From positions 1 to 64,000 of the forward strand of contig NZ_OBDO01000001.1 in the NCBI RefSeq assembly GCF_900215145.1: 64,000 nucleotides of DNA, read 5' to 3'. The first letter of the stretch is position 1, and the number at the start of each line of letters is the position of its first letter. This stretch comes from Geodermatophilus sabuli. Lineage in GTDB: Bacteria > Actinomycetota > Actinomycetes > Mycobacteriales > Geodermatophilaceae. The position numbers and the translations under genes are program-made. The notes beneath the pieces are model-generated. The model was not told the origin of the DNA, did not search any database, and worked only from the letters and a program-made list of their open reading frames with translations. This document shows, in pieces, positions 1 through 64,000 of the stretch.

Positions 1-993
1 GATGGTGTCGGTGACCACCGAGACCCTGCCCTCACGGATCGCGGTGAACATGTCGCCGTCGGGCAGGACGCCGATCCGCTGCTGCCAGGGCCGGTAGGTC
101 GGGGTGAAGTGCTTCTCGATGTCGTACCCCTCGGGGAGCTGGGGCCGCATCGACTCCATGAGGAAGGTCCGCAGCTCGTCGGGGGCCTCGTAGGACATCC
201 GGGCCAGCTCGTTGAACTCGGCGATGTGCTGCCGGCGGAGGATCTCGTGCGTCCACTCCTCGGGGACGTCCAGCGCCCGCAGCGTCGTCGCCAGCTCGTG
301 CGTCTTCGGCCGGGCGATGAAGTAGGTCGGCGACCGCTGCAGCATCGTCACGTGCGCGGCGGTCTCGGCCATCGCCGGCACCACCGTCGCCGCCGTCGCA
401 CCCGAGCCGATCACCACGACCTTCTTGCCGGCGTGGTCGAGGTCCTCGGGCCACTGCTGCGGGTGGACGACGACCCCGCGGAACCGGTCCATGCCCGGCC
501 ACTGCGGGCGGTAGGGCTCCCCGTGCTTGTAGTAGCCCTGGCACATCCACAGGAAGCCGGTGGTGAACTGCAGCTGCTCGCCGGTGTCGCCGCGGGTGAC
601 CTCGACGGTCCAGCGGCGGTCGTCGGTCGACCAGCTCGCGGAGGTGACCTGGTGCCGGTAGCGGATGTGGCGGTCCAGGCCGTTCTCGGCGACGACCTCG
701 TCGAGGTAGGCGAGGATCTCCTCCGACGTCGCGATCGACGGGCCGCGCCAGGGCTTGAACCGGTAGCCGAAGGTGAACAGGTCGCTGTCGGAACGGACCC
801 CCGGGAAGCGGTGGGTCCACCACGTCCCGCCGTGGCCCTCGAGTGCGTCGAGGATGACGAAGCTCGTGCCCGGGCGCTGGGTCAGCAGGTGGTAGCCGGC
901 GCCGATCCCGGATATCCCCGCGCCCACGACGAGCACGTCCACGTGCTCGACGTCCTCGGCCACCGCCGTCCTGGACTCCTGCGTCATGGTCAT
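1..993 (-). CDS. Flavin-containing, Baeyer-Villiger-type monooxygenase (3' end outside window)
   Basis: NADPH- and FAD-dependent monooxygenase predicted to insert oxygen into ketone or related substrates in the cytoplasm; the substrate is unknown. The first 331 codons are visible and the C-terminus lies beyond base 1. An FAD dinucleotide motif GAGISG sits at residues 24-29. The Baeyer-Villiger fingerprint FxGxxxHxxxWP is at 171-182 (FRGVVVHPQQWP), and a second Rossmann motif for NADPH (GSGATA) is at 196-201. Start: ATG at 993 has GGGGAG 7 nt upstream; an in-frame ATG at 987 is a weaker alternative. The gene diverges from the GGDEF-EAL gene, and a CRP/GlxR-like palindrome lies about 50 bp upstream. 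The fingerprint supports a Baeyer-Villiger rather than a classical FMO (HxxxF/Y) assignment. Confidence 0.88.
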   Translation of the reverse strand, partial: MTMTQESRTAVAEDVEHVDVLVVGAGISGIGAGYHLLTQRPGTSFVILDALEGHGGTWWTHRFPGVRSDSDLFTFGYRFKPWRGPSIATSEEILAYLDEVVAENGLDRHIRYRHQVTSASWSTDDRRWTVEVTRGDTGEQLQFTTGFLWMCQGYYKHGEPYRPQWPGMDRFRGVVVHPQQWPEDLDHAGKKVVVIGSGATAATVVPAMAETAAHVTMLQRSPTYFIARPKTHELATTLRALDVPEEWTHEILRRQHIAEFNELARMSYEAPDELRTFLMESMRPQLPEGYDIEKHFTPTYRPWQQRIGVLPDGDMFTAIREGRVSVVTDTI

Positions 994-1044
994 GTGCCAG
1001 CTCCCCTCGGTGCGTCCGTGGTCCCGCGTGCACCTTGGCGGAGT

Positions 1045-1060
1045 TGTGGTGTGCATCACA
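1045..1060. promoter_or_regulatory. CRP/GlxR-like palindrome
   Basis: TGTGGTGTGCATCACA matches the CRP-family pattern TGTGA-N6-TCACA with one mismatch, inside a wider imperfect palindrome at 1043-1062. It lies in the divergent spacer between the monooxygenase and the GGDEF-EAL gene, about 50 bp before the monooxygenase start. Binding is inferred. Confidence 0.4.
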
Positions 1061-1209
1061 ACCACGTCCGTATGACTTGTACGGAGGGTGCTCGCGTGCT
1101 CACGCGAAGACGTCGGTCTCACCCGCCGGGATGAGCCCCGACCGCCGCCCGTACAGCGGTGCCCCCGAACCGTCGATGCCTCCGCGACAGACCGACAGAG
1201 GCGGTGGCA

Positions 1210-3879
1210 GTGGGCACAGCGTCGTTCCATCGGACGGGCCGGCGGGCGAGGTCGGCCGCGGGCTGGCCGGCGCTCGCCGCCGCCGCCCTCGTCACCTATG
1301 CCTCGGTGCACGGCACCTGGGCCGCCGACGTGGTGTACCTCCTCGTCATGGGAATCGCGGCGGCGGTGGCCTGGTGGGGCGCGGCCCGGCAGGGCGTGCG
1401 GTCCGCCGCCGTCCCGGTCGCGCTGGGCCTGAGCCTCACCGTCGTCGGCGACGTGGTCTGGTTCCTCTACAAGTGGACCGGCGGCGTCCCCGACGTCTCC
1501 GTCGGCGACGCCGCGTACCTCACCGGCTACCTCGCGCTCGCTGTCGGCCTGTGGCGGATGGCCAACACGCGGGGCCGCTCGCGGGGGCAGCAGCTCGACG
1601 GCTGGCTCGACGGAGCGGGTGTCTTCGTCGCGGTGCTCATGCTGGTCTGGCAGCTGTCGGTCGCCGGCACGGTCACCGACAGCTCGCTCCCGGTGCTCAG
1701 TCGCGTCGTCTGGGCGCTGTACCCGGCGCTGGACGCCGCCCTCATCGGCTTGGTCTTCCGGCTGGTCACCACCCGTTCCCGCGGGGAGCGCGCCCCCATC
1801 GCGGTCGCCGCCGGCGCCGCCTGCTGGCTCGCTTCCGACCTGGGCTTCCTGCTCATGGCCGACGTCGAGGTCGTCAGCGTCTCGTTCGACACCGGCTGGC
1901 TGCTCGGCGCGCTCCTGCTCGCGGCGGCCGCCGGTTCCCGCGGCCGGCTGCAGCGGACCCCGGCCGAGCCGGTCGACGCCGTCCCGTCGCTGGCCCGGCT
2001 CGCGGTCAGCCTCGGCGCCCTGCTGGTGCCCGCCGGGCTCGAGGTGCTCCGGGGGGTCACCGGTGCCGACGGTGCGCCGGTGACCGTCCTCGGCGGCACC
2101 GCGGTGCTGGCATCGCTGGTCTTCCTGCGGGTCGCCCGCGTGCTGCGTGCCGAGGCCGCCGCCCGTGCGCTGGTCCGCTCCCAGCAGCGGCACAGCGCGG
2201 CGCTGGCGCGGCACTCCTCCGACGCCGTCCTCGTCCTCGACGAGGAGGGGCGCCTCCTGAGCGACCCCACGACGCTCACCACCCTGCTCGGCGTGGCCCC
2301 GGTGGCCACGCTGAGCGGCGGGGAGCTGCTGGAGCTGTCCGGGGTCGACCGAGCCCTCTCCGGGGCGGTGCTGCGGGAGGCCCTGCAGGCCGGTGGCGCC
2401 GTGGTGGACGCCGAACTGCCCTGCCGCCGGGACGGCGAGCTGCGCTGGATGGGCGTCCGGCTGGCCGACCTGCGCACGGACCCGGACGTCGGCGGCGTCG
2501 TCGTCCACCTGACCGACATCACCGACCGCAAGCGCGCCGAGGAGGCGCTGGCCCACCAGGCCTTCCACGACACGCTGACCGGGCTGGCCAACCGGGCCCT
2601 GTTCGCCGACTCCGTGGACCGGGCATTGCAGAACCGCGCCCGTGGTGGGCCCTCGGCGGCCGTCGTCTTCATCGACCTCGACGGGTTCAAGGCCGTCAAC
2701 GACACCCTGGGGCACCAGGCCGGGGACGCGCTGCTGCGGCAGGTGGCCGACCGGCTGCGGTCCGCCGTCCGTGCCGGCGACACCGTCGCCCGCCTCGGCG
2801 GTGACGAGTTCGCCGTCCTGGTCCAGCAGCCCGGCGACCGCCAGGACGAGGCCGGCGCCACCGCCGCGCGCGTGCTGGACGTGCTGGCCCGGCCGATCGA
2901 GCTCGCCGGCCAGCGGGTCGCCGTCACCGGCAGCATCGGCATCGCCGTCGCCCACGACGACGCCACCGGTGAGTCCCTGGTCCGGGACGCCGACATCGCC
3001 ATGTACGCGGCCAAGGTCGCCGGGCGCGGCCGCGCGGTCGTCTTCGACCCGGCGATGCGCACGGCGGCGGTGGAGCGGCGCCGGCTGGAGCAGGAGCTCA
3101 CCGGGGCGCTCGCCCGCGACGAGTTCCGGCTGGTCTACCAGCCCGTCGTGGACCTCGCCGACGACCGGGTGGTCGGCTTCGAGGCGCTGCTGCGCTGGCG
3201 CTCACCCGAGCTCGGCGCCGTCCCCCCGGACGTCTTCGTGCCCGTGGCCGAGGACCTCGGCCTGATCGGCGACATCGGCGCGTGGGTGCTGAGGGAGGCC
3301 TGCCGCACCGCTGCCGCCTGGCGCCGGGAGCACGGCGTCGCCGCGGACGCCACGATGGCCGTCAACGTCTCGGCGGTCCAGCTCGCCTCGCCGCAGCTGC
3401 TCGAGGACGTCCGCGCCGCCCTGGCCGCCAGCGGGTTGCCGGCCTCCGCGCTGGTCCTGGAGGTCACCGAGACCGCGCTCGTGGACGACCCCGAACGGGC
3501 CGCCGCCTCGCTCACCGCCCTGCGCGCCCTCGGTGTCCAGCTGGCCCTCGACGACTTCGGCACCGGCTACTCGTCGCTCGGCTACCTGCAGGAGTTCACC
3601 GTCGACGTCCTCAAGATCGACCGCTCCTTCGTGGCCACCATCCCCGCCGACGGCGAGCTGCCGCCGATCGTGCGTGGCCTCATCGACCTCGCCCGCGCGC
3701 TGGACCTCGAGGTCGTGGCCGAGGGCGTGGAGACGCCGGCCCAGCGGGCCCGCCTGCAGGCCGGCCGGTGCGCGCGGGCGCAGGGGTACCTGTTCGCCGC
3801 GCCGCTGGAGGCCACCGACGCCGAGCTCCTCCTGGTCGGCCAGCGGCCGGGTGCCGCCGTGGAGCAGTCGCGCGGCTGA
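1210..3879 (+). CDS. Membrane GGDEF-EAL protein (c-di-GMP cyclase/phosphodiesterase)
   Basis: Bifunctional cyclic-di-GMP protein of about 889 residues. The N-terminal 300 residues form roughly nine or ten hydrophobic segments, a membrane sensor domain I cannot name. A degenerate PAS-like region follows at about 330-440. The GGDEF domain has an intact RLGGDEF site (GGDEF 530-534) and an inhibitory RxxD (RAGD) five residues before it. The EAL domain has EALLRW (EAL 658-660) and the later DDFGTGYSSL, KIDRSF and EGVET motifs, so both activities look possible. I chose GTG 1210 because AGAGGCGG lies just upstream; ATG 1159 in the same frame has no visible ribosome site. It ends 19 bp before the convergent AraC gene. 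Confidence 0.9.
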   Translation: MGTASFHRTGRRARSAAGWPALAAAALVTYASVHGTWAADVVYLLVMGIAAAVAWWGAARQGVRSAAVPVALGLSLTVVGDVVWFLYKWTGGVPDVSVGDAAYLTGYLALAVGLWRMANTRGRSRGQQLDGWLDGAGVFVAVLMLVWQLSVAGTVTDSSLPVLSRVVWALYPALDAALIGLVFRLVTTRSRGERAPIAVAAGAACWLASDLGFLLMADVEVVSVSFDTGWLLGALLLAAAAGSRGRLQRTPAEPVDAVPSLARLAVSLGALLVPAGLEVLRGVTGADGAPVTVLGGTAVLASLVFLRVARVLRAEAAARALVRSQQRHSAALARHSSDAVLVLDEEGRLLSDPTTLTTLLGVAPVATLSGGELLELSGVDRALSGAVLREALQAGGAVVDAELPCRRDGELRWMGVRLADLRTDPDVGGVVVHLTDITDRKRAEEALAHQAFHDTLTGLANRALFADSVDRALQNRARGGPSAAVVFIDLDGFKAVNDTLGHQAGDALLRQVADRLRSAVRAGDTVARLGGDEFAVLVQQPGDRQDEAGATAARVLDVLARPIELAGQRVAVTGSIGIAVAHDDATGESLVRDADIAMYAAKVAGRGRAVVFDPAMRTAAVERRRLEQELTGALARDEFRLVYQPVVDLADDRVVGFEALLRWRSPELGAVPPDVFVPVAEDLGLIGDIGAWVLREACRTAAAWRREHGVAADATMAVNVSAVQLASPQLLEDVRAALAASGLPASALVLEVTETALVDDPERAAASLTALRALGVQLALDDFGTGYSSLGYLQEFTVDVLKIDRSFVATIPADGELPPIVRGLIDLARALDLEVVAEGVETPAQRARLQAGRCARAQGYLFAAPLEATDAELLLVGQRPGAAVEQSRG

Positions 3880-3898
3880 GTCCTGCGGGCGGCCCCGG

Positions 3899-4846
3899 TC
3901 AGCCGGCCGACCGCTGCCACTCCCGCGGGGTGGTCCCGTAGGCCGCGCGGAACCGCCGGGCGAAGTGGGAGGGGTCGGCGAACCCGCAGGCCCGGCCGAC
4001 GGCCGCGATGGACCGGCGCCGTCCGGCCGGTGAGGCGAGCTCCGCCCGCGCCGCCTCCAGCCGCTGCTCGATGACCCACTGCTCCAGGGACACGCCGACA
4101 CCGGCGCAGACCTTGTACAGCTGACGCACCGAGACGTTGTGGGCGGCCGCGATCCGCTCCGGGGTCAGCTCCGGGTCGGTCAGGTGCTGGCGGACGTAGG
4201 CGAGCACGCGGGTCGCCAGCGTCTCGGCGCGGACCGCGGCCACCAGCGGCTCGGGCGCCGCGGCCGAGACCAGCAGCGCCCGCACCAGCTCCGTCGTCGC
4301 CGTCCCGAGGATGGCCGCGGCGGGGTCCTGGCTGAGTCGCTCGGCGTCGCGGACCATCCGCACCAGGTGGTCACGCACCAGGTCGTGCAGCGGACTGGCC
4401 CCCAGCCGGGGTGCGGCGGCGCGGACGACGTCCGGCGGGAGGCCCAGCTGGTCGGAGGGGACCTGGAAGGCACGTGAGCCACCGGTGCCCGACCAGGAGA
4501 ACGCGTACGGCGCCCGGAGGTCGTTGAGCATCAGCTGGCCGCTGCCCACGGCGTGGTCGGCGCCGAACTGGCTGAACCGTCCGAGCCCACGGGACTGCAC
4601 GGCCAGCGCCACCACCGGGGGGTCCTCCTGCCGTACGTGCCGCGGGGTGCGCAGCAGCCGGAACCCCGACGAGTCGGTCGTGAAGAGGTTGGCCTGGCCG
4701 TAGCGCCACAGGTGCATGCGGGTGCGCACCTCGGCCGGCGGGCCCAGGTGCTCGATGCGGCAGGGGACCGACGCCTGTCCGAACGCGGCGCGGAAGGCGT
4801 CGACCCGGTGCTCGGGCGGCAGGGCGGCGGTGTCCAGGAGCAGCAT
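3899..4846 (-). CDS. AraC-family transcriptional regulator
   Basis: DNA-binding regulator of 315 residues. The N-terminal two thirds resemble the AraC-binding-like sensor domain. The C-terminal hundred residues carry two helix-turn-helix motifs: [17 protein letters not shown], and then the family signature region [19 protein letters not shown]. It is divergent from the chloroperoxidase-like hydrolase gene at 5075 across a 228-bp spacer, so regulation of that hydrolase pair is plausible but inferred. The ligand is unknown. The ATG at 4846 is preceded by a GAGGGAG ribosome site. Confidence 0.9.
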
Positions 4847-5074
4847 CGGACTCCCTCACGGGCGACGGAGGGCGGCCGGCGGGACGTCGTCGTCGCACGC
4901 CGACCGGGACGGCGCCCCCGCTCGCGGCACGAGTCTGGCAGCACGGCGCTCGGCGGTGAACCCCTGCGCGTGCACGCACGGACCAGAGGTGTGCGGGCAG
5001 GGACCGGTACCCGGCGTCGGCCGCTGCCAGGCTCCGCGTCGGACGTGGCCGACACCATCGACGGGAGCCTGACG

Positions 5075-5896
5075 ATGCCCACGATCACCACGACCGACGG
5101 CACGGAGATCTTCTTCAAGGACTGGGGTGACGGACAGCCGGTCGTCTTCAGCCACGGCTGGCCGCTGAACGGCGACGCCTGGGCCGGTCAGATGGTCTTC
5201 ATGGCCGGCAACGGGTTCCGCGCGATCGCCCACGACCGCCGCGGGCACGGCCGCTCCGGCCAGCCGTCGGACGGCAACGACATGGACACCTATGCCGACG
5301 ACCTCGCCCAGGTGATCGAGCACCTCGACCTGCACGACGCGGTCCTGGTCGGGCACTCCACCGGCGGGGGCGAGGTGACCCGGTACATGGGCCGGCACGG
5401 CACCGGCCGGGTCGCCAAGGCGGTCCTGCTCAGCGCCATCCCGCCGCTGATGCTCAAGACGGAGGCCAACCCCGAGGGGCTGCCGATCGAGGTGTTCGAC
5501 GGGCTCCGGACCGACCTGCTCCGCGGGCCATCGGAGTTCTACCGCCAGCTCGCCGAGCCCTTCTACGGCGCGAACCGGCCCGGCAGCGAGGTGTCGCAGG
5601 GCCAGAAGGACGACTTCTGGCGGATGAGCATGATGGCCGGCCTCAAGGGTGCCTACGAGTGCATCGAGCAGTTCAGCGAGATCGACTTCACCCAGGACCT
5701 GCGCCAGATCGAGGTCCCGGTCCTCGTGGCGCACGGTGACGACGATCAGATCGTGCCGTTCCACGACGCGGCGCCCAAGACCGCCGAGCTGCTCGAGGAC
5801 GCGGAGCTCAAGGTCTATCCCGGCCAACCGCACGGCCTGACCGGGGCGCACGAACAGGAGTTCAACGCCGACCTGCTCGCGTTCGCGCGGGCCTGA
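5075..5896 (+). CDS. Alpha/beta hydrolase, non-heme chloroperoxidase/esterase-like
   Basis: Cytoplasmic alpha/beta hydrolase of 273 residues, close to the cofactor-free haloperoxidase/aryl esterase group. HGWPLNG (27-33) supplies the oxyanion region, GHSTGGGE (93-100) carries nucleophile Ser95, GDDDQIVP (221-228) holds the acid, and PHGL (252-255) holds the catalytic His. These proteins usually act as esterases or perhydrolases; the true substrate cannot be read from sequence. ATG 5075 has GGGAG about 8 nt upstream. A second alpha/beta hydrolase starts 11 bp downstream, so the two probably form an operon. Confidence 0.9.
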
Positions 5897-5907
5897 AGGG
5901 CATCGAC

Positions 5908-6774
5908 ATGACCGACATCCCCACCCCGCGACCGTCCGCGGGGCCGCCGACGAACGGCCCCGGCACGATCGTCCTCGTGCACGGCTTCTGGGTGACGCCG
6001 CGCAGCTGGGAGGGCTGGAAGGCGCACTACGAGGCGAAGGGCCACCGCGTGCTGACGCCGGCCTACCCGGGCTTCGAGGTCGAGGTGGAGGAGCTCAACG
6101 CAGACCCGACGGTGATCGCGGGACTGACGCTGGAGACGATCACGGCACATCTGGAGTCCGTCGTCGAGGCGCTGGACGAGCCGCCGATCCTCATCGGCCA
6201 TTCCGCGGGCGGGGCGCTCGTGCAGCTGCTGCTGGACCGCGGCCACGGCGCGGTCGGCGTGGTGCTCAACTCCGCGCCCACGGAGGGCGTGCGGGTGCTG
6301 CCGCTGTCGCAGCTGAGGTCGGTGTTCACCGCCTTCAAGAACCCGGCCAACCGCCACCGCGCCGTGCCGCTCACCTACGAGCAGTGGCACTACGCCTTCA
6401 CCAACACGTTCCCCGAGGACGAGTCCCGGCGGCTCTACGAGCGCTACCACGTGCCGGCGTCCGGCCGGATCCTCTGGGACTCGGTGCTGGCCAACGTCAT
6501 GCCCGGCCCGCAGGACGCCGCGGTCGACTACGCCAAGCCCGACCGCGCCCCGCTGCTGTTCATCTCCGGCGGAGAGGACCACATCCAGCCCCCGAGCGTG
6601 CAGCGGTCCAACGTCAAGCACTACAGGTCGGGCGTCGTGGAGCACCGGGAGCACCCCGGCTACGCGCACCTGCTCCCGGCGCAGGAGGGCTGGGAGGCGA
6701 TCGCCGACTCCGCGCTCGAGTGGGCGATCGGCCACGCACGAGGGACCCGGCCCGAGGTCGCCGGGGCGCAGTGA
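5908..6774 (+). CDS. Alpha/beta hydrolase
   Basis: Second alpha/beta-fold hydrolase of 288 residues. It shows an HGFW oxyanion-hole segment at 25-28, the nucleophile elbow GHSAGG with Ser99, and a late histidine in HPGYAHL. The family includes lipases, esterases and lysophospholipase-like enzymes; no specific substrate is indicated. It sits 11 bp after the chloroperoxidase-like gene. Its TGA overlaps the GTG of the decayed metallo-beta-lactamase gene, so the three once formed a single transcription unit. Confidence 0.88.
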   Translation: MTDIPTPRPSAGPPTNGPGTIVLVHGFWVTPRSWEGWKAHYEAKGHRVLTPAYPGFEVEVEELNADPTVIAGLTLETITAHLESVVEALDEPPILIGHSAGGALVQLLLDRGHGAVGVVLNSAPTEGVRVLPLSQLRSVFTAFKNPANRHRAVPLTYEQWHYAFTNTFPEDESRRLYERYHVPASGRILWDSVLANVMPGPQDAAVDYAKPDRAPLLFISGGEDHIQPPSVQRSNVKHYRSGVVEHREHPGYAHLLPAQEGWEAIADSALEWAIGHARGTRPEVAGAQ

Positions 6775-7419
6775 CCGCCGGGTCGGCGGCGACCGTCCGG
6801 CTCACCCACGTCGGCGGGCCCACCGTCCTCGTCGAGGTCGGCGGCTGGCGGCTGCTCACCGACCCGGCGTTCCCCGCCGGGGACCTGCCGCCGGTGGACG
6901 CCGTCCTGCTCAGCCACGACAGGCACGGCGACAACCTCGACGACGGCCTCCGGCGCGCGGCGGCTCGGCGACGGCGCCCGCGGGCTGCGGCCCTGGGGGA
7001 CGACGGTGCTCACCGCGCCCGGACGCCCTCGATCGAGGTCACCGCGACCCCGGCCCGGCACGGCCCGCCGCTGACCCGGCCGATCTCCGGGGAGGTGACC
7101 GGCTTCGCGCTGCGCTGGGCGGGGCAGGCCGACGGCGTGCTGTGGATCTCCGGGGACACCGTCCCGTTCGACGGCGTCCGGCGGGTGGGGGTGCGCTTCC
7201 CGGTCACCGGGCCGCTGCGCTGGTCGATGACCGCGCGACGCGGTCGGGCTGTGCGGGGTGCTGCGCCCGCGCACCGCCGTCCCGGTGCACTACGAGGGGT
7301 GGACGCACTTCCGGCAGGGCCGCGCGGCCGCCGAGCGGCAACTCGCCGCCGCGCCGCGCGACCTGCACGAGCTCTTCCGCTGGGTGCCGGTCGGGCAGCC
7401 GGTGGAGCTGCCGGCCTGA
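6771..7419 (+). pseudogene. Decayed MBL-fold metal-dependent hydrolase
   Basis: Remnant of an UlaG-like metallo-beta-lactamase-fold hydrolase. Recognisable pieces in order: LTHVGGPTVLVEVGGWRLL near the start; LLSHDRHGDNLDD, where the metal site normally reads HDxHxD; RHGPPLTRPISGEVTGFALR; LWISGDTVPFDGV; and a C-terminal block with RTAVPVHYEGWTHFRQGR. These lie in different frames. The frame changes near 6955 and again near 7028, and a single-base loss near 7231 moves the tail out of frame. Compared with the usual family layout, segments appear missing after TDPAF, after NLDDG and before GVRFPVTG. The GTG start overlaps the upstream hydrolase stop. It is almost certainly non-functional unless these are sequencing errors. 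Confidence 0.8.
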
Positions 7420-7435
7420 GCCGTCCGGACGGCGC

Positions 7436-7672
7436 TCAGCCGCCCCGCTGCACCTCCGCCTGCACCACCCCGCGCAGCGCGGTGAGCAGCTCCGCGTCGC
7501 CGGTGTCCCCGCGCTCGAGCGCGCCCCGCGCCCGCTCCGGCAGCAGGCCGGTGTCCACGGTGTCCAGCCAGGTCACGTCGCCGCCCACCCGGCGCCCCAC
7601 CTGCAGCGCGGCGCCGTCGGGGCGCAGCACGTACTCCTCGCTGTCGAGCCGGATGGTCATCTCGTCGCTCAT
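7436..7672 (-). CDS. Small conserved hypothetical protein
   Basis: Protein of 78 residues, acidic, without signal or membrane segment, beginning MSDEMTIRLDSEEYVLRPDG. I recognise no domain. It reads like a small soluble beta-rich protein followed by a helical tail. Coding potential is supported by a compact frame between the MBL remnant and cutA and by a plausible ATG start with GGGCCCTCCC upstream; function is unknown. It converges with the MBL pseudogene, whose stop lies only 17 bp away, and is divergent from cutA. Confidence 0.55.
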   Translation of the reverse strand: MSDEMTIRLDSEEYVLRPDGAALQVGRRVGGDVTWLDTVDTGLLPERARGALERGDTGDAELLTALRGVVQAEVQRGG

Positions 7673-7735
7673 GGGAGGGCCCCTACCCCGCACGGCGGTT
7701 GCTGCACGCCCGACGGCGGGGGAGAGGATGGCCGC

Positions 7736-8068
7736 GTGCAGGAGGAGTGCTGCGAGGTCGTCGTCACCGCCGCCGACGCCGACTGGCTGGCCGGGTACAC
7801 CCGGACGCTGGTCGGTGAACGGCTGGCGGCCTGCGGTCACCAGCTGACCGCCATCCGGTCGGTCTACCGGTGGGAGGGCGCGGTGCACGACGAGCCGGAG
7901 ACGCGGGTCGCGCTGCACACCCGCCGCTCGCTCGTGCCGGCGGTCGTGGCCCGCACCGCCGAGCTGCACCCCTACGACGTGCCCTGCGTGATCGCGCTGC
8001 CGCTGGTCGACGGCAACCCGGAGTACCTGCGGTGGGTCGTGGCCGAGACCAGGGAGCCGGACCGCTGA
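7736..8068 (+). CDS. cutA: CutA-like divalent cation tolerance protein
   Basis: Protein of 110 residues with the CutA1 core: CEVVVTAADADWLAGYTR at the start, RLAACGH in the middle, then IRSVYRWEGAVHDEPE and the terminal HPYDVPCVIALPL followed by GNPEYL. CutA1 proteins are trimeric ferredoxin-like cytosolic proteins linked to divalent metal tolerance, though their biochemical role is not settled. The GTG start at 7736 has GGGGGAGAGG upstream. The next gene, a GGDEF-EAL protein, begins 125 bp downstream. Confidence 0.9.
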   Translation: MQEECCEVVVTAADADWLAGYTRTLVGERLAACGHQLTAIRSVYRWEGAVHDEPETRVALHTRRSLVPAVVARTAELHPYDVPCVIALPLVDGNPEYLRWVVAETREPDR

Positions 8069-8193
8069 CGCCCGGACCGTTGACGCCCGGACCGCAGCGC
8101 GACCGGCGGTCGCGCGACACGGGCGCCCCGACCATCGAGCCACCCGACCGACCGGCCGCCGGACGAGGCGGCCCGCACCCCGCAGGAGGGCAC

Positions 8194-9966
8194 GTGGCAC
8201 GACGCCAGGGGCAGTCCGACCTGCCCCTCGACGTCCGCCGCCGGGTGCACGCGCCGACCAGCTCGGCGGTCGTCGTCGAGGCGGTCCTCGACGCCCTGCC
8301 GTCGCCGACGCTGCTCATCGACGCCGAGGGCACGGTGCTGCTGGCCAACACCGCGTGGGAGAACGCCGCCGACGTCCTCGGCGACGAGCGCATGCGGATC
8401 GGCGTGGACGGCGACTACTTCGCCATGGCCCGCCGGCTCAGCGGCGACGCCGGCACCCTCTCGCTCGTCGACCGGCTGCGGGCGCTGTCCCGCGGCGAGT
8501 GCTCCTCGGTGCAGGCCGACTACGCCCTCGAGCACCCCGACGGCACCCGCTGGCTCCACCTGCAGGCCTCCCGGGTCGACCAGGCCGGCCAGGTGGTGGT
8601 CACCCACACCGACGTCACCTCCCGGGTCGCCGCCGAGCGCGCCTCGGACTGGCGGGCCCGCCACGACACCCTCACCGACCTGCCCAACCGCGCCCACCTG
8701 CACGAGCTCATCGACGCCGAGCTGCACCGGCCGGACCGCGGTCCGGTCTCGGTCCTCTTCCTCGACATCGACGGCTTCAAGGACGTCAACGACTCCCTCG
8801 GCCACGACGCCGGCGACGACCTGCTGCGCCAGATCGCCCGGCGGCTGACCGGCTCGACCCGCGCCGACGACACCGTCGGCCGGCTCGGCGGTGACGAGTT
8901 CGTCGTCCTCTGCCGCGACTGCGACACCCCCGGGGCGCAGACCCTGGCCGACCGCTGCCGCAGCAGCATCGACCGGCCCTTCGACCTCGGTGGCCGCATG
9001 GTCCGGCTCGGCGTGAGCATCGGCATCGCCACCGCCGCGGACCCGCAGGCGCCGCAGGTCCGGTCCACCGATCTGGTCCGGGACGCCGACCTGGCGATGT
9101 ACGCGGCGAAGGCGGCCGGCCGCAACCGGGTGCGCCTGTTCACCGCGGACCTGCGCACGGCCGCCCAGCGGCGGGCCACCGTGGCCAACGAGCTGCGCGA
9201 GGCGATCCTCGACGAGCAGCTGGTGCTGCACTACCAGCCGGTCCTTCGGCTGCCCAGTCTGCGCTGCACCGGGGTGGAGGCGCTGGTCCGCTGGCAGCAC
9301 CCGAAGCGGGGGCTGCTCCCGCCGTCGGAGTTCCTCCCCGTCGCGGTCCAGCACGACCTCATGACCCCGCTGGCCAGGTGGGTGCTGCGCGAGGCGACCG
9401 GGCAGGCCGTGGCCTGGACGCGGGCCGGGATGCCGCTGATCACCAGCGTCAACATCAGCGCCAGCCACTTCTCCACCGGCACCCTCGTCCGCGACGTCCG
9501 CGACGCGCTCGCCGCGACCGGGCTGCCGCCCGAGCAGCTGGTGGTGGAGCTGACCGAGACGTCCGTGGCGCAGGACGCCGAGCGCGCCGCCGCCCAGTTC
9601 GCCGAGCTGCGGCTGTCCGGCGTCGAGGTCTCCATCGACGACTTCGGCAGCGGCTTCTCCTCGCTGGCCCAGCTGGTCGCCATGCCGGCCGGCATCCTCA
9701 AGATCGACCGCAGCCTCGTCGCGTACCCCGAGGGACGGCGGAGCAAGGCGGCCGCCGCCGTCGCCGCGGTGGTCGCGCTCGGACGGGCCTGCGGGGCGCG
9801 CTCGCTGGCGGAGGGCGTCGAGACCGCCGAGCAGCTGGAGATGGCCATCGAGCTGGGCTGCCACCTCGCGCAGGGCTTCCACATCGCCCGGCCCATGCCC
9901 CCGGAGCAGCTGGCGGAGTGGGTGGCCGCGCGCGGCGACCGCCCGCTCACCCCCAGCGGCCGCTGA
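8194..9966 (+). CDS. PAS-GGDEF-EAL protein
   Basis: Soluble c-di-GMP protein of 590 residues with no membrane segments. A PAS-like sensor occupies about residues 25-145. The GGDEF domain keeps an intact RLGGDEF (GGDEF 232-236) with RADD as I-site five residues ahead. The EAL domain keeps GVEALVRW (EAL 362-364), NISASHF, VELTETSV, DDFGSGFSSL, KIDRSLV and EGVET, so the cyclase and phosphodiesterase sites both look intact. GTG 8194 has AGGAGGG 3 nt upstream; no earlier start has such a site. It differs from the first GGDEF-EAL protein by its cytoplasmic PAS input. Confidence 0.92.
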   Translation: MARRQGQSDLPLDVRRRVHAPTSSAVVVEAVLDALPSPTLLIDAEGTVLLANTAWENAADVLGDERMRIGVDGDYFAMARRLSGDAGTLSLVDRLRALSRGECSSVQADYALEHPDGTRWLHLQASRVDQAGQVVVTHTDVTSRVAAERASDWRARHDTLTDLPNRAHLHELIDAELHRPDRGPVSVLFLDIDGFKDVNDSLGHDAGDDLLRQIARRLTGSTRADDTVGRLGGDEFVVLCRDCDTPGAQTLADRCRSSIDRPFDLGGRMVRLGVSIGIATAADPQAPQVRSTDLVRDADLAMYAAKAAGRNRVRLFTADLRTAAQRRATVANELREAILDEQLVLHYQPVLRLPSLRCTGVEALVRWQHPKRGLLPPSEFLPVAVQHDLMTPLARWVLREATGQAVAWTRAGMPLITSVNISASHFSTGTLVRDVRDALAATGLPPEQLVVELTETSVAQDAERAAAQFAELRLSGVEVSIDDFGSGFSSLAQLVAMPAGILKIDRSLVAYPEGRRSKAAAAVAAVVALGRACGARSLAEGVETAEQLEMAIELGCHLAQGFHIARPMPPEQLAEWVAARGDRPLTPSGR

Positions 9967-10014
9967 CCCGCCTCCTCCAGGCGCCCTCCCCCCGGGGGGC
10001 AGGGAGGCCCCTCG

Positions 10015-10326
10015 TCAGCCCGGCTCGCCGCGCCGCTTGCGGCGGATCACCACGCCCAGGTCGACCAGGGCCACTGCGGCGAGGACGAACAGCACCACCG
10101 CGGGCCACACGGGCAGGTCACTGACCAGCCACAGCACCGCGGCACCGAGGCAGACGACGAGGCCGAAGGTGGCCAGCACCAGCCGCAGGGTGAGCGCCGA
10201 CTGCGCCGGCGCCGCCCCGCCGATGCCGGCCGTGGGGTCGTGGTGGTCGGGCAGGCCCCGGGCGTAGTCCTCCCGCGACCGTGGCTCGTGGCCCTCCCGG
10301 GACCGGGGTCTTCGGGGTTCGCTCAT
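10015..10326 (-). CDS. Two-TM small membrane protein, DUF6343-like
   Basis: Protein of 103 residues. A charged N-terminal tail rich in Arg and Asp (to about residue 38) is followed by two hydrophobic helices at roughly 45-67 and 72-92, ending in a basic RRKRRGEPG tail. This layout matches the actinobacterial DUF6343 family, of unknown function. It lies divergent from prfB with a 45-bp spacer. Assignment to the family is from memory of its pattern, not a search. Confidence 0.7.
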
Positions 10327-10357
10327 GCCGGGCCACCTACCCGGGGCGGGAGCGCAC

Positions 10358-10363
10358 TACCCT
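10358..10363 (+). promoter_or_regulatory. -10 hexamer for leaderless prfB
   Basis: TACCCT fits the actinobacterial TANNNT -10 pattern and ends 8 nt before the prfB GTG, placing the transcription start at or near the start codon. No clear -35 box is seen. Confidence 0.5.
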
Positions 10364-10371
10364 GGGTCGAC

Positions 10372-11490
10372 GTGGCCGCTGACTTCTCCGTCGTCCTGGA
10401 CGAACTCGACACGACCCTGAAGTCGATCGAGGCTGTCCTCGACGTCGACCGACTGCGCCGCGAGGTCGGGGAGCTGGAGCAGCAGGCCGCCGCCCCCGAC
10501 CTCTGGAACGACGTCGAGGCCGCGCAGGCGCTCACCTCCCGGCTGTCCTACCTGCAGGGTGACCTGCGGCGGGTCGAGGAGCTGCGCAGCCGGCTCGACG
10601 ACGTCGGGCTGCTGCACGAGATGGCCGCCGAGGAGGGCGACGAGGCGACCACCGCCGAGACGGAGCATGAGCTGGAGAGCCTGCGCAAGGCGATCGACGA
10701 GCTCGAGGTCCGCACCCTGCTGTCGGGGGAGTACGACTCCCGCGAGGCCCTGGTCACCATCCGCTCGGAGGCCGGTGGCGTCGACGCCGCCGACTTCGCC
10801 GAGATGCTGATGCGCATGTACCTGCGCTGGGCGGAGCGGCACAAGTACCCCGTCGAGCTGTACGACGTCAGCTACGCGGAGGAGGCCGGCATCAAGTCGG
10901 CGACCTTCGCCGTGAAGGTGCCCTACGCCTACGGCACCCTCTCCGTCGAGCAGGGCACCCACCGGCTGGTGCGCATCTCGCCGTTCGACAACCAGGGCCG
11001 CCGGCAGACCTCCTTCGCCGGCGTCGAGGTCCTCCCGGTCGTCGAGCAGACCGACCACGTGGACATCCCCGAGAACGAGATGCGCATCGACGTCTTCCGG
11101 TCCAGCGGGCCCGGCGGGCAGAGCGTGAACACCACCGACTCCGCCGTCCGGATCACCCACCTCCCGACCGGGATCGTCGTCTCCTGCCAGAACGAGAAGA
11201 GCCAGATCCAGAACCGCGCGGCGGCCCTGCGCGTGCTGCAGGCGCGGCTGCTGGCGGTGCGGCAGGCCGAGCAGCGGGCGGAGATGGACGCGCTGAAGGG
11301 CGAAGGCGGCAGCAGCTGGGGCAACCAGATGCGTTCCTACGTCCTGCACCCCTACCAGATGGTCAAGGACCTGCGCACCGAGCAGGAGACCGGCAACACC
11401 GCGGCGGTGCTCGACGGGGAGATCGACGGCTTCATCGAGGCCGGTATCCGCTGGCGGCGTCAGCAGGAGGCGGTCTCCGCCGCGTCGTGA
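10372..11490 (+). CDS. prfB: Peptide chain release factor 2
   Basis: Class I release factor of 372 residues that reads UAA and UGA and triggers peptide release on the ribosome. The tripeptide anticodon SPF is at 203-205, and the catalytic GGQ is at 248-250 within [17 protein letters not shown]. The frame is continuous from the GTG, so the +1 programmed frameshift that controls RF2 in many bacteria is absent here, as is common in actinobacteria. No Shine-Dalgarno site is visible, but a TANNNT hexamer 8 nt upstream suggests a leaderless mRNA. It is followed by ftsE and ftsX, the usual actinobacterial order. Confidence 0.97.
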
Positions 11491-11657
11491 ACCGACCGCC
11501 CCGGGAGTCCCGTTCGTCACACCGCTCCCACGGCGGAGCGCGGGATGGGCGACGCTGGGTGAGCGGTCACCTGGGACTTCCGGGAGACCGTCACGCTGCG
11601 CGGATCCTGGACCGGGGCGTTCCGTGGCGAACGGACCAGGATGCGCCTCGGGGAAGG

Positions 11658-11663
11658 TACCGT
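11658..11663 (+). promoter_or_regulatory. -10 hexamer for leaderless ftsE
   Basis: TACCGT ends 8 nt before the GTG start of ftsE, again fitting leaderless transcription. The 181-bp spacer after prfB suggests ftsE has its own promoter. Confidence 0.45.
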
Positions 11664-11671
11664 GGCGCCTC

Positions 11672-12361
<690 letters not shown>

Positions 12362-12362
12362 C

Positions 12363-12420
12363 CGCCGGCGCTCGACCGCCGGGTCGCTGATCGCCGGCGC
12401 TCGACCGCCGGGTCGCTGAT
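12363..12420. repeat. Two perfect tandem copies of a 29-bp unit
   Basis: Bases 12363-12391 and 12392-12420 are identical 29-mers, beginning CGCCGGCGCTCGACCGCCGG. The repeat fills most of the ftsE-ftsX spacer and adds one direct duplication, so copy number may vary between strains. There is no spacer between units, so it is not CRISPR-like. Confidence 0.95.
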
Positions 12421-12451
12421 CTCCGCCAGCTGAACTCCAGACAGGGAATCC

Positions 12452-13336
12452 ATGCGCGTCAACTTCGTGCTCTCCGAGGTGGCCACCGGGCTGCGTCGCA
12501 ACCTGACCATGACGGTCGCGATGATCCTGACGACGGCCATCTCGCTCGGCCTCATGGGCACCGGCCTGCTGATCGCCGGGATGATCTCCGACATGAAGGA
12601 GATCTACTACGACAAGGTGCAGGTCTCCATCTTCCTGGCCGACGACGTCACCGACGAGCAGCGCGCGGCGATCGAGCAGCAGCTCGCGGACTCCTCGGAG
12701 GTGGCCTCCTACCTCTACGAGTCCAAGGACGAGGCCTACGAGCGCTTCCAGCAGCAGTTCAGCCAGCAGCCGGAGCTCGTGCAGAACACCCCGCCGGACG
12801 CGCTGCCGGAGAGCTTCCGCGTCGAGCTGGTGAACCCGGAGCGCTACGAGGTCATCGCCGCGGAGTTCCCCAACGGGCAGAACGGCGTGGACCAGGTCCG
12901 CGACGAGGGCGACTTCCTCGACCGGCTGTTCAGCCTGCTCAACGGCGCCCGCAACGCGACGATCGCCGTCGCCGTCGTCCAGGCGCTGGCGGCGTTGCTG
13001 CTGATCTCCAACACCATCCAGCTGGCGGCGTTCAACCGGCGCAACGAGACCAACATCATGCGGCTGGTCGGCGCCTCGCGCTGGTACACCCAGCTGCCGT
13101 TCATCCTCGAGGCCGCGCTGGCGGGGCTGATCGGTGCGCTGCTGGCTGTCGGCGGGCTGGTGCTCACGAAGGTGCTGTTCGTCGACAAGACCCTCGCCGG
13201 CCCCATCAAGGCCGGGATCATCCCGCCCGTGGACTGGGGCGCGATCGCCTTCATCAGCCCGATCATCGCCGGTGCCGGCGTCGGGTTGGCCGCGATCGCC
13301 GCCTACGTGACGCTGCGCCTCTACGTGCGCCTGTAG
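12452..13336 (+). CDS. ftsX: Cell division permease FtsX
   Basis: Membrane partner of FtsE, 294 residues. It has the FtsX topology: a first helix at about 16-43, a large extracytoplasmic loop to about 170 that normally contacts an envelope hydrolase regulator, then three helices at about 172-198, 210-240 and 268-292. The start MRVNFVLSEVATGLRRNLTM is typical of actinobacterial FtsX. ATG 12452 has CAGGGAA 5 nt upstream. The extracytoplasmic hydrolase gene often found next to ftsX (RipC or an M23 peptidase) is not here. Confidence 0.95.
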   Translation: MRVNFVLSEVATGLRRNLTMTVAMILTTAISLGLMGTGLLIAGMISDMKEIYYDKVQVSIFLADDVTDEQRAAIEQQLADSSEVASYLYESKDEAYERFQQQFSQQPELVQNTPPDALPESFRVELVNPERYEVIAAEFPNGQNGVDQVRDEGDFLDRLFSLLNGARNATIAVAVVQALAALLLISNTIQLAAFNRRNETNIMRLVGASRWYTQLPFILEAALAGLIGALLAVGGLVLTKVLFVDKTLAGPIKAGIIPPVDWGAIAFISPIIAGAGVGLAAIAAYVTLRLYVRL

Positions 13337-13459
13337 CCCTCCTCCGCACCGCCGTCGGACCGGCGCATCGTACGGTCGTCGGTCCCCGACACGAGGGGTT
13401 GCCTCTCGTCACCGCTGGGTAAGGGGGAGGGCGCCTCAGCGTCGAGGCCGAACGGTGGG

Positions 13460-13708
13460 ATGAGCGGAGAGTGCGGTGTGGGGAGAGCGGCTGCGCCGGC
13501 TGGGGGCCGGTCCGTGCGGGGAGTACCGGTGAGCGTGGTGGAGCGGGCGGCAGAGGTCGCCATCGCCCCGCTGTGGCTGGCCTGCACGGCGGGCTGGGGC
13601 GTCACCTCGGCTCTGATGCTGACCTGGACGGCGGTCCGGGAACGGGCGCCGTCGCGCGCAACGGCGCTGCCGGGAGACGTGGAGGCCCAGCTCCGGTCCG
13701 TCGCCTAA
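13460..13708 (+). CDS. Small hypothetical membrane protein
   Basis: Frame of 82 residues between ftsX and smpB. A hydrophobic segment, [19 protein letters not shown] (about residues 39-57), predicts one membrane helix. I recognise no family. Two starts are possible: ATG 13460 with GGTGGG very close, or GTG 13529, which would remove 23 residues and begin just before the helix. The gene ends 10 bp before smpB. It is kept because the frame is clean and the gap would otherwise hold nothing; function is unknown. Confidence 0.5.
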
Positions 13709-13711
13709 CCT
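13706..13711 (+). promoter_or_regulatory. -10 hexamer for leaderless smpB
   Basis: TAACCT ends 7 nt before the smpB ATG. The intervening GGGGGAC is too close to act as a usual ribosome site, so a leaderless transcript is likely. Confidence 0.45.
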
Positions 13712-13718
13712 GGGGGAC

Positions 13719-14195
13719 ATGCCGCGTGAACAGGGGCGGAAGCTCATCGCCCAGAACAAGAAGGCGCGGCACGACTACTCGATCCTCGACACCTTCGAGG
13801 TGGGTCTGGTGCTCACCGGCACCGAGGTGAAGAGCCTGCGGGCCGGCCGTGCCTCCCTCGTCGACGGCTTCGCCACGGTGGACGGCGGCGAGGTCTGGCT
13901 GCAGCACGTGCACATCCCCGAGTACACGCAGGGGACGTGGACCAACCACGCCCCGCGCCGCAAGCGCAAGGTGCTCATGCACCGCGCCGAGATCGACAAG
14001 CTGATCGGCAAGACGAAGGAGGGCGGCCTGACCCTCGTGCCGCTCGACCTGTACTTCAAGGACGGCAAGGTCAAGGCCACCCTGGCACTGGCGAAGGGCA
14101 AGAAGTCCTACGACAAGCGGCAGGACCTCGCCGAGCGCGACTCCCGCCGCGAGATCCAGAAGGCCTTCGGCCGCTACGTGAAGGGACGCCGGTGA
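13719..14195 (+). CDS. smpB: SsrA-binding protein SmpB
   Basis: Protein of 158 residues that binds the tRNA-like domain of tmRNA and delivers it to stalled ribosomes. It has the SmpB OB-fold sequence ([19 protein letters not shown], then [13 protein letters not shown]) and the basic C-terminal tail ([16 protein letters not shown], ending KGRR) that sits in the empty mRNA channel. Its partner ssrA is in this window at 33103-33477, about 19 kb away, rather than adjacent. Its stop overlaps the GTG of a downstream oxidoreductase. Confidence 0.97.
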
Positions 14196-15115
14196 GGGGT
14201 GCCGCCTACGACCGGTTCGGGGACCTCGACGTCCTGACCGTCCGCGACGACCTGCCCGAGCCGCCGGTCGGCCCCGACACCGTGCTGGTGCGGGTGCACG
14301 CGGCGGGGGTGAACCCGGTCGACATGGCGATCCGGCAGGGCTTCCTCGCCGGGGCCTATCCGCACCACTTCCCGATCGTCCCGGGCTGGGAGGTCGCCGG
14401 GGTGGTGGAGGCGGCCGGCCCCGCGGTCGTGGACTTCCGTCCCGGTGACGAGGTGTTCGGCTACGTCCGCCGGGACGACGTCCAGTGGGGCGCCATGGCC
14501 GAGCTCGTGCCCGCGCCGCAGCGCTGCCTGGCGCACAAGCCGGCGTCGCTGTCCTTCGCCGAGGCCGGGGCGCTGCCGCTGGCCGGGCTGACCGCCTACC
14601 AGGCGCTGACCGAGGTGCTCGGCGTCGGCGAGGGCGACCGGGTGCTGGTGCACCGGGCCTCCGGCGGGGTCGGTTTCAACGCCGTCCAGATCGCGGTCGC
14701 GCTCGGGGCGCACGTCCTCGGCACGGCGTCCCCGCGCAACCACGGCTTCCTCCGCGACGCCGGTGTCGCCGAGGTGCTCGACCACTCCGCCGGGCCGGCC
14801 AGCGCCCAGCTGTCCGAGCCGGTCGACGCCGTCCTGGACCTGGTCGGGGGCGACACCCTGGCCGATGCGCCGAAGCAGGTCCGCGACGTCGCCCGGGTCG
14901 CCTCCGTGGTCGACCCGGCGGTCAACGACATGGGGGGCCGGTACGTCTTCGTCCGCCCCGACACCCACGACCTCGAGGAGCTGGGCCGGATGGCCGACGC
15001 CGGCCAGCTCCGCGTGCCGATCGCCAAGGCGTTCCCGCTCGAGCAGGTCGCCGACGCGCAGGCGCTCGTGGCGGGGGGCCACGTGCGGGGCAAGGTCGTC
15101 GTCACGCTGCGATGA
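14192..15115 (+). CDS. Zinc-type alcohol dehydrogenase / quinone oxidoreductase family protein
   Basis: Medium-chain NADP-dependent oxidoreductase of 307 residues. The N-terminal GroES-like part contains [15 protein letters not shown] and [16 protein letters not shown]. The nucleotide-binding half has [18 protein letters not shown], where GGVGF stands in the AxxGxxG position of quinone oxidoreductases. No structural zinc cysteines are visible, which favours the QOR branch. The GTG start overlaps the smpB stop by four bases (GTGA), so it is translationally coupled to smpB. The substrate is unknown. Confidence 0.87.
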
Positions 15116-15200
15116 CGGTCTCCCCGCCGAAGACGACGCCCGAGCGAGCAGCGCAGGGAGCGCCAGCGACCGAGGAGCCGTACGAGGGCGGAGTCGAGCC

Positions 15201-16091
15201 ATGACACAGCCGCCGGTGGACGACGCCGACGTCCCGCGCTACTGGCGGGAGCTGGGGCTGCCCGGGCTGGTCGACGTGCACGTGCACTTCCTGCCCGAGC
15301 GGGTGCAGGCGAAGGTCTGGGCCTACTTCGAGGCGGCGGAGACCCACTACGGGTCCGCCTGGCCGATCCGCTACCCGCTGCCCGACGCCGAGCGGCTGCA
15401 GCTCCTCGAGCGGCTCGGCGTCCGGGCGTTCCCGACGCTGCCGTACCCGCACAAGGCCGGCATGGCCGCCTGGCTCAACGACTGGTCGCACGCGTTCGCC
15501 GACGCCCACCCGCAGGTGCTGCGGTCGGCGACGTTCTTCCCCGAGCCCGAGGCGCCGCACTACGTCGCCGAGGCGCTCGACCGCGGGGTGCGGGTGTTCA
15601 AGGTGCACGTGCAGGTCGGCGCCTTCGACCCGCGGCATCCGCTGCTGGACCCGGTGTGGGCGCGGCTGGAGGTAGCCGGCACCCCGGTGGTCATCCACTG
15701 CGGGTCGGGACCGCTGGCCGGCGAGCACACCGGCCCGGAGCCGATGACCGGGCTGCTCGAGCGGTACCCGCGGCTGCAGCTGGTCATCGCGCACCTGGGC
15801 ATGCCGGAGTACCGCGAGTTCCTCGACCTGGCGGAGCGGTACGAGCGGGTGCACCTGGACACAACGATGTTCGCCACAGACTTCACCGAGCGGCTCATGC
15901 CCTTCGACCCGGCCGACCGGCCGCGGCTGGCCGCGCTGCGGGACAAGGTCCTGCTGGGCAGCGACTTCCCGTCGATCCCGTACCCCTACGCCCACCAGCT
16001 CGAGGCGCTGCACCGGCTGGACCTGGGGGAGGAGTGGCTGCGCGCCGTCCTGTGGGGCAACGGGGCGCGCCTGTTCGAGGTGGCGGGCTGA
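15201..16091 (+). CDS. Amidohydrolase family protein
   Basis: Metal-dependent hydrolase of 296 residues in the amidohydrolase_2 (ACMSD-like) group. The N-terminal DVHVHFLP gives the first metal-binding HxH. VVIHCGSGP and IAHLGMPEY supply the later His residues, and LLGSDFPSIPY the catalytic Asp. Members hydrolyse or decarboxylate small cyclic or aromatic acids; no substrate is indicated. The 85-bp gap upstream contains a GAGCGAGCAGCGCAGGGAGC-type GC-rich stretch. The TGATG junction overlaps the next gene by one base. Confidence 0.88.
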   Translation: MTQPPVDDADVPRYWRELGLPGLVDVHVHFLPERVQAKVWAYFEAAETHYGSAWPIRYPLPDAERLQLLERLGVRAFPTLPYPHKAGMAAWLNDWSHAFADAHPQVLRSATFFPEPEAPHYVAEALDRGVRVFKVHVQVGAFDPRHPLLDPVWARLEVAGTPVVIHCGSGPLAGEHTGPEPMTGLLERYPRLQLVIAHLGMPEYREFLDLAERYERVHLDTTMFATDFTERLMPFDPADRPRLAALRDKVLLGSDFPSIPYPYAHQLEALHRLDLGEEWLRAVLWGNGARLFEVAG

Positions 16092-16459
16092 TGCCGAGCT
16101 TCTCGCTGACCGCTGCCGTCCTCGACACGCCGGACCCGCAGGGCCTGGCGCGCTTCTACCAGCAGCTGCTCGGATGGCCGCTGCGCGACGACGACCCGGA
16201 GTGGGCCACCCTGCGCCCGGAGGACGGCGGCCCGGGCCTGTCCTTCCAGCGGGAGGAGCACCACGTGCCCCCGGTGTGGCCGGCGGGCCCCGGCGACCCC
16301 CGGATGCAGCTGCACCTCGACATCGAGGTCGACGACCTCGACGCGGCCGTGGCGGTCGCGGTCGAGGCCGGTGCGACGGTCGCTGCGTTCCAGCCCCAGG
16401 ACGACGTCCGGGTGTGCCTGGACCCGGCCGGGCACCCGTTCTGCCTCTTCGTGCCCTGA
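16091..16459 (+). CDS. VOC family protein
   Basis: Protein of 122 residues of the vicinal oxygen chelate (glyoxalase/bleomycin resistance) superfamily, made of two beta-alpha-beta-beta-beta modules. Signs are AAVLDTPDPQGLARFYQQLLGWP at the start and the terminal CLDPAGHPFCLF. Many members in actinobacteria are of unknown function. It starts one base inside the amidohydrolase stop (TGATG), so the two are coupled. Confidence 0.85.
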   Translation: MPSFSLTAAVLDTPDPQGLARFYQQLLGWPLRDDDPEWATLRPEDGGPGLSFQREEHHVPPVWPAGPGDPRMQLHLDIEVDDLDAAVAVAVEAGATVAAFQPQDDVRVCLDPAGHPFCLFVP

Positions 16460-16463
16460 GACC

Positions 16464-16784
16464 TCAGGCGGTCGGCGGCTGGTAGTTGGCGTGCACCTGT
16501 CCCACCCTGTCGACCTCCTCGGGAGTCATCAGGACGATCGTGCGCGTCGCTGCCACCCCGGAGGCGTTGATCGTCAGGCTCACCGCAGCGGCGGTCTTCT
16601 GGTCCGGCAGGTCGACGATCGCGTAGACGTCGTCGGTGCCGAAGGCGAAGTCGAAGGTCTCCACGCGTCCGCCGACGTCGGAGAGCATCTTCTCGATCGC
16701 CGAACGGCGGGCGGTGCCGCCGGCCGACATGATCGCCTTGGCGCCCACCGGCGCGTAGTTGCCGATGATGAGGAAGCGGGGCAT
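16464..16784 (-). CDS. GYD domain-containing protein
   Basis: Small cytoplasmic protein of 106 residues of the GYD family, of unknown function. Typical sequence is MPRFLIIGNYAPVGAKAIM at the start, FDFAFGTDDVYAIVDLPD in the centre and LMTPEEVD near the end. ATG 16784 has a strong GGAGGTCGCC ribosome site; an upstream in-frame start would give a non-conserved Arg-rich leader. It converges with the VOC gene, 4 bp apart, and is divergent from the GNAT gene. Confidence 0.85.
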   Translation of the reverse strand: MPRFLIIGNYAPVGAKAIMSAGGTARRSAIEKMLSDVGGRVETFDFAFGTDDVYAIVDLPDQKTAAAVSLTINASGVAATRTIVLMTPEEVDRVGQVHANYQPPTA

Positions 16785-16937
16785 GGCGACCTCCGTGTCC
16801 GGCCCCCGTGCCCGTGCGATGCTCCGGGTGGCCTCCCGGGGGCGCAACGCCCGTGGGCGCGGGTCGAGGCGGCCGCGGCGTGGCGGCGACGGATGGTCGG
16901 GAGCCGTAACTGGGTCGCCACGGCGGGGAGTCGTCCC

Positions 16938-16943
16938 TACGCT
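16938..16943 (+). promoter_or_regulatory. -10 hexamer for leaderless GNAT gene
   Basis: TACGCT ends 8 nt before the GTG at 16952, which has no ribosome site. Confidence 0.45.
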
Positions 16944-16951
16944 GCGATCCC

Positions 16952-17935
16952 GTGCCGCAGCTGCCCGAGGGCCTCACCGCCCGGCCCCTGACCCCGGAGG
17001 ACGTCGACGCGGCGGCCGCGCTCCTCGCCGCCGCTGAGCCCCTGGACCGGACCGGTGAGCACGAGGACGCCGACGACCTCCGGGAGTGGTGGGTCAACGA
17101 CCGGGTCGACCTGCGGTCGGACGGGCTCGCGGTCTGCGGTCCGGACGGCGACCTCGCCGGCTGGGCGACCGCCGTCTCCACCGGCGGCGTCCGCGACGGT
17201 TTCCGTGTCTGGCTGGAGGGCCGGGTGCACCCTGCCCACCGGGGCCGCGGCATCGGGCGCTGCCTCCTGGACTGGCAGGTCGGCCGGGGTGCCGAGCTGC
17301 ACCGCCGCGAGCACCCCGAGGCGGAGGGGCGCCTGCTGGTGTCGGTCTCCCCCGCGATGACCGCACTGGAGGGCCTGGTGCGGCGGGCCGGGTTCACCCC
17401 GGAGCGCTGGTACTCCGACATGGAGCGGCCCCTGACCGGCCTGCCGGAGGTGCCGGCGGTGCCGGGCGTCGAGCTGGTGCCCTTCACCTGGGACCGTGAC
17501 GAGGAGGTGCGGCTGGCCCACAACACCGCCTTCGCCGGTCACTTCGGCTCGCTCGAGCGTGACGAGGTCTCCTGGCGGGCCTGGTTCACCGGGCAGAAGG
17601 CGTTCCGCCCCGAGCTGTCGGTGCTGGCGCTGGCCGACGGCGCGGTCATCGGCTACGTGCTGGCCTACGTCTTCGACGCCGACACGCGGGCCACCGGCGC
17701 CCGCCAGTCGTACCTGGGGCAGATCGGGGTGCTGCCGGGCGCGCGCGGCCAGGGGATCGCCTCGGTGGCGATCGCCGCCGCACTGCGGGCAGCGGCGGTG
17801 GACGGCTGCGCGACCGCCGGGCTGCAGGTCGACACCGCGAACGCCACCGGCGCCCCGGCGCTCTACCGGCGGATGGGCTTCGCGACGGTCCGCACCCGCA
17901 CCGAGTGGGCGTACTCCCTGTCCCCGGTGGGATGA
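16952..17935 (+). CDS. Double-GNAT N-acetyltransferase
   Basis: Acetyltransferase of 327 residues with two tandem GNAT folds, as in mycothiol synthase MshD. Each half has an acetyl-CoA loop: RGRGIG (HPAHRGRGIGRCLLDW, about residues 88-103) and GARGQGIASVAI (about 262-273). The C-terminal ALYRRMGF is the usual GNAT beta-5 region. MshD is an alternative, but the N-terminal half and the substrate loops do not let me claim it. The GTG start is leaderless. A phosphatase-like gene follows after 16 bp. Confidence 0.85.
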   Translation: MPQLPEGLTARPLTPEDVDAAAALLAAAEPLDRTGEHEDADDLREWWVNDRVDLRSDGLAVCGPDGDLAGWATAVSTGGVRDGFRVWLEGRVHPAHRGRGIGRCLLDWQVGRGAELHRREHPEAEGRLLVSVSPAMTALEGLVRRAGFTPERWYSDMERPLTGLPEVPAVPGVELVPFTWDRDEEVRLAHNTAFAGHFGSLERDEVSWRAWFTGQKAFRPELSVLALADGAVIGYVLAYVFDADTRATGARQSYLGQIGVLPGARGQGIASVAIAAALRAAAVDGCATAGLQVDTANATGAPALYRRMGFATVRTRTEWAYSLSPVG

Positions 17936-17951
17936 GCGAGGCGACCGTTCG

Positions 17952-18359
17952 ATGACCGAGGTGACCCTGCCCTCCGGCGCGCGGGTCCGCGGACGGCGAC
18001 TCGGCGAGCCGGCGTCCCCGGTCGACCTCACCGTCGTCCTCGGCTCCGGCCCGCTCCCGCCCTGGCCGTACCGGCGGGTGCGCTGGCCCGACTTCTGGGT
18101 GCCGACCGACACCGCCGATGCCCTCGACGCGCTGCGGGAGGCGCACCGGCGGGCGTACGCGGGGGAACGGGTGGAGGTGGCCTGCTCCGGCGGGGTCGGC
18201 CGCACCGGCACGGCGCTTGCCGCCCTCGCCGTCCTGGACGGGCTCCCGGCCGCGGACGCCGTCCGGTGGATCCGTGCTCGATACCACCCCCGCGCGGTGG
18301 AGACGCCCTGGCAGCGCCGCTGGCTGCGATCGATCGGTCCACCGGGGGAGCCCGGCTGA
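17952..18359 (+). CDS. Protein-tyrosine phosphatase-like protein
   Basis: Protein of 135 residues with the P-loop CSGGVGRTG (Cys at about 79, Arg at about 85), matching the CxxGxxRT phosphatase signature. VRWPDFWVPTD may provide the general acid Asp, and the C-terminal VRWIRARYHPRAVET resembles other small cysteine phosphatases. This short form, lacking the usual N-terminal PTP helices, is widespread in actinobacteria and sometimes annotated as a protein phosphatase of unknown target. It starts 16 bp after the acetyltransferase. Confidence 0.8.
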   Translation: MTEVTLPSGARVRGRRLGEPASPVDLTVVLGSGPLPPWPYRRVRWPDFWVPTDTADALDALREAHRRAYAGERVEVACSGGVGRTGTALAALAVLDGLPAADAVRWIRARYHPRAVETPWQRRWLRSIGPPGEPG

Positions 18360-18383
18360 GTCCCGCCGCACGGTCGGCGCCGA

Positions 18384-20111
18384 TCACCTCGCCGCCGGGC
18401 GCGCCGCCCCCGCGCGGGATGTCAGGCGGAGGGCGAGCAGGCAGACGTCGTCCTCGTGCCCGTGGGCGGGCAGCAGCCGGTCGAGGAGAGCGTCGCAGAC
18501 GACCTCCGCCGGCTGGCGGACGAGGTCGTGGGCGGCGTGGACGAGCGCGGCGAAGCCGGCGTCGAGGTCCCGGTCGCGTCGTTCGATGAGCCCGTCGGTG
18601 TACAGGAGCACCAGGTCGTCGTGCGACAGGGGCGTGAGGGCGTCGGCGAAGGAGGTCCCGGAGGTGGCACCCAGCATCATGCCGGCGGGGTCGGCCAGCA
18701 GGCGGACACCGGTGGGGCTGATCAACAGGGGCGGGAGGTGCCCCGCGCTCGCCCACCGCCACGAGTGGCGGGAGGGTTCCAGGCGGCCGAACACGGCGGT
18801 GGCCAGCCCGCCGTCGTGCAGGCCGGTGGTCAGGGCGTTGAGTCTGGTGAGGGCGGCTGCGGGCGTGCCCTCGCTGAACGCGTAGGCCCGCAGGGCGTTG
18901 CGCACCTGGCCCATCGTCGCGGCGGCGTCGAGGTCGTGACCGACGACGTCCCCCACGGCCACCGCCAGGCACCCGTCCGGCAACCAGAAGGCGTCGTACC
19001 AGTCACCGCCGACCAGCGAGGGCCGGTCGGCGGGCAGATAGCGAGCCGCCAGCTCCACCTGGGGCGCCGTGGGGAGGCGCGCCGGCAGGATCGCCCGCTG
19101 CAGCGACTCCTTGACCCGGTGCTCCTCGGCCAGCTCCATCGTCTGGCGCACCAGCGCCTCACGGGCCTCGACCACTGCCTCGGCCGCCCGGCGCTGTTCG
19201 GTCACGTCCTGTGTCGTGCCGCGCATCCCACTCACGGTGCCGTCGGGCCGACAGATCACCTCTCCGCGGGTCACGGTGTGCCGGAGGCTCCCGTCGGCGT
19301 GGATGAACCGCTGCTGGACCACGAACGGCTGGTGGTCGGCGAGCGCGCGATCCCACGCGGCGGTGGCCGCGGCGGCATCCTCGGGGTGCGAGGCGGTCGC
19401 CAGGGCCTGCTGGGCGGTCGACCCGGTCGCTCCGGGATCGATGCCGAAGATGCGGTACATCTGGATCGACCAGTCGAGCTCGCCGGAGGCGACGTCCCAG
19501 AACCAGCTGCCGATCCGCCCGATCCGCTGCGCCTCCTCCAGTTCCCGCGTGGACCGGGTCAGATCGGCGTAGGCCCCGACCAGTTCCTGCTCGTTGCGCC
19601 GCCGGTCGGTGAGGTCGGAGACGGTCAGACAGCGGACGATGGTGCCCTCGATGTCCAGTCCGGTCACCGACGCCAGCGCCGGCACGGTCGATCCCGCCGC
19701 GCCGGCGAGGACGAGCTCCCCGTGGCGGGTGGTCCCGGGGACGGTCGTCAGCAGGGACGCCAGGGTGTCGGCCGCCGAGGCGTCGACGAGGCCGGTGATG
19801 TCCTTGCCGAGGAGCGCGGCGCGGTCGGTCCCGACCAGGTCGGCGATGCGCCGGTTGGCGAAGAGGATGATCCCGCGCTCGGAGACGGTGGCCGCGCCGT
19901 CGCCCATCTCCTCGACGATCACGCGGTACGGCCGGTCGGCGCTGACCAGCGTGTACAGCTGTTGTCCCTGCGGTCCGCTCAGGACGACCGCGTCGACGTC
20001 CCCCCCGCGGATCGCGGTGAGCGCTCGCCGCAGGTCCTCGATCTGGAGACGGAGAGTGGCGAACTCGTCCGCCGGGTGAACGGCACCGTCCTCCGGTGGG
20101 TGGCCGGTCAC
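18384..20111 (-). CDS. PAS-PAS-SpoIIE (PP2C-type) phosphatase
   Basis: Soluble protein of 575 residues. A short N-terminal helix is followed by a PAS domain at about 60-170 and another at about 205-320 (with RIGRIGSWFWDVASGELDW and the PAC-like IHADGSLRHTVTRGEV). A linking helix leads to a SpoIIE/PP2C Ser/Thr phosphatase at about 340-560. Metal-binding acids are in VGGDWYDAFWL, GDVVGHDLDAA and EDDVCLLALRL. Relatives (RsbU, SpoIIE) dephosphorylate anti-anti-sigma factors. It is the last gene of the kai operon; its GTG overlaps the stop of the second kaiB (GTGA). The target is unknown and no STAS or anti-sigma gene is adjacent. Confidence 0.93.
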   Translation of the reverse strand: MTGHPPEDGAVHPADEFATLRLQIEDLRRALTAIRGGDVDAVVLSGPQGQQLYTLVSADRPYRVIVEEMGDGAATVSERGIILFANRRIADLVGTDRAALLGKDITGLVDASAADTLASLLTTVPGTTRHGELVLAGAAGSTVPALASVTGLDIEGTIVRCLTVSDLTDRRRNEQELVGAYADLTRSTRELEEAQRIGRIGSWFWDVASGELDWSIQMYRIFGIDPGATGSTAQQALATASHPEDAAAATAAWDRALADHQPFVVQQRFIHADGSLRHTVTRGEVICRPDGTVSGMRGTTQDVTEQRRAAEAVVEAREALVRQTMELAEEHRVKESLQRAILPARLPTAPQVELAARYLPADRPSLVGGDWYDAFWLPDGCLAVAVGDVVGHDLDAAATMGQVRNALRAYAFSEGTPAAALTRLNALTTGLHDGGLATAVFGRLEPSRHSWRWASAGHLPPLLISPTGVRLLADPAGMMLGATSGTSFADALTPLSHDDLVLLYTDGLIERRDRDLDAGFAALVHAAHDLVRQPAEVVCDALLDRLLPAHGHEDDVCLLALRLTSRAGAARPAAR

Positions 20112-20446
20112 GGCTCACCCGGCAGCCGGCCGCGCGCGGTCGACGGGGACGGCGGCGCCACCAGCTCGAGCCCCGCGCGGACGCGGTCGGCGTCGGCCAG
20201 GTCACCCACGAGCCGACGCACGGGGGCGGGTCGCTGCCTGACCAGGGTGGGTACGGCGAGGACCTGGTCCTCGCCGGCGAGGTCCGGGTCCTCAGCGACG
20301 TCCACCACCCGGAGGTCGACCTGGCCCGGGAGCGCCTCGTCGCACACCCGCCGGACCGTGTCGAGGGCCTGTGCCGAGCGCGGTGAGGCGCCGCTGACGT
20401 ACAGCGTCAGCGACCAGCGCGGGGCGCCCTCCGCGGGGCCGGTCAC
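20108..20446 (-). CDS. Second, divergent KaiB family protein
   Basis: Protein of 112 residues with KaiB layout: [62 protein letters not shown]. It aligns along its length with the preceding KaiB but is more changed and lacks the acidic KaiB ending. The GTG start overlaps the first kaiB stop by four bases, and its own TGA overlaps the phosphatase start. It is likely a paralogue with a separate partner or a regulator of KaiC binding; this is inference. Confidence 0.9.
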
Positions 20447-20775
20447 GGCCCGCCGCCCGCAGGGCGCAACTGCAGCCCGACCAGCAGCTTCTCGGTGTCC
20501 GACAGGTCACCGATGATCTTGCGGACGGGTTGGGGGAGCTTGCGGACCAGGGTGGGGACGGCGATGATCTCGTCCCCCCGCGCGAGCTGCGGGTTCTCCA
20601 GGAGGTCGACCAGCTCGATCCGGTACCGCCCGGCGAGGTGCTCCTCGCAGGTGCGGCGCAGGTTCTCGACGGCGCGCACCGACTTCGGGCTGTGCCCCGC
20701 GAGGTAGAGGCGCAGCTCGTACACCTCCAGGGGGTCGTCGGCCCGGTTGCCGTGCGCACCGCCGGCGGGTTCCAC
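20443..20775 (-). CDS. kaiB: Circadian clock protein KaiB homologue
   Basis: Protein of 110 residues with the canonical thioredoxin-like KaiB core: [58 protein letters not shown] and [13 protein letters not shown]. KaiB binds the CI ring of KaiC after a fold switch. The GTG at 20775 lies one base after the kaiC stop, with GGGAGGGG upstream inside kaiC, so translation is coupled. A longer frame starting further upstream would overlap kaiC and is unlikely. KaiA is not present in the window. Confidence 0.93.
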
Positions 20776-20776
20776 G

Positions 20777-22522
20777 TCACCCCTCCCGTCCTGCTGGTGG
20801 GGGGGCGTCCCGTCCGCCCTGGCGCCGGCGGGCGAGGGTCGCCCGGACCGCCGCGCGCGCGTCCCCTCCACGGGACTCCTCGGCGACCAACCTGTCCAGC
20901 GCGGCGGTCTCGGTCGCCAGCTGTTCGCGCAGCACCGCGATCTGGGCCTCGACCTCGGCGGAGCGTCGTGCCAGGGCCAGCCGCCGCCGCTCGAGTTCGG
21001 CGCTCTGCTCAGCCTCGGCTGCGCGCTCCTCGGCCACCTGCGCCATCCGGGCGGAGCCGGTCAGGACGCCCCGCGGCCCCACGGAGACGTCCAGCAGCTC
21101 GGCGCCGTGGTCGGTCAGGATGAACTCGCGCACCTGGTTGGAGTGCGCCGTCCCCCGGCTCTTGATCACGAACAGCAGCCGGTTGCGCTCGCCGTCGCTC
21201 TCCACGTTGCGCAGGAGGAGCCAGGTGTCGATCAGTGACGAGGCATCCACCGAGCTGGTCTCCGCCTGCCCCTCGTGGCTCAGGCTGGTGAGGACCCCGG
21301 TGATGCCGCGCGACTTCATCATGTCGACCTCACGGGCCACTGCGGCCGTGACCTCGGACTGCGCGCCGACGTGGGTCAGACTGCCGACGGCGTCGAGCAC
21401 GGCGATGGCCGGCGTGGTCTCGTCCAGCAGCCGTTCGATGGCGGCGAGGTGGCTCTCGAGGCCGAACGCGGTGGCCCGTTGGCCCCACAGGCGCAGCAGC
21501 CCTGCGTCCACCCATCGGCCGAGGTCGATGCCGACCGACCGCATGTTCCGCACGAGCTGGTCGGGGGACTCCTCGAAGGACACGAACAGGGCGGGCTCGC
21601 CGCGGGCGCAGGCGGCATCGACGGCCGCAGCGGCCAGCGTCGTCTTCCCGGTGCCGGCGGTCCCGGTGATGAGCACCGTGGAGCCGCGGTGGACGCCGCC
21701 GGTCAGCATCTCGTCCAGCCGGGGCACCCCCAGCGAGATCCGGTCGGTGGAGACCGGGTAGGTGAGCTGGGTCGAGGTGATGGGCCAGACCATCAGACCG
21801 CGGTCGGTGACCAGGAAGGGGTACTCGTTGGTGCCGTGGCCGGATCCGCGGTACTTCACGATGCGCAGCCGCCGGGTGGCGATCTCGTCGTGCATCCGGT
21901 GGTCGAGGACGATCACGCAGTCGGAGACGTACTCCTCGATGCCGTACCGGGTCAGCTGTCCCTCGCGGCCGCGCTCGCCGGTGATCAGGGTGGTCAATCC
22001 CTGGTCCTTCAGCCACCGCAGCAGGCGGCTGAACTCCGCCCGGACGACCGCCTCGTTGTCCAGTGCGCCGAACAGCACCTCGATGGTGTCGAGCACCACC
22101 CGCCGTGCGCCGGTGGCCTGCACCGCGGCGGACAGGCGGATGAACAGGCCGTCGAGGTCGAACTCCCCGGTCGTCACGAAGTCGGTCGCGTCGACCCGGC
22201 ACGCGTCGACGACCAGGTCCCCCGAGGCCTCGAGCCCGGCCAGGTCGAGACCCAGTGAGGCCACGTCGTCCGCCAACTCCGCGGCCGACTCCTCGAACGC
22301 CAGCAGCACGCCCGGCTCGTCGTAGTCCTGTGCACCACGGGCGAGGAACTCCAGGCCGAACAACGTCTTGCCGGCACCGGGCCCACCAGTGACCAGGCTC
22401 GCCCGGCCGCGCGGCAACCCGCCGCCGGTGATCTCGTCGAACCCCCGGATGCCGGTCGGCGCCTTCCCCAGTCCGGAGCTGACGGCCGGGCGCGTCCTGG
22501 GCGCGTGGATCGACGGCGCCAT
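20777..22522 (-). CDS. kaiC: KaiC-family double-RecA ATPase with C-terminal coiled coil
   Basis: Protein of 581 residues. CI half: Walker A GGPGAGKT (46-53) and paired catalytic glutamates Glu77/78 (AFEES). CII half: Walker A GTAGTGKT (287-294) and Glu317/318 (SFEES). The cyanobacterial phosphosites Ser431/Thr432 align with Ser428/Ser429 in DASSLIDTW. After the CII domain the cyanobacterial A-loop tail is replaced by a charged coiled coil at about 495-560. ATG 22522 has AGGAGGTCCTC directly upstream. It heads the operon with two kaiB genes and a SpoIIE phosphatase. It is most likely a KaiA-independent ATPase/autokinase for timekeeping or stress signalling. Confidence 0.95.
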
Positions 22523-22625
22523 GAGGACCTCCTACCTGGAGTGCCCAAGCTAGTGGCGATCACCGGCCCGCGAGAAGGGACTCGGCGCGGGAGACACGTG
22601 CGACGCCGGCCCCCGTCCGGCGTGC

Positions 22626-22703
22626 CGCCCCGGGCCTGTGGAGGGGAGGACGGCGGCCCCGTCCGGGACACCGCCCCGAGCCTGCGAAGGGTGGGGAGGA
22701 CGG
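22626..22703 (+). repeat. Two copies of a dispersed GC-rich intergenic repeat
   Basis: Copy 1 (22626-22653) and copy 2 (22672-22703) share CGCCCCGxGCCTGxGxAGGG followed by GGGAGGACGG. Related copies lie at 59062-59098 (reverse) and 59622-59656. It lies in the kaiC / SCO6745 divergent spacer. Confidence 0.6.
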
Positions 22704-22711
22704 GGTGCTTC

Positions 22712-22717
22712 TAGGGT
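22712..22717 (+). promoter_or_regulatory. -10 hexamer for leaderless SCO6745-family gene
   Basis: TAGGGT ends 6 nt before ATG 22724; no ribosome site is visible. Confidence 0.45.
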
Positions 22718-22723
22718 CGCTGC

Positions 22724-23590
22724 ATGGTCAGCGCCGATCACCCTGCCGACGTCGCCCGCGCCCACCGGGCGGTCGAGCCGTTGCACAACCACCTCTACTT
22801 CGCACCTGAGCACGACGAGCACCTGTCCGCGGCGGGCCTGCGGCCGGGGCGGATGTGCTACTTCGCCGGACGTGCCGCGCCGATGGGGGCGGTCGGCCCC
22901 GGCCTGGTGACGGCGACCTTCTACAACTTCGCGCCGGCGGTCGTGGCCCGCCACCTGCCGCGGGCCTGGACCCTGGCTCCGCCGGAGCAGGTCCTCGCCG
23001 CCCGTCTCGCCGCCGCCCGCGCCTCGCTGACCCGGCTGCTCGGTGGACCGGAGGCCACGGCCGCGCCGGAGGTCGCCGAGCTCGCGCAGCTGGTGCGGGA
23101 GGCGTGTGCCGCGCTCACCCCGGAGGGGCGGCCCCTCTACGCCGGGCACGCCGACCTGCCCTGGCCCGACGAGCCGCTGCCGGCCCTCTGGCACGGCGCC
23201 ACCCTGCTGCGCGAGCACCGCGGTGACGGGCACGTCGCCACCCTGCTGCGGCACGGGCTGAGCGGCCTGGAGGCGCTGGTGACGCACACGGTCACCGGGC
23301 GGGGCTTCACCGAGGCGGCGGCCAAGGCCACCCGCGGCTGGAGCGACGAGGAGTGGGCCGCGGCCTGCGCCGCGCTGGGCGAGCGGGGCCTGCTCGCCGA
23401 CGGCGCGCTCACCGACGCCGGCCGGGAGCTGCGGGCCGCGATCGAGGCCGAGACCGACGAGCTGTCCGCCGCGCCCTGGCGGCACCTGGGCGCCGAGCGG
23501 ACCGCGCGGGTGGTGGAGCTGGGCCGGCTGCTGTCGGGGCGGCTGGTCGCGGCCGGTGCCTACCCGACCGGCACCTTCGCCGCCCGGTGA
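22724..23590 (+). CDS. SCO6745 family protein
   Basis: Helical cytoplasmic protein of 288 residues in the actinobacterial SCO6745 family, of unknown function. Characteristic parts are the opening AHRAVEPLHNHLYFAPEHDE, RMCYFAGRAAPMGAVG, FYNFAP, and a C-terminal winged-helix-like block GWSDEEWAAACAALGERGLL. The last part suggests a MarR-type helix-turn-helix but DNA binding is unproven. Its stop overlaps the GTG of the next gene. Confidence 0.85.
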   Translation: MVSADHPADVARAHRAVEPLHNHLYFAPEHDEHLSAAGLRPGRMCYFAGRAAPMGAVGPGLVTATFYNFAPAVVARHLPRAWTLAPPEQVLAARLAAARASLTRLLGGPEATAAPEVAELAQLVREACAALTPEGRPLYAGHADLPWPDEPLPALWHGATLLREHRGDGHVATLLRHGLSGLEALVTHTVTGRGFTEAAAKATRGWSDEEWAAACAALGERGLLADGALTDAGRELRAAIEAETDELSAAPWRHLGAERTARVVELGRLLSGRLVAAGAYPTGTFAAR

Positions 23591-24126
23591 CTCCCGCGCC
23601 CCGCCTCCCGGAGGCCGCTGACGAGGGGCCGTCCGCGGAGGTCCTCAGGGCGCGCCGCGGCGGCCGGCTGTCCACGCTCGACCGGCTCCTGCTGCACAGC
23701 CCACCGGTCGCCGAGGGCTGGAACGCGCTGCTGGGCGCGCTGCGCGGGGGGACGACGCTGCCGGCCGACCTGCGGGAGCTGGTCGTCCTGCGCGTCGCCG
23801 TGCTCAACGACGCCGCCTTCGAGTGGGCCGCCCACGAGCCGATCGGCCGCCGCGCCGGGCTGGTCGACCTGCAGCTGCGGGTGCTGCGACTGCCCGACGC
23901 CCGGGCCGAGCCGGTCTGGACGCCGGTGCAGGCCGCTGTGCTCGCGTTCACCGACGCCTCCACCCGCGCGGTCGCCGTCCCCGACGAGGTGTTCGCCGCC
24001 GTCCGGGCACACCTGGACGACCGGCAGGTCGTCGAGCTGGTCGCGCTGGTCGCCGGGTACGCGATGGTGTCGCGCTTCCTCGTCGCGCTGGAGGTACCGC
24101 CGCCCGACGGTGAGGTCGCCGGATAG
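23587..24126 (+). CDS. Carboxymuconolactone decarboxylase / AhpD-like family protein
   Basis: Protein of 179 residues. LDRLLLHSPPVAEGWNALL, LPADLRELVVLRVAVLNDAAFEWAAHEP and VELVALVAGYAMVSRFLVAL are the helical core of the CMD family. In the AhpD peroxidase branch the motif is CxxC; here the region reads NDAAFEWAAHE, with no cysteine pair, so peroxidase activity is unlikely. The GTG overlaps the upstream stop by four bases. The function is unknown. Confidence 0.8.
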   Translation: MTPAPRLPEAADEGPSAEVLRARRGGRLSTLDRLLLHSPPVAEGWNALLGALRGGTTLPADLRELVVLRVAVLNDAAFEWAAHEPIGRRAGLVDLQLRVLRLPDARAEPVWTPVQAAVLAFTDASTRAVAVPDEVFAAVRAHLDDRQVVELVALVAGYAMVSRFLVALEVPPPDGEVAG

Positions 24127-24172
24127 GCCGGCCTTCCCTATGGTCGGCGTTCCAGTCTCACGTGGAGGCGTC

Positions 24173-25789
24173 ATGACGACCACCGACCGGGGGAGCGGGT
24201 CCGGACAGCGGACCGACGTCGATGCCGCGTTCCGCGGCTCGGCCACCTACCGCAGCCTGGGGGAGCAGACCCTCAGCCCGGCGGAGGAGCGGTTCGAGAA
24301 GGGACGGCGCACCGTCGGGCTGTTCCTCGCCCCGGTCGTCACCGTCGTCTTCGCGTTCCTGCCCCTCGACCTGCCGCGGGACCAGCACCTGCTCGCCGCC
24401 GTGCTGCTCGGCGTCATCGTCCTGTGGATCACCGAGCCGGTGCCGATCCCGGTCGGCGGCCTCATCGGGGTCGGGGCGATCGTCGTGCTCGGCGTGGTGC
24501 CGGCCGACGACGCACTGGGGCCGTTCGGGTCGACGACGGTCTTCACCTTCATCGGCGCGTTCATCCTCGCCGCGGCGATGCTCAAGCACGGCGTCGCGCG
24601 CCGGTTCGCCATGACGATCCTGTCGATGCGCTGGGTCGGCGGCTCGACCGCGCGCGTGATCATCGCGTTCGGGCTGATCACTGCGCTGCTGTCGGCTTTC
24701 GTCTCCAACACCGCCACCGTCGCGATGCTGCTGCCGACGGCGATCGGCATCCTCTCGGTGATCGCCAAGCTCCTGCAGGACAAGGAGATGGTCGCGCCGG
24801 ACTTCGACCCGCTGCGGCTGCGGGTCGGCGTCGCGCTGATGCTGATGCTCGCCTACGGTGCCAGCGTCGGCGGGCTGCTCACCCCGGTGGGCACGCCGCC
24901 CAACCTGATCGGCCGCGGCCTGATCGAGGAGGCGACCGGCGAGCGGATCGGCTTCCTCGACTGGATGCTGATGGCGCTGCCCATCTGCGCGTTGATGTTC
25001 GTGGCGCTGGCCGCGGTGCTGCTGCTGCTCAACCGGCCGGAGATCCGCCGCATCGAGGGCGTGCACGAGTACGTGCAGCAGGAGCGCGCGGAGCTCGGCC
25101 CGGTCACGCGGGCGGAGAAGAACACGCTGATCGCCTTCGGCATCACCGTCGCGTTGTGGATCTTCCCCGGCGTCATCGCGCTGACCGCCGGCACAGAGTC
25201 CGACCTCTACACGACGATCAGCGACCGCCTCGACGAGGGCATCGTCGCCGTCCTCGGGGCCTCGCTGCTGTTCCTGCTGCCGACGGACTGGAAGGCGCGG
25301 GAGTTCACGCTCAACTGGTCGGACGCCGCGAAGATCGACTGGGGCACGATCCTGCTGTTCGGCACCGGGATCATCTTCGGCTCACTGCTCGCCGACACCG
25401 GGCTGGCCGAGACGATCGGTACCAGCGCCGCGGAGACCCTCGGACTGACCAGCACGTTCGCCATCACCGTCTTCGCGGTGCTGCTGGCGATCATCATCTC
25501 GGAGACGACCAGCAACACCGCGTCGGCCGCGGTCGTCGTGCCGATCATCATCCCGGTGGCGGTGGCCGCCGGGATCAACCCGTTCGTGCCCGCGCTGGCG
25601 GCGACGTTCGCGGCGTCGTTCGGCTTCATGCTGCCGGTGTCGACGCCGCAGAACGCCATCGTCTACGGCTCCGGCGTCGTGCCGATCACCAAGATGATCC
25701 GGTCGGGCATCTCCTTCGACGTCCTCGGCGCGCTGCTGATCGTCGTCCTGCTGCCGGTGCTGATCGACCTCGTGCTGGGCGTCGGCTGA
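24173..25789 (+). CDS. SLC13/DASS family Na+-coupled dicarboxylate transporter
   Basis: Membrane transporter of 538 residues with about eleven to twelve helices. The family's two SNT substrate motifs are both present: SNTATVAMLLP in the first half and TSNTASAAVVVP in the second, each with the following proline, plus TPVGTPPN after the first. This supports sodium-coupled uptake of di- or tricarboxylates, though the substrate is not set by sequence. It has a 45-residue cytoplasmic N-terminus. ATG 24173 has GGAGGCG 3 nt upstream. Downstream lies a hairpin at 25805-25841. Confidence 0.9.
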   Translation: MTTTDRGSGSGQRTDVDAAFRGSATYRSLGEQTLSPAEERFEKGRRTVGLFLAPVVTVVFAFLPLDLPRDQHLLAAVLLGVIVLWITEPVPIPVGGLIGVGAIVVLGVVPADDALGPFGSTTVFTFIGAFILAAAMLKHGVARRFAMTILSMRWVGGSTARVIIAFGLITALLSAFVSNTATVAMLLPTAIGILSVIAKLLQDKEMVAPDFDPLRLRVGVALMLMLAYGASVGGLLTPVGTPPNLIGRGLIEEATGERIGFLDWMLMALPICALMFVALAAVLLLLNRPEIRRIEGVHEYVQQERAELGPVTRAEKNTLIAFGITVALWIFPGVIALTAGTESDLYTTISDRLDEGIVAVLGASLLFLLPTDWKAREFTLNWSDAAKIDWGTILLFGTGIIFGSLLADTGLAETIGTSAAETLGLTSTFAITVFAVLLAIIISETTSNTASAAVVVPIIIPVAVAAGINPFVPALAATFAASFGFMLPVSTPQNAIVYGSGVVPITKMIRSGISFDVLGALLIVVLLPVLIDLVLGVG

Positions 25790-25804
25790 CAGGGCCCCGT
25801 CGAC

Positions 25805-25841
25805 CGCTGTCCACCCGTCGGAGGGAGGCGAGTGGACAGCG
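25805..25841. terminator. Inverted repeat after the SLC13 gene
   Basis: CGCTGTCCAC (25805-25814) pairs with GTGGACAGCG (25832-25841) around a 17-nt loop. It has no T-tract. It starts 16 bp past the transporter stop. Confidence 0.5.
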
Positions 25842-26019
25842 CGTGTCACGATGGACGACGGCCCGCTGACCTGAGGTCGGCCGACGGACGGGAGGGAGTG
25901 CGAGCGCATGCGCAGCGAACCGCCCAGTACCGGCACCGGGGTCCGCACCGCCTGACGCGCTCGCGCGGGTGCACACCCCCGTGTGTCCCCCCGCTCCAGC
26001 GCCCCCCTGGGAGTCCGTC

Positions 26020-27159
26020 GTGGTCGACCGCCGCCGTGCGTCCCTCACCGCCCTGTCCCTCGGCCGCCGTCCGCGGCCCGAGCTGAGCCTCGCGCCGCTG
26101 CCCGCGCCCGCGCCGGCTCCCGCCGACCGGCAGCGGCAGTCGCTGATCGTCGACAACGCCGTCTACTCCTCCGGCCGGCGGGTGGCGACGCCGGAGACCG
26201 TCGCCGAGAGCCACGAGTGGCTCGTCGAGGACCCCGAGCGCCTGGTCTGGCTGGGCCTCTACCGGCCCGAGCCGGGGGAGCTCGGCGAGCTGGCCGAGCA
26301 GTACGACCTGCCCGAGCTGGCCGTCGAGGACGCGATCAAGGCCCACCAGCGGCCGAAGTTCGAGCGCTACGGCGACACCCTGTTCGTCGTCCTCAAGGCC
26401 GCCCGGTACCTGGACGCGGCCGAGGAGGTCGAGTTCGGGGAGCTGCACCTGTTCCTCGGCCCGAACTTCGCGATCACCGTCCGGCACAGCGAGTCGCCGG
26501 ACCTCTCCCGGGTGCGCCGCCGGCTGGAGAGCGAGCCGGCGCTGCTGGAGCGGGGGAGCGAGGCGGTGCTCTACGCGATCCTGGACGCCGTCGTCGACGG
26601 GTACTCGCCGGTGGTCGCGGGGCTGGCCAACGACATCGACGAGATCGAGACCGAGGTCTTCCGCGGCGACCCCGGCGTCTCCCGGCGCATCTACGAGCTG
26701 TCCCAGGAGGTGCTGGAGTTCCAGCGGGCCGCCCAGCCGCTGACCGGCATCCTCGCCGCGATCACCGCCGGGTTCGACAAGTACGGCGTCGACGAGGACC
26801 TGCGCGGCTACCTGCGCGACGTCGAGGACCACGTCGTACAGGTCACCGAGCGGGTGGAGGGCTTCCGGCTGCAGCTGCGGGACATCCTCACCGTGAACGC
26901 CACCCTGGTGGCGCAGCGGCAGAACGAGGAGATCCGCGAGCTCACCGAGGCCTCGATCGCGCAGGGCGAGGAGGTCAAGAAGATCTCCGCCTGGGCCGCC
27001 ATCCTCTTCGCGCCGACGCTGGTGGGCACCGTCTACGGGATGAACTTCGACGACATGCCCGAGCTGCACTGGTCGTTCGGGTACCCGTTCGCGCTGCTGG
27101 CGATGGTCGGGGTGAGCCTGGCGCTCTACGCCGTCTTCAAGCGCCGCGGCTGGATCTGA
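26020..27159 (+). CDS. corA: Magnesium and cobalt transport protein CorA
   Basis: Mg2+ channel of 379 residues. The large cytoplasmic funnel domain covers about 1-315, then two C-terminal helices; the first is followed by the defining YGMNF selectivity motif (GTVYGMNFDDMPE). The acidic outer loop and the basic KRRGWI end are typical. GTG 26020 was chosen because GGGAG lies 6-10 nt upstream; GTG 25969 in the same frame would add 17 residues rich in Pro. The 178 bp from the hairpin to this start hold no other gene. Confidence 0.92.
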   Translation: MVDRRRASLTALSLGRRPRPELSLAPLPAPAPAPADRQRQSLIVDNAVYSSGRRVATPETVAESHEWLVEDPERLVWLGLYRPEPGELGELAEQYDLPELAVEDAIKAHQRPKFERYGDTLFVVLKAARYLDAAEEVEFGELHLFLGPNFAITVRHSESPDLSRVRRRLESEPALLERGSEAVLYAILDAVVDGYSPVVAGLANDIDEIETEVFRGDPGVSRRIYELSQEVLEFQRAAQPLTGILAAITAGFDKYGVDEDLRGYLRDVEDHVVQVTERVEGFRLQLRDILTVNATLVAQRQNEEIRELTEASIAQGEEVKKISAWAAILFAPTLVGTVYGMNFDDMPELHWSFGYPFALLAMVGVSLALYAVFKRRGWI

Positions 27160-27168
27160 CCGGCCCGC

Positions 27169-27326
27169 TCACCCCTCCGTGCAGCGGAGCACCGCGTCGA
27201 CGATGGCGTCGTAGCCGGTGTACCGGCACAGGTTGCCGCTGAGCGCCTCCCGGACCTCCGCCTCGGTCGGCGCCGCGACCCGCTGACCCGCTGCCCGACC
27301 AGCCGGTCGGGCACCGTCGCCGTCAC
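27169..27326 (-). pseudogene. Remnant of a CoxS-like [2Fe-2S] molybdenum-hydroxylase subunit
   Basis: The reading frame ending at the TGA at 27169 encodes REALSGNLCRYTGYDAIVDA and then VLRCTEG, the C-terminal signature of CO dehydrogenase/xanthine dehydrogenase small subunits, normally LSGNLCRCTGY. One cluster cysteine is now Tyr. The N-terminal four fifths are missing. Upstream, a GTG at 27326 that overlaps the dioxygenase stop begins MTATVPDRLVGQRV in a different frame. This looks like a deletion that joined the start of one gene to the end of another. Confidence 0.65.
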
Positions 27327-28234
27327 GGGTGCGGCGCCCCCTCCGGCTGCACGATCAGGTCGATCACCGCGTGCCGGAACGGGTTGGCCACCCCGTGGCG
27401 GGCCGCCTGCTCCGGGTCGTCGACCGGCGCGAAGTCCCGCACCAGGCTGCGCTTCACCGCGAACACGGCGTCGGAATCCAGGTAGGGGCTGCCGGCCACG
27501 AAGATGTGGGTGGTGACCGGCGTGTGGCCCGGGGCCTGGGCGATGAAGTGGATGTGCGCGGGCCGGAAGGCGTGCCGCGAGGTGGCGGCCAGCAGCTCGC
27601 CGACGGGGCCGTCGGTCGGGATGGGGTACGGCGCCGGGACGACGGTGCGGAACCAGAAACGGCCCTCGTCGTCGGTGGTGAACAGCCCGCGGCCGTTGCC
27701 CGGCGGCTGGACGTCGGGCCGCTGCACGTCGTAGAAGCCGTCCTCGTCAGCCTGCCAGACGTCGACGACCGCACCCGCGAGAGGGGTGCCCTCGGTGGAG
27801 AGCACCCGCCCGGAGACGACGCACACCTCCCGCCCGCCGACCTCGTCGATCGAGTCGCCGTTCTCGCGCTGCGGGGAGACGGTCATGTGGAACGGCCCGA
27901 GCACGGTGGCCTCGGTGGCGCCGGCGACCTTGCGGTGGTTGATGTTCTCGACCAGCGCCGACACCCCGAGGACGTCGGACAGCAGCACGAACTCCTGCCG
28001 GACGTCGTCGCACTTCTGGCCGGTGCGGGTGAGGAAGTCGATGGCCGCCTCCCACTCCGCGATGGTCGGTTCGACCTCCCGGATCGCGCCGTGCAGGCCG
28101 CGGACCACGGCCTGCAGCAGCTCCCGCAGCCGCTGGTCGGGGGCTTCGGCGAAGCTCTCGACGGTGGCGTCGGTGACGGTCTCCTCGGTGATGTCCTCGG
28201 GGTCGACGGCGGTGGGGTCCTGGTGGGTGGTCAT
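27323..28234 (-). CDS. Hydroxyquinol 1,2-dioxygenase-like intradiol ring-cleavage dioxygenase
   Basis: Non-heme Fe(III) enzyme of 303 residues that opens 1,2-dihydroxyaromatic rings between the hydroxyls, giving muconate or maleylacetate type products. The four iron ligands fit Tyr168 (DGFYDV), Tyr203 (PAPYPI), His227 and His229 (RPAHIHF). The N-terminal helical dimerisation region and GPFHM at about 113-117 are also typical. The sequence resembles the hydroxyquinol branch more than catechol 1,2-dioxygenase, which I infer from the overall pattern. The frame is intact although both neighbours are broken. Its ATG overlaps the upstream pseudogene's stop (ATGA). Confidence 0.9.
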   Translation of the reverse strand: MTTHQDPTAVDPEDITEETVTDATVESFAEAPDQRLRELLQAVVRGLHGAIREVEPTIAEWEAAIDFLTRTGQKCDDVRQEFVLLSDVLGVSALVENINHRKVAGATEATVLGPFHMTVSPQRENGDSIDEVGGREVCVVSGRVLSTEGTPLAGAVVDVWQADEDGFYDVQRPDVQPPGNGRGLFTTDDEGRFWFRTVVPAPYPIPTDGPVGELLAATSRHAFRPAHIHFIAQAPGHTPVTTHIFVAGSPYLDSDAVFAVKRSLVRDFAPVDDPEQAARHGVANPFRHAVIDLIVQPEGAPHP

Positions 28235-28533
28235 GAGTCGCTTCCTCCGGGTGCCGGCGGGTCGAGGGGGATGACGGGTAGCAGCAGCGCCGGCGCCGCG
28301 CCGTGTCGTGGTAGATGGTGTGCAGCGTCGTCGTCGCGCTGGTCACGTGGTGCCGGAGATGCCGACCATGCCGACGTTGCCGTCACACCAGGGCTGCTCG
28401 GCGATCCACTCGATGAGGTCGTAGGAGTCCAGGTCCGTGAGCCCCGCTGTCGGACTTGCCCACCCCCGCGCGGCATCCCGATCACGTGGACGTAGCCGCG
28501 GGAGACGAGGAAGCGGGTGTCCCCGGCCTCCAT
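28231..28533 (-). pseudogene. CocE/NonD-family hydrolase remnant with internal deletion and frameshifts
   Basis: ATG 28533 begins MEAGDTRFLVSRGYVHVIGM and PRG in one frame. VGKSDSGAHG continues in a second frame, and DSYDLIEWIAEQPWCDGNVG then MVGISG, the nucleophile elbow of CocE esterases, in the original register again. The rest of the catalytic and C-terminal domains is missing. The last residues (TTLHTIYHDTA, then ALLLPVIPLDPP) resemble the extreme C-terminus of the same family, ending at a TGA that overlaps the dioxygenase ATG. So a gene of roughly 600 codons seems to have shrunk to about 100. Confidence 0.65.
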
Positions 28534-28716
28534 CGGACCTTCTCCACAGGGGCGACCAGGCCGGCTGCGGGGGGACGGCGGCAGCGTCGGCATCGGGGTC
28601 GGGGCCTCTCGTCGGGCGGGTGGAAGCCCGCACACGCTAGCCACGCCCTGCCGGCCGGGCTGTCCGCCCAGCGGGGGCGGCAGCCGGGAACCGCGACGAA
28701 CCGGTCGTCGCCCCGG

Positions 28717-28881
28717 TCAGAGCAGGACGGCGTCCGCGGCGTCGGCCTGCAGCACGAGGTCGGTCGCGGTGGTCAGCCACCCCGCGACCAGGAGCAGCGG
28801 CCACGGCTGCTCGTGGTCCAGGGACGCCGTCGCCGCGCTGAGCGAGGCCTGGGCGACGGCCCTGCACGCCGTGTTCCGCAT
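28717..28881 (-). CDS. Small hypothetical protein
   Basis: Frame of 54 residues starting MRNTACRAVAQASLSAATAS, with a mildly hydrophobic centre PWPLLLVAGWLTTATDLVLQ. No family is recognised. ATG 28881 has AGGAG 5-9 nt upstream, the main support. The frame stays open upstream to 29031, giving a Cys-rich leader (CDVCPLRMTFSC) that could be part of a longer 104-residue product. It might equally be non-coding. Confidence 0.4.
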   Translation of the reverse strand: MRNTACRAVAQASLSAATASLDHEQPWPLLLVAGWLTTATDLVLQADAADAVLL

Positions 28882-29064
28882 GGGGAGCTCCTCTTCGTCC
28901 GGTGCCCAGGGGATCGGCACCGGCGCGTCGGGACTCCACCCGCGACACGAGAACGTCATCCGCAGGGGGCAGACGTCACATTCGTCCCGCCCCGTGCCGT
29001 CGGCGTCGACGGGTGACCGGCGCGGCCGCACCGGCCACCCCGCCGGCCGGTGCGCCAGTCGCCG

Positions 29065-30057
29065 TCAGCCCGCCGGGACGTGCCCCTGACGGGCGGGGTC
29101 CCCGGCGGTCGCCGGCACGAGCGCGGAGCGCAGTTCGGTGCAGAGCTCGCCCAGCGCCTGCGGAGCGCTGCGGCACAGCTTCGGGAAGGCCAGGTAACCG
29201 TGCGGCATCCCGACGTAGGTCGTCGTCCGCACCGGGACGCCGGCCGCCCGGAGGGCCGCGGCGTAGCGCAGCCCGTCGTCGCGGATGGGGTCGTGCTCGG
29301 CCACCTGCACGAGGGCGGGGGGCAGGCCGCTGTGGTCGGCCGCGAGCAGCGGGGAGACGTACGGGTCGGTGGGGTCCTGCCCGCCCAGGTAGTGGGCGCG
29401 AAAGGCGTCCATGTCGCGCCGGGTGAGGACCGGCGCCTCGGCGTTCTCCGCCACCGAGGGGCTGGCGAAGGTGAGGTCGGTCGCCGGGTACAGCAGCGCC
29501 TGGTGGGTGATCGCGGGGCCGGCCCGGTCCCGGGCCATGAGCGTGACGACGGCGGTGAGGTTGCCGCCGGCGCTGTCGCCCATGACGGCCAGGCGCTGCG
29601 GGTCGCCGCCGAACTCGGCAGCGCGGGCGGCGATGTCCACGAGCGCGGCGTAGCAGTCCTCGGGTGCGGCCGGCCAGGGGTGCGCCGGGGCCAGCCGGTA
29701 CTCGAGCGACACCACAACGGCGCCCACCGTCGCGGCGACGTTGCTGCACAGCCAGTCGGACTGGTCCAGCGAGCCGAGCACCCAGCCGCCGCCGTGGATG
29801 TTGACCACCAGCGGCAGCGACCCGGTGACGTCCTCGGGGCGGTAGACCCGGACCGGGATCGGCTCGGTCGCGCCGGCCACCGTTCCGTCGCGGAGCGAGA
29901 CACCGGGCGCCACGCCGCCGAACAGCAGGTCGGTCACCGGGTTGTGGCCGATCCTCGACTGCTGCGCGCGGGCGATGCGGGCGTCGTCCATGCGGGCGAT
30001 CGACGCCGCCCGGAGCGCTCGCCCCACCAGCCGCACGCGCAGGTCCATCTCGGCCAT
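29065..30057 (-). CDS. Alpha/beta hydrolase, hormone-sensitive-lipase (HSL) family esterase
   Basis: Carboxylesterase of 330 residues. The oxyanion-hole motif HGGGW is at 88-92, and the nucleophile elbow GDSAGG carries Ser162. The acid is in EHDPIRDDG and the catalytic His in GMPHGYL. These are the hallmarks of bacterial HSL-type (family IV) esterases acting on short-chain or hydrophobic esters. No signal peptide is seen. It stands alone: the lectin gene on the same strand is 150 bp away, separated by a strong terminator. Confidence 0.92.
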   Translation of the reverse strand: MAEMDLRVRLVGRALRAASIARMDDARIARAQQSRIGHNPVTDLLFGGVAPGVSLRDGTVAGATEPIPVRVYRPEDVTGSLPLVVNIHGGGWVLGSLDQSDWLCSNVAATVGAVVVSLEYRLAPAHPWPAAPEDCYAALVDIAARAAEFGGDPQRLAVMGDSAGGNLTAVVTLMARDRAGPAITHQALLYPATDLTFASPSVAENAEAPVLTRRDMDAFRAHYLGGQDPTDPYVSPLLAADHSGLPPALVQVAEHDPIRDDGLRYAAALRAAGVPVRTTTYVGMPHGYLAFPKLCRSAPQALGELCTELRSALVPATAGDPARQGHVPAG

Positions 30058-30154
30058 GCCCAGCTCCTCACCACCGGTCGACGTCGAGCCGCGAACGTAG
30101 CGGCTGGGACGGCCGGCCGACCACGGTCCCGGCGCGGGCTCGGACGTGCGGGGG

Positions 30155-30184
30155 CCCCGTGAGGACCGGGGTCCTCACGGGGCT
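30155..30184 (-). terminator. Perfect 14-bp hairpin after the lectin gene
   Basis: GCCCCGTGAGGACC and its exact reverse complement flank a 2-nt loop. It starts 23 bp beyond the lectin stop on that strand and has no T-run. Confidence 0.75.
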
Positions 30185-30207
30185 CTCCTGCGGTCGGCCG
30201 GCTCCGG

Positions 30208-30723
30208 TCAGGCCCCGGCCGGCATCCACTTCTGGTACGAGCCACCGTTGAACGGCATGGTGTAGACGCTGCGCTCGTGGTTGCTGTCCAGGACGAAGCC
30301 GGTGGCCAGGTTCTGCAGGACGACGGTGCCGAAGTCGCTCGACTTCACCAGCCACTTCTGGAACGACCCGCCGTTGCAGCCGAGGGTGTAGACCTGCCGG
30401 CTCGTGTTGCTGTCCAGGCAGCGGTTGGTCGCCGCGCTGTGCAGCGTGACGGTGCCGTGGTCCGAGGGCGTGACGATCCACGTCTGGTACGCGCCGCCGT
30501 TGCGGCCGATGGCGTAGACCTCGCCGCTGTGGTTGCTGTCCAGGACGAACCCGGTGGCGAGGTCCTGCAGGGTGGTCCGGGCGGGCAGGGCTGCCGCCGC
30601 GGCCGGCGCCGACGAGGTGGCCGCGGACGGGGTGGCCGCGGCGGGAGACGACCCCACGAGGGCTGCGCTACCGGCCAGGACGACGAGCAGGGCGGTGCGC
30701 TTGAGCCAGGACGACTTGGACAT
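30208..30723 (-). CDS. Secreted R-type (ricin B) lectin-like protein
   Basis: Exported protein of 171 residues. A signal peptide (basic KRTALLVVLAGSAALVGSS, cleavage near AAA at about 29-31) precedes an Ala/Pro-rich linker. Then come three repeats of about 42 residues, each ending in a QxW motif: YQTW, FQKW and YQKW. This is one complete beta-trefoil of the ricin B type, which binds sugars, standing alone with no attached catalytic domain. Two cysteines, in NRCLDSN and LGCNGG, could form a disulfide. The ATG at 30723 has a CCCTGGAGAACAG upstream stretch containing GGAG. Confidence 0.88.
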   Translation of the reverse strand: MSKSSWLKRTALLVVLAGSAALVGSSPAAATPSAATSSAPAAAAALPARTTLQDLATGFVLDSNHSGEVYAIGRNGGAYQTWIVTPSDHGTVTLHSAATNRCLDSNTSRQVYTLGCNGGSFQKWLVKSSDFGTVVLQNLATGFVLDSNHERSVYTMPFNGGSYQKWMPAGA

Positions 30724-30909
30724 GCGTCTGTTCTCCAGGGATCGGTGCGGGTGGTCACTAGAGAGGAGCGCGTGCGGGTGGTCCTGATACCGGCCGGCCG
30801 TAGGGCTCGGTCGTCCGACCGGGCCCTACGTGGTCGAACGGGGTGGGGTGTCGGTAGCGCCGGTGCCTGCCCGAGCGACCGCGCCTCCTCGACCGGTCGT
30901 CCGCCGAGG

Positions 30910-31044
30910 TCAGACGTTCCGGGGCAGCTCCTCGGCGCGGTCCTCGACGGCGCCGTGGCGTATCAGGCTGACGATGGCCAGGACGAGGCCGCCCCAGATC
31001 ACGACCATCGCCACCACCATCATCACGAGCGCGGCCGTGCTCAT
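30910..31044 (-). CDS. MetS family NSS transporter small subunit
   Basis: Protein of 44 residues: a single helix (LVMMVVAMVVIWGGLVLAIV) and a short charged tail RHGAVEDRAEELPRNV. It matches the small subunits that accompany methionine/alanine NSS transporters in actinobacteria (MetS of Corynebacterium MetPS). ATG 31044 overlaps the stop of the transporter gene by four bases (ATGA), so the two are coupled. It is too short for automatic gene finders. Confidence 0.88.
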   Translation of the reverse strand: MSTAALVMMVVAMVVIWGGLVLAIVSLIRHGAVEDRAEELPRNV

Positions 31045-32675
31045 CGGAGTCCTCCCTCATCGTGCCCGGTCACTGGGCGGTTGCCTGGGGGCGGGTCCGT
31101 CGCCGGGGTCGCGTGCAACGGCGCCGCCGGATCGGAGCCGGGTGGCGGCCCGTCCAGGTGGGTCCCGGCGCGCCACGGCAGTCGGGCGAGGAGGAAGCCG
31201 ACCAGCGGCAGCACCGCGACCAGCAGCCAACCGCAGACCAGCAGCAGCCAGCCGGGGTAGTCCCCGTAGGGCGCGGCGAGGTCGTCTCGCAGCGCGAAGA
31301 CGAGCACGACGGCCAGGCCTGCCGGGGCGACGAGGCTCGTCAGCACGCGCCAGCCGGCGCCGACCCGGGGACGGCCGTGGACGTTGAGGTGCTCGCCGAG
31401 ACCGGCCAGGGCCCGGACCGCCCAGGCGACGATGAGCATGCTGATCAGCGCCACGACGAGGATGCCGTACTGGTTGACGAAGTGGTCGACGACGTCGAGC
31501 ACGTAGATGCCGCTCGTCGTGCTGAAGAGCACCAGGCTCAGCACGGCCGCGGGACCGCCGACCACGAGGGTCGCGGTCAGCCTGCTGGTGTCGAGCTTGT
31601 CGCGGACGGCGGAGATCACGACCTCGATCACGCTGACCAGCGAGGTGATGCCGGCGATGACCAGCGAGCCGAAGAACAGCACGCCGATGAGGGCGCCGGC
31701 CGGGGCCTCGCTGATGATCGTCGGGAAGGCGATGAAGGCCAGTCCGATCCCGTCGCTGGCGACCTCGCCGACCGCGACCCCGCCGGCCTGGGCCATGAAG
31801 CCGAGGGCGGCGAACACGCCGATGCCAGCGAGCAGTTCGAAGCCGGAGTTCGAGAAGCCGACGACGAGGCCGGAGCCGATCATGTCCTCGCGACGGCCGA
31901 CGTACGAGGCGTACGTGATCATGATGCCGAAGCCGATCGACAGCGAGAAGAAGATCTGGCCGAACGCGGCGGCCCAGACGGGAGCCGAGGTGAGTGCCGA
32001 CCAGTCGGGCGTGAAGAGCGCGTCGAGGCCGGCGGCCGCGCCCGGCAGCAGCAGCGCCCGCACCACGAGGGCGGCGAAGGCGAGCACCAGCACCGGGATG
32101 AAGACCAGCGAGGTCGCACCGATACCGCGCTGGACGCCGAGGGCCATGATCACGAGGACGGCCAGCCAGACGAGCACGAGGGGTACGAGCACCCCGGGCA
32201 CCACGTCGGCGGTGACCTGGACATCCCCGGCCTGGAGGAACTCGCCGAAGAAGAACCCCTCGGGGTCGGCGCCCCATGCCTCATCGAGCGAGAAGAACGT
32301 GTAGCGCAGCGCCCAGGCGATGACCGCCGCGTAGTAGATGGCGATGACGAAGCAGATGCCCACCTGCCACCAGCCCAGTCCCTCGGTGCCGCGGCGAAGC
32401 CGGGCGAAGGAGAGCGGTGCAGAGCCGCGGTGGCGGTGGCCGATCGCGTAGTCCAGCAGCAGGAACGGGATGCCGGCGGTCAGCAGCGCGACCAGGTAGG
32501 GCACCACGAAGGCACCGCCGCCGTTCTCGTAGGCGACGTAGGGGAACCGCCAGATGTTGCCGAGCCCGACGGCCGACCCGATCGCCGCCAGGATGAAGAC
32601 GCGCCTGGAGCTGAACGCGCCGCGGCGGCGCTCTTCGTCAGCCTGTCCCGTCGCTCGTCCCGCCGTCGTGCTCAT
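31041..32675 (-). CDS. Sodium-dependent NSS family transporter (MetP-like)
   Basis: Neurotransmitter:sodium symporter of 544 residues with about twelve helices. The TM1 signature GSAVGLGNIWRFPYVAYENG is followed by GGAFVVPYL; the unwound TM6 region is AFGQIFFSLSIGFGIMITYASY. These residues hold substrate and Na+ in LeuT. The partner small subunit overlaps its 3' end, supporting a MetPS-like methionine/alanine importer, though the substrate is inferred. ATG 32675 has GGAGG 5 nt upstream. The C-terminal 45 residues are a Pro/Asp-rich cytoplasmic tail. Confidence 0.92.
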   Translation of the reverse strand: MSTTAGRATGQADEERRRGAFSSRRVFILAAIGSAVGLGNIWRFPYVAYENGGGAFVVPYLVALLTAGIPFLLLDYAIGHRHRGSAPLSFARLRRGTEGLGWWQVGICFVIAIYYAAVIAWALRYTFFSLDEAWGADPEGFFFGEFLQAGDVQVTADVVPGVLVPLVLVWLAVLVIMALGVQRGIGATSLVFIPVLVLAFAALVVRALLLPGAAAGLDALFTPDWSALTSAPVWAAAFGQIFFSLSIGFGIMITYASYVGRREDMIGSGLVVGFSNSGFELLAGIGVFAALGFMAQAGGVAVGEVASDGIGLAFIAFPTIISEAPAGALIGVLFFGSLVIAGITSLVSVIEVVISAVRDKLDTSRLTATLVVGGPAAVLSLVLFSTTSGIYVLDVVDHFVNQYGILVVALISMLIVAWAVRALAGLGEHLNVHGRPRVGAGWRVLTSLVAPAGLAVVLVFALRDDLAAPYGDYPGWLLLVCGWLLVAVLPLVGFLLARLPWRAGTHLDGPPPGSDPAAPLHATPATDPPPGNRPVTGHDEGGLR

Positions 32676-33030
32676 GCGGCCTCCGGTGTCGCGATCCGCC
32701 GAGCCTTGCAAGCTCACGCGGCAGTGGTCCACGTCGTGCATTCGAAGAGAGGATGTCAGGACTCAGGCGCCTCGGCTGTGGAGAGCCCCGGACTCCACGG
32801 TCGAGCCGTGGCTCGACGCCACGGGTCTTCGTCACCTCGGCCTGGCCTCCCGGCGCACCTGCACGGGCGCACGCTCACGCGGACCTCGCCGGGACGGAGC
32901 CGAGACCGGACGACGCATCCGGGGACCATCGTCAGTGCGCCGCCAACGACCTCCATGGCCAGGAGTACCGACTTGAGCGGAGGTCAGGCCCACCACCTGT
33001 CGCCGAGGCCGCCTGGCACCGCGCAAGACG
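32676..33030. other. 355-bp intergenic region without recognised genes
   Basis: It lies between the start of the NSS transporter and the ssrA terminator. It presumably carries the transporter promoter. I see no convincing small gene, RNA or repeat in it, although short Arg-rich frames exist on both strands. Confidence 0.6.
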
Positions 33031-33068
33031 ACGAACCGCCCCGGACCTGGAGGTCCGGGGCGGTTCGT
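33031..33068. terminator. Perfect 18-bp hairpin downstream of ssrA
   Basis: ACGAACCGCCCCGGACCT (33031-33048) pairs exactly with 33051-33068 around a GG spacer. It lies 35 bp beyond the ssrA 3' end on the minus strand. There is no T-tract, as is common for actinobacterial terminators. Confidence 0.8.
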
Positions 33069-33102
33069 CCGCGAGATCTGCGAAGACCTCGGGGTTGGGG
33101 TG

Positions 33103-33477
33103 GGGTGGAGGTGGCGGGAATCGAACCCGCGTCCTCCGACGCATGTCCAGGGCTTCTCCGAGCGCAGTCCGCTTCGTCTCTGCTCGACCCCACCGATCTC
33201 ACGGACGAGACGGTGTGACGGGCCCAGTCGCTGTGCGGTGTCCCGTGCGCGCCCGCGACCGGCACGCACGGTGAGTCATCTAGCTGATGCCAGGATCCGG
33301 GCCGATGACGAACCCGGGCTGACAGACCCGCCTACGCTGCTCAGGCAGCGAGGGCGAAGTCGCGCTGACTGGAGTCGGCGCTTGATTGGTGTGCAACGCG
33401 TGGTTAACGAGCTCATCGTTGCCTTCCTCGGCTCGCTTCCCCTGGCCACCCGACCGAAGTCGAGACCATTCACCCCC
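33103..33477 (-). ncRNA. ssrA: Transfer-messenger RNA (tmRNA)
   Basis: The minus strand folds as tmRNA of about 375 nt. The 5' end GGGGGUG (33477-33471) pairs with CACCUCC (33113-33107) as the acceptor stem, with discriminator A at 33106. The T-arm GGGTTCGATTCCC lies just inside the 3' end. The encoded CC is followed by C rather than A, so CCA must be completed enzymatically. The tag frame at 33379-33341 reads ADSSQRDFALAA then TGA, close to the actinobacterial ADSxQRDYALAA with Phe for Tyr. It is unlinked to smpB. A TACACA stretch just upstream of +1 may be the -10 box. Confidence 0.97.
33341..33379 (-). CDS. tmRNA-encoded proteolysis tag
   Basis: Thirteen codons inside ssrA, from the resume codon GCC to TGA, encode ADSSQRDFALAA. 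The last residues FALAA are the ClpXP degron. It has no start codon of its own: translation resumes here from a stalled ribosome. Confidence 0.93.
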   Translation of the reverse strand, partial: ADSSQRDFALAA

Positions 33478-33757
33478 TGTGTAGTTGTGCGACCAGCGTA
33501 ACGGTCTCCGGGCCGCAGGTGTTCCCCGGGACACCCCTCCATCGGGCGACACGGTCGAGGGGGTACCGGAGACGCCGTCCGGTGACTCGTGCGCGGTGAG
33601 CTGCGCGAGGCGGACCTCGCCGTCCCGTGCGGGCGGGTGGTGGGGCTGGCGAGGTTGATCCGGAGCGTCGTCGTCTCCGTCCTCGTGACCACCTTCTCGG
33701 CGGTTAGTCTGCTCCCCTTGGGACTGTGTCGAACGGCCTACTCCCACAGGGAGGGAC

Positions 33758-34384
33758 ATGTCGAGCGCCGGTGCGCTGACCACCACCTCGTACGCGATCC
33801 TCAGCCTGCTCGCGGTGCGGCCGTCATGGAGCACCTACGAGCTCACCCGGCAGATGGACCGCAGCGTCGGGCGGATGTGGCCCCGCGCGCAGAGCAAGCT
33901 CTACGAGGAGCCGAAGAAACTCGTCGCCCACGGCCTGGCCACGGCCCGGTCGGAGGCGGTCGGCCAGCGCTCGCGCACCATCTACGCGATCACCGACGAG
34001 GGCCGGCAGGCCCTGGCCGCCTGGCACCGGGAGCCCGGCAACGGTCCGGTGCTGGAGTTCGAGCAGCTGCTGAAGCTGGCCTTCGCCGAGCACGGGACGA
34101 CCGCCGACGCCCTCGGCACGCTCGCAGCCGCCCGCCGCTGGGCCGAGGAGCGGAACGTGGCCAACCGGACCGCCGCCGAGGCGTACGCCCCGGGGGACGG
34201 GCCGTTCCCCGAGCGGCTCCCCGAGAACCTGCTGGTGGGCCGGTTCCTCACCGACTTCTACCGGCTGGTCGCCGAGTGGGCCGACTGGGCGACGTCCCAG
34301 GTGCAGCAGTGGCCCGAGGACCCGGGGCGGGCCTCCGCCGACGGAGCGCAGGTGGCCGAGACCGCGCGCCGGGCCCGGTGGTGA
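33758..34384 (+). CDS. PadR family transcriptional regulator
   Basis: Winged-helix regulator of 208 residues. The N-terminal PadR domain holds TSYAILSLLAVRPSWSTYEL, LYEEPKKLVAHGLA and the beta-wing SRTIYAITDEGRQAL. The C-terminal Vir_C-like half (from about 95) is helical and dimerising. ATG 33758 has GGGAGGG 3 nt upstream. A membrane adenylate cyclase gene starts 31 bp downstream on the same strand, so the two may be cotranscribed. The ligand and targets are unknown. Confidence 0.92.
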   Translation: MSSAGALTTTSYAILSLLAVRPSWSTYELTRQMDRSVGRMWPRAQSKLYEEPKKLVAHGLATARSEAVGQRSRTIYAITDEGRQALAAWHREPGNGPVLEFEQLLKLAFAEHGTTADALGTLAAARRWAEERNVANRTAAEAYAPGDGPFPERLPENLLVGRFLTDFYRLVAEWADWATSQVQQWPEDPGRASADGAQVAETARRARW

Positions 34385-34415
34385 GCGCCGGCCCCGGGAC
34401 CCCGCCGGGGGCGTC

Positions 34416-35927
34416 GTGAGCGGAACGGCGCTGCGGCGTGTGGACGCGGCCCTGCAGTTCGCCCCGCAGGGGCGCCGGGCGGTGCCGTACATCGTCCTGC
34501 ACGTCCTCGGCGCCAATCTCGTGGGCGTGGCCATCGTGTCGCTGCTCCTGGTGGGCCTGTCGGCCGGCGCCCGGGACCCCGCCGGCCGCACGGCGGTCAT
34601 CGTGAGCGCGGTCGGCTACCTCGCCGTGGCCCTCCCGCTCGGCGTTCTGGCCGTGCTGCGCCGGCAGCGGCTGACCGCGGCCTGGCTGCGCGCCGGCCGG
34701 TCGCCGACCCCCGAGGAGGCGGCCCAGGCGCTCCGGCTGCCGGCCGACGTGGCGTTCGTCGTCGGGCTGGGCTGGCTCGGCGGGGGCATCGTCGTCGGGG
34801 TCGTCGGCGCCGTCGCCTCGCACCTGTCCCTGGTCGGGCTGCGCCTGGCGCTGGCCGCGCTGCTCGGCGGGGTCGCGACGGCCGGCCACAGCTACCTGCT
34901 CACCCTCCGCCTGGCCCGCCGGCTCACCGCCCGGGCCCTGGCCGCCCACCCCCCGGCCGGTGCGCTGGTCCTCGGCGTGCGTCCGCGGTTGCTGCTCACC
35001 TGGGCACTGACCAGCGGGGTCCCGCTCATGGGGTTGACGCTGCTGTTCCTGGACCCCAGCAACCCCGAGGGGCCGCGCGAGGACGCGGTCGTGTTCCTGG
35101 TCGTCGTCGCCCTGGTCGTCGGGCTGTACACGACCAACCAGGCCGGCCGCTCGGTCGGCACGCCGCTGCACGAGCTGCGCCGCGCCGTGCAGCGGGTCGG
35201 GCGGGGGGACCACGACGTGCGCGTCCCGGTGGACGACGCCGGGGAGATCGGCCTGCTCCAGGAGGGCGTCAACTCCATGGTCGACGGGCTGGTCGAGCGG
35301 GAGCGGCTGCGGGACCTGTTCGGCCGGCACGTCGGGACGACGGTCGCCGAACGGGCGCTGGACACCGGCGTCTCGCTGGGCGGCGAGGTGCGCACGGTGG
35401 CCGCGCTGTTCGTCGACATCGCCGGCTCGACGACGCTGGTCCGGCGCACCGGGCCGGAGGAGATGGTCGGCCTGCTCAACCGGTTCTTCGCGATCGTCGT
35501 CGCCACCGTCGAGGACGAGGGCGGCCTGGTGAACAAGTTCGAGGGTGACGCCGCGCTGTGCGTGTTCGGCGCCCCCGCCGACCACCCGGACCCGGCCGGG
35601 GCGGCGCTGCGGGCGGCCCGACGCATCTGCACGGCCGTCGCGGCCGCGGGCGAGGTCGACGTCGGCGTGGGGGTCGCCTGCGGGCCGGTGTGGGCCGGCC
35701 AGGTGGGCGCGGCCAGTCGGCTGGAGTACACGGTGGTCGGCGACCCGGTCAACGAGGCCGCCCGGCTGACCGACCTCGCCAAGGACCATCCCGGCCGTGC
35801 CGTGGTCTCGGACAACGTGATCCGGGCCGCCCGTGGCCACGAGGTGCAGCACTGGGCGCCCGGCACGGTGGTCGAGCTGCGTGGCCGGGGCGAGCCGACG
35901 CAGACCTGGGTGCTCACCATCGGCTGA
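34416..35927 (+). CDS. Membrane class III adenylate/guanylate cyclase with HAMP domain
   Basis: Protein of 503 residues. Six hydrophobic segments to about residue 245 are followed by a HAMP linker (TPLHELRRAVQRVGRGDHD, about 249-300). The C-terminal class III cyclase catalytic domain shows AALFVDIAGSTTLV with the first metal Asp, NKFEGDAALCVFGAP with the second, and DPVNEAARLTDLA at the dimer interface. It makes cAMP (or cGMP) from ATP (or GTP). The GTG at 34416 begins MSGTALRRVD. A CRP/GlxR-like site occurs elsewhere in this window at 1045-1060. Confidence 0.93.
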   Translation: MSGTALRRVDAALQFAPQGRRAVPYIVLHVLGANLVGVAIVSLLLVGLSAGARDPAGRTAVIVSAVGYLAVALPLGVLAVLRRQRLTAAWLRAGRSPTPEEAAQALRLPADVAFVVGLGWLGGGIVVGVVGAVASHLSLVGLRLALAALLGGVATAGHSYLLTLRLARRLTARALAAHPPAGALVLGVRPRLLLTWALTSGVPLMGLTLLFLDPSNPEGPREDAVVFLVVVALVVGLYTTNQAGRSVGTPLHELRRAVQRVGRGDHDVRVPVDDAGEIGLLQEGVNSMVDGLVERERLRDLFGRHVGTTVAERALDTGVSLGGEVRTVAALFVDIAGSTTLVRRTGPEEMVGLLNRFFAIVVATVEDEGGLVNKFEGDAALCVFGAPADHPDPAGAALRAARRICTAVAAAGEVDVGVGVACGPVWAGQVGAASRLEYTVVGDPVNEAARLTDLAKDHPGRAVVSDNVIRAARGHEVQHWAPGTVVELRGRGEPTQTWVLTIG

Positions 35928-35958
35928 ACGAGGACCCCCTGCAGGGCGGCCGCCGGCA

Positions 35959-37032
35959 TCACACCGCGGCGGTCTGGCCACCCATCTGCTGCTGCCCGGG
36001 GTTGGCGTGCGCCTTGACCACCACGAGGACGTCGTCGGGCTGCAGGGTGCCGATCAGCGGGTCGTCGAACCGCAGCGTCCGCCCGCCCCGGGTCACCGAC
36101 AGCACGACGTCGCGCAGCTGCCGCGGGCCGAGCCCGACCTCACCCGCGGTGGTCCGGCGCTGCTGGAGGTCCAGCCCCTGGCCACCGGTGACGAGGTCCT
36201 CGACGACCGCGACCACCCGCGGGGCGTCGGTGGACAGCCCGAGCAGCCGGCCGGAGGTGGCCGAGGTGGTGATGACCGTGTCCGCGCCGGACTGCCGCAG
36301 CAGGTTGGCGTTCTCCTCCTCGCGCACCGACGTGGTGATGGGGACGCTCGGGTTGAGCTGGCGGACGGTGAGGGTGATGAGCACCGAGGCGTCGTCCCGG
36401 TTGGCGGCCACGATGACCGCGCGCGCCCGTTCCACCGAGGCTCGGCGCAGCACCTCGGTGCGGCCGGCGTCGCCGACGATGCCGGTGAGGCCCACGGAGT
36501 TGGCCTCGTCGATGGCCCGCGGCTCGGGGTCGACGACGACGATCTGTTCCAGCGGCGTGCCGTTGGCCTGCAACGAGCGGATCGCGCTGCGGCCCTTGGT
36601 GCCGTAACCACACACGATGACGTGCTGGCGCACGCGGGACCTCCAGCGACGGATGCGGAACTCCTCCCGCGAGCGCGCGGTGAGCGCCTCGAGGGTGGTT
36701 CCGATGAGGACGATCAGGAACATGATGCGCAGCGGCGTGATGACCAGGATGTTCACCAACCGCGCCTCGGGGGTGACCGGGGTGATGTCGCCGTAACCGG
36801 TCGTGGAGAGTGTGACGGTGGCGTAGTACGTCGCGTCGAGCAGGGAGATCGGGCCGCCCTTGCTGTCGTCGTACCCGTCCCGGTCGATCCAGACGATCAG
36901 CACCACCACGACCAGGACGACGGCGGCGATGAGGACCCGCCGCCACACCTGCCGCACCGGGGAGTGCTCGACGTGGGCGATCCGTACCCCGGTGTGCTCG
37001 GTCTCGAGGGACCCGCCTCCGTTCTCCACCAC
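35959..37032 (-). CDS. Potassium channel with RCK (TrkA-N/TrkA-C) domains
   Basis: Two-helix K+ channel of 357 residues. TM1 (about 33-49), the pore with selectivity filter TTGYGD (77-82), and TM2 (about 91-115) are followed by a cytosolic RCK domain with the Rossmann motif GYGTKG (142-147) and a TrkA-C region at the end. The architecture matches MthK-type channels, which are gated by ligand binding to RCK. The GTG at 37032 is only 4 nt after a TANNNT hexamer; the next codon is also GTG (37029), which would give a 7-nt spacing. Confidence 0.9.
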   Translation of the reverse strand: MVENGGGSLETEHTGVRIAHVEHSPVRQVWRRVLIAAVVLVVVVLIVWIDRDGYDDSKGGPISLLDATYYATVTLSTTGYGDITPVTPEARLVNILVITPLRIMFLIVLIGTTLEALTARSREEFRIRRWRSRVRQHVIVCGYGTKGRSAIRSLQANGTPLEQIVVVDPEPRAIDEANSVGLTGIVGDAGRTEVLRRASVERARAVIVAANRDDASVLITLTVRQLNPSVPITTSVREEENANLLRQSGADTVITTSATSGRLLGLSTDAPRVVAVVEDLVTGGQGLDLQQRRTTAGEVGLGPRQLRDVVLSVTRGGRTLRFDDPLIGTLQPDDVLVVVKAHANPGQQQMGGQTAAV

Positions 37033-37036
37033 GCGG

Positions 37037-37042
37037 ACGATA
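37037..37042 (-). promoter_or_regulatory. -10 hexamer for leaderless K+ channel gene
   Basis: TATCGT on the minus strand lies 4 nt before GTG 37032 and 7 nt before GTG 37029, so the second GTG may be the true start. Confidence 0.4.
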
Positions 37043-37101
37043 GTGAGGCCCGGCCGCTGTGGCTCGTGCGCCGCACCCGTCGGGGTGAGCCCGCGCGCCG
37101 C

Positions 37102-38847
37102 TCAGCCGCCGGTGCCGGCCGCCCGTTCCCGCGCCGCGAGTTCCCGCTTGAGCACCTTGCCCGCGGCCGACACCGGGATCGCGTCGATGAACACGACGTC
37201 CCGCAACCGCTTGTAGGGCGTCACCCGGTCGTTGACCGCGGCCATCACCGACTCCGCGGTCAGCGCGGCCCCGGCGTCGTCGGCCCGGCGGACCACGTAG
37301 GCCACCGGCAGCTCCCCGGCATCCTCGTCCGGCCGGCCGACGACGGCCGCCCCGGCCACCCCGGGGAGGCCGAACAGGATCTCCTCCAGCTCGCGCGGGA
37401 AGACGTTGTAGCCCTTGTAGAGCAGCATGTCCTTGGTCCGGTCGACGATCGACAGGTACCCGTCGCCGTCCAGGACGCCGACGTCGCCGGTGTGGAACCA
37501 GCCGGCGGCGTCGATCGCCTCGGCGGTGGCCTCGGGCCTGCGCGCGTAGCCGCGCATCACCTGCGGCCCGCGGATGCAGACCTCGCCGCGCTCGCCCGGC
37601 GGTAGCGGGTCACCCCCGCCCAGCGGCCGGATGGTGACCTCGGTGTCGAACACCGGCACCCCGACCGTGCCCGGCTTGCGGGTGCCGGAGCGGAACGACG
37701 GGTTGCCGGTGGCCTGCATGGTGACCTCGGTGAGGCCGTAGCCCTCGCCGATGACCGCATCGGGCAGCAGGGCCTGCAGCCGCTCGATCAGCGGTGTCGG
37801 CAGCGGGGCCGCCCCGCTGGACACGCCGCGCACCGACGACAGGTCGGCGTCGGCGATGCCGGGCACCTGCAGCAGCGCGACGAACACCGGGGGCGCGCCG
37901 CCGATGCTGGTGACGCGGTACCGGACGGCGTCCTCGACGTAGCGCACGGGGTCGAAGCGCATGTGGACGACCGTCGTCGTCCCGGCCATGACCAGGCCGT
38001 TGAGGTAGCCGATGGCGCCCATCGCGTGGAACCACGGGGTGAGGTTGATCATCCGCGCCTCGCCCAGGCGGGTCGGGGACTCGTCTGGGCCCAGCACCTG
38101 GCGCAGCGTGACGTCGCCGGCCGCGTCGAGCTCCGGCAGCGACCCCGACGACCAGCAGGCCGACTGCAGCACGTTGGTGACCACGTTGCGGTGCACCAGC
38201 TCCACGCCCTTGCTCACCCCGGTGGTCCCGCCGGTGTAGGCCAGGTGCGCGAGGTCCGTGGCGGGGTCGACCCCGGCGTCGTGGTGCCGGTCGGTGGGGT
38301 CGGCGGCGAGCAGGTCGGCAAGGTCGACGTCGCCGTCCGCGAGGCCGTCGAGCCGAGCGGCGAGGTCGAGGGTGTGCGCCTCCCCGGTGACGACGACGGT
38401 CTCCACCGGCGTGCCGGCCAGCGCCGGGCGGGCGAACGGCAGCACCTGGTCCCAGGTGACCAGGACCCGGGCGCCGGCGTCGGTCAGCTGGGCGGCGAGG
38501 TCGGCGGCCGGGAGCAGCGGGTTGGTGGGGGAGAACGTCGCCCCGGCCATCAGGACCCCGTAGTAGACCGCCGGGTACTGCCGGCAGTTCGGGATGTGCA
38601 CGGCGACGACGTCACCGCGGCCCACGCCGGCCTCGGCCAGCCAGTTCGCCACCGCGGAGGCGCGCGCCCCGAGCTCGGTGAACGTCAGTGGGACGTCGTG
38701 GTCGACGAACGCCTCCCGCTCACCCCAGCGGCGCACCGCCGCGCGCAGGATCGACCCGACCGGCACCTGCGGGTACTCCAGCGAGCGCGGCAGGCCCGGC
38801 GGCCAGCTGTTCGCGTCGGGGGTCGGCGGGGCCTGCGTGGCGGTCAT
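37102..38847 (-). CDS. AMP-binding acyl-CoA ligase
   Basis: Adenylate-forming enzyme of 581 residues that activates a carboxylic acid with ATP and CoA. The P-loop is in LAYTGGTTGVSKGVELVH. Other conserved blocks are GEGYGLTEVTMQATGNP, the hinge and ribose-binding GWFHTGDVGVLDGDGYLSIVDRTKD, and the C-terminal catalytic SAAGKVLKRELA. It resembles long-chain fatty acid or 4-coumarate-type ligases. The gene is divergent from the patatin gene. A second ligase of this class lies 1 kb away on the same strand. Confidence 0.92.
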   Translation of the reverse strand: MTATQAPPTPDANSWPPGLPRSLEYPQVPVGSILRAAVRRWGEREAFVDHDVPLTFTELGARASAVANWLAEAGVGRGDVVAVHIPNCRQYPAVYYGVLMAGATFSPTNPLLPAADLAAQLTDAGARVLVTWDQVLPFARPALAGTPVETVVVTGEAHTLDLAARLDGLADGDVDLADLLAADPTDRHHDAGVDPATDLAHLAYTGGTTGVSKGVELVHRNVVTNVLQSACWSSGSLPELDAAGDVTLRQVLGPDESPTRLGEARMINLTPWFHAMGAIGYLNGLVMAGTTTVVHMRFDPVRYVEDAVRYRVTSIGGAPPVFVALLQVPGIADADLSSVRGVSSGAAPLPTPLIERLQALLPDAVIGEGYGLTEVTMQATGNPSFRSGTRKPGTVGVPVFDTEVTIRPLGGGDPLPPGERGEVCIRGPQVMRGYARRPEATAEAIDAAGWFHTGDVGVLDGDGYLSIVDRTKDMLLYKGYNVFPRELEEILFGLPGVAGAAVVGRPDEDAGELPVAYVVRRADDAGAALTAESVMAAVNDRVTPYKRLRDVVFIDAIPVSAAGKVLKRELAARERAAGTGG

Positions 38848-38930
38848 GCGGGACCTTCCTGTCCGGGAGCTCCCAGCGTGGCGTACGTCACAACCGGTGT
38901 CGAGAGCCCACGGTGGGTGAGGATGGCGGC

Positions 38931-39782
38931 ATGAGCGACCAGCGCGCGGCCCTCGTGCTCGGCGGCGGCGGGATCACCGGCATCGCGTGGGAGATCGGCG
39001 TGCTCGCCGGACTCGCGGAGGCCGGGGTCGACCTGACCGGCGCCGACCTCGTCGTCGGCACCTCCGCCGGGTCGGTGGTCGGCGCGCAGGTCACCGGCGG
39101 CGCGGACCTGGAGACCCTGTTCGCCCGCCAGCTCGAGCCGCCCACCGGGGAGAAGGCCGCCCGCATGACCCGCGCCGGGCTGGCCCGGTACGCCTGGGCC
39201 CTCGTGCGCAGCCGCGGGAAGGACGTCGAGTTCCGCCGGCGGGTCGGGGCGCTGGCGCTGGCCGCCGAGCAGGCCGGACTCACGCCGCCGGAGCAGGAGC
39301 GGCTGGACGTCATCGGCAGCCGGCTGGTCGGCACCGAGTGGCCCGACCGCGCGCTCACCGTCACCGCGGTCGACGCGCACACCGGCGAGTTCCGCACCTT
39401 CGACCGCGACTCCGGCGTCCCGCTGCTGCACGCCGTGGCGGCCAGCTGCGCGGTGCCCGGCGTCTACCCGCCGGTGACGATCGACGGGCGCCGCTACGTC
39501 GACGGCGGCATGCGGTCGGCGGCCAACGCCGACCTCGCCGAGGGGTACGACCGGGTCGTCGTCCTCGCGCCCGTCCCGCGCGGGGTGGGGCCGCTGGCCA
39601 GCGTCGACGCCCAGGTGACCGGGATGGTGGCCCGCGTCGCCGTCGTCGCGCCCGACCAGGCCAGCCGCACCGCGATCGGCCGCAACGTGCTCGACCCCGC
39701 AGCCCGCGCGGGGTCCGCCCGCGCCGGTCGGGCCCAGGCCGGAGGCGTCGCCGAGCAGGTCGCCGAGGCCTGGCAGGGCTGA
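38931..39782 (+). CDS. Patatin-like phospholipase family protein
   Basis: Serine lipase of 283 residues with a Ser-Asp dyad. The oxyanion motif GGGGITG is at 11-17, the nucleophile is Ser45 in GTSAG (43-47), and the catalytic Asp is in YVDGGM, about residue 192. The short length matches bacterial patatins that hydrolyse acyl esters. It stands between two acyl-CoA ligase genes, so it may free fatty acids for them; this is inference from position. ATG 38931 has GGTGAGGATGGCGGC upstream. Confidence 0.88.
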   Translation: MSDQRAALVLGGGGITGIAWEIGVLAGLAEAGVDLTGADLVVGTSAGSVVGAQVTGGADLETLFARQLEPPTGEKAARMTRAGLARYAWALVRSRGKDVEFRRRVGALALAAEQAGLTPPEQERLDVIGSRLVGTEWPDRALTVTAVDAHTGEFRTFDRDSGVPLLHAVAASCAVPGVYPPVTIDGRRYVDGGMRSAANADLAEGYDRVVVLAPVPRGVGPLASVDAQVTGMVARVAVVAPDQASRTAIGRNVLDPAARAGSARAGRAQAGGVAEQVAEAWQG

Positions 39783-39816
39783 GCGCGGCCCCGGCCCGGA
39801 GCCGACCCCGTGCAGC

Positions 39817-41388
39817 TCAGACCGCGGGGTCGGCGACCAGCGCGCCGGCCGAGTGCTCCTCCCGCAGCCGGGTCTTGAGCACCTTGCCGCTGGGGTTGCG
39901 GGGCAGGGCGGCGACGAGTGAGTACTCGCGCGGGTTCTTGTAGTGCGCCAGCCGCTCCCGGCACCAGGCGGTCAGCTCCTGCGGGGTGGGCGGGTCGGCG
40001 GGGTCCCGCGGGGCGACGACGGCCAGCGGCGCCTCGCCGTAGCGGGTGTCCGGGACGCCGATCAGCGCCACCTCGCCGACCTTGGGGTGCGCGGCCAGCA
40101 CGTCCTCCACCTCCGCGCAGTACACGTTCTCCCCGCCGGTGATGATCATGTCCTTCTTGCGGTCGACGACGTAGAGGTAGCCGTCCTCGTCCTCGCGGAC
40201 CAGGTCGCCGGAGTGGAACCACCCGCCGGTGAAGGCGATCGCCGTCTCGTCCGGCTTGTCCCAGTACTCCTTCATCACCATCGGGCCGCGGTAGACGATC
40301 TCGCCCACCTCGCCGCGGGGGACGTCGTCCATCGCGTCGTCCACGATGCGTACCTCGACGTTGACCATCGGGGTGCCGATCGACCCGATCTTCCGGATGG
40401 CGTCCTCGCCGCGCAGGAAGCAGGTGACCGGGCTGCACTCGGTCTGCCCGAACGCGGTCACGACCTCGGCCTGCGGGAAGGTGTCGATCATGGTGCGCAG
40501 CAGCGTGGTCGACGCCGGGGCCGCGCCCCAGGAGATGCGGCGCAGGCTGGACAGGTCGCGGTCGGCGATGCCCGGGACCGCGCACACCGCCGCCCACATC
40601 GACGGCACCAGGAAGATGCTGGTCACCCGCTCGCATTCCATGAGATCGAGGGTCGCCACCGGGTCGAAGCCGCCGGAGCGGGTGATGACGTGGCAGCCGC
40701 CCATCAGCAGCATCGGCAGCCCGCCGGCCAGCCCGGCGATGTGGAACATCGGCGCGCCCGGCACCCCCACCCGGTCGGACGGGCCGCCGCCGAGGTGCGC
40801 GGTCTGGCTGAAGGCGTGCAACAGCAGGTTGCGGTGGGTCAGCACCGCGCCCTTGGACCGCCCGGTCGTACCCGAGGTGTACATGATGAAGGCGGCGGCC
40901 TCCTCGTCGACATCGAGGTCCAGCGGCGTGCCGGCGGCCGCGGCCAGCGCCGTTTCGTAGTCCCCGCCGATGGTCAGCACGGTGCGCACCGCGGGCGCCT
41001 GCTCGCGGGCCTTGGCCGCCAGCGGCGCCAGCGTGGCGTCCACGACCAGCGCGGTGGCGCCGCTGTCGGTGAGCACGTAGGCCACCTCGTCGGCGACCAG
41101 CCGGAAGTTGACCGGGACGACGACCGCGCCCAGCCGCACGCCGGCCAGGTAGGCCTCCCACACCTCCATCCCGTTCAGCGCCAGGACCGCGACCCGGTCG
41201 CCGACGCCGACGCCGCGGTCGGCCAGGGCCCGGGCCAGCCGGGTGACCCGCTCGTCGAGCTCGGCGTAGCTGCGGCCGGCGCCGTCGAAGCGCAGCGCCG
41301 TGGCTCCCGGCGTCCTCCGCGCCCAGCGCGCCAGCTGGTCGGCCATCGTCATGCCGCGGCCGAGGAGCCGGGGGATCTCGACACTCAC
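39817..41388 (-). CDS. AMP-binding acyl-CoA ligase
   Basis: Second adenylate-forming ligase, 523 residues. Motifs are MYTSGTTGRSKGAVLTHRNL, TAFGQTECSPVTCF, GGWFHSGDLVREDEDGYLYV, VDRKKDMIITGGENVY and the terminal NPSGKVLKTRLREEH. It resembles actinobacterial FadD medium/long-chain or aromatic acid ligases. The GTG start at 41388 (MSVEIPRLLGRG) has AGGAGACCTCC upstream; an ATG 13 codons inside (MADQLARW) is possible. It converges with the patatin gene and belongs to the acyl-CoA cluster that extends to 45376. Confidence 0.91.
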   Translation of the reverse strand: MSVEIPRLLGRGMTMADQLARWARRTPGATALRFDGAGRSYAELDERVTRLARALADRGVGVGDRVAVLALNGMEVWEAYLAGVRLGAVVVPVNFRLVADEVAYVLTDSGATALVVDATLAPLAAKAREQAPAVRTVLTIGGDYETALAAAAGTPLDLDVDEEAAAFIMYTSGTTGRSKGAVLTHRNLLLHAFSQTAHLGGGPSDRVGVPGAPMFHIAGLAGGLPMLLMGGCHVITRSGGFDPVATLDLMECERVTSIFLVPSMWAAVCAVPGIADRDLSSLRRISWGAAPASTTLLRTMIDTFPQAEVVTAFGQTECSPVTCFLRGEDAIRKIGSIGTPMVNVEVRIVDDAMDDVPRGEVGEIVYRGPMVMKEYWDKPDETAIAFTGGWFHSGDLVREDEDGYLYVVDRKKDMIITGGENVYCAEVEDVLAAHPKVGEVALIGVPDTRYGEAPLAVVAPRDPADPPTPQELTAWCRERLAHYKNPREYSLVAALPRNPSGKVLKTRLREEHSAGALVADPAV

Positions 41389-41551
41389 GGAGGTCTCCTG
41401 ACGCGCGCCGGGTGTGACGCGCGTCATGCTGGCCGGGGAGCCGGGAGCGGTCAACCCTGACTGCCGGGTGCCGGGGAACCGCCGTCCCACCCCCGCGTCG
41501 CCGCCCTCGCGCCGGGCGGTGCGGACGGCGACGGCGCGGTCGGGCCGGTGC

Positions 41552-42184
41552 TCAGGCGAGCAGCATCCGGGCCGCGAGCCGCTTCCACAGCGCGAGGTGC
41601 GGGTCGGTGGCCGGCGGCCGGTCCTCGAAGGCGTAGACGATCGCGACCCCGCGCATGCTGGTGAACAGCAGCTCGCACAGCTCGGCGTAGAGCTCGGCGG
41701 CGGCGATCTCCGGGCCCCAGATCCCGTCGGCGACGGCCCGGATCGATGCCCGCAGCCGCCGCTCGCCGTCCCGCAGCGCCGCCCGCAGCGCCGGGTCGGT
41801 GCGCGCCGCCGTCCACAGCTCGACCGCGGCCCAGAACGGCGGCTCGTGGAACGTCGCCCACATGAGGTCGATCGCGCGGTCCACCCGCTCGCGGCCGGCC
41901 GGCTGGTCGGCCATGAGCGCCGCGGCGCGCTGCCGGACGTCGGCCAGCACGGTGCCCGACAGGTGCTCGGCGGCGGCCACCAGCAGCTCGGCGCGGGACG
42001 GGAAGTGGTGCAGCAGCCGCCCGCGCGACACCCCCGCCCGGGCCTGGACGGCGAGCGTGGAGGCGCCGGCGTAGCCGTCCTCGACCAGGCAGGCGACCGC
42101 CGCGTCGAGGATCAGCGCCCGGCTGTCGGCGGTCCGCGCGGAGCGGGACCGGGGCCCGGCGGGCGCGGCGGGGTCGGCGGTCAC
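41552..42184 (-). CDS. TetR/AcrR family transcriptional regulator
   Basis: Repressor of 210 residues. The N-terminal HTH is in RALILDAAVACLVEDGYAGA and STLAVQARAGVSRGRLLHHF; the rest is an all-helical ligand-binding domain with WATFHEPPFWAAVELWTAAR. It is divergent from the acyl-CoA dehydrogenase operon, with a palindromic operator in the spacer, so it most likely controls that operon in response to an acyl-CoA. The GTG start at 42184 is 6 nt after a TANNNT hexamer and is leaderless. Confidence 0.92.
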   Translation of the reverse strand: MTADPAAPAGPRSRSARTADSRALILDAAVACLVEDGYAGASTLAVQARAGVSRGRLLHHFPSRAELLVAAAEHLSGTVLADVRQRAAALMADQPAGRERVDRAIDLMWATFHEPPFWAAVELWTAARTDPALRAALRDGERRLRASIRAVADGIWGPEIAAAELYAELCELLFTSMRGVAIVYAFEDRPPATDPHLALWKRLAARMLLA

Positions 42185-42190
42185 CGCGCG

Positions 42191-42196
42191 AGCGTA
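42191..42196 (-). promoter_or_regulatory. -10 hexamer for leaderless tetR
   Basis: TACGCT on the minus strand ends 6 nt before the GTG of the TetR gene, close to the palindromic operator at 42215-42236. Confidence 0.5.
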
Positions 42197-42214
42197 GGTC
42201 CGCCCGAGGGAGCC

Positions 42215-42236
42215 GAACAGTCACCGTTGACCGTTC
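42215..42236. promoter_or_regulatory. TetR operator palindrome
   Basis: A 22-bp imperfect palindrome, GAACxGTCA-N4-TGACxGTTC, sits in the 107-bp divergent spacer between the TetR gene and the acyl-CoA dehydrogenase gene. Its length, position and form are typical of a TetR operator acting on both promoters. Confidence 0.65.
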
Positions 42237-42291
42237 CGGGGGACCGCTGTCACGCTGCCGCCGACGCGACCACCGCAGAGAGGCGCCGCCC

Positions 42292-43512
42292 GTGGACTTC
42301 GACGACACCCCCGACGAGGCGGCCTACCGGGCCGCGGTCCGGACGCTGCTCGAGGAGCACGCGGCCGAGCTGCTGCACGTCGCCCCGGGCGGCGAGGCGG
42401 TCGACGCCCGCACGCACGAGGCGGGCCTGCGGCGCACGCAGCGGGTGCTCGCCGAGGCCGGCCTGGTCGGCATCACCTGGCCACGCGAGCACGGGGGGCA
42501 GGGCGGCACGCTGGTGCAGCAGGCGATCGTGACGCAGGAGCTGGCCCGCGCGGGGGTGCCGACGCTGATCAACCACATCGGCCTGGGCATGTGCGGGCCG
42601 ACGGTCATCGCCCACGGCAGCGACGACCAGAAGCGCCGGTACCTCGCCCGGCTGCTGCGTGCCGACGACGTCTGGTGCCAGCTGTTCAGCGAGCCGGCGT
42701 CCGGCTCGGACCTGGCGGCCCTGCGCACCACCGCCGTCCGGGACGGCGACGAGTGGGTGGTCAACGGCCAGAAGGTCTGGACGACGCTCGCGCACGTCGC
42801 CGACCTCGGCATCCTGCTGACCCGCACCGACCCCGACCGTCCCAAGCACGCCGGGCTGACGATGTTCGTCGTCGACATGCACGCCCCCGGGGTGACGGTC
42901 CGGCCGCTGCGGCAGATGGTCGGCTCCGCCGGGTTCAACGAGGTGTTCTTCGACGAGGTCCGCATCCCCGACGAGGAGCGGCTCGGCGAGCCCGGCGAGG
43001 GGTGGCGGGTCGCCATCACCACGCTGATGAACGAGCGGGTGACCATCGGGGGCGCCGGCAGCGACCTCGGCGTCCCGGTGGAGCGGCTGGCCGCCCTGGC
43101 CCGGGAGCGGCTGCCGCACCTGGACGCCGAGCGCCAGGTGCTCGCCCGGCAGGCGGTGGGCCGCGCGGTGGTCGCCTCGCTGGCCGCCCGCTACACCGGG
43201 TACCGGCGGTTCACCGTGCTCAGCCAGGGCGGCCTGCCCGGGCCGGAGGCGAGCGCCGGCAAGCTGGCCGGCACCGCCGCGGCCAAGCTGGTGGCCGACG
43301 CCGGCGTCCGGCTGCTGGGCGACGACGCCGTCTACGCCGCGACCGCCGACGGCGACGCCACCTGGCAGCGCAGCCAGGGGTACCTGCCCGGGCTGGCGAT
43401 CGCCGGCGGCACCGACCAGGTGCTGCGCAACATCCTCGGCGAGCGCGTGCTGGGGTTGCCGCCGGAACCGCGCAGCGACAAGGACGCGCCCTTCGCGGGA
43501 GGTCGGCGGTGA
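42292..43512 (+). CDS. Acyl-CoA dehydrogenase (larger subunit type)
   Basis: FAD-dependent enzyme of 406 residues that introduces the alpha-beta double bond in an acyl-CoA. The N-terminal helical domain is followed by the flavin motif QLFSEPASGSDLAALRTTA and, near the end, GGTDQVLRNILGERVLGLP. The latter is characteristic of the FadE-type ACADs of actinobacteria. GTG 42292 has GAGAGGCG upstream. Its stop overlaps the start of a second, smaller ACAD. Such neighbouring pairs form alpha2beta2 heterotetramers in steroid side-chain degradation (known for mycobacterial FadE pairs); whether this pair does so is inference. Confidence 0.92.
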   Translation: MDFDDTPDEAAYRAAVRTLLEEHAAELLHVAPGGEAVDARTHEAGLRRTQRVLAEAGLVGITWPREHGGQGGTLVQQAIVTQELARAGVPTLINHIGLGMCGPTVIAHGSDDQKRRYLARLLRADDVWCQLFSEPASGSDLAALRTTAVRDGDEWVVNGQKVWTTLAHVADLGILLTRTDPDRPKHAGLTMFVVDMHAPGVTVRPLRQMVGSAGFNEVFFDEVRIPDEERLGEPGEGWRVAITTLMNERVTIGGAGSDLGVPVERLAALARERLPHLDAERQVLARQAVGRAVVASLAARYTGYRRFTVLSQGGLPGPEASAGKLAGTAAAKLVADAGVRLLGDDAVYAATADGDATWQRSQGYLPGLAIAGGTDQVLRNILGERVLGLPPEPRSDKDAPFAGGRR

Positions 43513-44498
43513 ACTTCGACCTCGGCCCCGACCAGCGCGACGCCGCCGCCGGTGCGCGCGACTTCTTCCGCGGCTCGGCGTCGCCGGCCGCCGCCCGCGC
43601 CGCGCTCGAGGGCGGCCCGGTGGAGCCCGGGCACGAGGCGCTGGCGGCCATCGGGTTCCTGGGCATCACGGTGCCCGAGTCCGCGGGCGGCGCGGGGGCC
43701 GGCCTGCTCGACCTCGCCGTCGTCGCCGAGCAGGGCGGCGCGGTGCTCGCCGGGCCGTCGCTGGTGACCGCGGCGCGGGCGGCGGTGCTGCTGGGCGAGC
43801 ACCCCGACCTGGCGGCGCGGCTGGCCGACGGGTCGGCGCGGTTCGCCGTCGTCGACGGCCCGGTCACCGGCTCGGCCCCGTCGATCGACGCCGCCGGCGC
43901 GACGCTCTTCCTGGGCCTGGACGGCGGCGCCCTCGTCGTCGGTGAGGGCGAGGCGACGGCCGGCCCGCCGATGGACGCGACCCGCGGGCTGGCCTCGGTC
44001 CGGCTGACCTCCCGGCGCGTGTTGGCCGAGGACGCCGGTGAGCTGTGGGCCCGCGCCCGCCAGGTCGCCGCCGTCGTGCTGGCCGCCGAGGACCTCGGTG
44101 CCGCCGACCGCGCGGTGCAGCTGGCGGTCGGGTACGCGCAGCAGCGGGAGGCGTTCGGCCGTCGCATCGGCTCCTACCAGGCGGTCAAGCACCTGCTCGT
44201 CGACGCCTGGGTCGGGGTGGACCAGCTGCGCTCGCTGGTGTGGTGGGCGGCGTGGGCCGCCGACGCGGCCGCCGCCGAGCTGCCGCTGGCGGCGTCGGCC
44301 GCGAAGGCGTCCGCCGCCGAGGTGCTCGAGCGGGCCGCCGAGACCTGCATCCAGGTGCACGGTGGCATCGGGTTCACCTGGGAGCACGACGCCCACCTGT
44401 ACTGGCGGCGGGCCAAGGTGGACCGGCTGCTGCTCGGCGACGCCGCCGAGCACCTGGACGCCGTCGCCCGCCTCGCGGTCGCCGGCGCGCTCGGGTGA
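43509..44498 (+). CDS. Acyl-CoA dehydrogenase (smaller subunit type)
   Basis: ACAD family protein of 329 residues, about 70 shorter than the norm. The N-terminal half has GFLGITVPESAGGAGAG, and the C-terminal domain reads QREAFGRRIGSYQAVKHLL, ending in IQVHGGIGFTWEHDAHLYW. The middle flavin-binding beta domain is shortened and lacks the usual GSD motif seen in the first ACAD. This supports a partner subunit rather than a stand-alone enzyme. The GTG start overlaps the upstream stop by four bases. Confidence 0.9.
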   Translation: MNFDLGPDQRDAAAGARDFFRGSASPAAARAALEGGPVEPGHEALAAIGFLGITVPESAGGAGAGLLDLAVVAEQGGAVLAGPSLVTAARAAVLLGEHPDLAARLADGSARFAVVDGPVTGSAPSIDAAGATLFLGLDGGALVVGEGEATAGPPMDATRGLASVRLTSRRVLAEDAGELWARARQVAAVVLAAEDLGAADRAVQLAVGYAQQREAFGRRIGSYQAVKHLLVDAWVGVDQLRSLVWWAAWAADAAAAELPLAASAAKASAAEVLERAAETCIQVHGGIGFTWEHDAHLYWRRAKVDRLLLGDAAEHLDAVARLAVAGALG

Positions 44499-45376
44499 CC
44501 CCCACCCAGCTCCGGTACGAGGTGGCCGACGGCGTCGCCACGATCACCCTCGACCGGCCCGACCGGATGAACGCGTTCACCACCGTGATGGCGGCCGAGC
44601 TGGCCGCCGCCGCCGCGGCCGCCGACGCGGACGACGCCGTCCGGGTGGTCGTCGTCACCGGTGCCGGGCGGGCCTTCTGCGCCGGCGCCGACCTCGGCGG
44701 CGGGGAGGGCACCTTCGCCGACCGGTCCGCGGTCGACGCGCTGCCCCGTGGCACGGTGGACGGCGTCCCGCGGGACTGGGGCGGCATCGCGTCGCTGCCG
44801 TTCGCGGCGCTGCGCAAGCCGGTCATCGCCGCGGTCAACGGCCCGGCCGTGGGCATCGGCGCCACGATGACCCTGCCCATGGACGTCCGGATCGCGGGGG
44901 AGTCCGCCCGCTTCGGGTTCGTCTTCGCCCGCCGCGGGATCGTGCCGGAGGCGGCGTCGACCTGGTTCCTCCCGCGGGTGGTCGGCATCAGCCAGGCGAT
45001 GGAGTGGGTCGCCACCGGCCGGGTGTTCGACGCCGCCGAGGCGCTGCGCGGGCGGCTGGTCTCCCGCGTGGTGCCCGATGCCGACCTGCTGCCCACCGCG
45101 CTGGAGCTGGCGCGCGAGATCGCCGACAACACCTCCGGGGTGGCGGTCGCGGCGGCCCGGCAGATGCTGTGGTCGATGCTCGGCGCGGCCTCGCCGTGGG
45201 ACGCGCACCGCGCCGAGTCCCGCGCGCTGGTCGAGCTCGGCGCCGGGCCGGACGCCGCGGAGGGGGTGGCCTCGTTCCTGGGGAAGCGGCCGCCGCGCTT
45301 CACCGCCCCGCTGGGGGACGGCGCGGTCGCCGGCGTCACCCGCTGGCCGCAGCCGCCGCCGGACCTCGTGCCCTGA
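44495..45376 (+). CDS. Enoyl-CoA hydratase/isomerase family protein
   Basis: Crotonase-fold enzyme of 293 residues expected to hydrate the enoyl-CoA made by the dehydrogenases. The start is VTPTQLRYEVADGVATITLD, the oxyanion hole is built from GAGRAFCAGADL and KPVIAAVNGPAVGIGATM, and FARRGIVPEAASTWFLP carries a conserved Glu position. The first ten residues after GTG overlap the preceding ACAD stop (GTGA). It is the last gene of the beta-oxidation-like operon; the molybdenum hydroxylase starts 51 bp later. Confidence 0.92.
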   Translation: MTPTQLRYEVADGVATITLDRPDRMNAFTTVMAAELAAAAAAADADDAVRVVVVTGAGRAFCAGADLGGGEGTFADRSAVDALPRGTVDGVPRDWGGIASLPFAALRKPVIAAVNGPAVGIGATMTLPMDVRIAGESARFGFVFARRGIVPEAASTWFLPRVVGISQAMEWVATGRVFDAAEALRGRLVSRVVPDADLLPTALELAREIADNTSGVAVAAARQMLWSMLGAASPWDAHRAESRALVELGAGPDAAEGVASFLGKRPPRFTAPLGDGAVAGVTRWPQPPPDLVP

Positions 45377-45427
45377 CCGGAGAGCGGGCCGTTTGGCCGC
45401 ACCGGTCGTCCGGGCAGGAGCGCGGGT

Positions 45428-45952
45428 GTGGACACCGAGATCACCCTGCGGGTCGACGGGGCGGCGCACCCGCTGACCGTCGACACCCGCACGACGCTGC
45501 TGGACGCCCTCCGCGAACGGCTGCGCAACACCAGCCCGAAGAAGGGGTGCGACCACGGCCAGTGCGGCGCCTGCACCGTGCTGCTCGACGGCCGCCGGGT
45601 GAACAGCTGCCTCGTCCTGGCCGTCACGGTCGGCGACGCGGAGGTCACGACCTCCGACGGCCTCGCTGCCGGCGGGCAGCCGCACCCGCTGCACCGCTCC
45701 TTCGTCGAGCGTGACGCCTTCCAGTGCGGCTACTGCACCCCCGGGCAGGTGTGCTCGGCCGCGGGCGTCATCGAGGAGGCCCGGGCCGGGTGGCCCAGCG
45801 CGGTCACCGCCGACCTCACCGCGGCCGACGCCGAGCTCACCGACGCCGAGATCCGCGAGCGGATGAGCGGCAACCTCTGCCGCTGTGCCGCCTACGCGAA
45901 CATCGTCCCGGCGGTGGCCGACGTGGCGCAGGCGAGCGGGGTGCGCCGGTGA
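45428..45952 (+). CDS. [2Fe-2S] subunit of aldehyde/xanthine dehydrogenase (PaoA/YagT-like)
   Basis: Electron-transfer subunit of 174 residues with two [2Fe-2S] clusters. Cluster-binding cysteines are Cys41, 46, 49 and 61 in the plant-type ferredoxin part and Cys100, 103, 150 and 152 in the helical part (FQCGYCTPGQ and SGNLCRCAAY). All eight are present. It has no Tat signal, unlike E. coli PaoA, so the enzyme would be cytoplasmic. The GTG start is 51 bp after the hydratase. It is the first of three overlapping genes of a molybdenum hydroxylase. Confidence 0.94.
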   Translation: MDTEITLRVDGAAHPLTVDTRTTLLDALRERLRNTSPKKGCDHGQCGACTVLLDGRRVNSCLVLAVTVGDAEVTTSDGLAAGGQPHPLHRSFVERDAFQCGYCTPGQVCSAAGVIEEARAGWPSAVTADLTAADAELTDAEIRERMSGNLCRCAAYANIVPAVADVAQASGVRR

Positions 45953-46944
45953 GGGAGTTCCGCTACGCGGCCGCGACCGACCCCGCCGCCGCGGTCGCCC
46001 TGCTCGCCGGCGAACCCTCGGGGGCCTTCCTCGGCGGGGGCACCAACCTCGTCGACCTCATGAAGCTCGGCGTCGCCACGCCCGACGTGCTCGTCGACGT
46101 CCGCACGCTCACCTCCCGCGAGGTGACCGACGCGGCCGACGGCGGTCTGCGGATCGGCGCGGGCGTCCCCAACGCCGACCTGGCCGCCGACCGGCGGGTG
46201 CGGGAGCGCTACCCGGTGCTGGCCCAGGCGCTGCTGGCCGCCGCCTCCGGGCAGCTGCGCAACCGCGCCACCACCGCGGGCAACCTGCTGCAGCGCACCC
46301 GCTGCGGCTACTTCACCGACGTCACCAGGCCGTGCAACAAGCGCAGTCCCGGCAGCGGCTGCGGCGCGCTGCGCGGCCTGCACCGCAACCACGCCGTCCT
46401 CGGGCAGACCCTCGACGGCCCCGGCACCTGCGTGGCCACCCAGCCGTCGGACATGGCGGTGGCGATGGTCGCGCTGGACGCCGTGGTGCAGGTGCTCGGC
46501 CCGGACGGCGCGCGCAGCATCCCGATCGGCGAGCTGCACCGGCTGCCCGGGGACGACGCCTCCCGCGACACCACGCTGCGGCACGGCGAGCTCGTCACCG
46601 CCGTCGACCTGCCGCCCATGGACATGCCGAGCCGCTACCGCAAGGTGCGCGACCGCGCCTCGTTCGCCTTCGCGCTGGTCAGCGTGGCCGCGGCACTGCG
46701 GGTCGAGGACGGCGTGGTCGCCGACGTGCGGCTGGCCCTCGGCGGGGTCGCGCACAAGCCGTGGCGGGCGGCCGTCGCGGAGGGGGCGCTGCGCGGGCGG
46801 CCGGCCACGGAGGAGTCGTTCGCCGCGGCCGCCGACGCCGAGCTCGCCGCGGCCACCCCGCTGCCCGGCAACGGCTACAAGGTGCCGCTGGCCCGCAACG
46901 TCGTCGTCCGCACGCTCCTCGAGCTGACCGGAGGCCTCGCATGA
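45949..46944 (+). CDS. FAD-binding subunit with [4Fe-4S] motif (PaoB/YagS-like)
   Basis: FAD subunit of 331 residues. FLGGGTNLVDLMK is the pyrophosphate-binding loop, and AAASGQLRNRATTAGNLLQ the second FAD loop. A distinctive insert, RCGYFTDVTRPCNKRSPGSG then CGAL and HRNHAVLG, carries Cys residues placed as in E. coli PaoB, where they bind an extra [4Fe-4S] cluster. This separates it from ordinary CoxM-type subunits. Its GTG overlaps the stop of the iron-sulfur subunit (GTGA), and its stop overlaps the Mo subunit ATG. Confidence 0.93.
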   Translation: MREFRYAAATDPAAAVALLAGEPSGAFLGGGTNLVDLMKLGVATPDVLVDVRTLTSREVTDAADGGLRIGAGVPNADLAADRRVRERYPVLAQALLAAASGQLRNRATTAGNLLQRTRCGYFTDVTRPCNKRSPGSGCGALRGLHRNHAVLGQTLDGPGTCVATQPSDMAVAMVALDAVVQVLGPDGARSIPIGELHRLPGDDASRDTTLRHGELVTAVDLPPMDMPSRYRKVRDRASFAFALVSVAAALRVEDGVVADVRLALGGVAHKPWRAAVAEGALRGRPATEESFAAAADAELAAATPLPGNGYKVPLARNVVVRTLLELTGGLA

Positions 46945-49049
46945 CCACCGTCGACCGCGTCGTCGGCGCCGGCATCGACCGCATCGACGGCCCCGCGAAG
47001 GTGCGCGGCACCGCGCCCTACGCCTACGAGCACGACCCGGGCGAGCCGATCGCCCACGTCGCGCTCGTGCAGAGCACCGTCAACCGCGGCCGGATCACCC
47101 AGCTGGACCCCACCCGCGCCGAGGCGATGGCCGGCGTGCTCGCCGTCCTCACCCCGGCCAACGCGCCGCGGCTGTCCGGCGACCTCGCCTCCGACCTGCC
47201 CGTGCTGCAATCCCTCGACGTGCACTACCAGGGGCAGGTGGTCGCGGTCGTCGTGGCCGAGACCTCGGAGGTCGCGAAGGCCGCCGTCGGGGAGGTGTCC
47301 GTCGAGTACGCCGCCGAGCCGCCGGACGTGCGGCTGGCCGTGGACCGGCCCGACCTGTACGCGCCGGAGAAGATCATGGCCGGCTACGAGACCGACTCGG
47401 TGATCGGCGACGTCGACGGCGCGCTGGCCGCCGCGGCCGTCACCGTCGACGCCACCTACGAGACGCCGACCCAGCACAACAACCCCATCGAGATGCACAC
47501 CTCGATGGCCCGCTGGGACGGTGACCAGCTGACGATGTGGGACGCCAACCAGGGCCCGCACAACATCGTCAACGACCTGGTCGCCGGCTTCGCCCTCGAC
47601 GGCGGGCACCAGGTGCGGATCATCTCGCCCTACGTCGGCGGGGCGTTCGGGTCCAAGGCGTTCACCCACCCCAACCAGATGGTGGCCGCGATGGCCGCGC
47701 GGGTGGTCGGGCGCACCGTCGTCCTGGAGCTGACCCGGCAGCAGATGTTCAGCCTGGTCGGGCACCGGACGCCGACCATCCAGCGGGTCCGGCTGGGCGC
47801 CGACCCCGAGGGCCGGCTGTCCGCGATCAGCCACGAGGTCGTCGAGCACACCTCGCGGGTCAACGAGTTCGCCGAGCAGACCGCCACCCCCACGCGGGTC
47901 CTGTACGCGGCCCCGAACCGGCGGACGACGCACCGGCTGGCCCGGCTCGACGTCCCGCCGCCGACGATCATGCGGGCGCCGGGGGAGACCCCGGGCATGT
48001 TCGCCCTGGAGTCGGCGATGGACGAGCTGGCGCACGAGCTCGGCATCGACCCGGTCGAGCTGCGCATCCGCAACGAGCCGACCGAGGACCCCGAGCGGCA
48101 CATCCCGTGGTCCTCGCGGTCGCTGGTGCAGTGCCTGCGCACCGGCGCCGAGCGGTTCGGCTGGGCCGGGCGCGACCTGCGGCCGGGCGTGCGGACCGAC
48201 GGCCGCTGGTTGGTGGGCACCGGCGTCGCCGCGGCCACCTACCCGGCCCGGCGGCGCAAGGCCGACTGCCGCATCTCCGTCGCAGGCACACCGGCGGGTC
48301 CCGCCCGGTACGTCGTCGAGATCGACGGGTCCGACATCGGCACCGGCGCGTGGACCGCGCTGACCCAGATCGCCGCCGACGCGCTCGGGGTGGGCATGGG
48401 CGACGTCGAGCTGCGGATCGGCGACAGCCGGTTGCCCTTCGCCGGCGGCGCCGGCGGCTCCACCGGGCTGGCCTCGTGGGGATCGGCGATCGTGCTCACC
48501 GCGCGGGAGCTGCGCCGCCGGCTGGAGGACGAGTACGGCGGCCAGGTGCCGCCCGACGGGGTCACCGTGGACGGCGGCGTCCCCGGGCCCTCGCCGCACG
48601 CGCAGGAGCGGTCGATGCACTCCTTCGGCGCGCACTTCGTGGAGGTGCGGGTCGACGCGGACACCGGCGAGGTGCGGGTGCCGCGGGCGACGAGCGTGTA
48701 CGCGGCCGGGACGATCGTGAACGCGAAGACCGCCCGGTCGCAGTTCCTCGGCGGCTTCTGCATGGGCCTGTCGATGGCGCTGCACGAGGAGTCGGTGCAG
48801 GACGAGGTGCACGGCCACTACGCCAACCACGACCTCGCCGAGTACCACGTGGCCACCAACGCCGACATCGGCGAGATCGACATCGCCTGGCTCGACGAGG
48901 ACGACCCGTACGTCAACGAGCTCGGGCTGAAGGGGATCGGCGAGATCGGCATCACCGGCGCCGCGGCCGCCGTCGCCAACGGCTACTGGCACGCCACCTG
49001 CAAGCGCATCCGCGACCTGCCCATCACCCCCGACAAGTACTTCCGCTGA
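46941..49049 (+). CDS. Molybdenum-binding catalytic subunit (PaoC/YagR-like)
   Basis: Catalytic subunit of 702 residues binding molybdopterin cofactor. The N-terminal aldehyde oxidase a/b domain starts GIDRIDGPAKVRGTAPYAYE. The Mo domain includes YVGGAFGSKAFTHPNQMVAA, RAPGETPGMFALESAMDELA and the catalytic glutamate Glu668 in LGLKGIGEIGITG. The closest described match is E. coli PaoC, which oxidises a wide range of aromatic aldehydes. No XdhC/PaoD insertion chaperone gene is nearby. ATG 46941 overlaps the FAD-subunit stop. A hairpin at 49056-49100 follows. Confidence 0.94.
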   Translation: MTTVDRVVGAGIDRIDGPAKVRGTAPYAYEHDPGEPIAHVALVQSTVNRGRITQLDPTRAEAMAGVLAVLTPANAPRLSGDLASDLPVLQSLDVHYQGQVVAVVVAETSEVAKAAVGEVSVEYAAEPPDVRLAVDRPDLYAPEKIMAGYETDSVIGDVDGALAAAAVTVDATYETPTQHNNPIEMHTSMARWDGDQLTMWDANQGPHNIVNDLVAGFALDGGHQVRIISPYVGGAFGSKAFTHPNQMVAAMAARVVGRTVVLELTRQQMFSLVGHRTPTIQRVRLGADPEGRLSAISHEVVEHTSRVNEFAEQTATPTRVLYAAPNRRTTHRLARLDVPPPTIMRAPGETPGMFALESAMDELAHELGIDPVELRIRNEPTEDPERHIPWSSRSLVQCLRTGAERFGWAGRDLRPGVRTDGRWLVGTGVAAATYPARRRKADCRISVAGTPAGPARYVVEIDGSDIGTGAWTALTQIAADALGVGMGDVELRIGDSRLPFAGGAGGSTGLASWGSAIVLTARELRRRLEDEYGGQVPPDGVTVDGGVPGPSPHAQERSMHSFGAHFVEVRVDADTGEVRVPRATSVYAAGTIVNAKTARSQFLGGFCMGLSMALHEESVQDEVHGHYANHDLAEYHVATNADIGEIDIAWLDEDDPYVNELGLKGIGEIGITGAAAAVANGYWHATCKRIRDLPITPDKYFR

Positions 49050-49055
49050 GCCGCT

Positions 49056-49100
49056 GATGGAGTGGTTCCGCCGGGGTCACGCCGACGGAACCACCCCATC
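49056..49100 (+). terminator. Hairpin between the Mo hydroxylase operon and hrpB
   Basis: Arms GATGG-A-GTGGTTCCG (49056-49070) and CGGAACCAC-C-CCATC (49086-49100) pair with one mismatch around a 15-nt loop. It begins 7 bp after the Mo-subunit stop. There is no T-run. Confidence 0.7.
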
Positions 49101-49123
49101 GGCGCTCCGGGAGACTGACCTGC

Positions 49124-51601
49124 GTGCTGCCACCACCCGGGACGCCGGGCACCGACCTCCCGGTCCGCGCGGTGCTGCCGGCCCTGGACGCCGCGCTGAC
49201 CGGCACCGGCAGCGCGGTGCTGGTCGCCCCGCCGGGTACCGGGAAGACGACCCTCGTCCCGCTGGCCCTGGCCGGGGCGCTCCCGGGCCGGGTGCTGGTG
49301 GCCGAGCCGCGCCGGGTCGCCACCCGCGCCGCCGCCCACCGGATGGCCGCGCTGGTCGGCGAGCCGGTGGGCCGGTCGGTCGGCTACAGCGTGCGCGGGG
49401 ACAGCCGGCGCAGCGAGGACACCCGCGTCGAGGTGGTCACCACCGGACTGCTGGTGCGCCGGCTGCAGGCCGACCCCGAGCTGGCCGGGGTGGCCGCCGT
49501 CGTCCTCGACGAGTGCCACGAGCGGCACCTGGACACCGACCTGGCGCTCGCCTTCACCCTCGACGCGCGGGCCGCGCTGCGCCCGGAGCTGCGGTTGCTG
49601 GCGATGTCGGCGACCGCGCAGGCCGGCCGGCTGGCGGTCCTGCTGGGCGGGGCGGACCCGGCGCCCGTGGTGGAGGCGACCGGCACGCTGCACGACGTCG
49701 AGGCGGTGTGGTGCCCGCCGGAGCCCGCGCTGCCGCCCCCGCACGGCGGCCGGGTCGACCCGCGGCTGCTCGACGCCGTCGCCGCGACCACCCGCCGCGC
49801 CCTGGCCGGGACCGCGGGCGACGTCCTCGTCTTCCTGCCCGGCGCCGCCGAGATCGCCGGCGTCACCGGCCGGCTGCGCGGGGTCGATGCCGACGTCCGG
49901 CCGCTGCACGGACGGCTGCCCGCCGCCGACCAGGACGCCGCGCTGACCCCCGGCCCGCGGCGGCGGGTGGTGCTGAGCACCGACGTCGCCGAGAGCAGCC
50001 TGACCGTGCCCGGGGTGCGGACCGTCGTCGACGCGGGGCTGGCCCGGGTGCCGCGGTTCGACGTGTCCCGCGGGCTCGGCGCGCTGGCGACGGTGCGGGT
50101 GTCGCGCTCCTCCGCGGTCCAGCGGGCGGGGCGGGCCGGACGCGAGGGGCCGGGCCGGGTGTACCGGCTGTGGTCGGAGGCCGAGCACGCCCGCCTGCCG
50201 GCCGCGCCGGAGCCGGAGATCGCCGTCGCCGACCTCACCGGCCTGGCCCTCGAGCTGGCCTGCTGGGGTGCGCCCGAGGGCACCGGCCTCGCGCTGCCCG
50301 ACCCGGCCCCGGCCGCCGCGTTCGCCGTCGCCCGGGCGGCCCTGCACGACCTCGGCGCGGTGGACGACGCCGGCCGGGTGACCGCCCGCGGCCGGTCGCT
50401 CACCGCCGTCGGCGCCCACCCCCGCCTGGCGCGCGCGCTGCTGGACGGCGCCCCACGGGTCGGTTCGCGCCGTGCGGCCGAGGTGGTGGCGCTGCTCTCG
50501 GCGGACCTCCCCGCCGGCTCCGACGACCTGGTCGCCGAGTGGCGGGCGCTGCGCGCGGGCCGCGGCGGGGCGGCGGCCCGCTGGCGGGAGGAGGTGGCCC
50601 GGCTGGCCCGCGCCGTCCCGCCGGCGCCGGATCCCGGCGTGCCCGGCGACGTCGCCGCCGGTCTGGTCGTGGGTCTCGCCCATCCCGACTGGCTGGCCCG
50701 CCGGCGCCCCGGCACCGAACGCACCTACCTGCTGGCGGCCGGCACCGGCGCGGAGCTGACCCCGGGCACCGCGCTGGCCGGGGCGCCCTGGCTGGCGGTG
50801 GCCGCCGCGGACCGGCAGCCGGGCCGGCGCGACGCCCGGGTGCGGGCGGCGGTGGCCGTCGACGAGGCCACCGCCCGGGAGGTCGGGAGCGTCCGCGACG
50901 GGCCCGAGGTGACCTGGCGGGACGGCGACGTGGCCGCGGCCCGCGTCGAGCGCCTCGGCGCGATCGTGCTCACCGAGCGCCCGCTGCCCGATCCGGATCC
51001 GGCCGCGGTCGCCGCCGCGGTCGCCGAGGGCCTGCGCCGCGAGGGGCTCGCGCTGCTGCGCTGGACCCCGGCCGCCCGGGCGTTGCGCGAGCGGCTGGCC
51101 GCGGCACACGCCGGTCTCGGGGAGCCCTGGCCGGCGGTGGACGACGACGCGCTGGGCACCGCGCTCGCCGCGACCCCGGCCGTCTCCGCCGCCCGCGGCC
51201 GCGCCGACCTGACCCGGATCGACGTGGTCGCGGCGCTGCGGGCGCTGGTGCCGTGGCAGCTGGCCGGCCGGCTCGACGAGCTGGTGCCCGAGCGGGTGGA
51301 GGTGCCGACCGGCTCGCGGGTGCGGGTGGACTACACCGACCCCGCGGTGCCCACGCTGTCGGTGCGGGTGCAGGAGGTGTTCGGGTGGGCGGCGGCGCCG
51401 GTGGTGGCCGGGCGGCCGCTGCGGCTGCAGCTGCTCTCCCCGGCGCACCGGGTGGTGGCCACGACCGCGGACCTGGCCGGCTTCTGGGTCACCGGCTACC
51501 CCGGCGTCCGCGCCGAGCTGCGCGGCCGGTACCCGCGGCACCCCTGGCCGGAGGACCCGGCGACCGCTCCGCCCACCCGCCGCGCCGCACCCCGCAGGTA
51601 G
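49124..51601 (+). CDS. hrpB: ATP-dependent helicase HrpB
   Basis: DEAH-family RNA helicase of 825 residues, close to the usual HrpB length. The Walker A is APPGTGKT (35-42), DEAH-box variant DECH at 129-132, SAT motif MSATAQAGRLAVLL, and the helicase C motifs STDVAESSLTVPGVRTVVD and QRAGRAGREGPGRVYRLW. The HrpB-specific C-terminal region ends with GRYPRHPWPEDP. Its RNA substrate is unknown in bacteria. The GTG at 49124 lies just after the upstream hairpin. A perfect 20-bp hairpin closes the gene. Confidence 0.95.
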   Translation: MLPPPGTPGTDLPVRAVLPALDAALTGTGSAVLVAPPGTGKTTLVPLALAGALPGRVLVAEPRRVATRAAAHRMAALVGEPVGRSVGYSVRGDSRRSEDTRVEVVTTGLLVRRLQADPELAGVAAVVLDECHERHLDTDLALAFTLDARAALRPELRLLAMSATAQAGRLAVLLGGADPAPVVEATGTLHDVEAVWCPPEPALPPPHGGRVDPRLLDAVAATTRRALAGTAGDVLVFLPGAAEIAGVTGRLRGVDADVRPLHGRLPAADQDAALTPGPRRRVVLSTDVAESSLTVPGVRTVVDAGLARVPRFDVSRGLGALATVRVSRSSAVQRAGRAGREGPGRVYRLWSEAEHARLPAAPEPEIAVADLTGLALELACWGAPEGTGLALPDPAPAAAFAVARAALHDLGAVDDAGRVTARGRSLTAVGAHPRLARALLDGAPRVGSRRAAEVVALLSADLPAGSDDLVAEWRALRAGRGGAAARWREEVARLARAVPPAPDPGVPGDVAAGLVVGLAHPDWLARRRPGTERTYLLAAGTGAELTPGTALAGAPWLAVAAADRQPGRRDARVRAAVAVDEATAREVGSVRDGPEVTWRDGDVAAARVERLGAIVLTERPLPDPDPAAVAAAVAEGLRREGLALLRWTPAARALRERLAAAHAGLGEPWPAVDDDALGTALAATPAVSAARGRADLTRIDVVAALRALVPWQLAGRLDELVPERVEVPTGSRVRVDYTDPAVPTLSVRVQEVFGWAAAPVVAGRPLRLQLLSPAHRVVATTADLAGFWVTGYPGVRAELRGRYPRHPWPEDPATAPPTRRAAPRR

Positions 51602-51643
51602 CGGAGGCTGGGAGTGCAGGAAACCTGCACTCCCAGCCTCCGC
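51601..51643. terminator. Perfect 20-bp bidirectional hairpin
   Basis: GCGGAGGCTGGGAGTGCAGG and its exact reverse complement flank an AAA loop. It fills the whole gap between the convergent hrpB stop and the permease stop, so it probably terminates both genes. Confidence 0.85.
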
Positions 51644-54112
51644 TCACCCCGCGATCGCAGCCACCGGTGAGGCGCGGACGGCGCGGCGGGCGGGCAGCAC
51701 CGAGGCGAGCAGCCCGGCGACGGTGGCGACGACGACGATCGCCGCCACCCGCAGCCACGGGACCACCAGCACGATGTCGGCCACCTGCCCCAGCACCGAC
51801 GCCGAGCCGACCAGCCCGTAGGCGGTGCCCAGCAGCACGCCCAGGACCGCGGCGACCCCCGCCACGAGCGCCGCCTCCCACGCCAGCAGCCCGCGCAGCT
51901 GCCGCCGGGTGAGCCCCATCGCCCGCAGCAGCCCGTTCTCCTGGCGCCGCTCGACCACCGACAGCGCCAGCGTGTTGCCCACACCGATCAGCGCGATGAC
52001 CACGGCGATCGACAGCAGCCCGGTGACGACCAGCAGCAGGGTGTCGAGCACCTGCTCGAGCTGTGCCCGGACGGTGAGGATGCCCCCGACGTAGACGTCG
52101 GAGCTCGCCGACCCCACCGTGTCGGTGACCGCGTCGACCGCCGCGGTTCGTGCCGCGTCGTCGACGTCGGCCAGCCGCAGCCACAGCGCGCCGACGCCGG
52201 CATCGGGCGCGACCGTGGCCAGGTCGGCGGCCGTCATGAGCAGCGGCGTCTCGCCGACCACCTGGGCGAGGAAGGACCCCGTCCGGTCACCCGCGGCCAG
52301 CTGCACGCGGTCGCCGTCGGTGACCGACCAGCTCTCCGCGAGCCACTCGGGCAGCAGCACCTCGCCCGGGTCGGGCAGCGCCAGGTCGTCGGTCGACCGG
52401 AGCGCCGGCAGCGCGGTCGCGCGGTCCACCCCGGTGGCCTCCCACTGCTCGCCGTCCGGGCCGGTGACCTCGGCGGCGGTGAGGGCGGTGCCGGCGGTGA
52501 CGAGCTCGAGCGCCCGCAGGTCGGTCAGCAGCCCGTCCGGCAGCGACGAGGACAGTCCCTCGACGACGACGTCGGCCGGGAACTCCGCCTCCAGCCCGGC
52601 GGTCGCCGAGGCCTTGGTGGACGCCGCACCGACGACCATCGCGGTGGTGAGGGTGACGCCGATGAGCAGGGCGGTCGCGGTCGCCGCCGTCCGCCGGGGG
52701 TCGCGGGTGGCGTTGCCGGCGGCCAGGCGGGCCGGCACGCCGCCGGACCACGCGGCCAGCCGGCCGGCCGCCGCGACCACCGGGGGGACGGCGCGCTGCG
52801 CGAGCAGCACGACGCCGAGGAAGCTCAGCACCCCACCGGGGAGGGCGACCAGCACCGAGGCCATGACGACCCCGAGCGCCATCAGGGCGATGCCCGGCAG
52901 CAGCAGGACCAGCCCGAGCGCCAGCCGCAGGACGCCCGGCCGCGAGCGCAGCGGCGCCTGGTCCGCGGGCCGCAGCGCGGCCAGCGGGGCCACGCGGGTG
53001 GCGGCCCGTGCCGGGGCGAGCGCGGCCAGCAGGGTGGTGAGCGTGCCGACGGCCAGCCCGATGACCACGGCGTACCAGGGCACCGAGATCCCGGCGAGCG
53101 GGATGGGGGAGTCGAGGTCTCCGACCATGGCCGACACCGCGGCGGCCAGGCCGACGCCGGCCACGGCACCGATCGTCGAGGCGGCCAGTCCGGTGACCAG
53201 GGCCTCGCCGAGCACGCTGCGCCGCACCTGGCGGGCGGTGGCGCCCACGCAGCGCAGCAGCGCCAGCTCACGGGTGCGCTGGGCCAGCAGCACGGCGAAG
53301 GTGTTGGCGATGACCAGCCCGGCCACGAGGACCGCGACGGTGCCGAACACCAGCAGCACGGCGGCCAGCGCCGAGGCGTTGCCCATCATCGCGGCGGCGG
53401 CCGCGACCGCCTGCTGGTCGCCGGTGCGCACGGTGACCGCGGAGTCCTGCAGTGCCGTGGCGACGTCGGCGCGGACCTGCTCGTCGGAGACGCCTGGCGC
53501 CGCGGCGAGCCGCAGCTCGACGGGGTCGGTCGCGCCCCAGGCCAGGGCCTGCTCCGGCACGACGAAGCCGCGTCCGTGGAGCCCGGCCTCCGGGTCCCCG
53601 CGCAGGTCGACGATGCCGGTGACGGTGACCTGCGAGGTGGCCTCCTGCCCGTCGGCGGCGGAGGCGGTGACGGTGAGGACGTCGCCCACGTCGGCGCGGG
53701 CGCGGTCGCTGACGGCGACCTCCCCCGGGGCGTCGGGCAGCGACCCGGCGGACAGCTGCTGCCAGCGCAGGCCCGGGTCGGCGGCGACGGCGCCGATGAG
53801 CAGGTACTGCGACCCGGTGCGGTCGGGCACGGTGGCCTGCACCGAGGTCTCCCAGGTGGGGGCGACCGCGCGTATCGAGGGCAGCGCCGCCACGGTGTCG
53901 ACGGCGCCGTCCAGCGGGGTGCCGTCGTCGGAGGTGACGACGGCGGCGGTGTCGACGTACTGGGCGCCGACCGCAGCGAGCACGGTGCTGCGGGCGGTCT
54001 GGTTGAGCACGAGCGTGGCGACGACGAAGCCGACCGCGATGACCACGGCCAGCGTCGAGGCGACCAGCCGCGCGGCGTGCGTGCGGAGCTGGGCGAGGAC
54101 GACCGATCGCAC
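51644..54112 (-). CDS. FtsX-like ABC transporter permease
   Basis: Large permease of 822 residues with two FtsX-type modules. There is one N-terminal helix (about 15-38), a large external loop (to about 260), three helices near 260-380, two around 400-450, a second helix-loop unit, and three helices near the C-terminus (LLLVVTGLLSIAVVIALIGV region). This is the MacB/LolC-like layout of Gram-positive exporters of lipoproteins or peptides. GTG 54112 starts one base after the stop of its ATPase gene, so translation is coupled. Together they form an exporter. Confidence 0.9.
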   Translation of the reverse strand: MRSVVLAQLRTHAARLVASTLAVVIAVGFVVATLVLNQTARSTVLAAVGAQYVDTAAVVTSDDGTPLDGAVDTVAALPSIRAVAPTWETSVQATVPDRTGSQYLLIGAVAADPGLRWQQLSAGSLPDAPGEVAVSDRARADVGDVLTVTASAADGQEATSQVTVTGIVDLRGDPEAGLHGRGFVVPEQALAWGATDPVELRLAAAPGVSDEQVRADVATALQDSAVTVRTGDQQAVAAAAAMMGNASALAAVLLVFGTVAVLVAGLVIANTFAVLLAQRTRELALLRCVGATARQVRRSVLGEALVTGLAASTIGAVAGVGLAAAVSAMVGDLDSPIPLAGISVPWYAVVIGLAVGTLTTLLAALAPARAATRVAPLAALRPADQAPLRSRPGVLRLALGLVLLLPGIALMALGVVMASVLVALPGGVLSFLGVVLLAQRAVPPVVAAAGRLAAWSGGVPARLAAGNATRDPRRTAATATALLIGVTLTTAMVVGAASTKASATAGLEAEFPADVVVEGLSSSLPDGLLTDLRALELVTAGTALTAAEVTGPDGEQWEATGVDRATALPALRSTDDLALPDPGEVLLPEWLAESWSVTDGDRVQLAAGDRTGSFLAQVVGETPLLMTAADLATVAPDAGVGALWLRLADVDDAARTAAVDAVTDTVGSASSDVYVGGILTVRAQLEQVLDTLLLVVTGLLSIAVVIALIGVGNTLALSVVERRQENGLLRAMGLTRRQLRGLLAWEAALVAGVAAVLGVLLGTAYGLVGSASVLGQVADIVLVVPWLRVAAIVVVATVAGLLASVLPARRAVRASPVAAIAG

Positions 54113-54113
54113 C

Positions 54114-54887
54114 TCAGGCCCCCAGTCCGCGCAGCGCGGCGACGACGGAGTCGGCGGTGGGTCGCTGGATCTCGCCGGCCAGCCGGCCGTCGGCGAGCAG
54201 CACCACGCGGTCGGCGTAGGCGGCGGCGATCGGGTCGTGGGTCACCATGACGACGGTCTGGCCGGTCTCCCGGACGCTGCTGCGCAGCAGGTCGAGCACC
54301 TCGGCGCCGGCGCGGGAGTCGAGGTTGCCGGTCGGCTCGTCGGCGAAGACAACGTCGGGGCGGGGGAGGAGCGCCCGGGCGACGGCGACCCGCTGCTGCT
54401 GGCCGCCGGAGAGCTCGTGCGGGCGGTGCCGCAGCCGCTCGCGCAGCCCGAGGCGGGCGATGACCGCGTCGAACCAGGCGGGGTCGGGACGCCGGCCGGC
54501 CAGTTGCAGCGGCAGCACGATGTTCTCCCGGGCGTCGAGGACCGGCAGCAGGTTGAACGCCTGGAAGACGAAGCCGATCCGGTCGCGGCGCAGCCGGGTG
54601 AGCTGGTCGTCGCGCAGGCTGGTCAGCTCGGTGTCGCCGAGCCACACCGAGCCGCCGGAGGCCGCGTCCAGCCCGGCCAGGCAGTGCATGAGCGTCGACT
54701 TGCCCGACCCGGACGGGCCCATGATCGCGGTGAAGGCGCCCCGGTCGAAGTCGACGTCCACCCCGGCGAGGGCGTGCACGGCCGTCTCCCCGCTGCCGTG
54801 GGTCTTCGTCAGGCCGCGGGCCCGCACGGCGGCGGCCGAGGCCGGCGGCGCGCCGGGGACGGTCATGACAGGGACGGGAGCGGACAC
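54114..54887 (-). CDS. ABC transporter ATP-binding protein
   Basis: ATPase of 257 residues for the adjacent permease, MacB/LolD type. Walker A is GPSGSGKST, the signature [16 protein letters not shown], and Walker [17 protein letters not shown] 54887 has GGAGGT 6-12 nt upstream; earlier in-frame starts would add a poorly conserved leader. It is divergent from the ArsR-SRPBCC gene, whose product may control both. Confidence 0.92.
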
Positions 54888-55033
54888 GGGGCTACCTCCG
54901 GAGGGGATCGGGAAACGCTGATCACGCTGCCGGTGGGGGAGGTCTCCCGCGTCGGAGCGGGAGCTGATCCCGGTGTCCGCCCCGAGGCCGATCCGCCGTC
55001 CATCCGGGGACTGATGCCGCCGCACGTTGACGT

Positions 55034-55076
55034 GCAGCCGTCCGGCTGCCTATGGTTCATGCAGCCGGATGGCTGC
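55034..55076. promoter_or_regulatory. Twin 16-bp palindromes flanking a -10 hexamer
   Basis: GCAGCCG-TC-CGGCTGC (55034-55049) and GCAGCC-GGAT-GGCTGC (55061-55076) are near-palindromes 27 bp apart. TATGGT (55051-55056), a TANNNT -10 box, lies between them. They sit immediately upstream of the ArsR-SRPBCC start and form a likely autoregulatory operator. Confidence 0.65.
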
Positions 55077-55091
55077 ATGGAGGGAGGCGGA

Positions 55092-55892
55092 GTGGACCGC
55101 ACGTTCCGCGCGCTGGCCGACCCCTCCCGTCGGCAGTTGCTCGACCGGCTCGAGGAGCGGCCGGGGCAGACCCTGAGCCAGCTGTGCGCCGGGCTCGACA
55201 TGGCCCGTCAGTCGGTGAGCAAGCACCTGGCCGTGCTCGAGTCGGCGGGGCTGGTGACCACGGTCCGGCGCGGCAGGGAGAAGGTGCACCACCTCAACGC
55301 CGCTCCGATCCAGGCCATCTCCGACCGGTGGATCAGCCGGTACGACCGCGAGCGGGTGCGTGCCCTCGCGGACCTCACGACCGCACTGGAGCAGCAGATG
55401 AGCACCCCCGAGTTCGTCTACACCACCTACATCCGCACCACGCCCGATCGGCTGTGGCAGGCGCTCACCGAGCCGGCCTTCACGCGTCGCTACTGGGGCG
55501 TGGCCCTCGACTCGGACTGGGCGGTCGGGTCGCCGGTGACCTGGGAGGAGGGCGGGGTGACCATCACCGACCCGGACCAGGTCGTGCTCGAAGCCGAGCC
55601 CGGCCGCCGGCTGGCCTACACCTGGCACACCTTCACGCCGGAGTGGGCGGCCGCCCACGGGTTCGACGACGAGCTGCTCGGCCGGCTGCGCGGCGAGCGC
55701 CGCTCGAAGGTCACCTTCGCCATCGAGCCGATGGGGGAGGTGGTCCGGCTGACCGTCGTCCACGACGGCTTCGACCCGGGCAGCACCGTGGTCACGATGG
55801 TCGGCGAGGGCTGGCCGCACCTGCTGTCGGACCTGAAGACGCTGCTGGAGACCGGCGAGACGCTGCCTGTCCCCGAGCCGGCGTCCGCGTAG
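55092..55892 (+). CDS. ArsR-type HTH regulator fused to an SRPBCC (AHSA1-like) domain
   Basis: Fusion of about 266 residues. The first 95 are an ArsR winged helix (FRALADPSRRQLLDRLEERPG, SQLCAGLDMARQSVSKHLAVL, RGREKVHHLNA). From about 110 a complete SRPBCC/START-like ligand pocket follows (FVYTTYIRTTPDRLWQALTE, HTFTPEWAA, WPHLLSDLKTLLETG). No metal-binding Cys motif is visible in the ArsR part, so the signal is probably a hydrophobic ligand. I chose GTG 55092 with GGAGG upstream; ATG 55077 in the same frame overlaps the operator. It is divergent from the ABC exporter. Confidence 0.88.
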   Translation: MDRTFRALADPSRRQLLDRLEERPGQTLSQLCAGLDMARQSVSKHLAVLESAGLVTTVRRGREKVHHLNAAPIQAISDRWISRYDRERVRALADLTTALEQQMSTPEFVYTTYIRTTPDRLWQALTEPAFTRRYWGVALDSDWAVGSPVTWEEGGVTITDPDQVVLEAEPGRRLAYTWHTFTPEWAAAHGFDDELLGRLRGERRSKVTFAIEPMGEVVRLTVVHDGFDPGSTVVTMVGEGWPHLLSDLKTLLETGETLPVPEPASA

Positions 55893-56591
55893 TCAGGCGG
55901 GCGCGTCGCGCAGCAGGTCGGCCGGCTGCACCAGGCCGGTGCGGTAGGCGAGGACGACGGCCTGCACGCGGTCGCGGGAGCCGGTCTTGGCCAGCACCCG
56001 GCCCACGTGGGTCTTCACCGTGGCCTCGCTGACGACGAGCTCCCCGGCGATCTCGGTGTTGGTCGCGCCGAAGGCCATCAGCTCCAGCACCTCGCGCTCG
56101 CGGGGGGTGAGCTCGGCCAGCTCGTCGGCCGCCACGGCCGATCGCGGCGAGGAGCCGCGCAGCATCGGCGCGACGTGCTGCAGCAGCCGACGGGTGGAGC
56201 TGGCCGCGATCACCGAGTCGCCGGCGTGCACCGTCCGGACGGCGGCGAGCATCTCCTCCGGCGGGGCGTCCTTGAGCAGGAACCCGCTGGCCCCCGCGCC
56301 GATCGCCGAGACCACGTACTCGTCGAGGTCGAACGTCGTGAGCACCACCACGCGCGGGGACTCCGGTAGCGCGGTCACCTGCCGGGTGGCCTCGATGCCG
56401 TCCATCGCCGGCATGCGGATGTCCATGAGGACGACGTCGGCGGGGGTGCGCCGCAGCAGCTCGACGGCGTCCGCCCCGGTGCCGGCCTCGCCGACGACGG
56501 TCAGGTCGGGCTGGGAGTCGATGACCATCCGGAACCCGGCCCGCACCATCTGCTGGTCGTCGACGAGCACCACTCGGATCTGCGCACTCAC
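55893..56591 (-). CDS. NarL/LuxR-type response regulator
   Basis: Response regulator of 232 residues. The receiver domain holds acidic residues Asp11/Asp12, the phosphoacceptor Asp57 (VVLMDIRMP) and the Thr/Lys switch residues in TTFDLDEY and LLKDAPP. The C-terminal LuxR-type HTH is LTPREREVLELMAFGATNTE, then AGELVVSEATVKTHVGRVLA. GTG 56591 has GGGAG 7 nt upstream. It is the last gene of a kinase-regulator pair and overlaps no other gene; it converges with the ArsR fusion gene, stop to stop. Confidence 0.94.
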   Translation of the reverse strand: MSAQIRVVLVDDQQMVRAGFRMVIDSQPDLTVVGEAGTGADAVELLRRTPADVVLMDIRMPAMDGIEATRQVTALPESPRVVVLTTFDLDEYVVSAIGAGASGFLLKDAPPEEMLAAVRTVHAGDSVIAASSTRRLLQHVAPMLRGSSPRSAVAADELAELTPREREVLELMAFGATNTEIAGELVVSEATVKTHVGRVLAKTGSRDRVQAVVLAYRTGLVQPADLLRDAPA

Positions 56592-56622
56592 CGCTTCGCT
56601 CCCGGGCTCGACGCCGCGCTCG

Positions 56623-57810
56623 TCATCGCGGCGCAGGGTAGGGGAGGACGGCGTGCACCCCGAAGCCGCCACCCGGGCGCGGGCCGGCGTCCAGCCGGCC
56701 GCCGTGCAGCCGGGCGCGCTCGCGCATGCCGAGGACGCCCTGCCCCTGCCCGTCGGCGCTGGTCATGGCGGCCGAGGCGCCACGGCCGTCGTCGAGCACC
56801 GACAGCTCCAGCGCGTCCGGGCGCCAGTGCAGCCGCACCCAGGCGCGGCTGGCCGGGCCGGCGTGCTTCAGCACGTTGGTCAGCGACTCCTGGACGATGC
56901 GGTACGCGGCCAGCTGCGGCCCGGCCGGCAGGTCCCGCGGCGAGCCCTCGACGAGCAGGTCGACGTCGAGGCCGCTGCTGCGCACGTCCTCGACCAGGCC
57001 GCCGATCGCGGCGACGTCCGGCTGCGGGGCGAGTTCCTCGCCGCCGTCCTGGCGGAGCACGCCGAGCAGGCCGCGCATGTCCGTCAGCGCCTGCCGGCCG
57101 GTCGCGGCGATCGCCTCGAGCGCCGTGGTGGCGGCCTCCGGGTCGGTGCGCCCGGCGTAGCGCCCGCCGTCGGCCTGCGCGATCACCACCGACAGGGAGT
57201 GGGCGACGACGTCGTGCATCTCCCGGGCGATGCGGGCCCGCTCGGCGGTGGCGGCCAGCCGCATCTCCTGGTCCCGCTCCAGCTCCAGCAGCTGCGCCCG
57301 TTCCCGCAGGTCGACCAGCTGCCGCAGGCGCGCGCGGCGGAGGTCACCGAGCGCCCATGCGGCGACCACCGTCACCGCGATCGAGCCGCCGCTGGGGACG
57401 AGGGCGTCGCTGGCGCCGAGGGAGAAGTAGCGCAGTGCCGCGAGCACGGCGCCGACCAGCCCGACGGCGAGCCCGGCCCGGCCCGCCCACCGCGGGGCGT
57501 AGGCGGCGAGTGCGTAGACCATGACCAGCGCCGCGACGTTGGCCGCCAGGAAGTCCTCGACGACGACCAGTTCCAGCAGCCCCGCGGCGATCACGGCCGC
57601 GGCGGCCCGGACCGGCCGGCGCCGGCGCCAGGCCAGCGGGACGACGAGCAGCGTGCCGACGACGAACGCCGTGGCCTCGGCCGGCCGGTACGACTGGTAC
57701 GGGAGGAGGACGGTCAGGAACCACACGAGCGCGGCGATCCCGACGTCCACGCCGGCCGGGTGGTCGCGGAGGAAGGTCTCCAGGCGCTCGAGGGGTGGGC
57801 GGCCGTCCAT
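56623..57810 (-). CDS. Sensor histidine kinase (HisKA_3 type)
   Basis: Membrane kinase of 395 residues, partner of the downstream response regulator. About five or six hydrophobic segments lie in the first 155 residues. The HisKA_3 phosphoacceptor His199 is in REMHDVVAHSLSVV, and the HATPase domain shows the N box around QESLTNVLKHAG, then LSVLDDGRGAS and GQGVLGMRERARLHGG. The signal is unknown. The response regulator starts 32 bp after it, so they are one operon. Confidence 0.93.
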   Translation of the reverse strand: MDGRPPLERLETFLRDHPAGVDVGIAALVWFLTVLLPYQSYRPAEATAFVVGTLLVVPLAWRRRRPVRAAAAVIAAGLLELVVVEDFLAANVAALVMVYALAAYAPRWAGRAGLAVGLVGAVLAALRYFSLGASDALVPSGGSIAVTVVAAWALGDLRRARLRQLVDLRERAQLLELERDQEMRLAATAERARIAREMHDVVAHSLSVVIAQADGGRYAGRTDPEAATTALEAIAATGRQALTDMRGLLGVLRQDGGEELAPQPDVAAIGGLVEDVRSSGLDVDLLVEGSPRDLPAGPQLAAYRIVQESLTNVLKHAGPASRAWVRLHWRPDALELSVLDDGRGASAAMTSADGQGQGVLGMRERARLHGGRLDAGPRPGGGFGVHAVLPYPAPR

Positions 57811-57888
57811 CGGGTCGACCCTAGGCAGCCGGTCGGGCGGCGTCGTCCACCCGCGGGGGGATCCGCGCGTCCGACCGCGGGTGGAGGC

Positions 57889-58407
57889 TCAGCGCGGGCC
57901 GAGGTGGCGCAGCAGTGTCTCCCCGAGGTCGCGCATCGCCGCGACCTGCTCCGGGGTCAGCTGGTCGAACAGGTGCGTGCGCACGCTCTCGACGTGCACC
58001 GGCGCGGCGGCCGCCAGCGCGGCGAACCCCTCGTCGGTGAGGACGGCGAGCAGGCCACGCCCGTCCTCGGCGCACACCTCCCGGCGCACCCAGCCGCGTT
58101 CCTCCAGCCGGGACACCGCGTGCGAGAGCCGGCTGCGCGACGACAGGCACCGGTCGGCGAGCTCGCTCATGCGCATCCGGCGCCCGGGGGTCTCCGACAG
58201 CGCCACGAGGACCTCGTAGTACGCGTGGGAGATGCCGGTCTCGTGCGTGAGCTCGCGGTCGAGCCGGTCGAGCAGCAGCTGGGCGCTGTACAGGTACGCG
58301 CGCCACGCCCGCTGCTCCTCGGCGTCGAGCCAGCGGGGCTCCCCGGTGGTGTGACCCGGCTCCTCGGAGGCCGGGCCCTCGGGAGGGAGGGACACGTGCG
58401 CGGTCAT
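57889..58407 (-). CDS. MarR family transcriptional regulator
   Basis: Winged-helix regulator of 172 residues. The HTH is in MRMSELADRCLSSRSRLSHA and VSRLEERGWVRRE, followed by the wing AEDGRGLLAVLTDEG. ATG 58407 has a TANNNT hexamer 6 nt upstream and no ribosome site, so it is probably leaderless. It is divergent from a YceI gene, with an 86-bp spacer containing two TCAAC-type sequences (CTTCAAC and GCTCAAC) that could be operator half sites. Control of yceI is inferred. Confidence 0.92.
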   Translation of the reverse strand: MTAHVSLPPEGPASEEPGHTTGEPRWLDAEEQRAWRAYLYSAQLLLDRLDRELTHETGISHAYYEVLVALSETPGRRMRMSELADRCLSSRSRLSHAVSRLEERGWVRREVCAEDGRGLLAVLTDEGFAALAAAAPVHVESVRTHLFDQLTPEQVAAMRDLGETLLRHLGPR

Positions 58408-58413
58408 GTCACC

Positions 58414-58419
58414 ACAGTA
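58414..58419 (-). promoter_or_regulatory. -10 hexamer for leaderless marR
   Basis: TACTGT on the minus strand ends 6 nt before ATG 58407. Confidence 0.5.
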
Positions 58420-58493
58420 CTGGCGGAATAGATGAGCCTTCAACTACGCTGACGCCGGGCAGAAGGTCAAACGCTCAACAACCTGGAGGAACC

Positions 58494-59054
58494 ATGACCA
58501 GCACCCTGCGCCAGATCCCCGGCTACGTCGTCGGCACGTGGGACATCGACCCCACGCACTCGACCGTCGGCTTCTCCGTCCGGCACATGATGGTCAGCAA
58601 GGTCCGCGGCTACTTCCGCGACTTCTCCGGCGAGATCGTCACCGCCGAGGACCCGACCCGCTCCAGCGTCACCGCGCGCATCGACATGGACTCGATCGAC
58701 ACCCGTCAGGAGCAGCGTGACGCGCACATCCGCTCCGCCGACTTCTTCGACGTGGGCAACCACACCGAGATGACCTTCCGCTCCACCGAGGTGCGGACCG
58801 ACGGTGCCGACTGGACGATCGTCGGCGACCTGACCATCAAGGGCATCACCAAGCCGGTCACCCTGGAGCTCGAGCTCAACGGCTTCGGCCCCGACGCCTA
58901 CGGCGGCACGCGCGCCGGCTTCAGCGCCAAGACCGAGATCTCCCGCAAGGAGTACGGCGTGGACATCGACATGCCGATGGACGGCGGCGGCGTCGTCGTC
59001 GGCGACAAGATCAGCGTCGAGCTCGAGATCGAGGCCGTGCTCCGCACCGCCTGA
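58494..59054 (+). CDS. YceI family protein
   Basis: Lipocalin-like protein of 186 residues that binds polyisoprenoid or other amphiphilic lipids. Typical blocks are WDIDPTHSTVGFSVRHMMVS and KVRGYF, then SADFFDVGNHTEMTFRST and ADWTIVGDLTIKGITKPVTL. It lacks a signal peptide, as in most actinobacterial YceI proteins. ATG 58494 has GGAGGAACC upstream. A strong hairpin follows at 59119-59147. Confidence 0.93.
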   Translation: MTSTLRQIPGYVVGTWDIDPTHSTVGFSVRHMMVSKVRGYFRDFSGEIVTAEDPTRSSVTARIDMDSIDTRQEQRDAHIRSADFFDVGNHTEMTFRSTEVRTDGADWTIVGDLTIKGITKPVTLELELNGFGPDAYGGTRAGFSAKTEISRKEYGVDIDMPMDGGGVVVGDKISVELEIEAVLRTA

Positions 59055-59061
59055 GAGAGGA

Positions 59062-59098
59062 CCCCGTCCTCCCCACCTCCGCGAGCCCGCGGCGGGGC
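59062..59098 (-). repeat. Copy of the dispersed GC-rich repeat (reverse)
   Basis: On the minus strand it reads GGTGGGGAGGACGGGGT preceded by GGGCTCGCGG, matching most bases of the copy at 22672-22707. It lies between the yceI stop and its terminator. Confidence 0.5.
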
Positions 59099-59118
59099 CC
59101 TGGGCGGGGCCGTCACGA

Positions 59119-59147
59119 AGGGCCCCGGGCGATCTGCCCGGGGCCCT
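59119..59147 (+). terminator. 12-bp hairpin after yceI
   Basis: AGGGCCCCGGGC (59119-59130) pairs with GCCCGGGGCCCT (59136-59147) around GATCT. No T-run follows. Confidence 0.7.
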
Positions 59148-59259
59148 CGTCGTGTCCCGGGTCCGGGCGCCGGCCGCTGCGGCACCATCCCGGCGCGGTC
59201 GCGTGGGGATCACCCCTGGAACCGACCGGACCCGGGAACGGGCGAGGGACACTGGGGAC

Positions 59260-59592
59260 ATGTCGACCTCCACCCTCGCCCGCGTGCAGACCCGCTTCCC
59301 CTCCGCCGTCCTCGTCGCCGTGGGGCTGGCCGCCGGCTTCGGCATCGCGCAGGGCACCGGGATCCGCGCGCTCGGCGGTGCGGTGTTCGCCCTCGGCGGG
59401 CTCGCGGCGGCCCGGCTGTGGGTGGTGCGTCGCGGCTGGGCCGTCGCGCTGGGGCTCGGCGGCCTCTACCTCGCGGCCTTCGTCCTGGCCCACGTGCTGT
59501 CCCTCGGGGTGGGGATGGCGGCCTGGCTGGCGGTGAGTCTGGTCACGATCGCCGCCGCCGGGGTGACGTTCGCGGTGGCCGACCGCCCCTGA
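59260..59592 (+). CDS. Small hypothetical membrane protein
   Basis: Protein of 110 residues made of about four hydrophobic segments (LVAVGLAAGFGIAQ, LGGAVFALGGLAAARLWVV, VALGLGGLYLAAFVLAHVL, WLAVSLVTIAAAGVTFAVA). No family is named. ATG 59260 follows GGGGAC, which may serve as an atypical ribosome site. It lies upstream of typA, separated by a spacer containing the dispersed repeat. Confidence 0.75.
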   Translation: MSTSTLARVQTRFPSAVLVAVGLAAGFGIAQGTGIRALGGAVFALGGLAAARLWVVRRGWAVALGLGGLYLAAFVLAHVLSLGVGMAAWLAVSLVTIAAAGVTFAVADRP

Positions 59593-59621
59593 CGTGCTGG
59601 GAACGGCCTCGGTCCAGAGGC

Positions 59622-59656
59622 TCGTCCCGAGCCTGCGAGGGATGAGAGGACCGAGG
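59622..59656 (+). repeat. Copy of the dispersed GC-rich repeat
   Basis: TCGTCCCGAGCCTGCGAGGG followed by ATGAGAGGACC resembles the copy at 22672-22703. CCTCGGTCC just before and GGACCGAGG at its end also form a long-range inverted repeat (59607-59656). Confidence 0.55.
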
Positions 59657-59755
59657 TCCCTTCTAGAGTGGGAAGGTCGCCGGGCCGGCGGCCGTTACAC
59701 GAGATGCCGCGCGTCGACGCCGCGGATCCCCGAACCCCCTGAGGTGCCCTTCCGC

Positions 59756-61648
59756 ATGCCCACCCGCGACGACCTGCGCAACGTGGCGATCATCGCCCAT
59801 GTCGACCACGGCAAGACGACCCTGGTCGACGCCCTCCTCCGCCAGGCGGGCGCCCTCGGGCGTGCCAAGGGCGAGGGGACGGACAACGACTCCACGCAGG
59901 ACCGCGTCATGGACTCGATGGACCTCGAGCGTGAGCGCGGCATCACCATCCTCGCCAAGAACACCGCGATCCACCTGGCCGACGAGAATGGCAACCCGGT
60001 CGTCGTCAACATCGTCGACACCCCCGGCCACGCCGACTTCGGTGGCGAGGTCGAGCGGGCGCTGTCCATGGTCGACGGCGTCGTCCTGCTGGTCGACGCC
60101 TCCGAGGGCCCGCTGCCACAGACCCGCTTCGTGCTCCGCAAGGCGCTGGGCAAGGGGATGCCGGTCATCCTCGCGGTCAACAAGACCGACCGGCACGACG
60201 CCCGCATCGAGGAGGTGGTCGACGAGACCTACGAGCTCTTCCTGGAGCTGCTCGAGGACGCCGGCCTGCCCGCGGAGACGCTGGAGTTCCCGATCGTCTA
60301 CTGCAACGGCCGCACCGGCCAGGCCTCGCTGAACAAGCCCGAGAACGGCACCGTCCCCGACAGCCCGGACCTCGGCCCGCTGGTCAAGACGCTGCTGGAC
60401 ACCGTGCCGGCGCCGGAGTACGACGCCGAGGAGCCGCTGCGCGCGCAGGTCACCAACCTCGACGCCTCGCCGTTCCTCGGCCGGCTGGCGCTGCTGCGCA
60501 TCCACTCCGGTGAGATGAAGCGCGGCCAGCAGGTCGCCTGGTGCAAGGCCGACGGCACCATCACCCGGACGAAGATCACCGAGCTGCTGGTCACCGAGGG
60601 TCTCACCCGCACCCCGGCCGAGAGCGCCGGCCCGGGCGACCTCATCGCCATCGCCGGCATCGAAGACATCATGATCGGCGACACCCTCGCCGACCCGAAC
60701 GACCCGCGCCCGCTGCCGGCGATCACCGTCGACGAGCCGTCGATCTCGATCACCATCGGCATCAACACCAGCCCGCTCTCGGGCAGGTCGGGCAAGAAGC
60801 TGACCGCCCGGCTGATCAAGAACCGGCTCGACCAGGAGCTGGTCGGCAACGTCTCGGTGCGCATGCTGCCCACCGAGCGCCCCGACACCTGGGAGATGCA
60901 GGGCCGTGGCGAGCTGGCGCTGGCCATCCTCGTCGAGCAGCTCCGCCGCGAGGAGTTCGAGCTCACCGTCGGGCGCCCGACCGTCGTCACCAAGACCATC
61001 GACGGCAAGCTGCACGAGCCGGTCGAGCGGGTCACCATCGACACCCCGGGTGAGTACGTGGGAACGCTGACCCAGGCCCTGGCCATCCGCCGCGGTCGGC
61101 TGGAGAACCTGGTGCACCACGACACCGGCTGGGCGCGGATGGAGTACATCGTCCCGTCCCGCGGCCTGATCGGGTTCCGCACCGAGTTCCTCACCGAGAC
61201 CCGCGGCACGGGCGTCCTCAACCACAACCTCGAGGGGTACGAGCCGTGGCTGGGCGACATGCGCGCCCGCCCGACCGGTTCGCTGGTCGCCGACCGCCAG
61301 GGTGTGGCGACGACGTACTCGATGTTCTCGCTGCAGGAGCGCGGCCAGCTCATGGTGCAGCCGGGCACCGAGGTCTACGAGGGCATGATCGTCGGTGAGA
61401 ACTCCCGTCCGGACGACATGGACGTGAACATCACCAAGGAGAAGAAGCTCACCAACATGCGCAAGTCCACCTCCGAGGAGCTGGAGCGGCTCATCCCGCC
61501 GCGCATCCTCAACCTCGAGCAGGCGCTGGAGTTCTGCGCCGAGGACGAGTGTGTCGAGGTGACCCCGGCAGCGGTGCGCATCCGCAAGGTCGTGCTGGAC
61601 CAGACCGAGCGCGGCAAGGCCAAGAACCGCAAGCCCAAGCCCGCCTGA
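59756..61648 (+). CDS. typA: Translational GTPase TypA/BipA
   Basis: Ribosome-associated GTPase of 630 residues related to EF-G. G1 is AHVDHGKT (14-21), G3 DTPGHADF and G4 NKTD, followed by EF-G-like domains II, III and V and the TypA-specific C-terminal domain ([20 protein letters not shown]). It affects ribosome assembly and stress adaptation. ATG 59756 ([12 protein letters not shown]) is the usual actinobacterial start. Upstream TAGAGT at 59664-59669 is a possible -10 box. A three-way-junction repeat follows the stop. Confidence 0.95.
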
Positions 61649-61674
61649 GCCCCACCCCGGCAGGCCCGGCTCTG

Positions 61675-61752
61675 ACGGCCGAGTGAGCAGTCCTGGTCGC
61701 GCGACGTGCGCGACACGCCGCGTGGAGCGGCGAGGACTGCCCACTCGGCCGT
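61675..61752. other. Three-way-junction inverted-repeat element downstream of typA
   Basis: The outer stem pairs 61675-61685 plus 61687-61694 with 61733-61740 plus 61742-61752 (ACGGCCGAGTG-A-GCAGTCCT against AGGACTGC-C-CACTCGGCCGT), 19 bp with one A/C mismatch. Inside it are two hairpins: GTCGCGC/GCGCGAC (61696-61714) with a 5-nt loop, and CGCCGC/GCGGCG (61716-61732) with a 5-nt loop. Linkers are one base or none. It could be an elaborate terminator, a REP-like mobile palindrome or a structured RNA. Confidence 0.8.
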
Positions 61753-61933
61753 TCGCGTTCCCGGCCTGGCGTTGACACCCCTCCCGATGCCTCCCTAGCG
61801 TTCCGGGTCGTTCCAGTCCCGCTTTCCGGGGCACCTCTCTCACCGCCTTCCAGGTTCCTGCGGTACGGGTTCCTGCGGTGCCCCTGCCACCGCGCGACGA
61901 CGCCGGTGGACCGCCACGGACATCGGAGTCCCC

Positions 61934-63169
61934 ATGCCTGGACGCCCAGCCGCCATCCCGCTCCTCCCGCCGCGACCGGCGGCCCCCGGAGGACGCCGAC
62001 GTGCCTGGCCGGTGCTCGCCGCCGTCGGTGCCGGCCTGCTCGTCACGGGCCTCGCGAGCCCGGCCGGGGCGGCCGTGGGTGGCGCGACCACGACCGTGGA
62101 GCCCTTCGGCACCACGCCCGACGGGACGGCCGTGGAGCGCTGGACCCTCGCCAACGGTGGGATGACGGTCCGGGTGCTGACCTACGGCGGCGTCATCCAG
62201 ACGCTGGAGGTCCCCGACGCCGACGGCGAGGTCGAGAACGTCGTCCTGGGCTTCGCCGACCTCGCCGGCTACGTCAGCGACGACGACCCGTACTTCGGCT
62301 CGCTGATCGGCCGCTACGGCAACCGCATCGCCGGCGGCAGCTTCACCCTCGACGGCACGGTCCACCAGCTCCCGCTCAACGACGGCCCGAACACCCTGCA
62401 CGGCGGCCCGCAGGGCTTCGACGACCAGGTCTGGGAGGCCGCCGACGTCGGGGACGACGACGTCGCGGCCCTGGAGCTGCGGCTGGTCAGCCCGGACGGC
62501 GACCAGGGCTTCCCGGGCACCCTCACCACGACCGTCACGTACTCCCTCGACGCGGAGTCGCGCCTCACCGTCCACTACGAGGCCACCACCGACGCGCCGA
62601 CCGTCGTGAACCTCACCCAGCACACCTACTGGAACCTGGCCGGGGAGGGGTCCGGGTCGATCTACGGCCACGAGCTGCAGATGGACGCCGACGGGTACAC
62701 CCCCGTCGACGAGACGCTCATCCCGACCGGTGAGATCGCCCCGGTGGACGGCACCCCGTTCGACTTCCGCGAGGCCACCCCCGTCGGTGAGCGCATCCGC
62801 CAGGACGACCAGCAGCTGCTCTACGGGCAGGGCTACGACCACAACTGGGCGCTGAACCGGGAGGACGACGGCGCCCGGGAGGGCTCCGACAGCGAGGACG
62901 CCCTGGAGCAGGCCGCCGTGCTGCGCGACCCGGACAGCGGGCGGACCCTCACCATCTCCACGACGGAGCCCGGGCTGCAGTTCTACTCGGGCAACTTCCT
63001 GAATGGCACGCTCGTGGGGACCGGCGGCACCGTCTACCGCCAGGGTGACGGCCTGGCGCTGGAGACCCAGCACTTCCCCGACTCCCCGAACCAGCCGGAG
63101 TTCCCGTCGACGGAGCTGCGCCCGGGCGAGACGTACGACAGCACCACCGTCTTCGAGCTCTCCTCCTGA
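61934..63169 (+). CDS. Secreted aldose 1-epimerase (galactose mutarotase)
   Basis: Exported mutarotase of 411 residues that interconverts alpha and beta aldoses. The signal peptide has GGRRRAW before a hydrophobic stretch (PVLAAVGAGLLVTGLA) and cleavage near AGA at about 47; the arginines suggest possible Tat export. The catalytic domain has TLHGGPQGFD (first His), NLTQHTYWNL (second His), DHNWAL and the catalytic Glu in GLALETQHFPDSPNQPEFPS. It stands alone rather than in a gal operon. ATG 61934 follows CATCGGAGTCCCC, which contains GGAG. Confidence 0.92.
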   Translation: MPGRPAAIPLLPPRPAAPGGRRRAWPVLAAVGAGLLVTGLASPAGAAVGGATTTVEPFGTTPDGTAVERWTLANGGMTVRVLTYGGVIQTLEVPDADGEVENVVLGFADLAGYVSDDDPYFGSLIGRYGNRIAGGSFTLDGTVHQLPLNDGPNTLHGGPQGFDDQVWEAADVGDDDVAALELRLVSPDGDQGFPGTLTTTVTYSLDAESRLTVHYEATTDAPTVVNLTQHTYWNLAGEGSGSIYGHELQMDADGYTPVDETLIPTGEIAPVDGTPFDFREATPVGERIRQDDQQLLYGQGYDHNWALNREDDGAREGSDSEDALEQAAVLRDPDSGRTLTISTTEPGLQFYSGNFLNGTLVGTGGTVYRQGDGLALETQHFPDSPNQPEFPSTELRPGETYDSTTVFELSS

Positions 63170-63173
63170 GCCC

Positions 63174-63219
63174 GTGCACCGTCCGCGGAGATGCGCCGTG
63201 CATCTCCGCGGACGTGCAC
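63174..63219 (+). terminator. Long hairpin after the epimerase gene
   Basis: GTGCAC-C-GTCCGCGGAGATGC pairs with GCATCTCCGCGGAC-GTGCAC: 14 bp plus 6 bp with one bulged C and a 5-nt loop. It starts 4 bp beyond the stop codon and lacks a T-run. Confidence 0.8.
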
Positions 63220-63386
63220 GTCAGGCCGTTGTCGTGACTGGTCCGTGACGAGTTGTGATGGCGAGCCGGAGGACCCCGACCCGCCCGGCACCCGCGCCAC
63301 GGGACGCGCCGGTTCCCCTCCCTACGGTGTCGTCGGGGTCGTGTGTGGAGGCCCGGGGCGAACGACGAGAGGCGGGCGGAACGCTG

Positions 63387-63884
63387 ATGAGGACCACCCT
63401 GCAGACGCTGGCGGCCGAGGGACACCGGGGCGGGATCGACGTCCGGGTGAGCCTGCGCAGCGACGCGGGGTCGGGGGAGCAGTCCTTCGACGGCGCCTGG
63501 TTCCCACGCAGCCGTGACCTCGCCGTCGAGCTGCCGGAGCTGATCGCGGCCCTGGACAAGCGGGGACTGCGCGTCGAGCGGTTCACCTATCCGCTGGACG
63601 CCTGGTCGCCGGCGCCGCGCAAGGTCGTCGTGGGTGGCCGGGTGGTGCGCACCGGCGGGTTCCGCAGCATGGACCCCGGCGTCGTCTGCCTGGCCTGGGA
63701 CGGCGGCACCCGGCGGGCCGACCTGCTCGTCGTCCCGCCGGAGACCGACGTCATCACCGGGGCCCGGGCGCTGCGGCTGTGCACCCGCCGCGGCCTGCCG
63801 CGTTCGCCGCAGATGGTGCTGGCCGCGGCGCGGTCCACGCCGCTGCCGCAGGTGCCCGGCCTGCCCTTCACCCGGGCGGTGTGA
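63387..63884 (+). CDS. DUF5994-like family protein
   Basis: Soluble protein of 165 residues. The centre FDGAWFPRSRDLAVELPELI and ALDKRGLRVERFTYPL, then APRKVVVGGRVVRTGGFRSM, matches what I know of the actinobacterial DUF5994 family, of unknown function. The rest is not informative. ATG 63387 has GGGCGGAA upstream but no clear strong ribosome site. It is monocistronic as far as can be seen. Confidence 0.7.
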   Translation: MRTTLQTLAAEGHRGGIDVRVSLRSDAGSGEQSFDGAWFPRSRDLAVELPELIAALDKRGLRVERFTYPLDAWSPAPRKVVVGGRVVRTGGFRSMDPGVVCLAWDGGTRRADLLVVPPETDVITGARALRLCTRRGLPRSPQMVLAAARSTPLPQVPGLPFTRAV

Positions 63885-63972
63885 CGAAGAGCCCCTCTGC
63901 CCGCGGCCGGGTGCGGCTACGCCGACCGTGAACCCACTGGACGGCGGGGAGCGGCTGGGCTGGGCTGAGGGC

Positions 63973-64000
63973 ATGCGACTGCTCGTCCTCGGCGGCACCC
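63973..64000 (+). CDS. Start of an NAD-dependent epimerase/reductase-like gene (partial)
   Basis: The last 28 bases begin ATG with MRLLVLGGT, the start of a Rossmann dinucleotide-binding fold typical of extended SDR epimerases and reductases. Only nine codons are visible, so the assignment is tentative. Confidence 0.5.

Follow-up and report, generated by a model that had tools for sequence, protein, structure and literature searches.

A kaiC-kaiB-kaiB-phosphatase operon of Geodermatophilus sabuli and a candidate Kai-reader module shared by many lineages

Organization of the operon

The window, i.e. the whole 64-kb stretch of Geodermatophilus sabuli DNA analysed here, carries on its minus strand, at positions 18384-22522, a tight operon composed of kaiC, two kaiB genes and a gene encoding a PAS-PAS-SpoIIE (PP2C) protein, referred to below as the reader (Table 1). 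The kaiC stop codon is separated from the GTG start of kaiB1 by 1 base, and the kaiB1/kaiB2 and kaiB2/phosphatase junctions are GTGA overlaps, which verifies, together with the coordinates, the claim of the initial annotation that the four genes overlap or abut at each junction. A promoter and terminator scan at the operon, using a sigma-70 pattern on this GC-rich genome, found 0 and 0, respectively. In comparison with two relatives of the same family, dN/dS values of the four genes range from 0.17 to 0.56. Chance neighbourhood of these genes is ruled out by the order and contact kept elsewhere and by the recurrence of the N-terminal module of the reader after kaiB across loci (see below).

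Table 1. Features of the kai operon and of its protein products
Feature	Position	Strand	Basis
kaiC, 581 aa, KaiC2 / R. sphaeroides type (by sequence), phosphosites Ser428-Ser429	20777..22522	-	Pfam, NCBIfam, 8DBA alignment
KaiC C-terminal extension, ~residues 490-575, matches 8DBA tail	20798..21055	-	alignment of query 16-571 to chain 3-558
kaiB1, GTG start, nearer family consensus than kaiB2	20443..20775	-	Pfam, NCBIfam
kaiB2, second KaiB, 4-base overlap at each end, highest dN/dS of the four genes	20108..20446	-	
Reader phosphatase, 575 aa, module-PAS-PAS-SpoIIE/PP2C	18384..20111	-	Pfam and motif alignment
Unnamed candidate Kai-reader module, residues ~13-70, helix, beta-hairpin and helix running into PAS	19902..20075	-	
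PAS1, residues 71-168, comes after the module in aligned readers	19608..19901	-	
PAS2, residues 212-299	19215..19478	-	
SpoIIE/PP2C catalytic domain; GGDWYDA 368, VGDVVGHD 386, YTDGLIER 504, EDDVCLLAL 553	18423..18980	-	
AGGAGG, ribosome-binding-site-like, 5' of kaiC	22528..22533	-	read from sequence

KaiC, the KaiB pair and the missing KaiA

KaiC matches the Pfam KaiC ATPase family (2e-104) and contains two RecA-like domains, with Walker A motifs at 46 and 287 and EE pairs at 77-78 and 317-318, all of which are kept. The phosphosites, Ser-Ser and not Ser-Thr, align with the serine pair of Rhodobacter (Cereibacter) sphaeroides KaiC (8DBA), whose serines are glutamates in the phosphomimetic 8FWI and bear the numbers Ser413/Ser414 in the available part of PMC10076222. 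KaiC had been described as intact in its ATPase glutamates and phosphosites, and both EE pairs, both Walker A motifs and the Ser-Ser sites bear this out. The 8DBA alignment spans 556 residues, tail included, up to query residue 571; the C-terminal extension of the KaiC2 type, a putative coiled coil, is present. The protein passes the cut-off of the NCBIfam KaiC model NF006799 (642.6 bits vs 408) and misses that of TIGR02655 (circ_KaiC; 330.2 bits vs 546.25). Judged by its sequence, it belongs to the hourglass type of KaiC known from R. sphaeroides (KaiC2), and confusion with a RadA- or GvpD-like protein is excluded by Pfam, NCBIfam and the 8DBA alignment.

The two small proteins match Pfam KaiB with E-values of 1e-25 (kaiB1) and 1e-23 (kaiB2), at 89.4 and 83.3 bits vs a cut-off of 27, and miss the NCBIfam KaiB equivalog cut-offs (99.5 and 79.3 bits vs 110 for NF006798; 95.6 and 76.2 bits vs 145.3 for TIGR02654). 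By these profile scores they are members of the KaiB family placed outside that equivalog. A search for KaiA, which does give a match in S. elongatus, gave none in the genome (0/1). The initial annotation had noted KaiB beside KaiC and no KaiA; the Pfam KaiB matches indeed adjoin kaiC, and the KaiA search was negative genome-wide.

The reader phosphatase

The SpoIIE domain of the reader was recognized by Pfam with an E-value of 1e-47 (163 bits vs a cut-off of 25), and two PAS regions were found besides. We take the Asp residues of its PP2C motifs to be metal-binding. They are kept in the alignment with Rv1364c, 3KE6, and the reader shares both catalytic domain and motifs with the RsbU / SpoIIE-family PP2C proteins. 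It differs from them in that the module and a pair of PAS domains precede the catalytic domain, and by the lack of an RsbU N-terminal domain, ATPase or STAS, as only PAS and SpoIIE families were detected by Pfam at E 0.001; KaiB, HisKA and HATPase were likewise not found in this search. An RsbU proper, with the KaiA-like RsbU N-terminal domain, is thereby excluded, as is a SasA-like protein with a KaiB-like N-terminal domain and a histidine kinase. SasA, the cyanobacterial KaiC-binding kinase, shares with the reader the proposed role of reading the Kai state, but its KaiB-like N-terminal domain and kinase (described in the accessible part of PMC3164672) are both absent from the window reader.

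A module linked to kai genes

The initial annotation recognized KaiC, KaiB and the output gene but missed the key feature of the operon, an unnamed N-terminal module common to readers of many lineages, for which no Pfam or NCBIfam family was found. In many phyla the gene after kaiB starts with this helix-hairpin module of ~55 residues, followed by PAS; it does so at 56 of the 58 kaiC-kaiB loci that could be evaluated, and at 42 of 44 once the loci used for the profile are removed. The 58 loci are what remains of 68 examined after setting aside L117 (without a KaiC frame), seven loci without kaiB downstream, and L090 and L096, which end just after kaiB; they include L050, which comes from the same genome as L041, a profile member. 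Of the two loci that miss it, L080 extends for a further 494 bases past kaiB, and L111 has a KaiC of 38% identity. Across 63 aligned readers Asp40 is invariant, and 9 of the 15 invariant or near-invariant residues lie at 33-67. With the module directly after kaiB and then PAS, the window reader can be counted, on sequence grounds, as a member of this set.

Genome searches, in which the best 15 candidates per genome were scored (the best 56 in the family), gave a similar picture. Strong matches in the class sample were found in 6 of 394 genomes, all beside kaiB and all among the nine genomes with a strong KaiB; in the family the module occurs in 3 of 112 genomes, the same three that have kaiB pairs; and in the phylum (E <1e-7) in 10 of 396, nine of them beside kaiC/kaiB. 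All 11 plasmid records with the module, 8 of them from the single genus Cereibacter, have it at most ~760 bases after a kaiC match, the HWE kinase of R. sphaeroides KD131 included.

Several cases count against the link between the module and Kai. L117 has the module and no KaiC reading frame was found there. Of the seven KaiC loci without kaiB downstream, three (L108, L115, L116) have room there and are also devoid of the module; the other four lie at a contig end. A metagenome-assembled genome (G762, completeness 77%) contains a strong module gene but neither a KaiB match nor, in the 11 kb covered, any kai gene.

The link rests on gene association, and neighbouring genes may be inherited together without their products binding each other. 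The module could accordingly be a mere generic PAS dimerisation cap, its place in the gene order being inherited without physical coupling to Kai. The predicted model, a helix and hairpin leading into PAS (block pLDDT values of 77 and 64 in the hairpin region), would fit such a cap; a Foldseek search with module and PAS1 returned only PAS/LOV proteins among the 50 matches listed. The whole cassette can also be co-inherited, and G762 carries the module without KaiB. On the other hand, strong module matches away from kai genes are rare (0/6 in the class, 0/3 in the family, 1/10 in the phylum and 0/11 on plasmids), and the module stays while PAS2 and the output change: a comparison of the window reader with nine readers not belonging to the family gives identities of 46-73% for module residues 30-70 and of only 16-28% for PAS2 (62% for PAS2 of the G028 and G029 readers). 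We consider a generic cap unlikely.

Output domains behind the module

Among the 63 module genes Pfam detected 41 kinase ATPases (HATPase_c), 7 GGDEF, 5 EAL, 4 HD, 3 sigma-54 activator and 3 SpoIIE domains, with overlap between the GGDEF and EAL counts and with some of the readers truncated at the ends of contigs. Domain content and trees show that the output behind the module was exchanged between lineages. In these trees HK is the default label of a reader unless it was assigned to another group or marked unknown; 16 rows of the 81-row tree are unknown and lie outside the 10 changes counted, and not represented in this tree are L045, L106, L107, L109, L114-L117 and L050, which shares its genome with L041. 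The earlier suggestion that the last gene could be the output is upheld here as the likely reading.

A PP2C reader is also encoded by G761, one distant actinobacterial genome. A single clade, and hence one origin, of the PP2C readers was rejected by the AU test (p-AU 5.2e-8; tree without L050, L052_1, L043, L053, L101, L085, L112, L075, L152 and segments <110 aa), thus the slot took PP2C at least twice. An invention of the arrangement restricted to Actinobacteria is ruled out by kaiC-kaiB-module loci in many phyla.

The phosphatase might also act on KaiC itself, stripping the Ser428/Ser429 phosphate and resetting the timer, and so be an input and not an output. PP2C enzymes act on phosphoserine, the phosphatase gene overlaps the kaiC-kaiB-kaiB run, and the PP2C reader arose independently in G761. 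However, the usual substrates of SpoIIE-family phosphatases are STAS proteins, and most lineages seen hold a kinase, GGDEF/EAL, HD or sigma-54 protein in the slot, so that a phosphatase for KaiC is no general requirement. Moreover, according to the available parts of PMC10076222 and PMC11372060, R. sphaeroides KaiC cycles its own phosphorylation and dephosphorylation under KaiB and ATP/ADP. Such an input role seems improbable.

Distribution and history of the cassette

A lack of conservation of the gene order had been named beforehand as refuting the initial reading; a kaiC-kaiB-kaiB run followed by a module-PAS-SpoIIE gene was, however, found in four of the genomes seen (own, G028, G029 and G761). 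The two other genomes of the family among them keep the four genes in order and contact, with identities of 78-79% for KaiC, 85-92% for KaiB1, 67-71% for KaiB2 and 70% for the phosphatase. Even within the family the trait is sporadic: the PP2C-output cassette is present in 3 of 112 genomes, beside the same flanking gene, and as 109 of the 112 have no KaiB pair, it is dispensable. None of the 20 congeners listed has the cassette, and the five that were compared have the site without it. A recent insertion is nevertheless disfavoured, as the KaiC identity is no different from that of the flanking genes common to the two relatives, which spans 59-93%. It seems more likely that the cassette was gained long ago and lost afterwards, or that it was exchanged long ago.

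Known systems and proposed function

A signalling protein following KaiBC is known, being widespread and published; the earlier view of the operon as a system not known to be described in actinobacteria needs correcting in this respect, and the PP2C output alone is the unusual part. The R. sphaeroides KaiBC hourglass (8DBA, 8FWI, 8FWJ) shares with the window the Ser-Ser type of KaiC, the C-terminal coiled-coil extension (predicted here) and the absence of KaiA; strain KD131 also shares the kaiC-kaiB-reader order, and its adjacent HWE histidine kinase bears the same module (profile E 4e-15). It differs in having one KaiB and a kinase output instead of PP2C. KaiB and KaiC are treated in PMC10076222, and the word "operon" is absent from its text. 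As far as the accessible text of PMC8069551 goes, Methylorubrum extorquens AM1 shares the kaiC-kaiB-kaiB-regulator order (kaiC1-kaiB2-kaiB1-kaiR1) and Ser-Ser sites, a likeness of gene order, the domains of KaiR1 not being described there. Rhodopseudomonas palustris has a kaiC-B-PAS/HK operon (PMC4794148, in part) and differs by its kinase output. The open-access PMC literature searched yielded no report of a Kai-to-sigma-cascade link, of KaiC and KaiB with SpoIIE, or of KaiC in Geodermatophilaceae.

Based on our observations, we suggest, with a probability of roughly 0.6, that the operon is a KaiA-less KaiC2-KaiB timer cassette with a module-bearing PP2C reader, signalling to a STAS/stress sigma factor. 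By homology to R. sphaeroides KaiBC, KaiC would autophosphorylate at Ser428/Ser429 and hydrolyse ATP, with KaiB binding at high ADP. The module at the N-terminus, made up of a helix, a beta-hairpin and the PAS cap, would then dock on KaiC, on KaiB or on the complex of the two and report its state, as co-occurrence suggests, and the signal may travel through both PAS domains and the linker helices to the exchangeable output (kinase, GGDEF/EAL, HD, sigma-54 activator or, here, PP2C). As in the SpoIIE/RsbU family, the PP2C domain would dephosphorylate a Ser/Thr protein, for which a STAS anti-anti-sigma factor is the likeliest candidate, and thereby free a stress sigma factor; by this analogy an RsbU-type partner-switch sigma cascade probably lies downstream of the phosphatase. 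The net effect would be to gate a stress programme slowly and according to the energy state. The genome contains 21 STAS and 17 SpoIIE matches. Several results count against the proposal. Besides the exceptions to the module-Kai link, the hairpin pLDDT, the Foldseek matches and the dispensability of the cassette described above, no STAS match lies in the window and no STAS gene is adjacent to the operon, and the dN/dS of the reader (0.28-0.43 vs 0.17-0.29 for KaiC) indicates a weaker constraint.

Geodermatophilaceae are known for UV and desiccation tolerance, and KaiBC might serve as a stress-response adaptor without time-keeping, tuning UV, temperature or energy-stress tolerance. Loss of kaiC1 in M. 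extorquens AM1 lowers UV survival (PMC8069551, in part), and a stress role in Legionella is cited in the available part of PMC5520375. On the other side, the sequence features linked in R. sphaeroides to autophosphorylation and the regulatory tail are kept, which has no bearing on timing either way. We find such an adaptor rather unlikely, though less so than the input role or the generic cap; it overlaps the timer proposal, and the probabilities do not sum to 1.

Our data suggest that one shared plug couples the same timer to outputs of different kinds. More tentatively, and with somewhat less than even confidence, KaiBC timers that lack KaiA, both in bacteria and in some archaea, could generally use the module as their docking plug, with outputs (histidine kinase, cyclic-di-GMP enzymes, HD, sigma-54 activator, Ser/Thr phosphatase) exchanged in evolution while the timer stays; if so, a Kai timer in Geodermatophilaceae would directly control an RsbU-like partner switch and, through it, a stress sigma factor. 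As the module is common to readers with very different outputs, the R. sphaeroides-adjacent kinase included, it offers one testable candidate docking site for many organisms, and the PP2C version makes the Kai read-out accessible to a simple phosphatase assay.

Genetic organization of the kai operon

The initial annotation had claimed a real operon at this site, and our analysis upheld this: four genes with the expected domains and with coupled starts and stops lie on the same (minus) strand of the G. sabuli genome (5.5 Mb, 25 contigs, completeness 100), with AGGAGG upstream of kaiC. The last of them, the reader, encodes the signalling protein.

Coordinates of the operon and of other loci discussed
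Feature	Source	Position	Strand
kaiC	window	20777-22522	minus
kaiB1	window	20443-20775	minus
kaiB2	window	20108-20446	minus
PAS-PAS-SpoIIE gene (reader)	window	18384-20111	minus
Y_phosphatase-family gene	window	17955-18359	
kaiC with two module readers	L147 (G761)	2819-8337	
Histidine kinase with module	L146 (G762)	3233-4873	
KaiC	L108 (Cyanobium sp. FGCU52)	7983-9713	
Tandem module readers	L110 (Synechococcus sp. CS-1332)	8957-13301	
Short reader	L044 (G348)	8637-9398	
Second module protein	L104 (Methanoculleus sediminis)	4065-7418	

Both Walker A motifs and both EE pairs are conserved in KaiC, which has two serines at its phosphosite. The closest solved structure is R. sphaeroides KaiC (8DBA; 571 bits, residues 16-571, including the tail); 1U9I, from S. 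elongatus, scored 323 bits across residues 16-498. The protein passed the NCBIfam model NF006799 (KaiC) and failed TIGR02655, while both kaiB products passed Pfam KaiB and neither passed the NCBIfam KaiB equivalogs. No KaiA match was found in the genome.

Conservation within Geodermatophilaceae

Among 112 genomes of the family, seven had any KaiB match and three (G. sabuli and two others, G028 and G029) had a strong pair, the remaining four showing single matches under the cut-off (E ~7e-4). G028 and G029 have the identical four-gene order, with identities to G. sabuli of 78-79% (KaiC), 85-92% (KaiB1), 67-71% (KaiB2) and 70% (reader). The dN/dS ratio (Nei-Gojobori) was 0.17-0.29 for kaiC, 0.18-0.30 for kaiB1, 0.46-0.56 for kaiB2 and 0.28-0.43 for the reader; therefore all four genes are under purifying selection, weakest for kaiB2.

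The same HTH_67 gene adjoins the cassette in all three genomes. In five examined congeners (of 25 found) it adjoins a GNAT or tyrosine-phosphatase gene at most ~470 bases away, and the cassette was absent between these neighbours in all five. The small Y_phosphatase-family gene of the window, convergent with the reader, probably lies outside the Kai system, because it adjoins the same HTH_67 gene in some cassette-free congeners too.

An N-terminal module common to the readers

Comparison of the fourth gene at 68 loci from GTDB contigs revealed that its constant part is the N-terminus, not the output. Within this module Asp40 (numbering of the G. sabuli reader) is invariant across 63 reader proteins, and Ala33, Ile34, Gly37, Val39, Leu55, Tyr62, Arg63 and Glu67 are near-invariant. 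AlphaFold2 (55 sequences) predicted two helices (13-36 and 60-68) separated by a hairpin (41-46/49-54), the second helix running into PAS1. The mean pLDDT was 86.9, and the hairpin blocks scored 77 and 64; Foldseek with this model listed PAS folds.

A Pfam scan of 68-79-residue segments from six loci gave no match better than E 0.07, and in an NCBIfam scan of seven full-length readers no model named the module, some general sensor-kinase models extending into it far under their cut-offs. No description of it was found in the literature searched, as far as the available text of those sources goes, which is no proof of absence; the common module appears to be new.

Association of the module with kai genes

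kaiB follows kaiC at 60 of the 68 loci, and the next gene carries the module in 56 of the 58 evaluable cases (42/44 without the loci used for profile building). Less biased were the class, phylum and plasmid samples. The class sample (394 genomes) contained 44 genomes with some KaiB match (nine strong) and seven with a module match (six strong). All six strong-module genomes belong to the nine strong-KaiB genomes and carry the module beside kaiB; the probability of six random genomes all falling within those nine is ~2e-11 by a hand calculation that ignores kinship. In the three remaining strong-KaiB genomes KaiC is divergent and kaiB precedes its gene, and the weak seventh module match (G157, E 6e-5) comes from a genome without KaiB.

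The phylum sample (396 genomes) gave 14 module matches, ten with E < 1e-7, nine of them beside kaiC/kaiB. The exception is a histidine kinase in G762, a MAG 77% complete without a KaiB match, and it is a possible Kai-free use of the module. Four weak matches (G544, G650, G664, G714; E > 1e-4, KaiB-free) look like chance.

In 72,556 plasmid records the module occurred in 11 (eight from Cereibacter; three examined with annotation), always at most ~760 bases after a kaiC match. Among the 13 plasmid records with the best KaiC matches, two (H2, H12) had no module at E 1e-3. A KaiC 62% identical to that of the window was observed in Cyanobium sp. FGCU52, with no kaiB or module gene in the 8 kb downstream.

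Exchange of reader outputs

Excerpts of earlier reports already describe genes for a histidine kinase or GGDEF/EAL protein after kaiC-kaiB (recorded in 2011; PMC3164672), kaiC-B-PAS/HK operons in R. palustris and R. sphaeroides (PMC4794148) and a kaiC1-kaiB2-kaiB1-kaiR1 cluster in M. extorquens, where KaiC1 aids UV survival (PMC8069551). A Kai operon with a SpoIIE/RsbU phosphatase was not found in the literature searched, which again does not prove absence. The initial annotation regarded its arrangement as an actinobacterial peculiarity, which does not hold, as the cassette is widespread, although the role it proposed for the final gene remains plausible.

According to Pfam, the 63 readers contain HATPase_c (41), GGDEF (7), EAL (5, overlapping GGDEF), HD (4), sigma-54 activator (3) and SpoIIE domains (3; the window, G028 and G029). 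The ten phylum-set readers comprise five kinases, two GGDEF-EAL, one GGDEF-HD, one HD and one SpoIIE protein; the R. sphaeroides KD131 reader is an HWE kinase. The SpoIIE reader of the phylum set (module-PAS-PAS-GAF-SpoIIE) follows kaiC-kaiB-kaiB in G761, where a module-PAS-HD reader lies in front of kaiC.

The common module makes the output exchange visible. In quick trees with SH-aLRT support only, the KaiC phylogeny required at least ten changes of output label, and a nine-row clade around the window unites PP2C, GGDEF, HD and kinase readers. In the module+PAS1 tree the G761 PP2C reader and its own HD neighbour are mutual closest relatives (support 100). A single clade of all four PP2C readers, a group named once domain content was known, was rejected in this tree (p-AU 5.2e-8). 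The PP2C output appears to be new and to have been acquired at least twice.

Further variants were noted. Synechococcus sp. CS-1332 has tandem module readers after kaiB, of HD and multi-PAS GGDEF type. The second module protein of M. sediminis (~1118 aa) is encoded on the opposite strand, and ~2.4 kb separate it from the kaiB pair of a kaiC-kaiB-kaiB-reader cassette. The short reader of G348 (254 aa), judged by eye, has a C-terminal region resembling a HisKA_3-type helix region and lacks an ATPase domain.

Putative mechanism

The available portions of one study (PMC10076222) describe an R. sphaeroides KaiC that phosphorylates itself without KaiA, forms a dodecamer through its tail and binds KaiB in the ADP state, the timer being driven by the ATP/ADP ratio. 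By analogy, the G. sabuli KaiC would work in the same way. The module may sense the KaiC/KaiB state, because it is kept while PAS2 and the outputs vary. The PP2C domain of the reader agrees with Rv1364c in its motifs and would therefore act on a partner-switch protein of the STAS type; the genome has 17 SpoIIE and 21 STAS matches, none of the latter within the 64-kb window. Module readers of WOR-3/Caldifarciminota (L061, L063, L066) carry a sigma-54 activator motif, and such readers would set the Kai timer directly on transcription.
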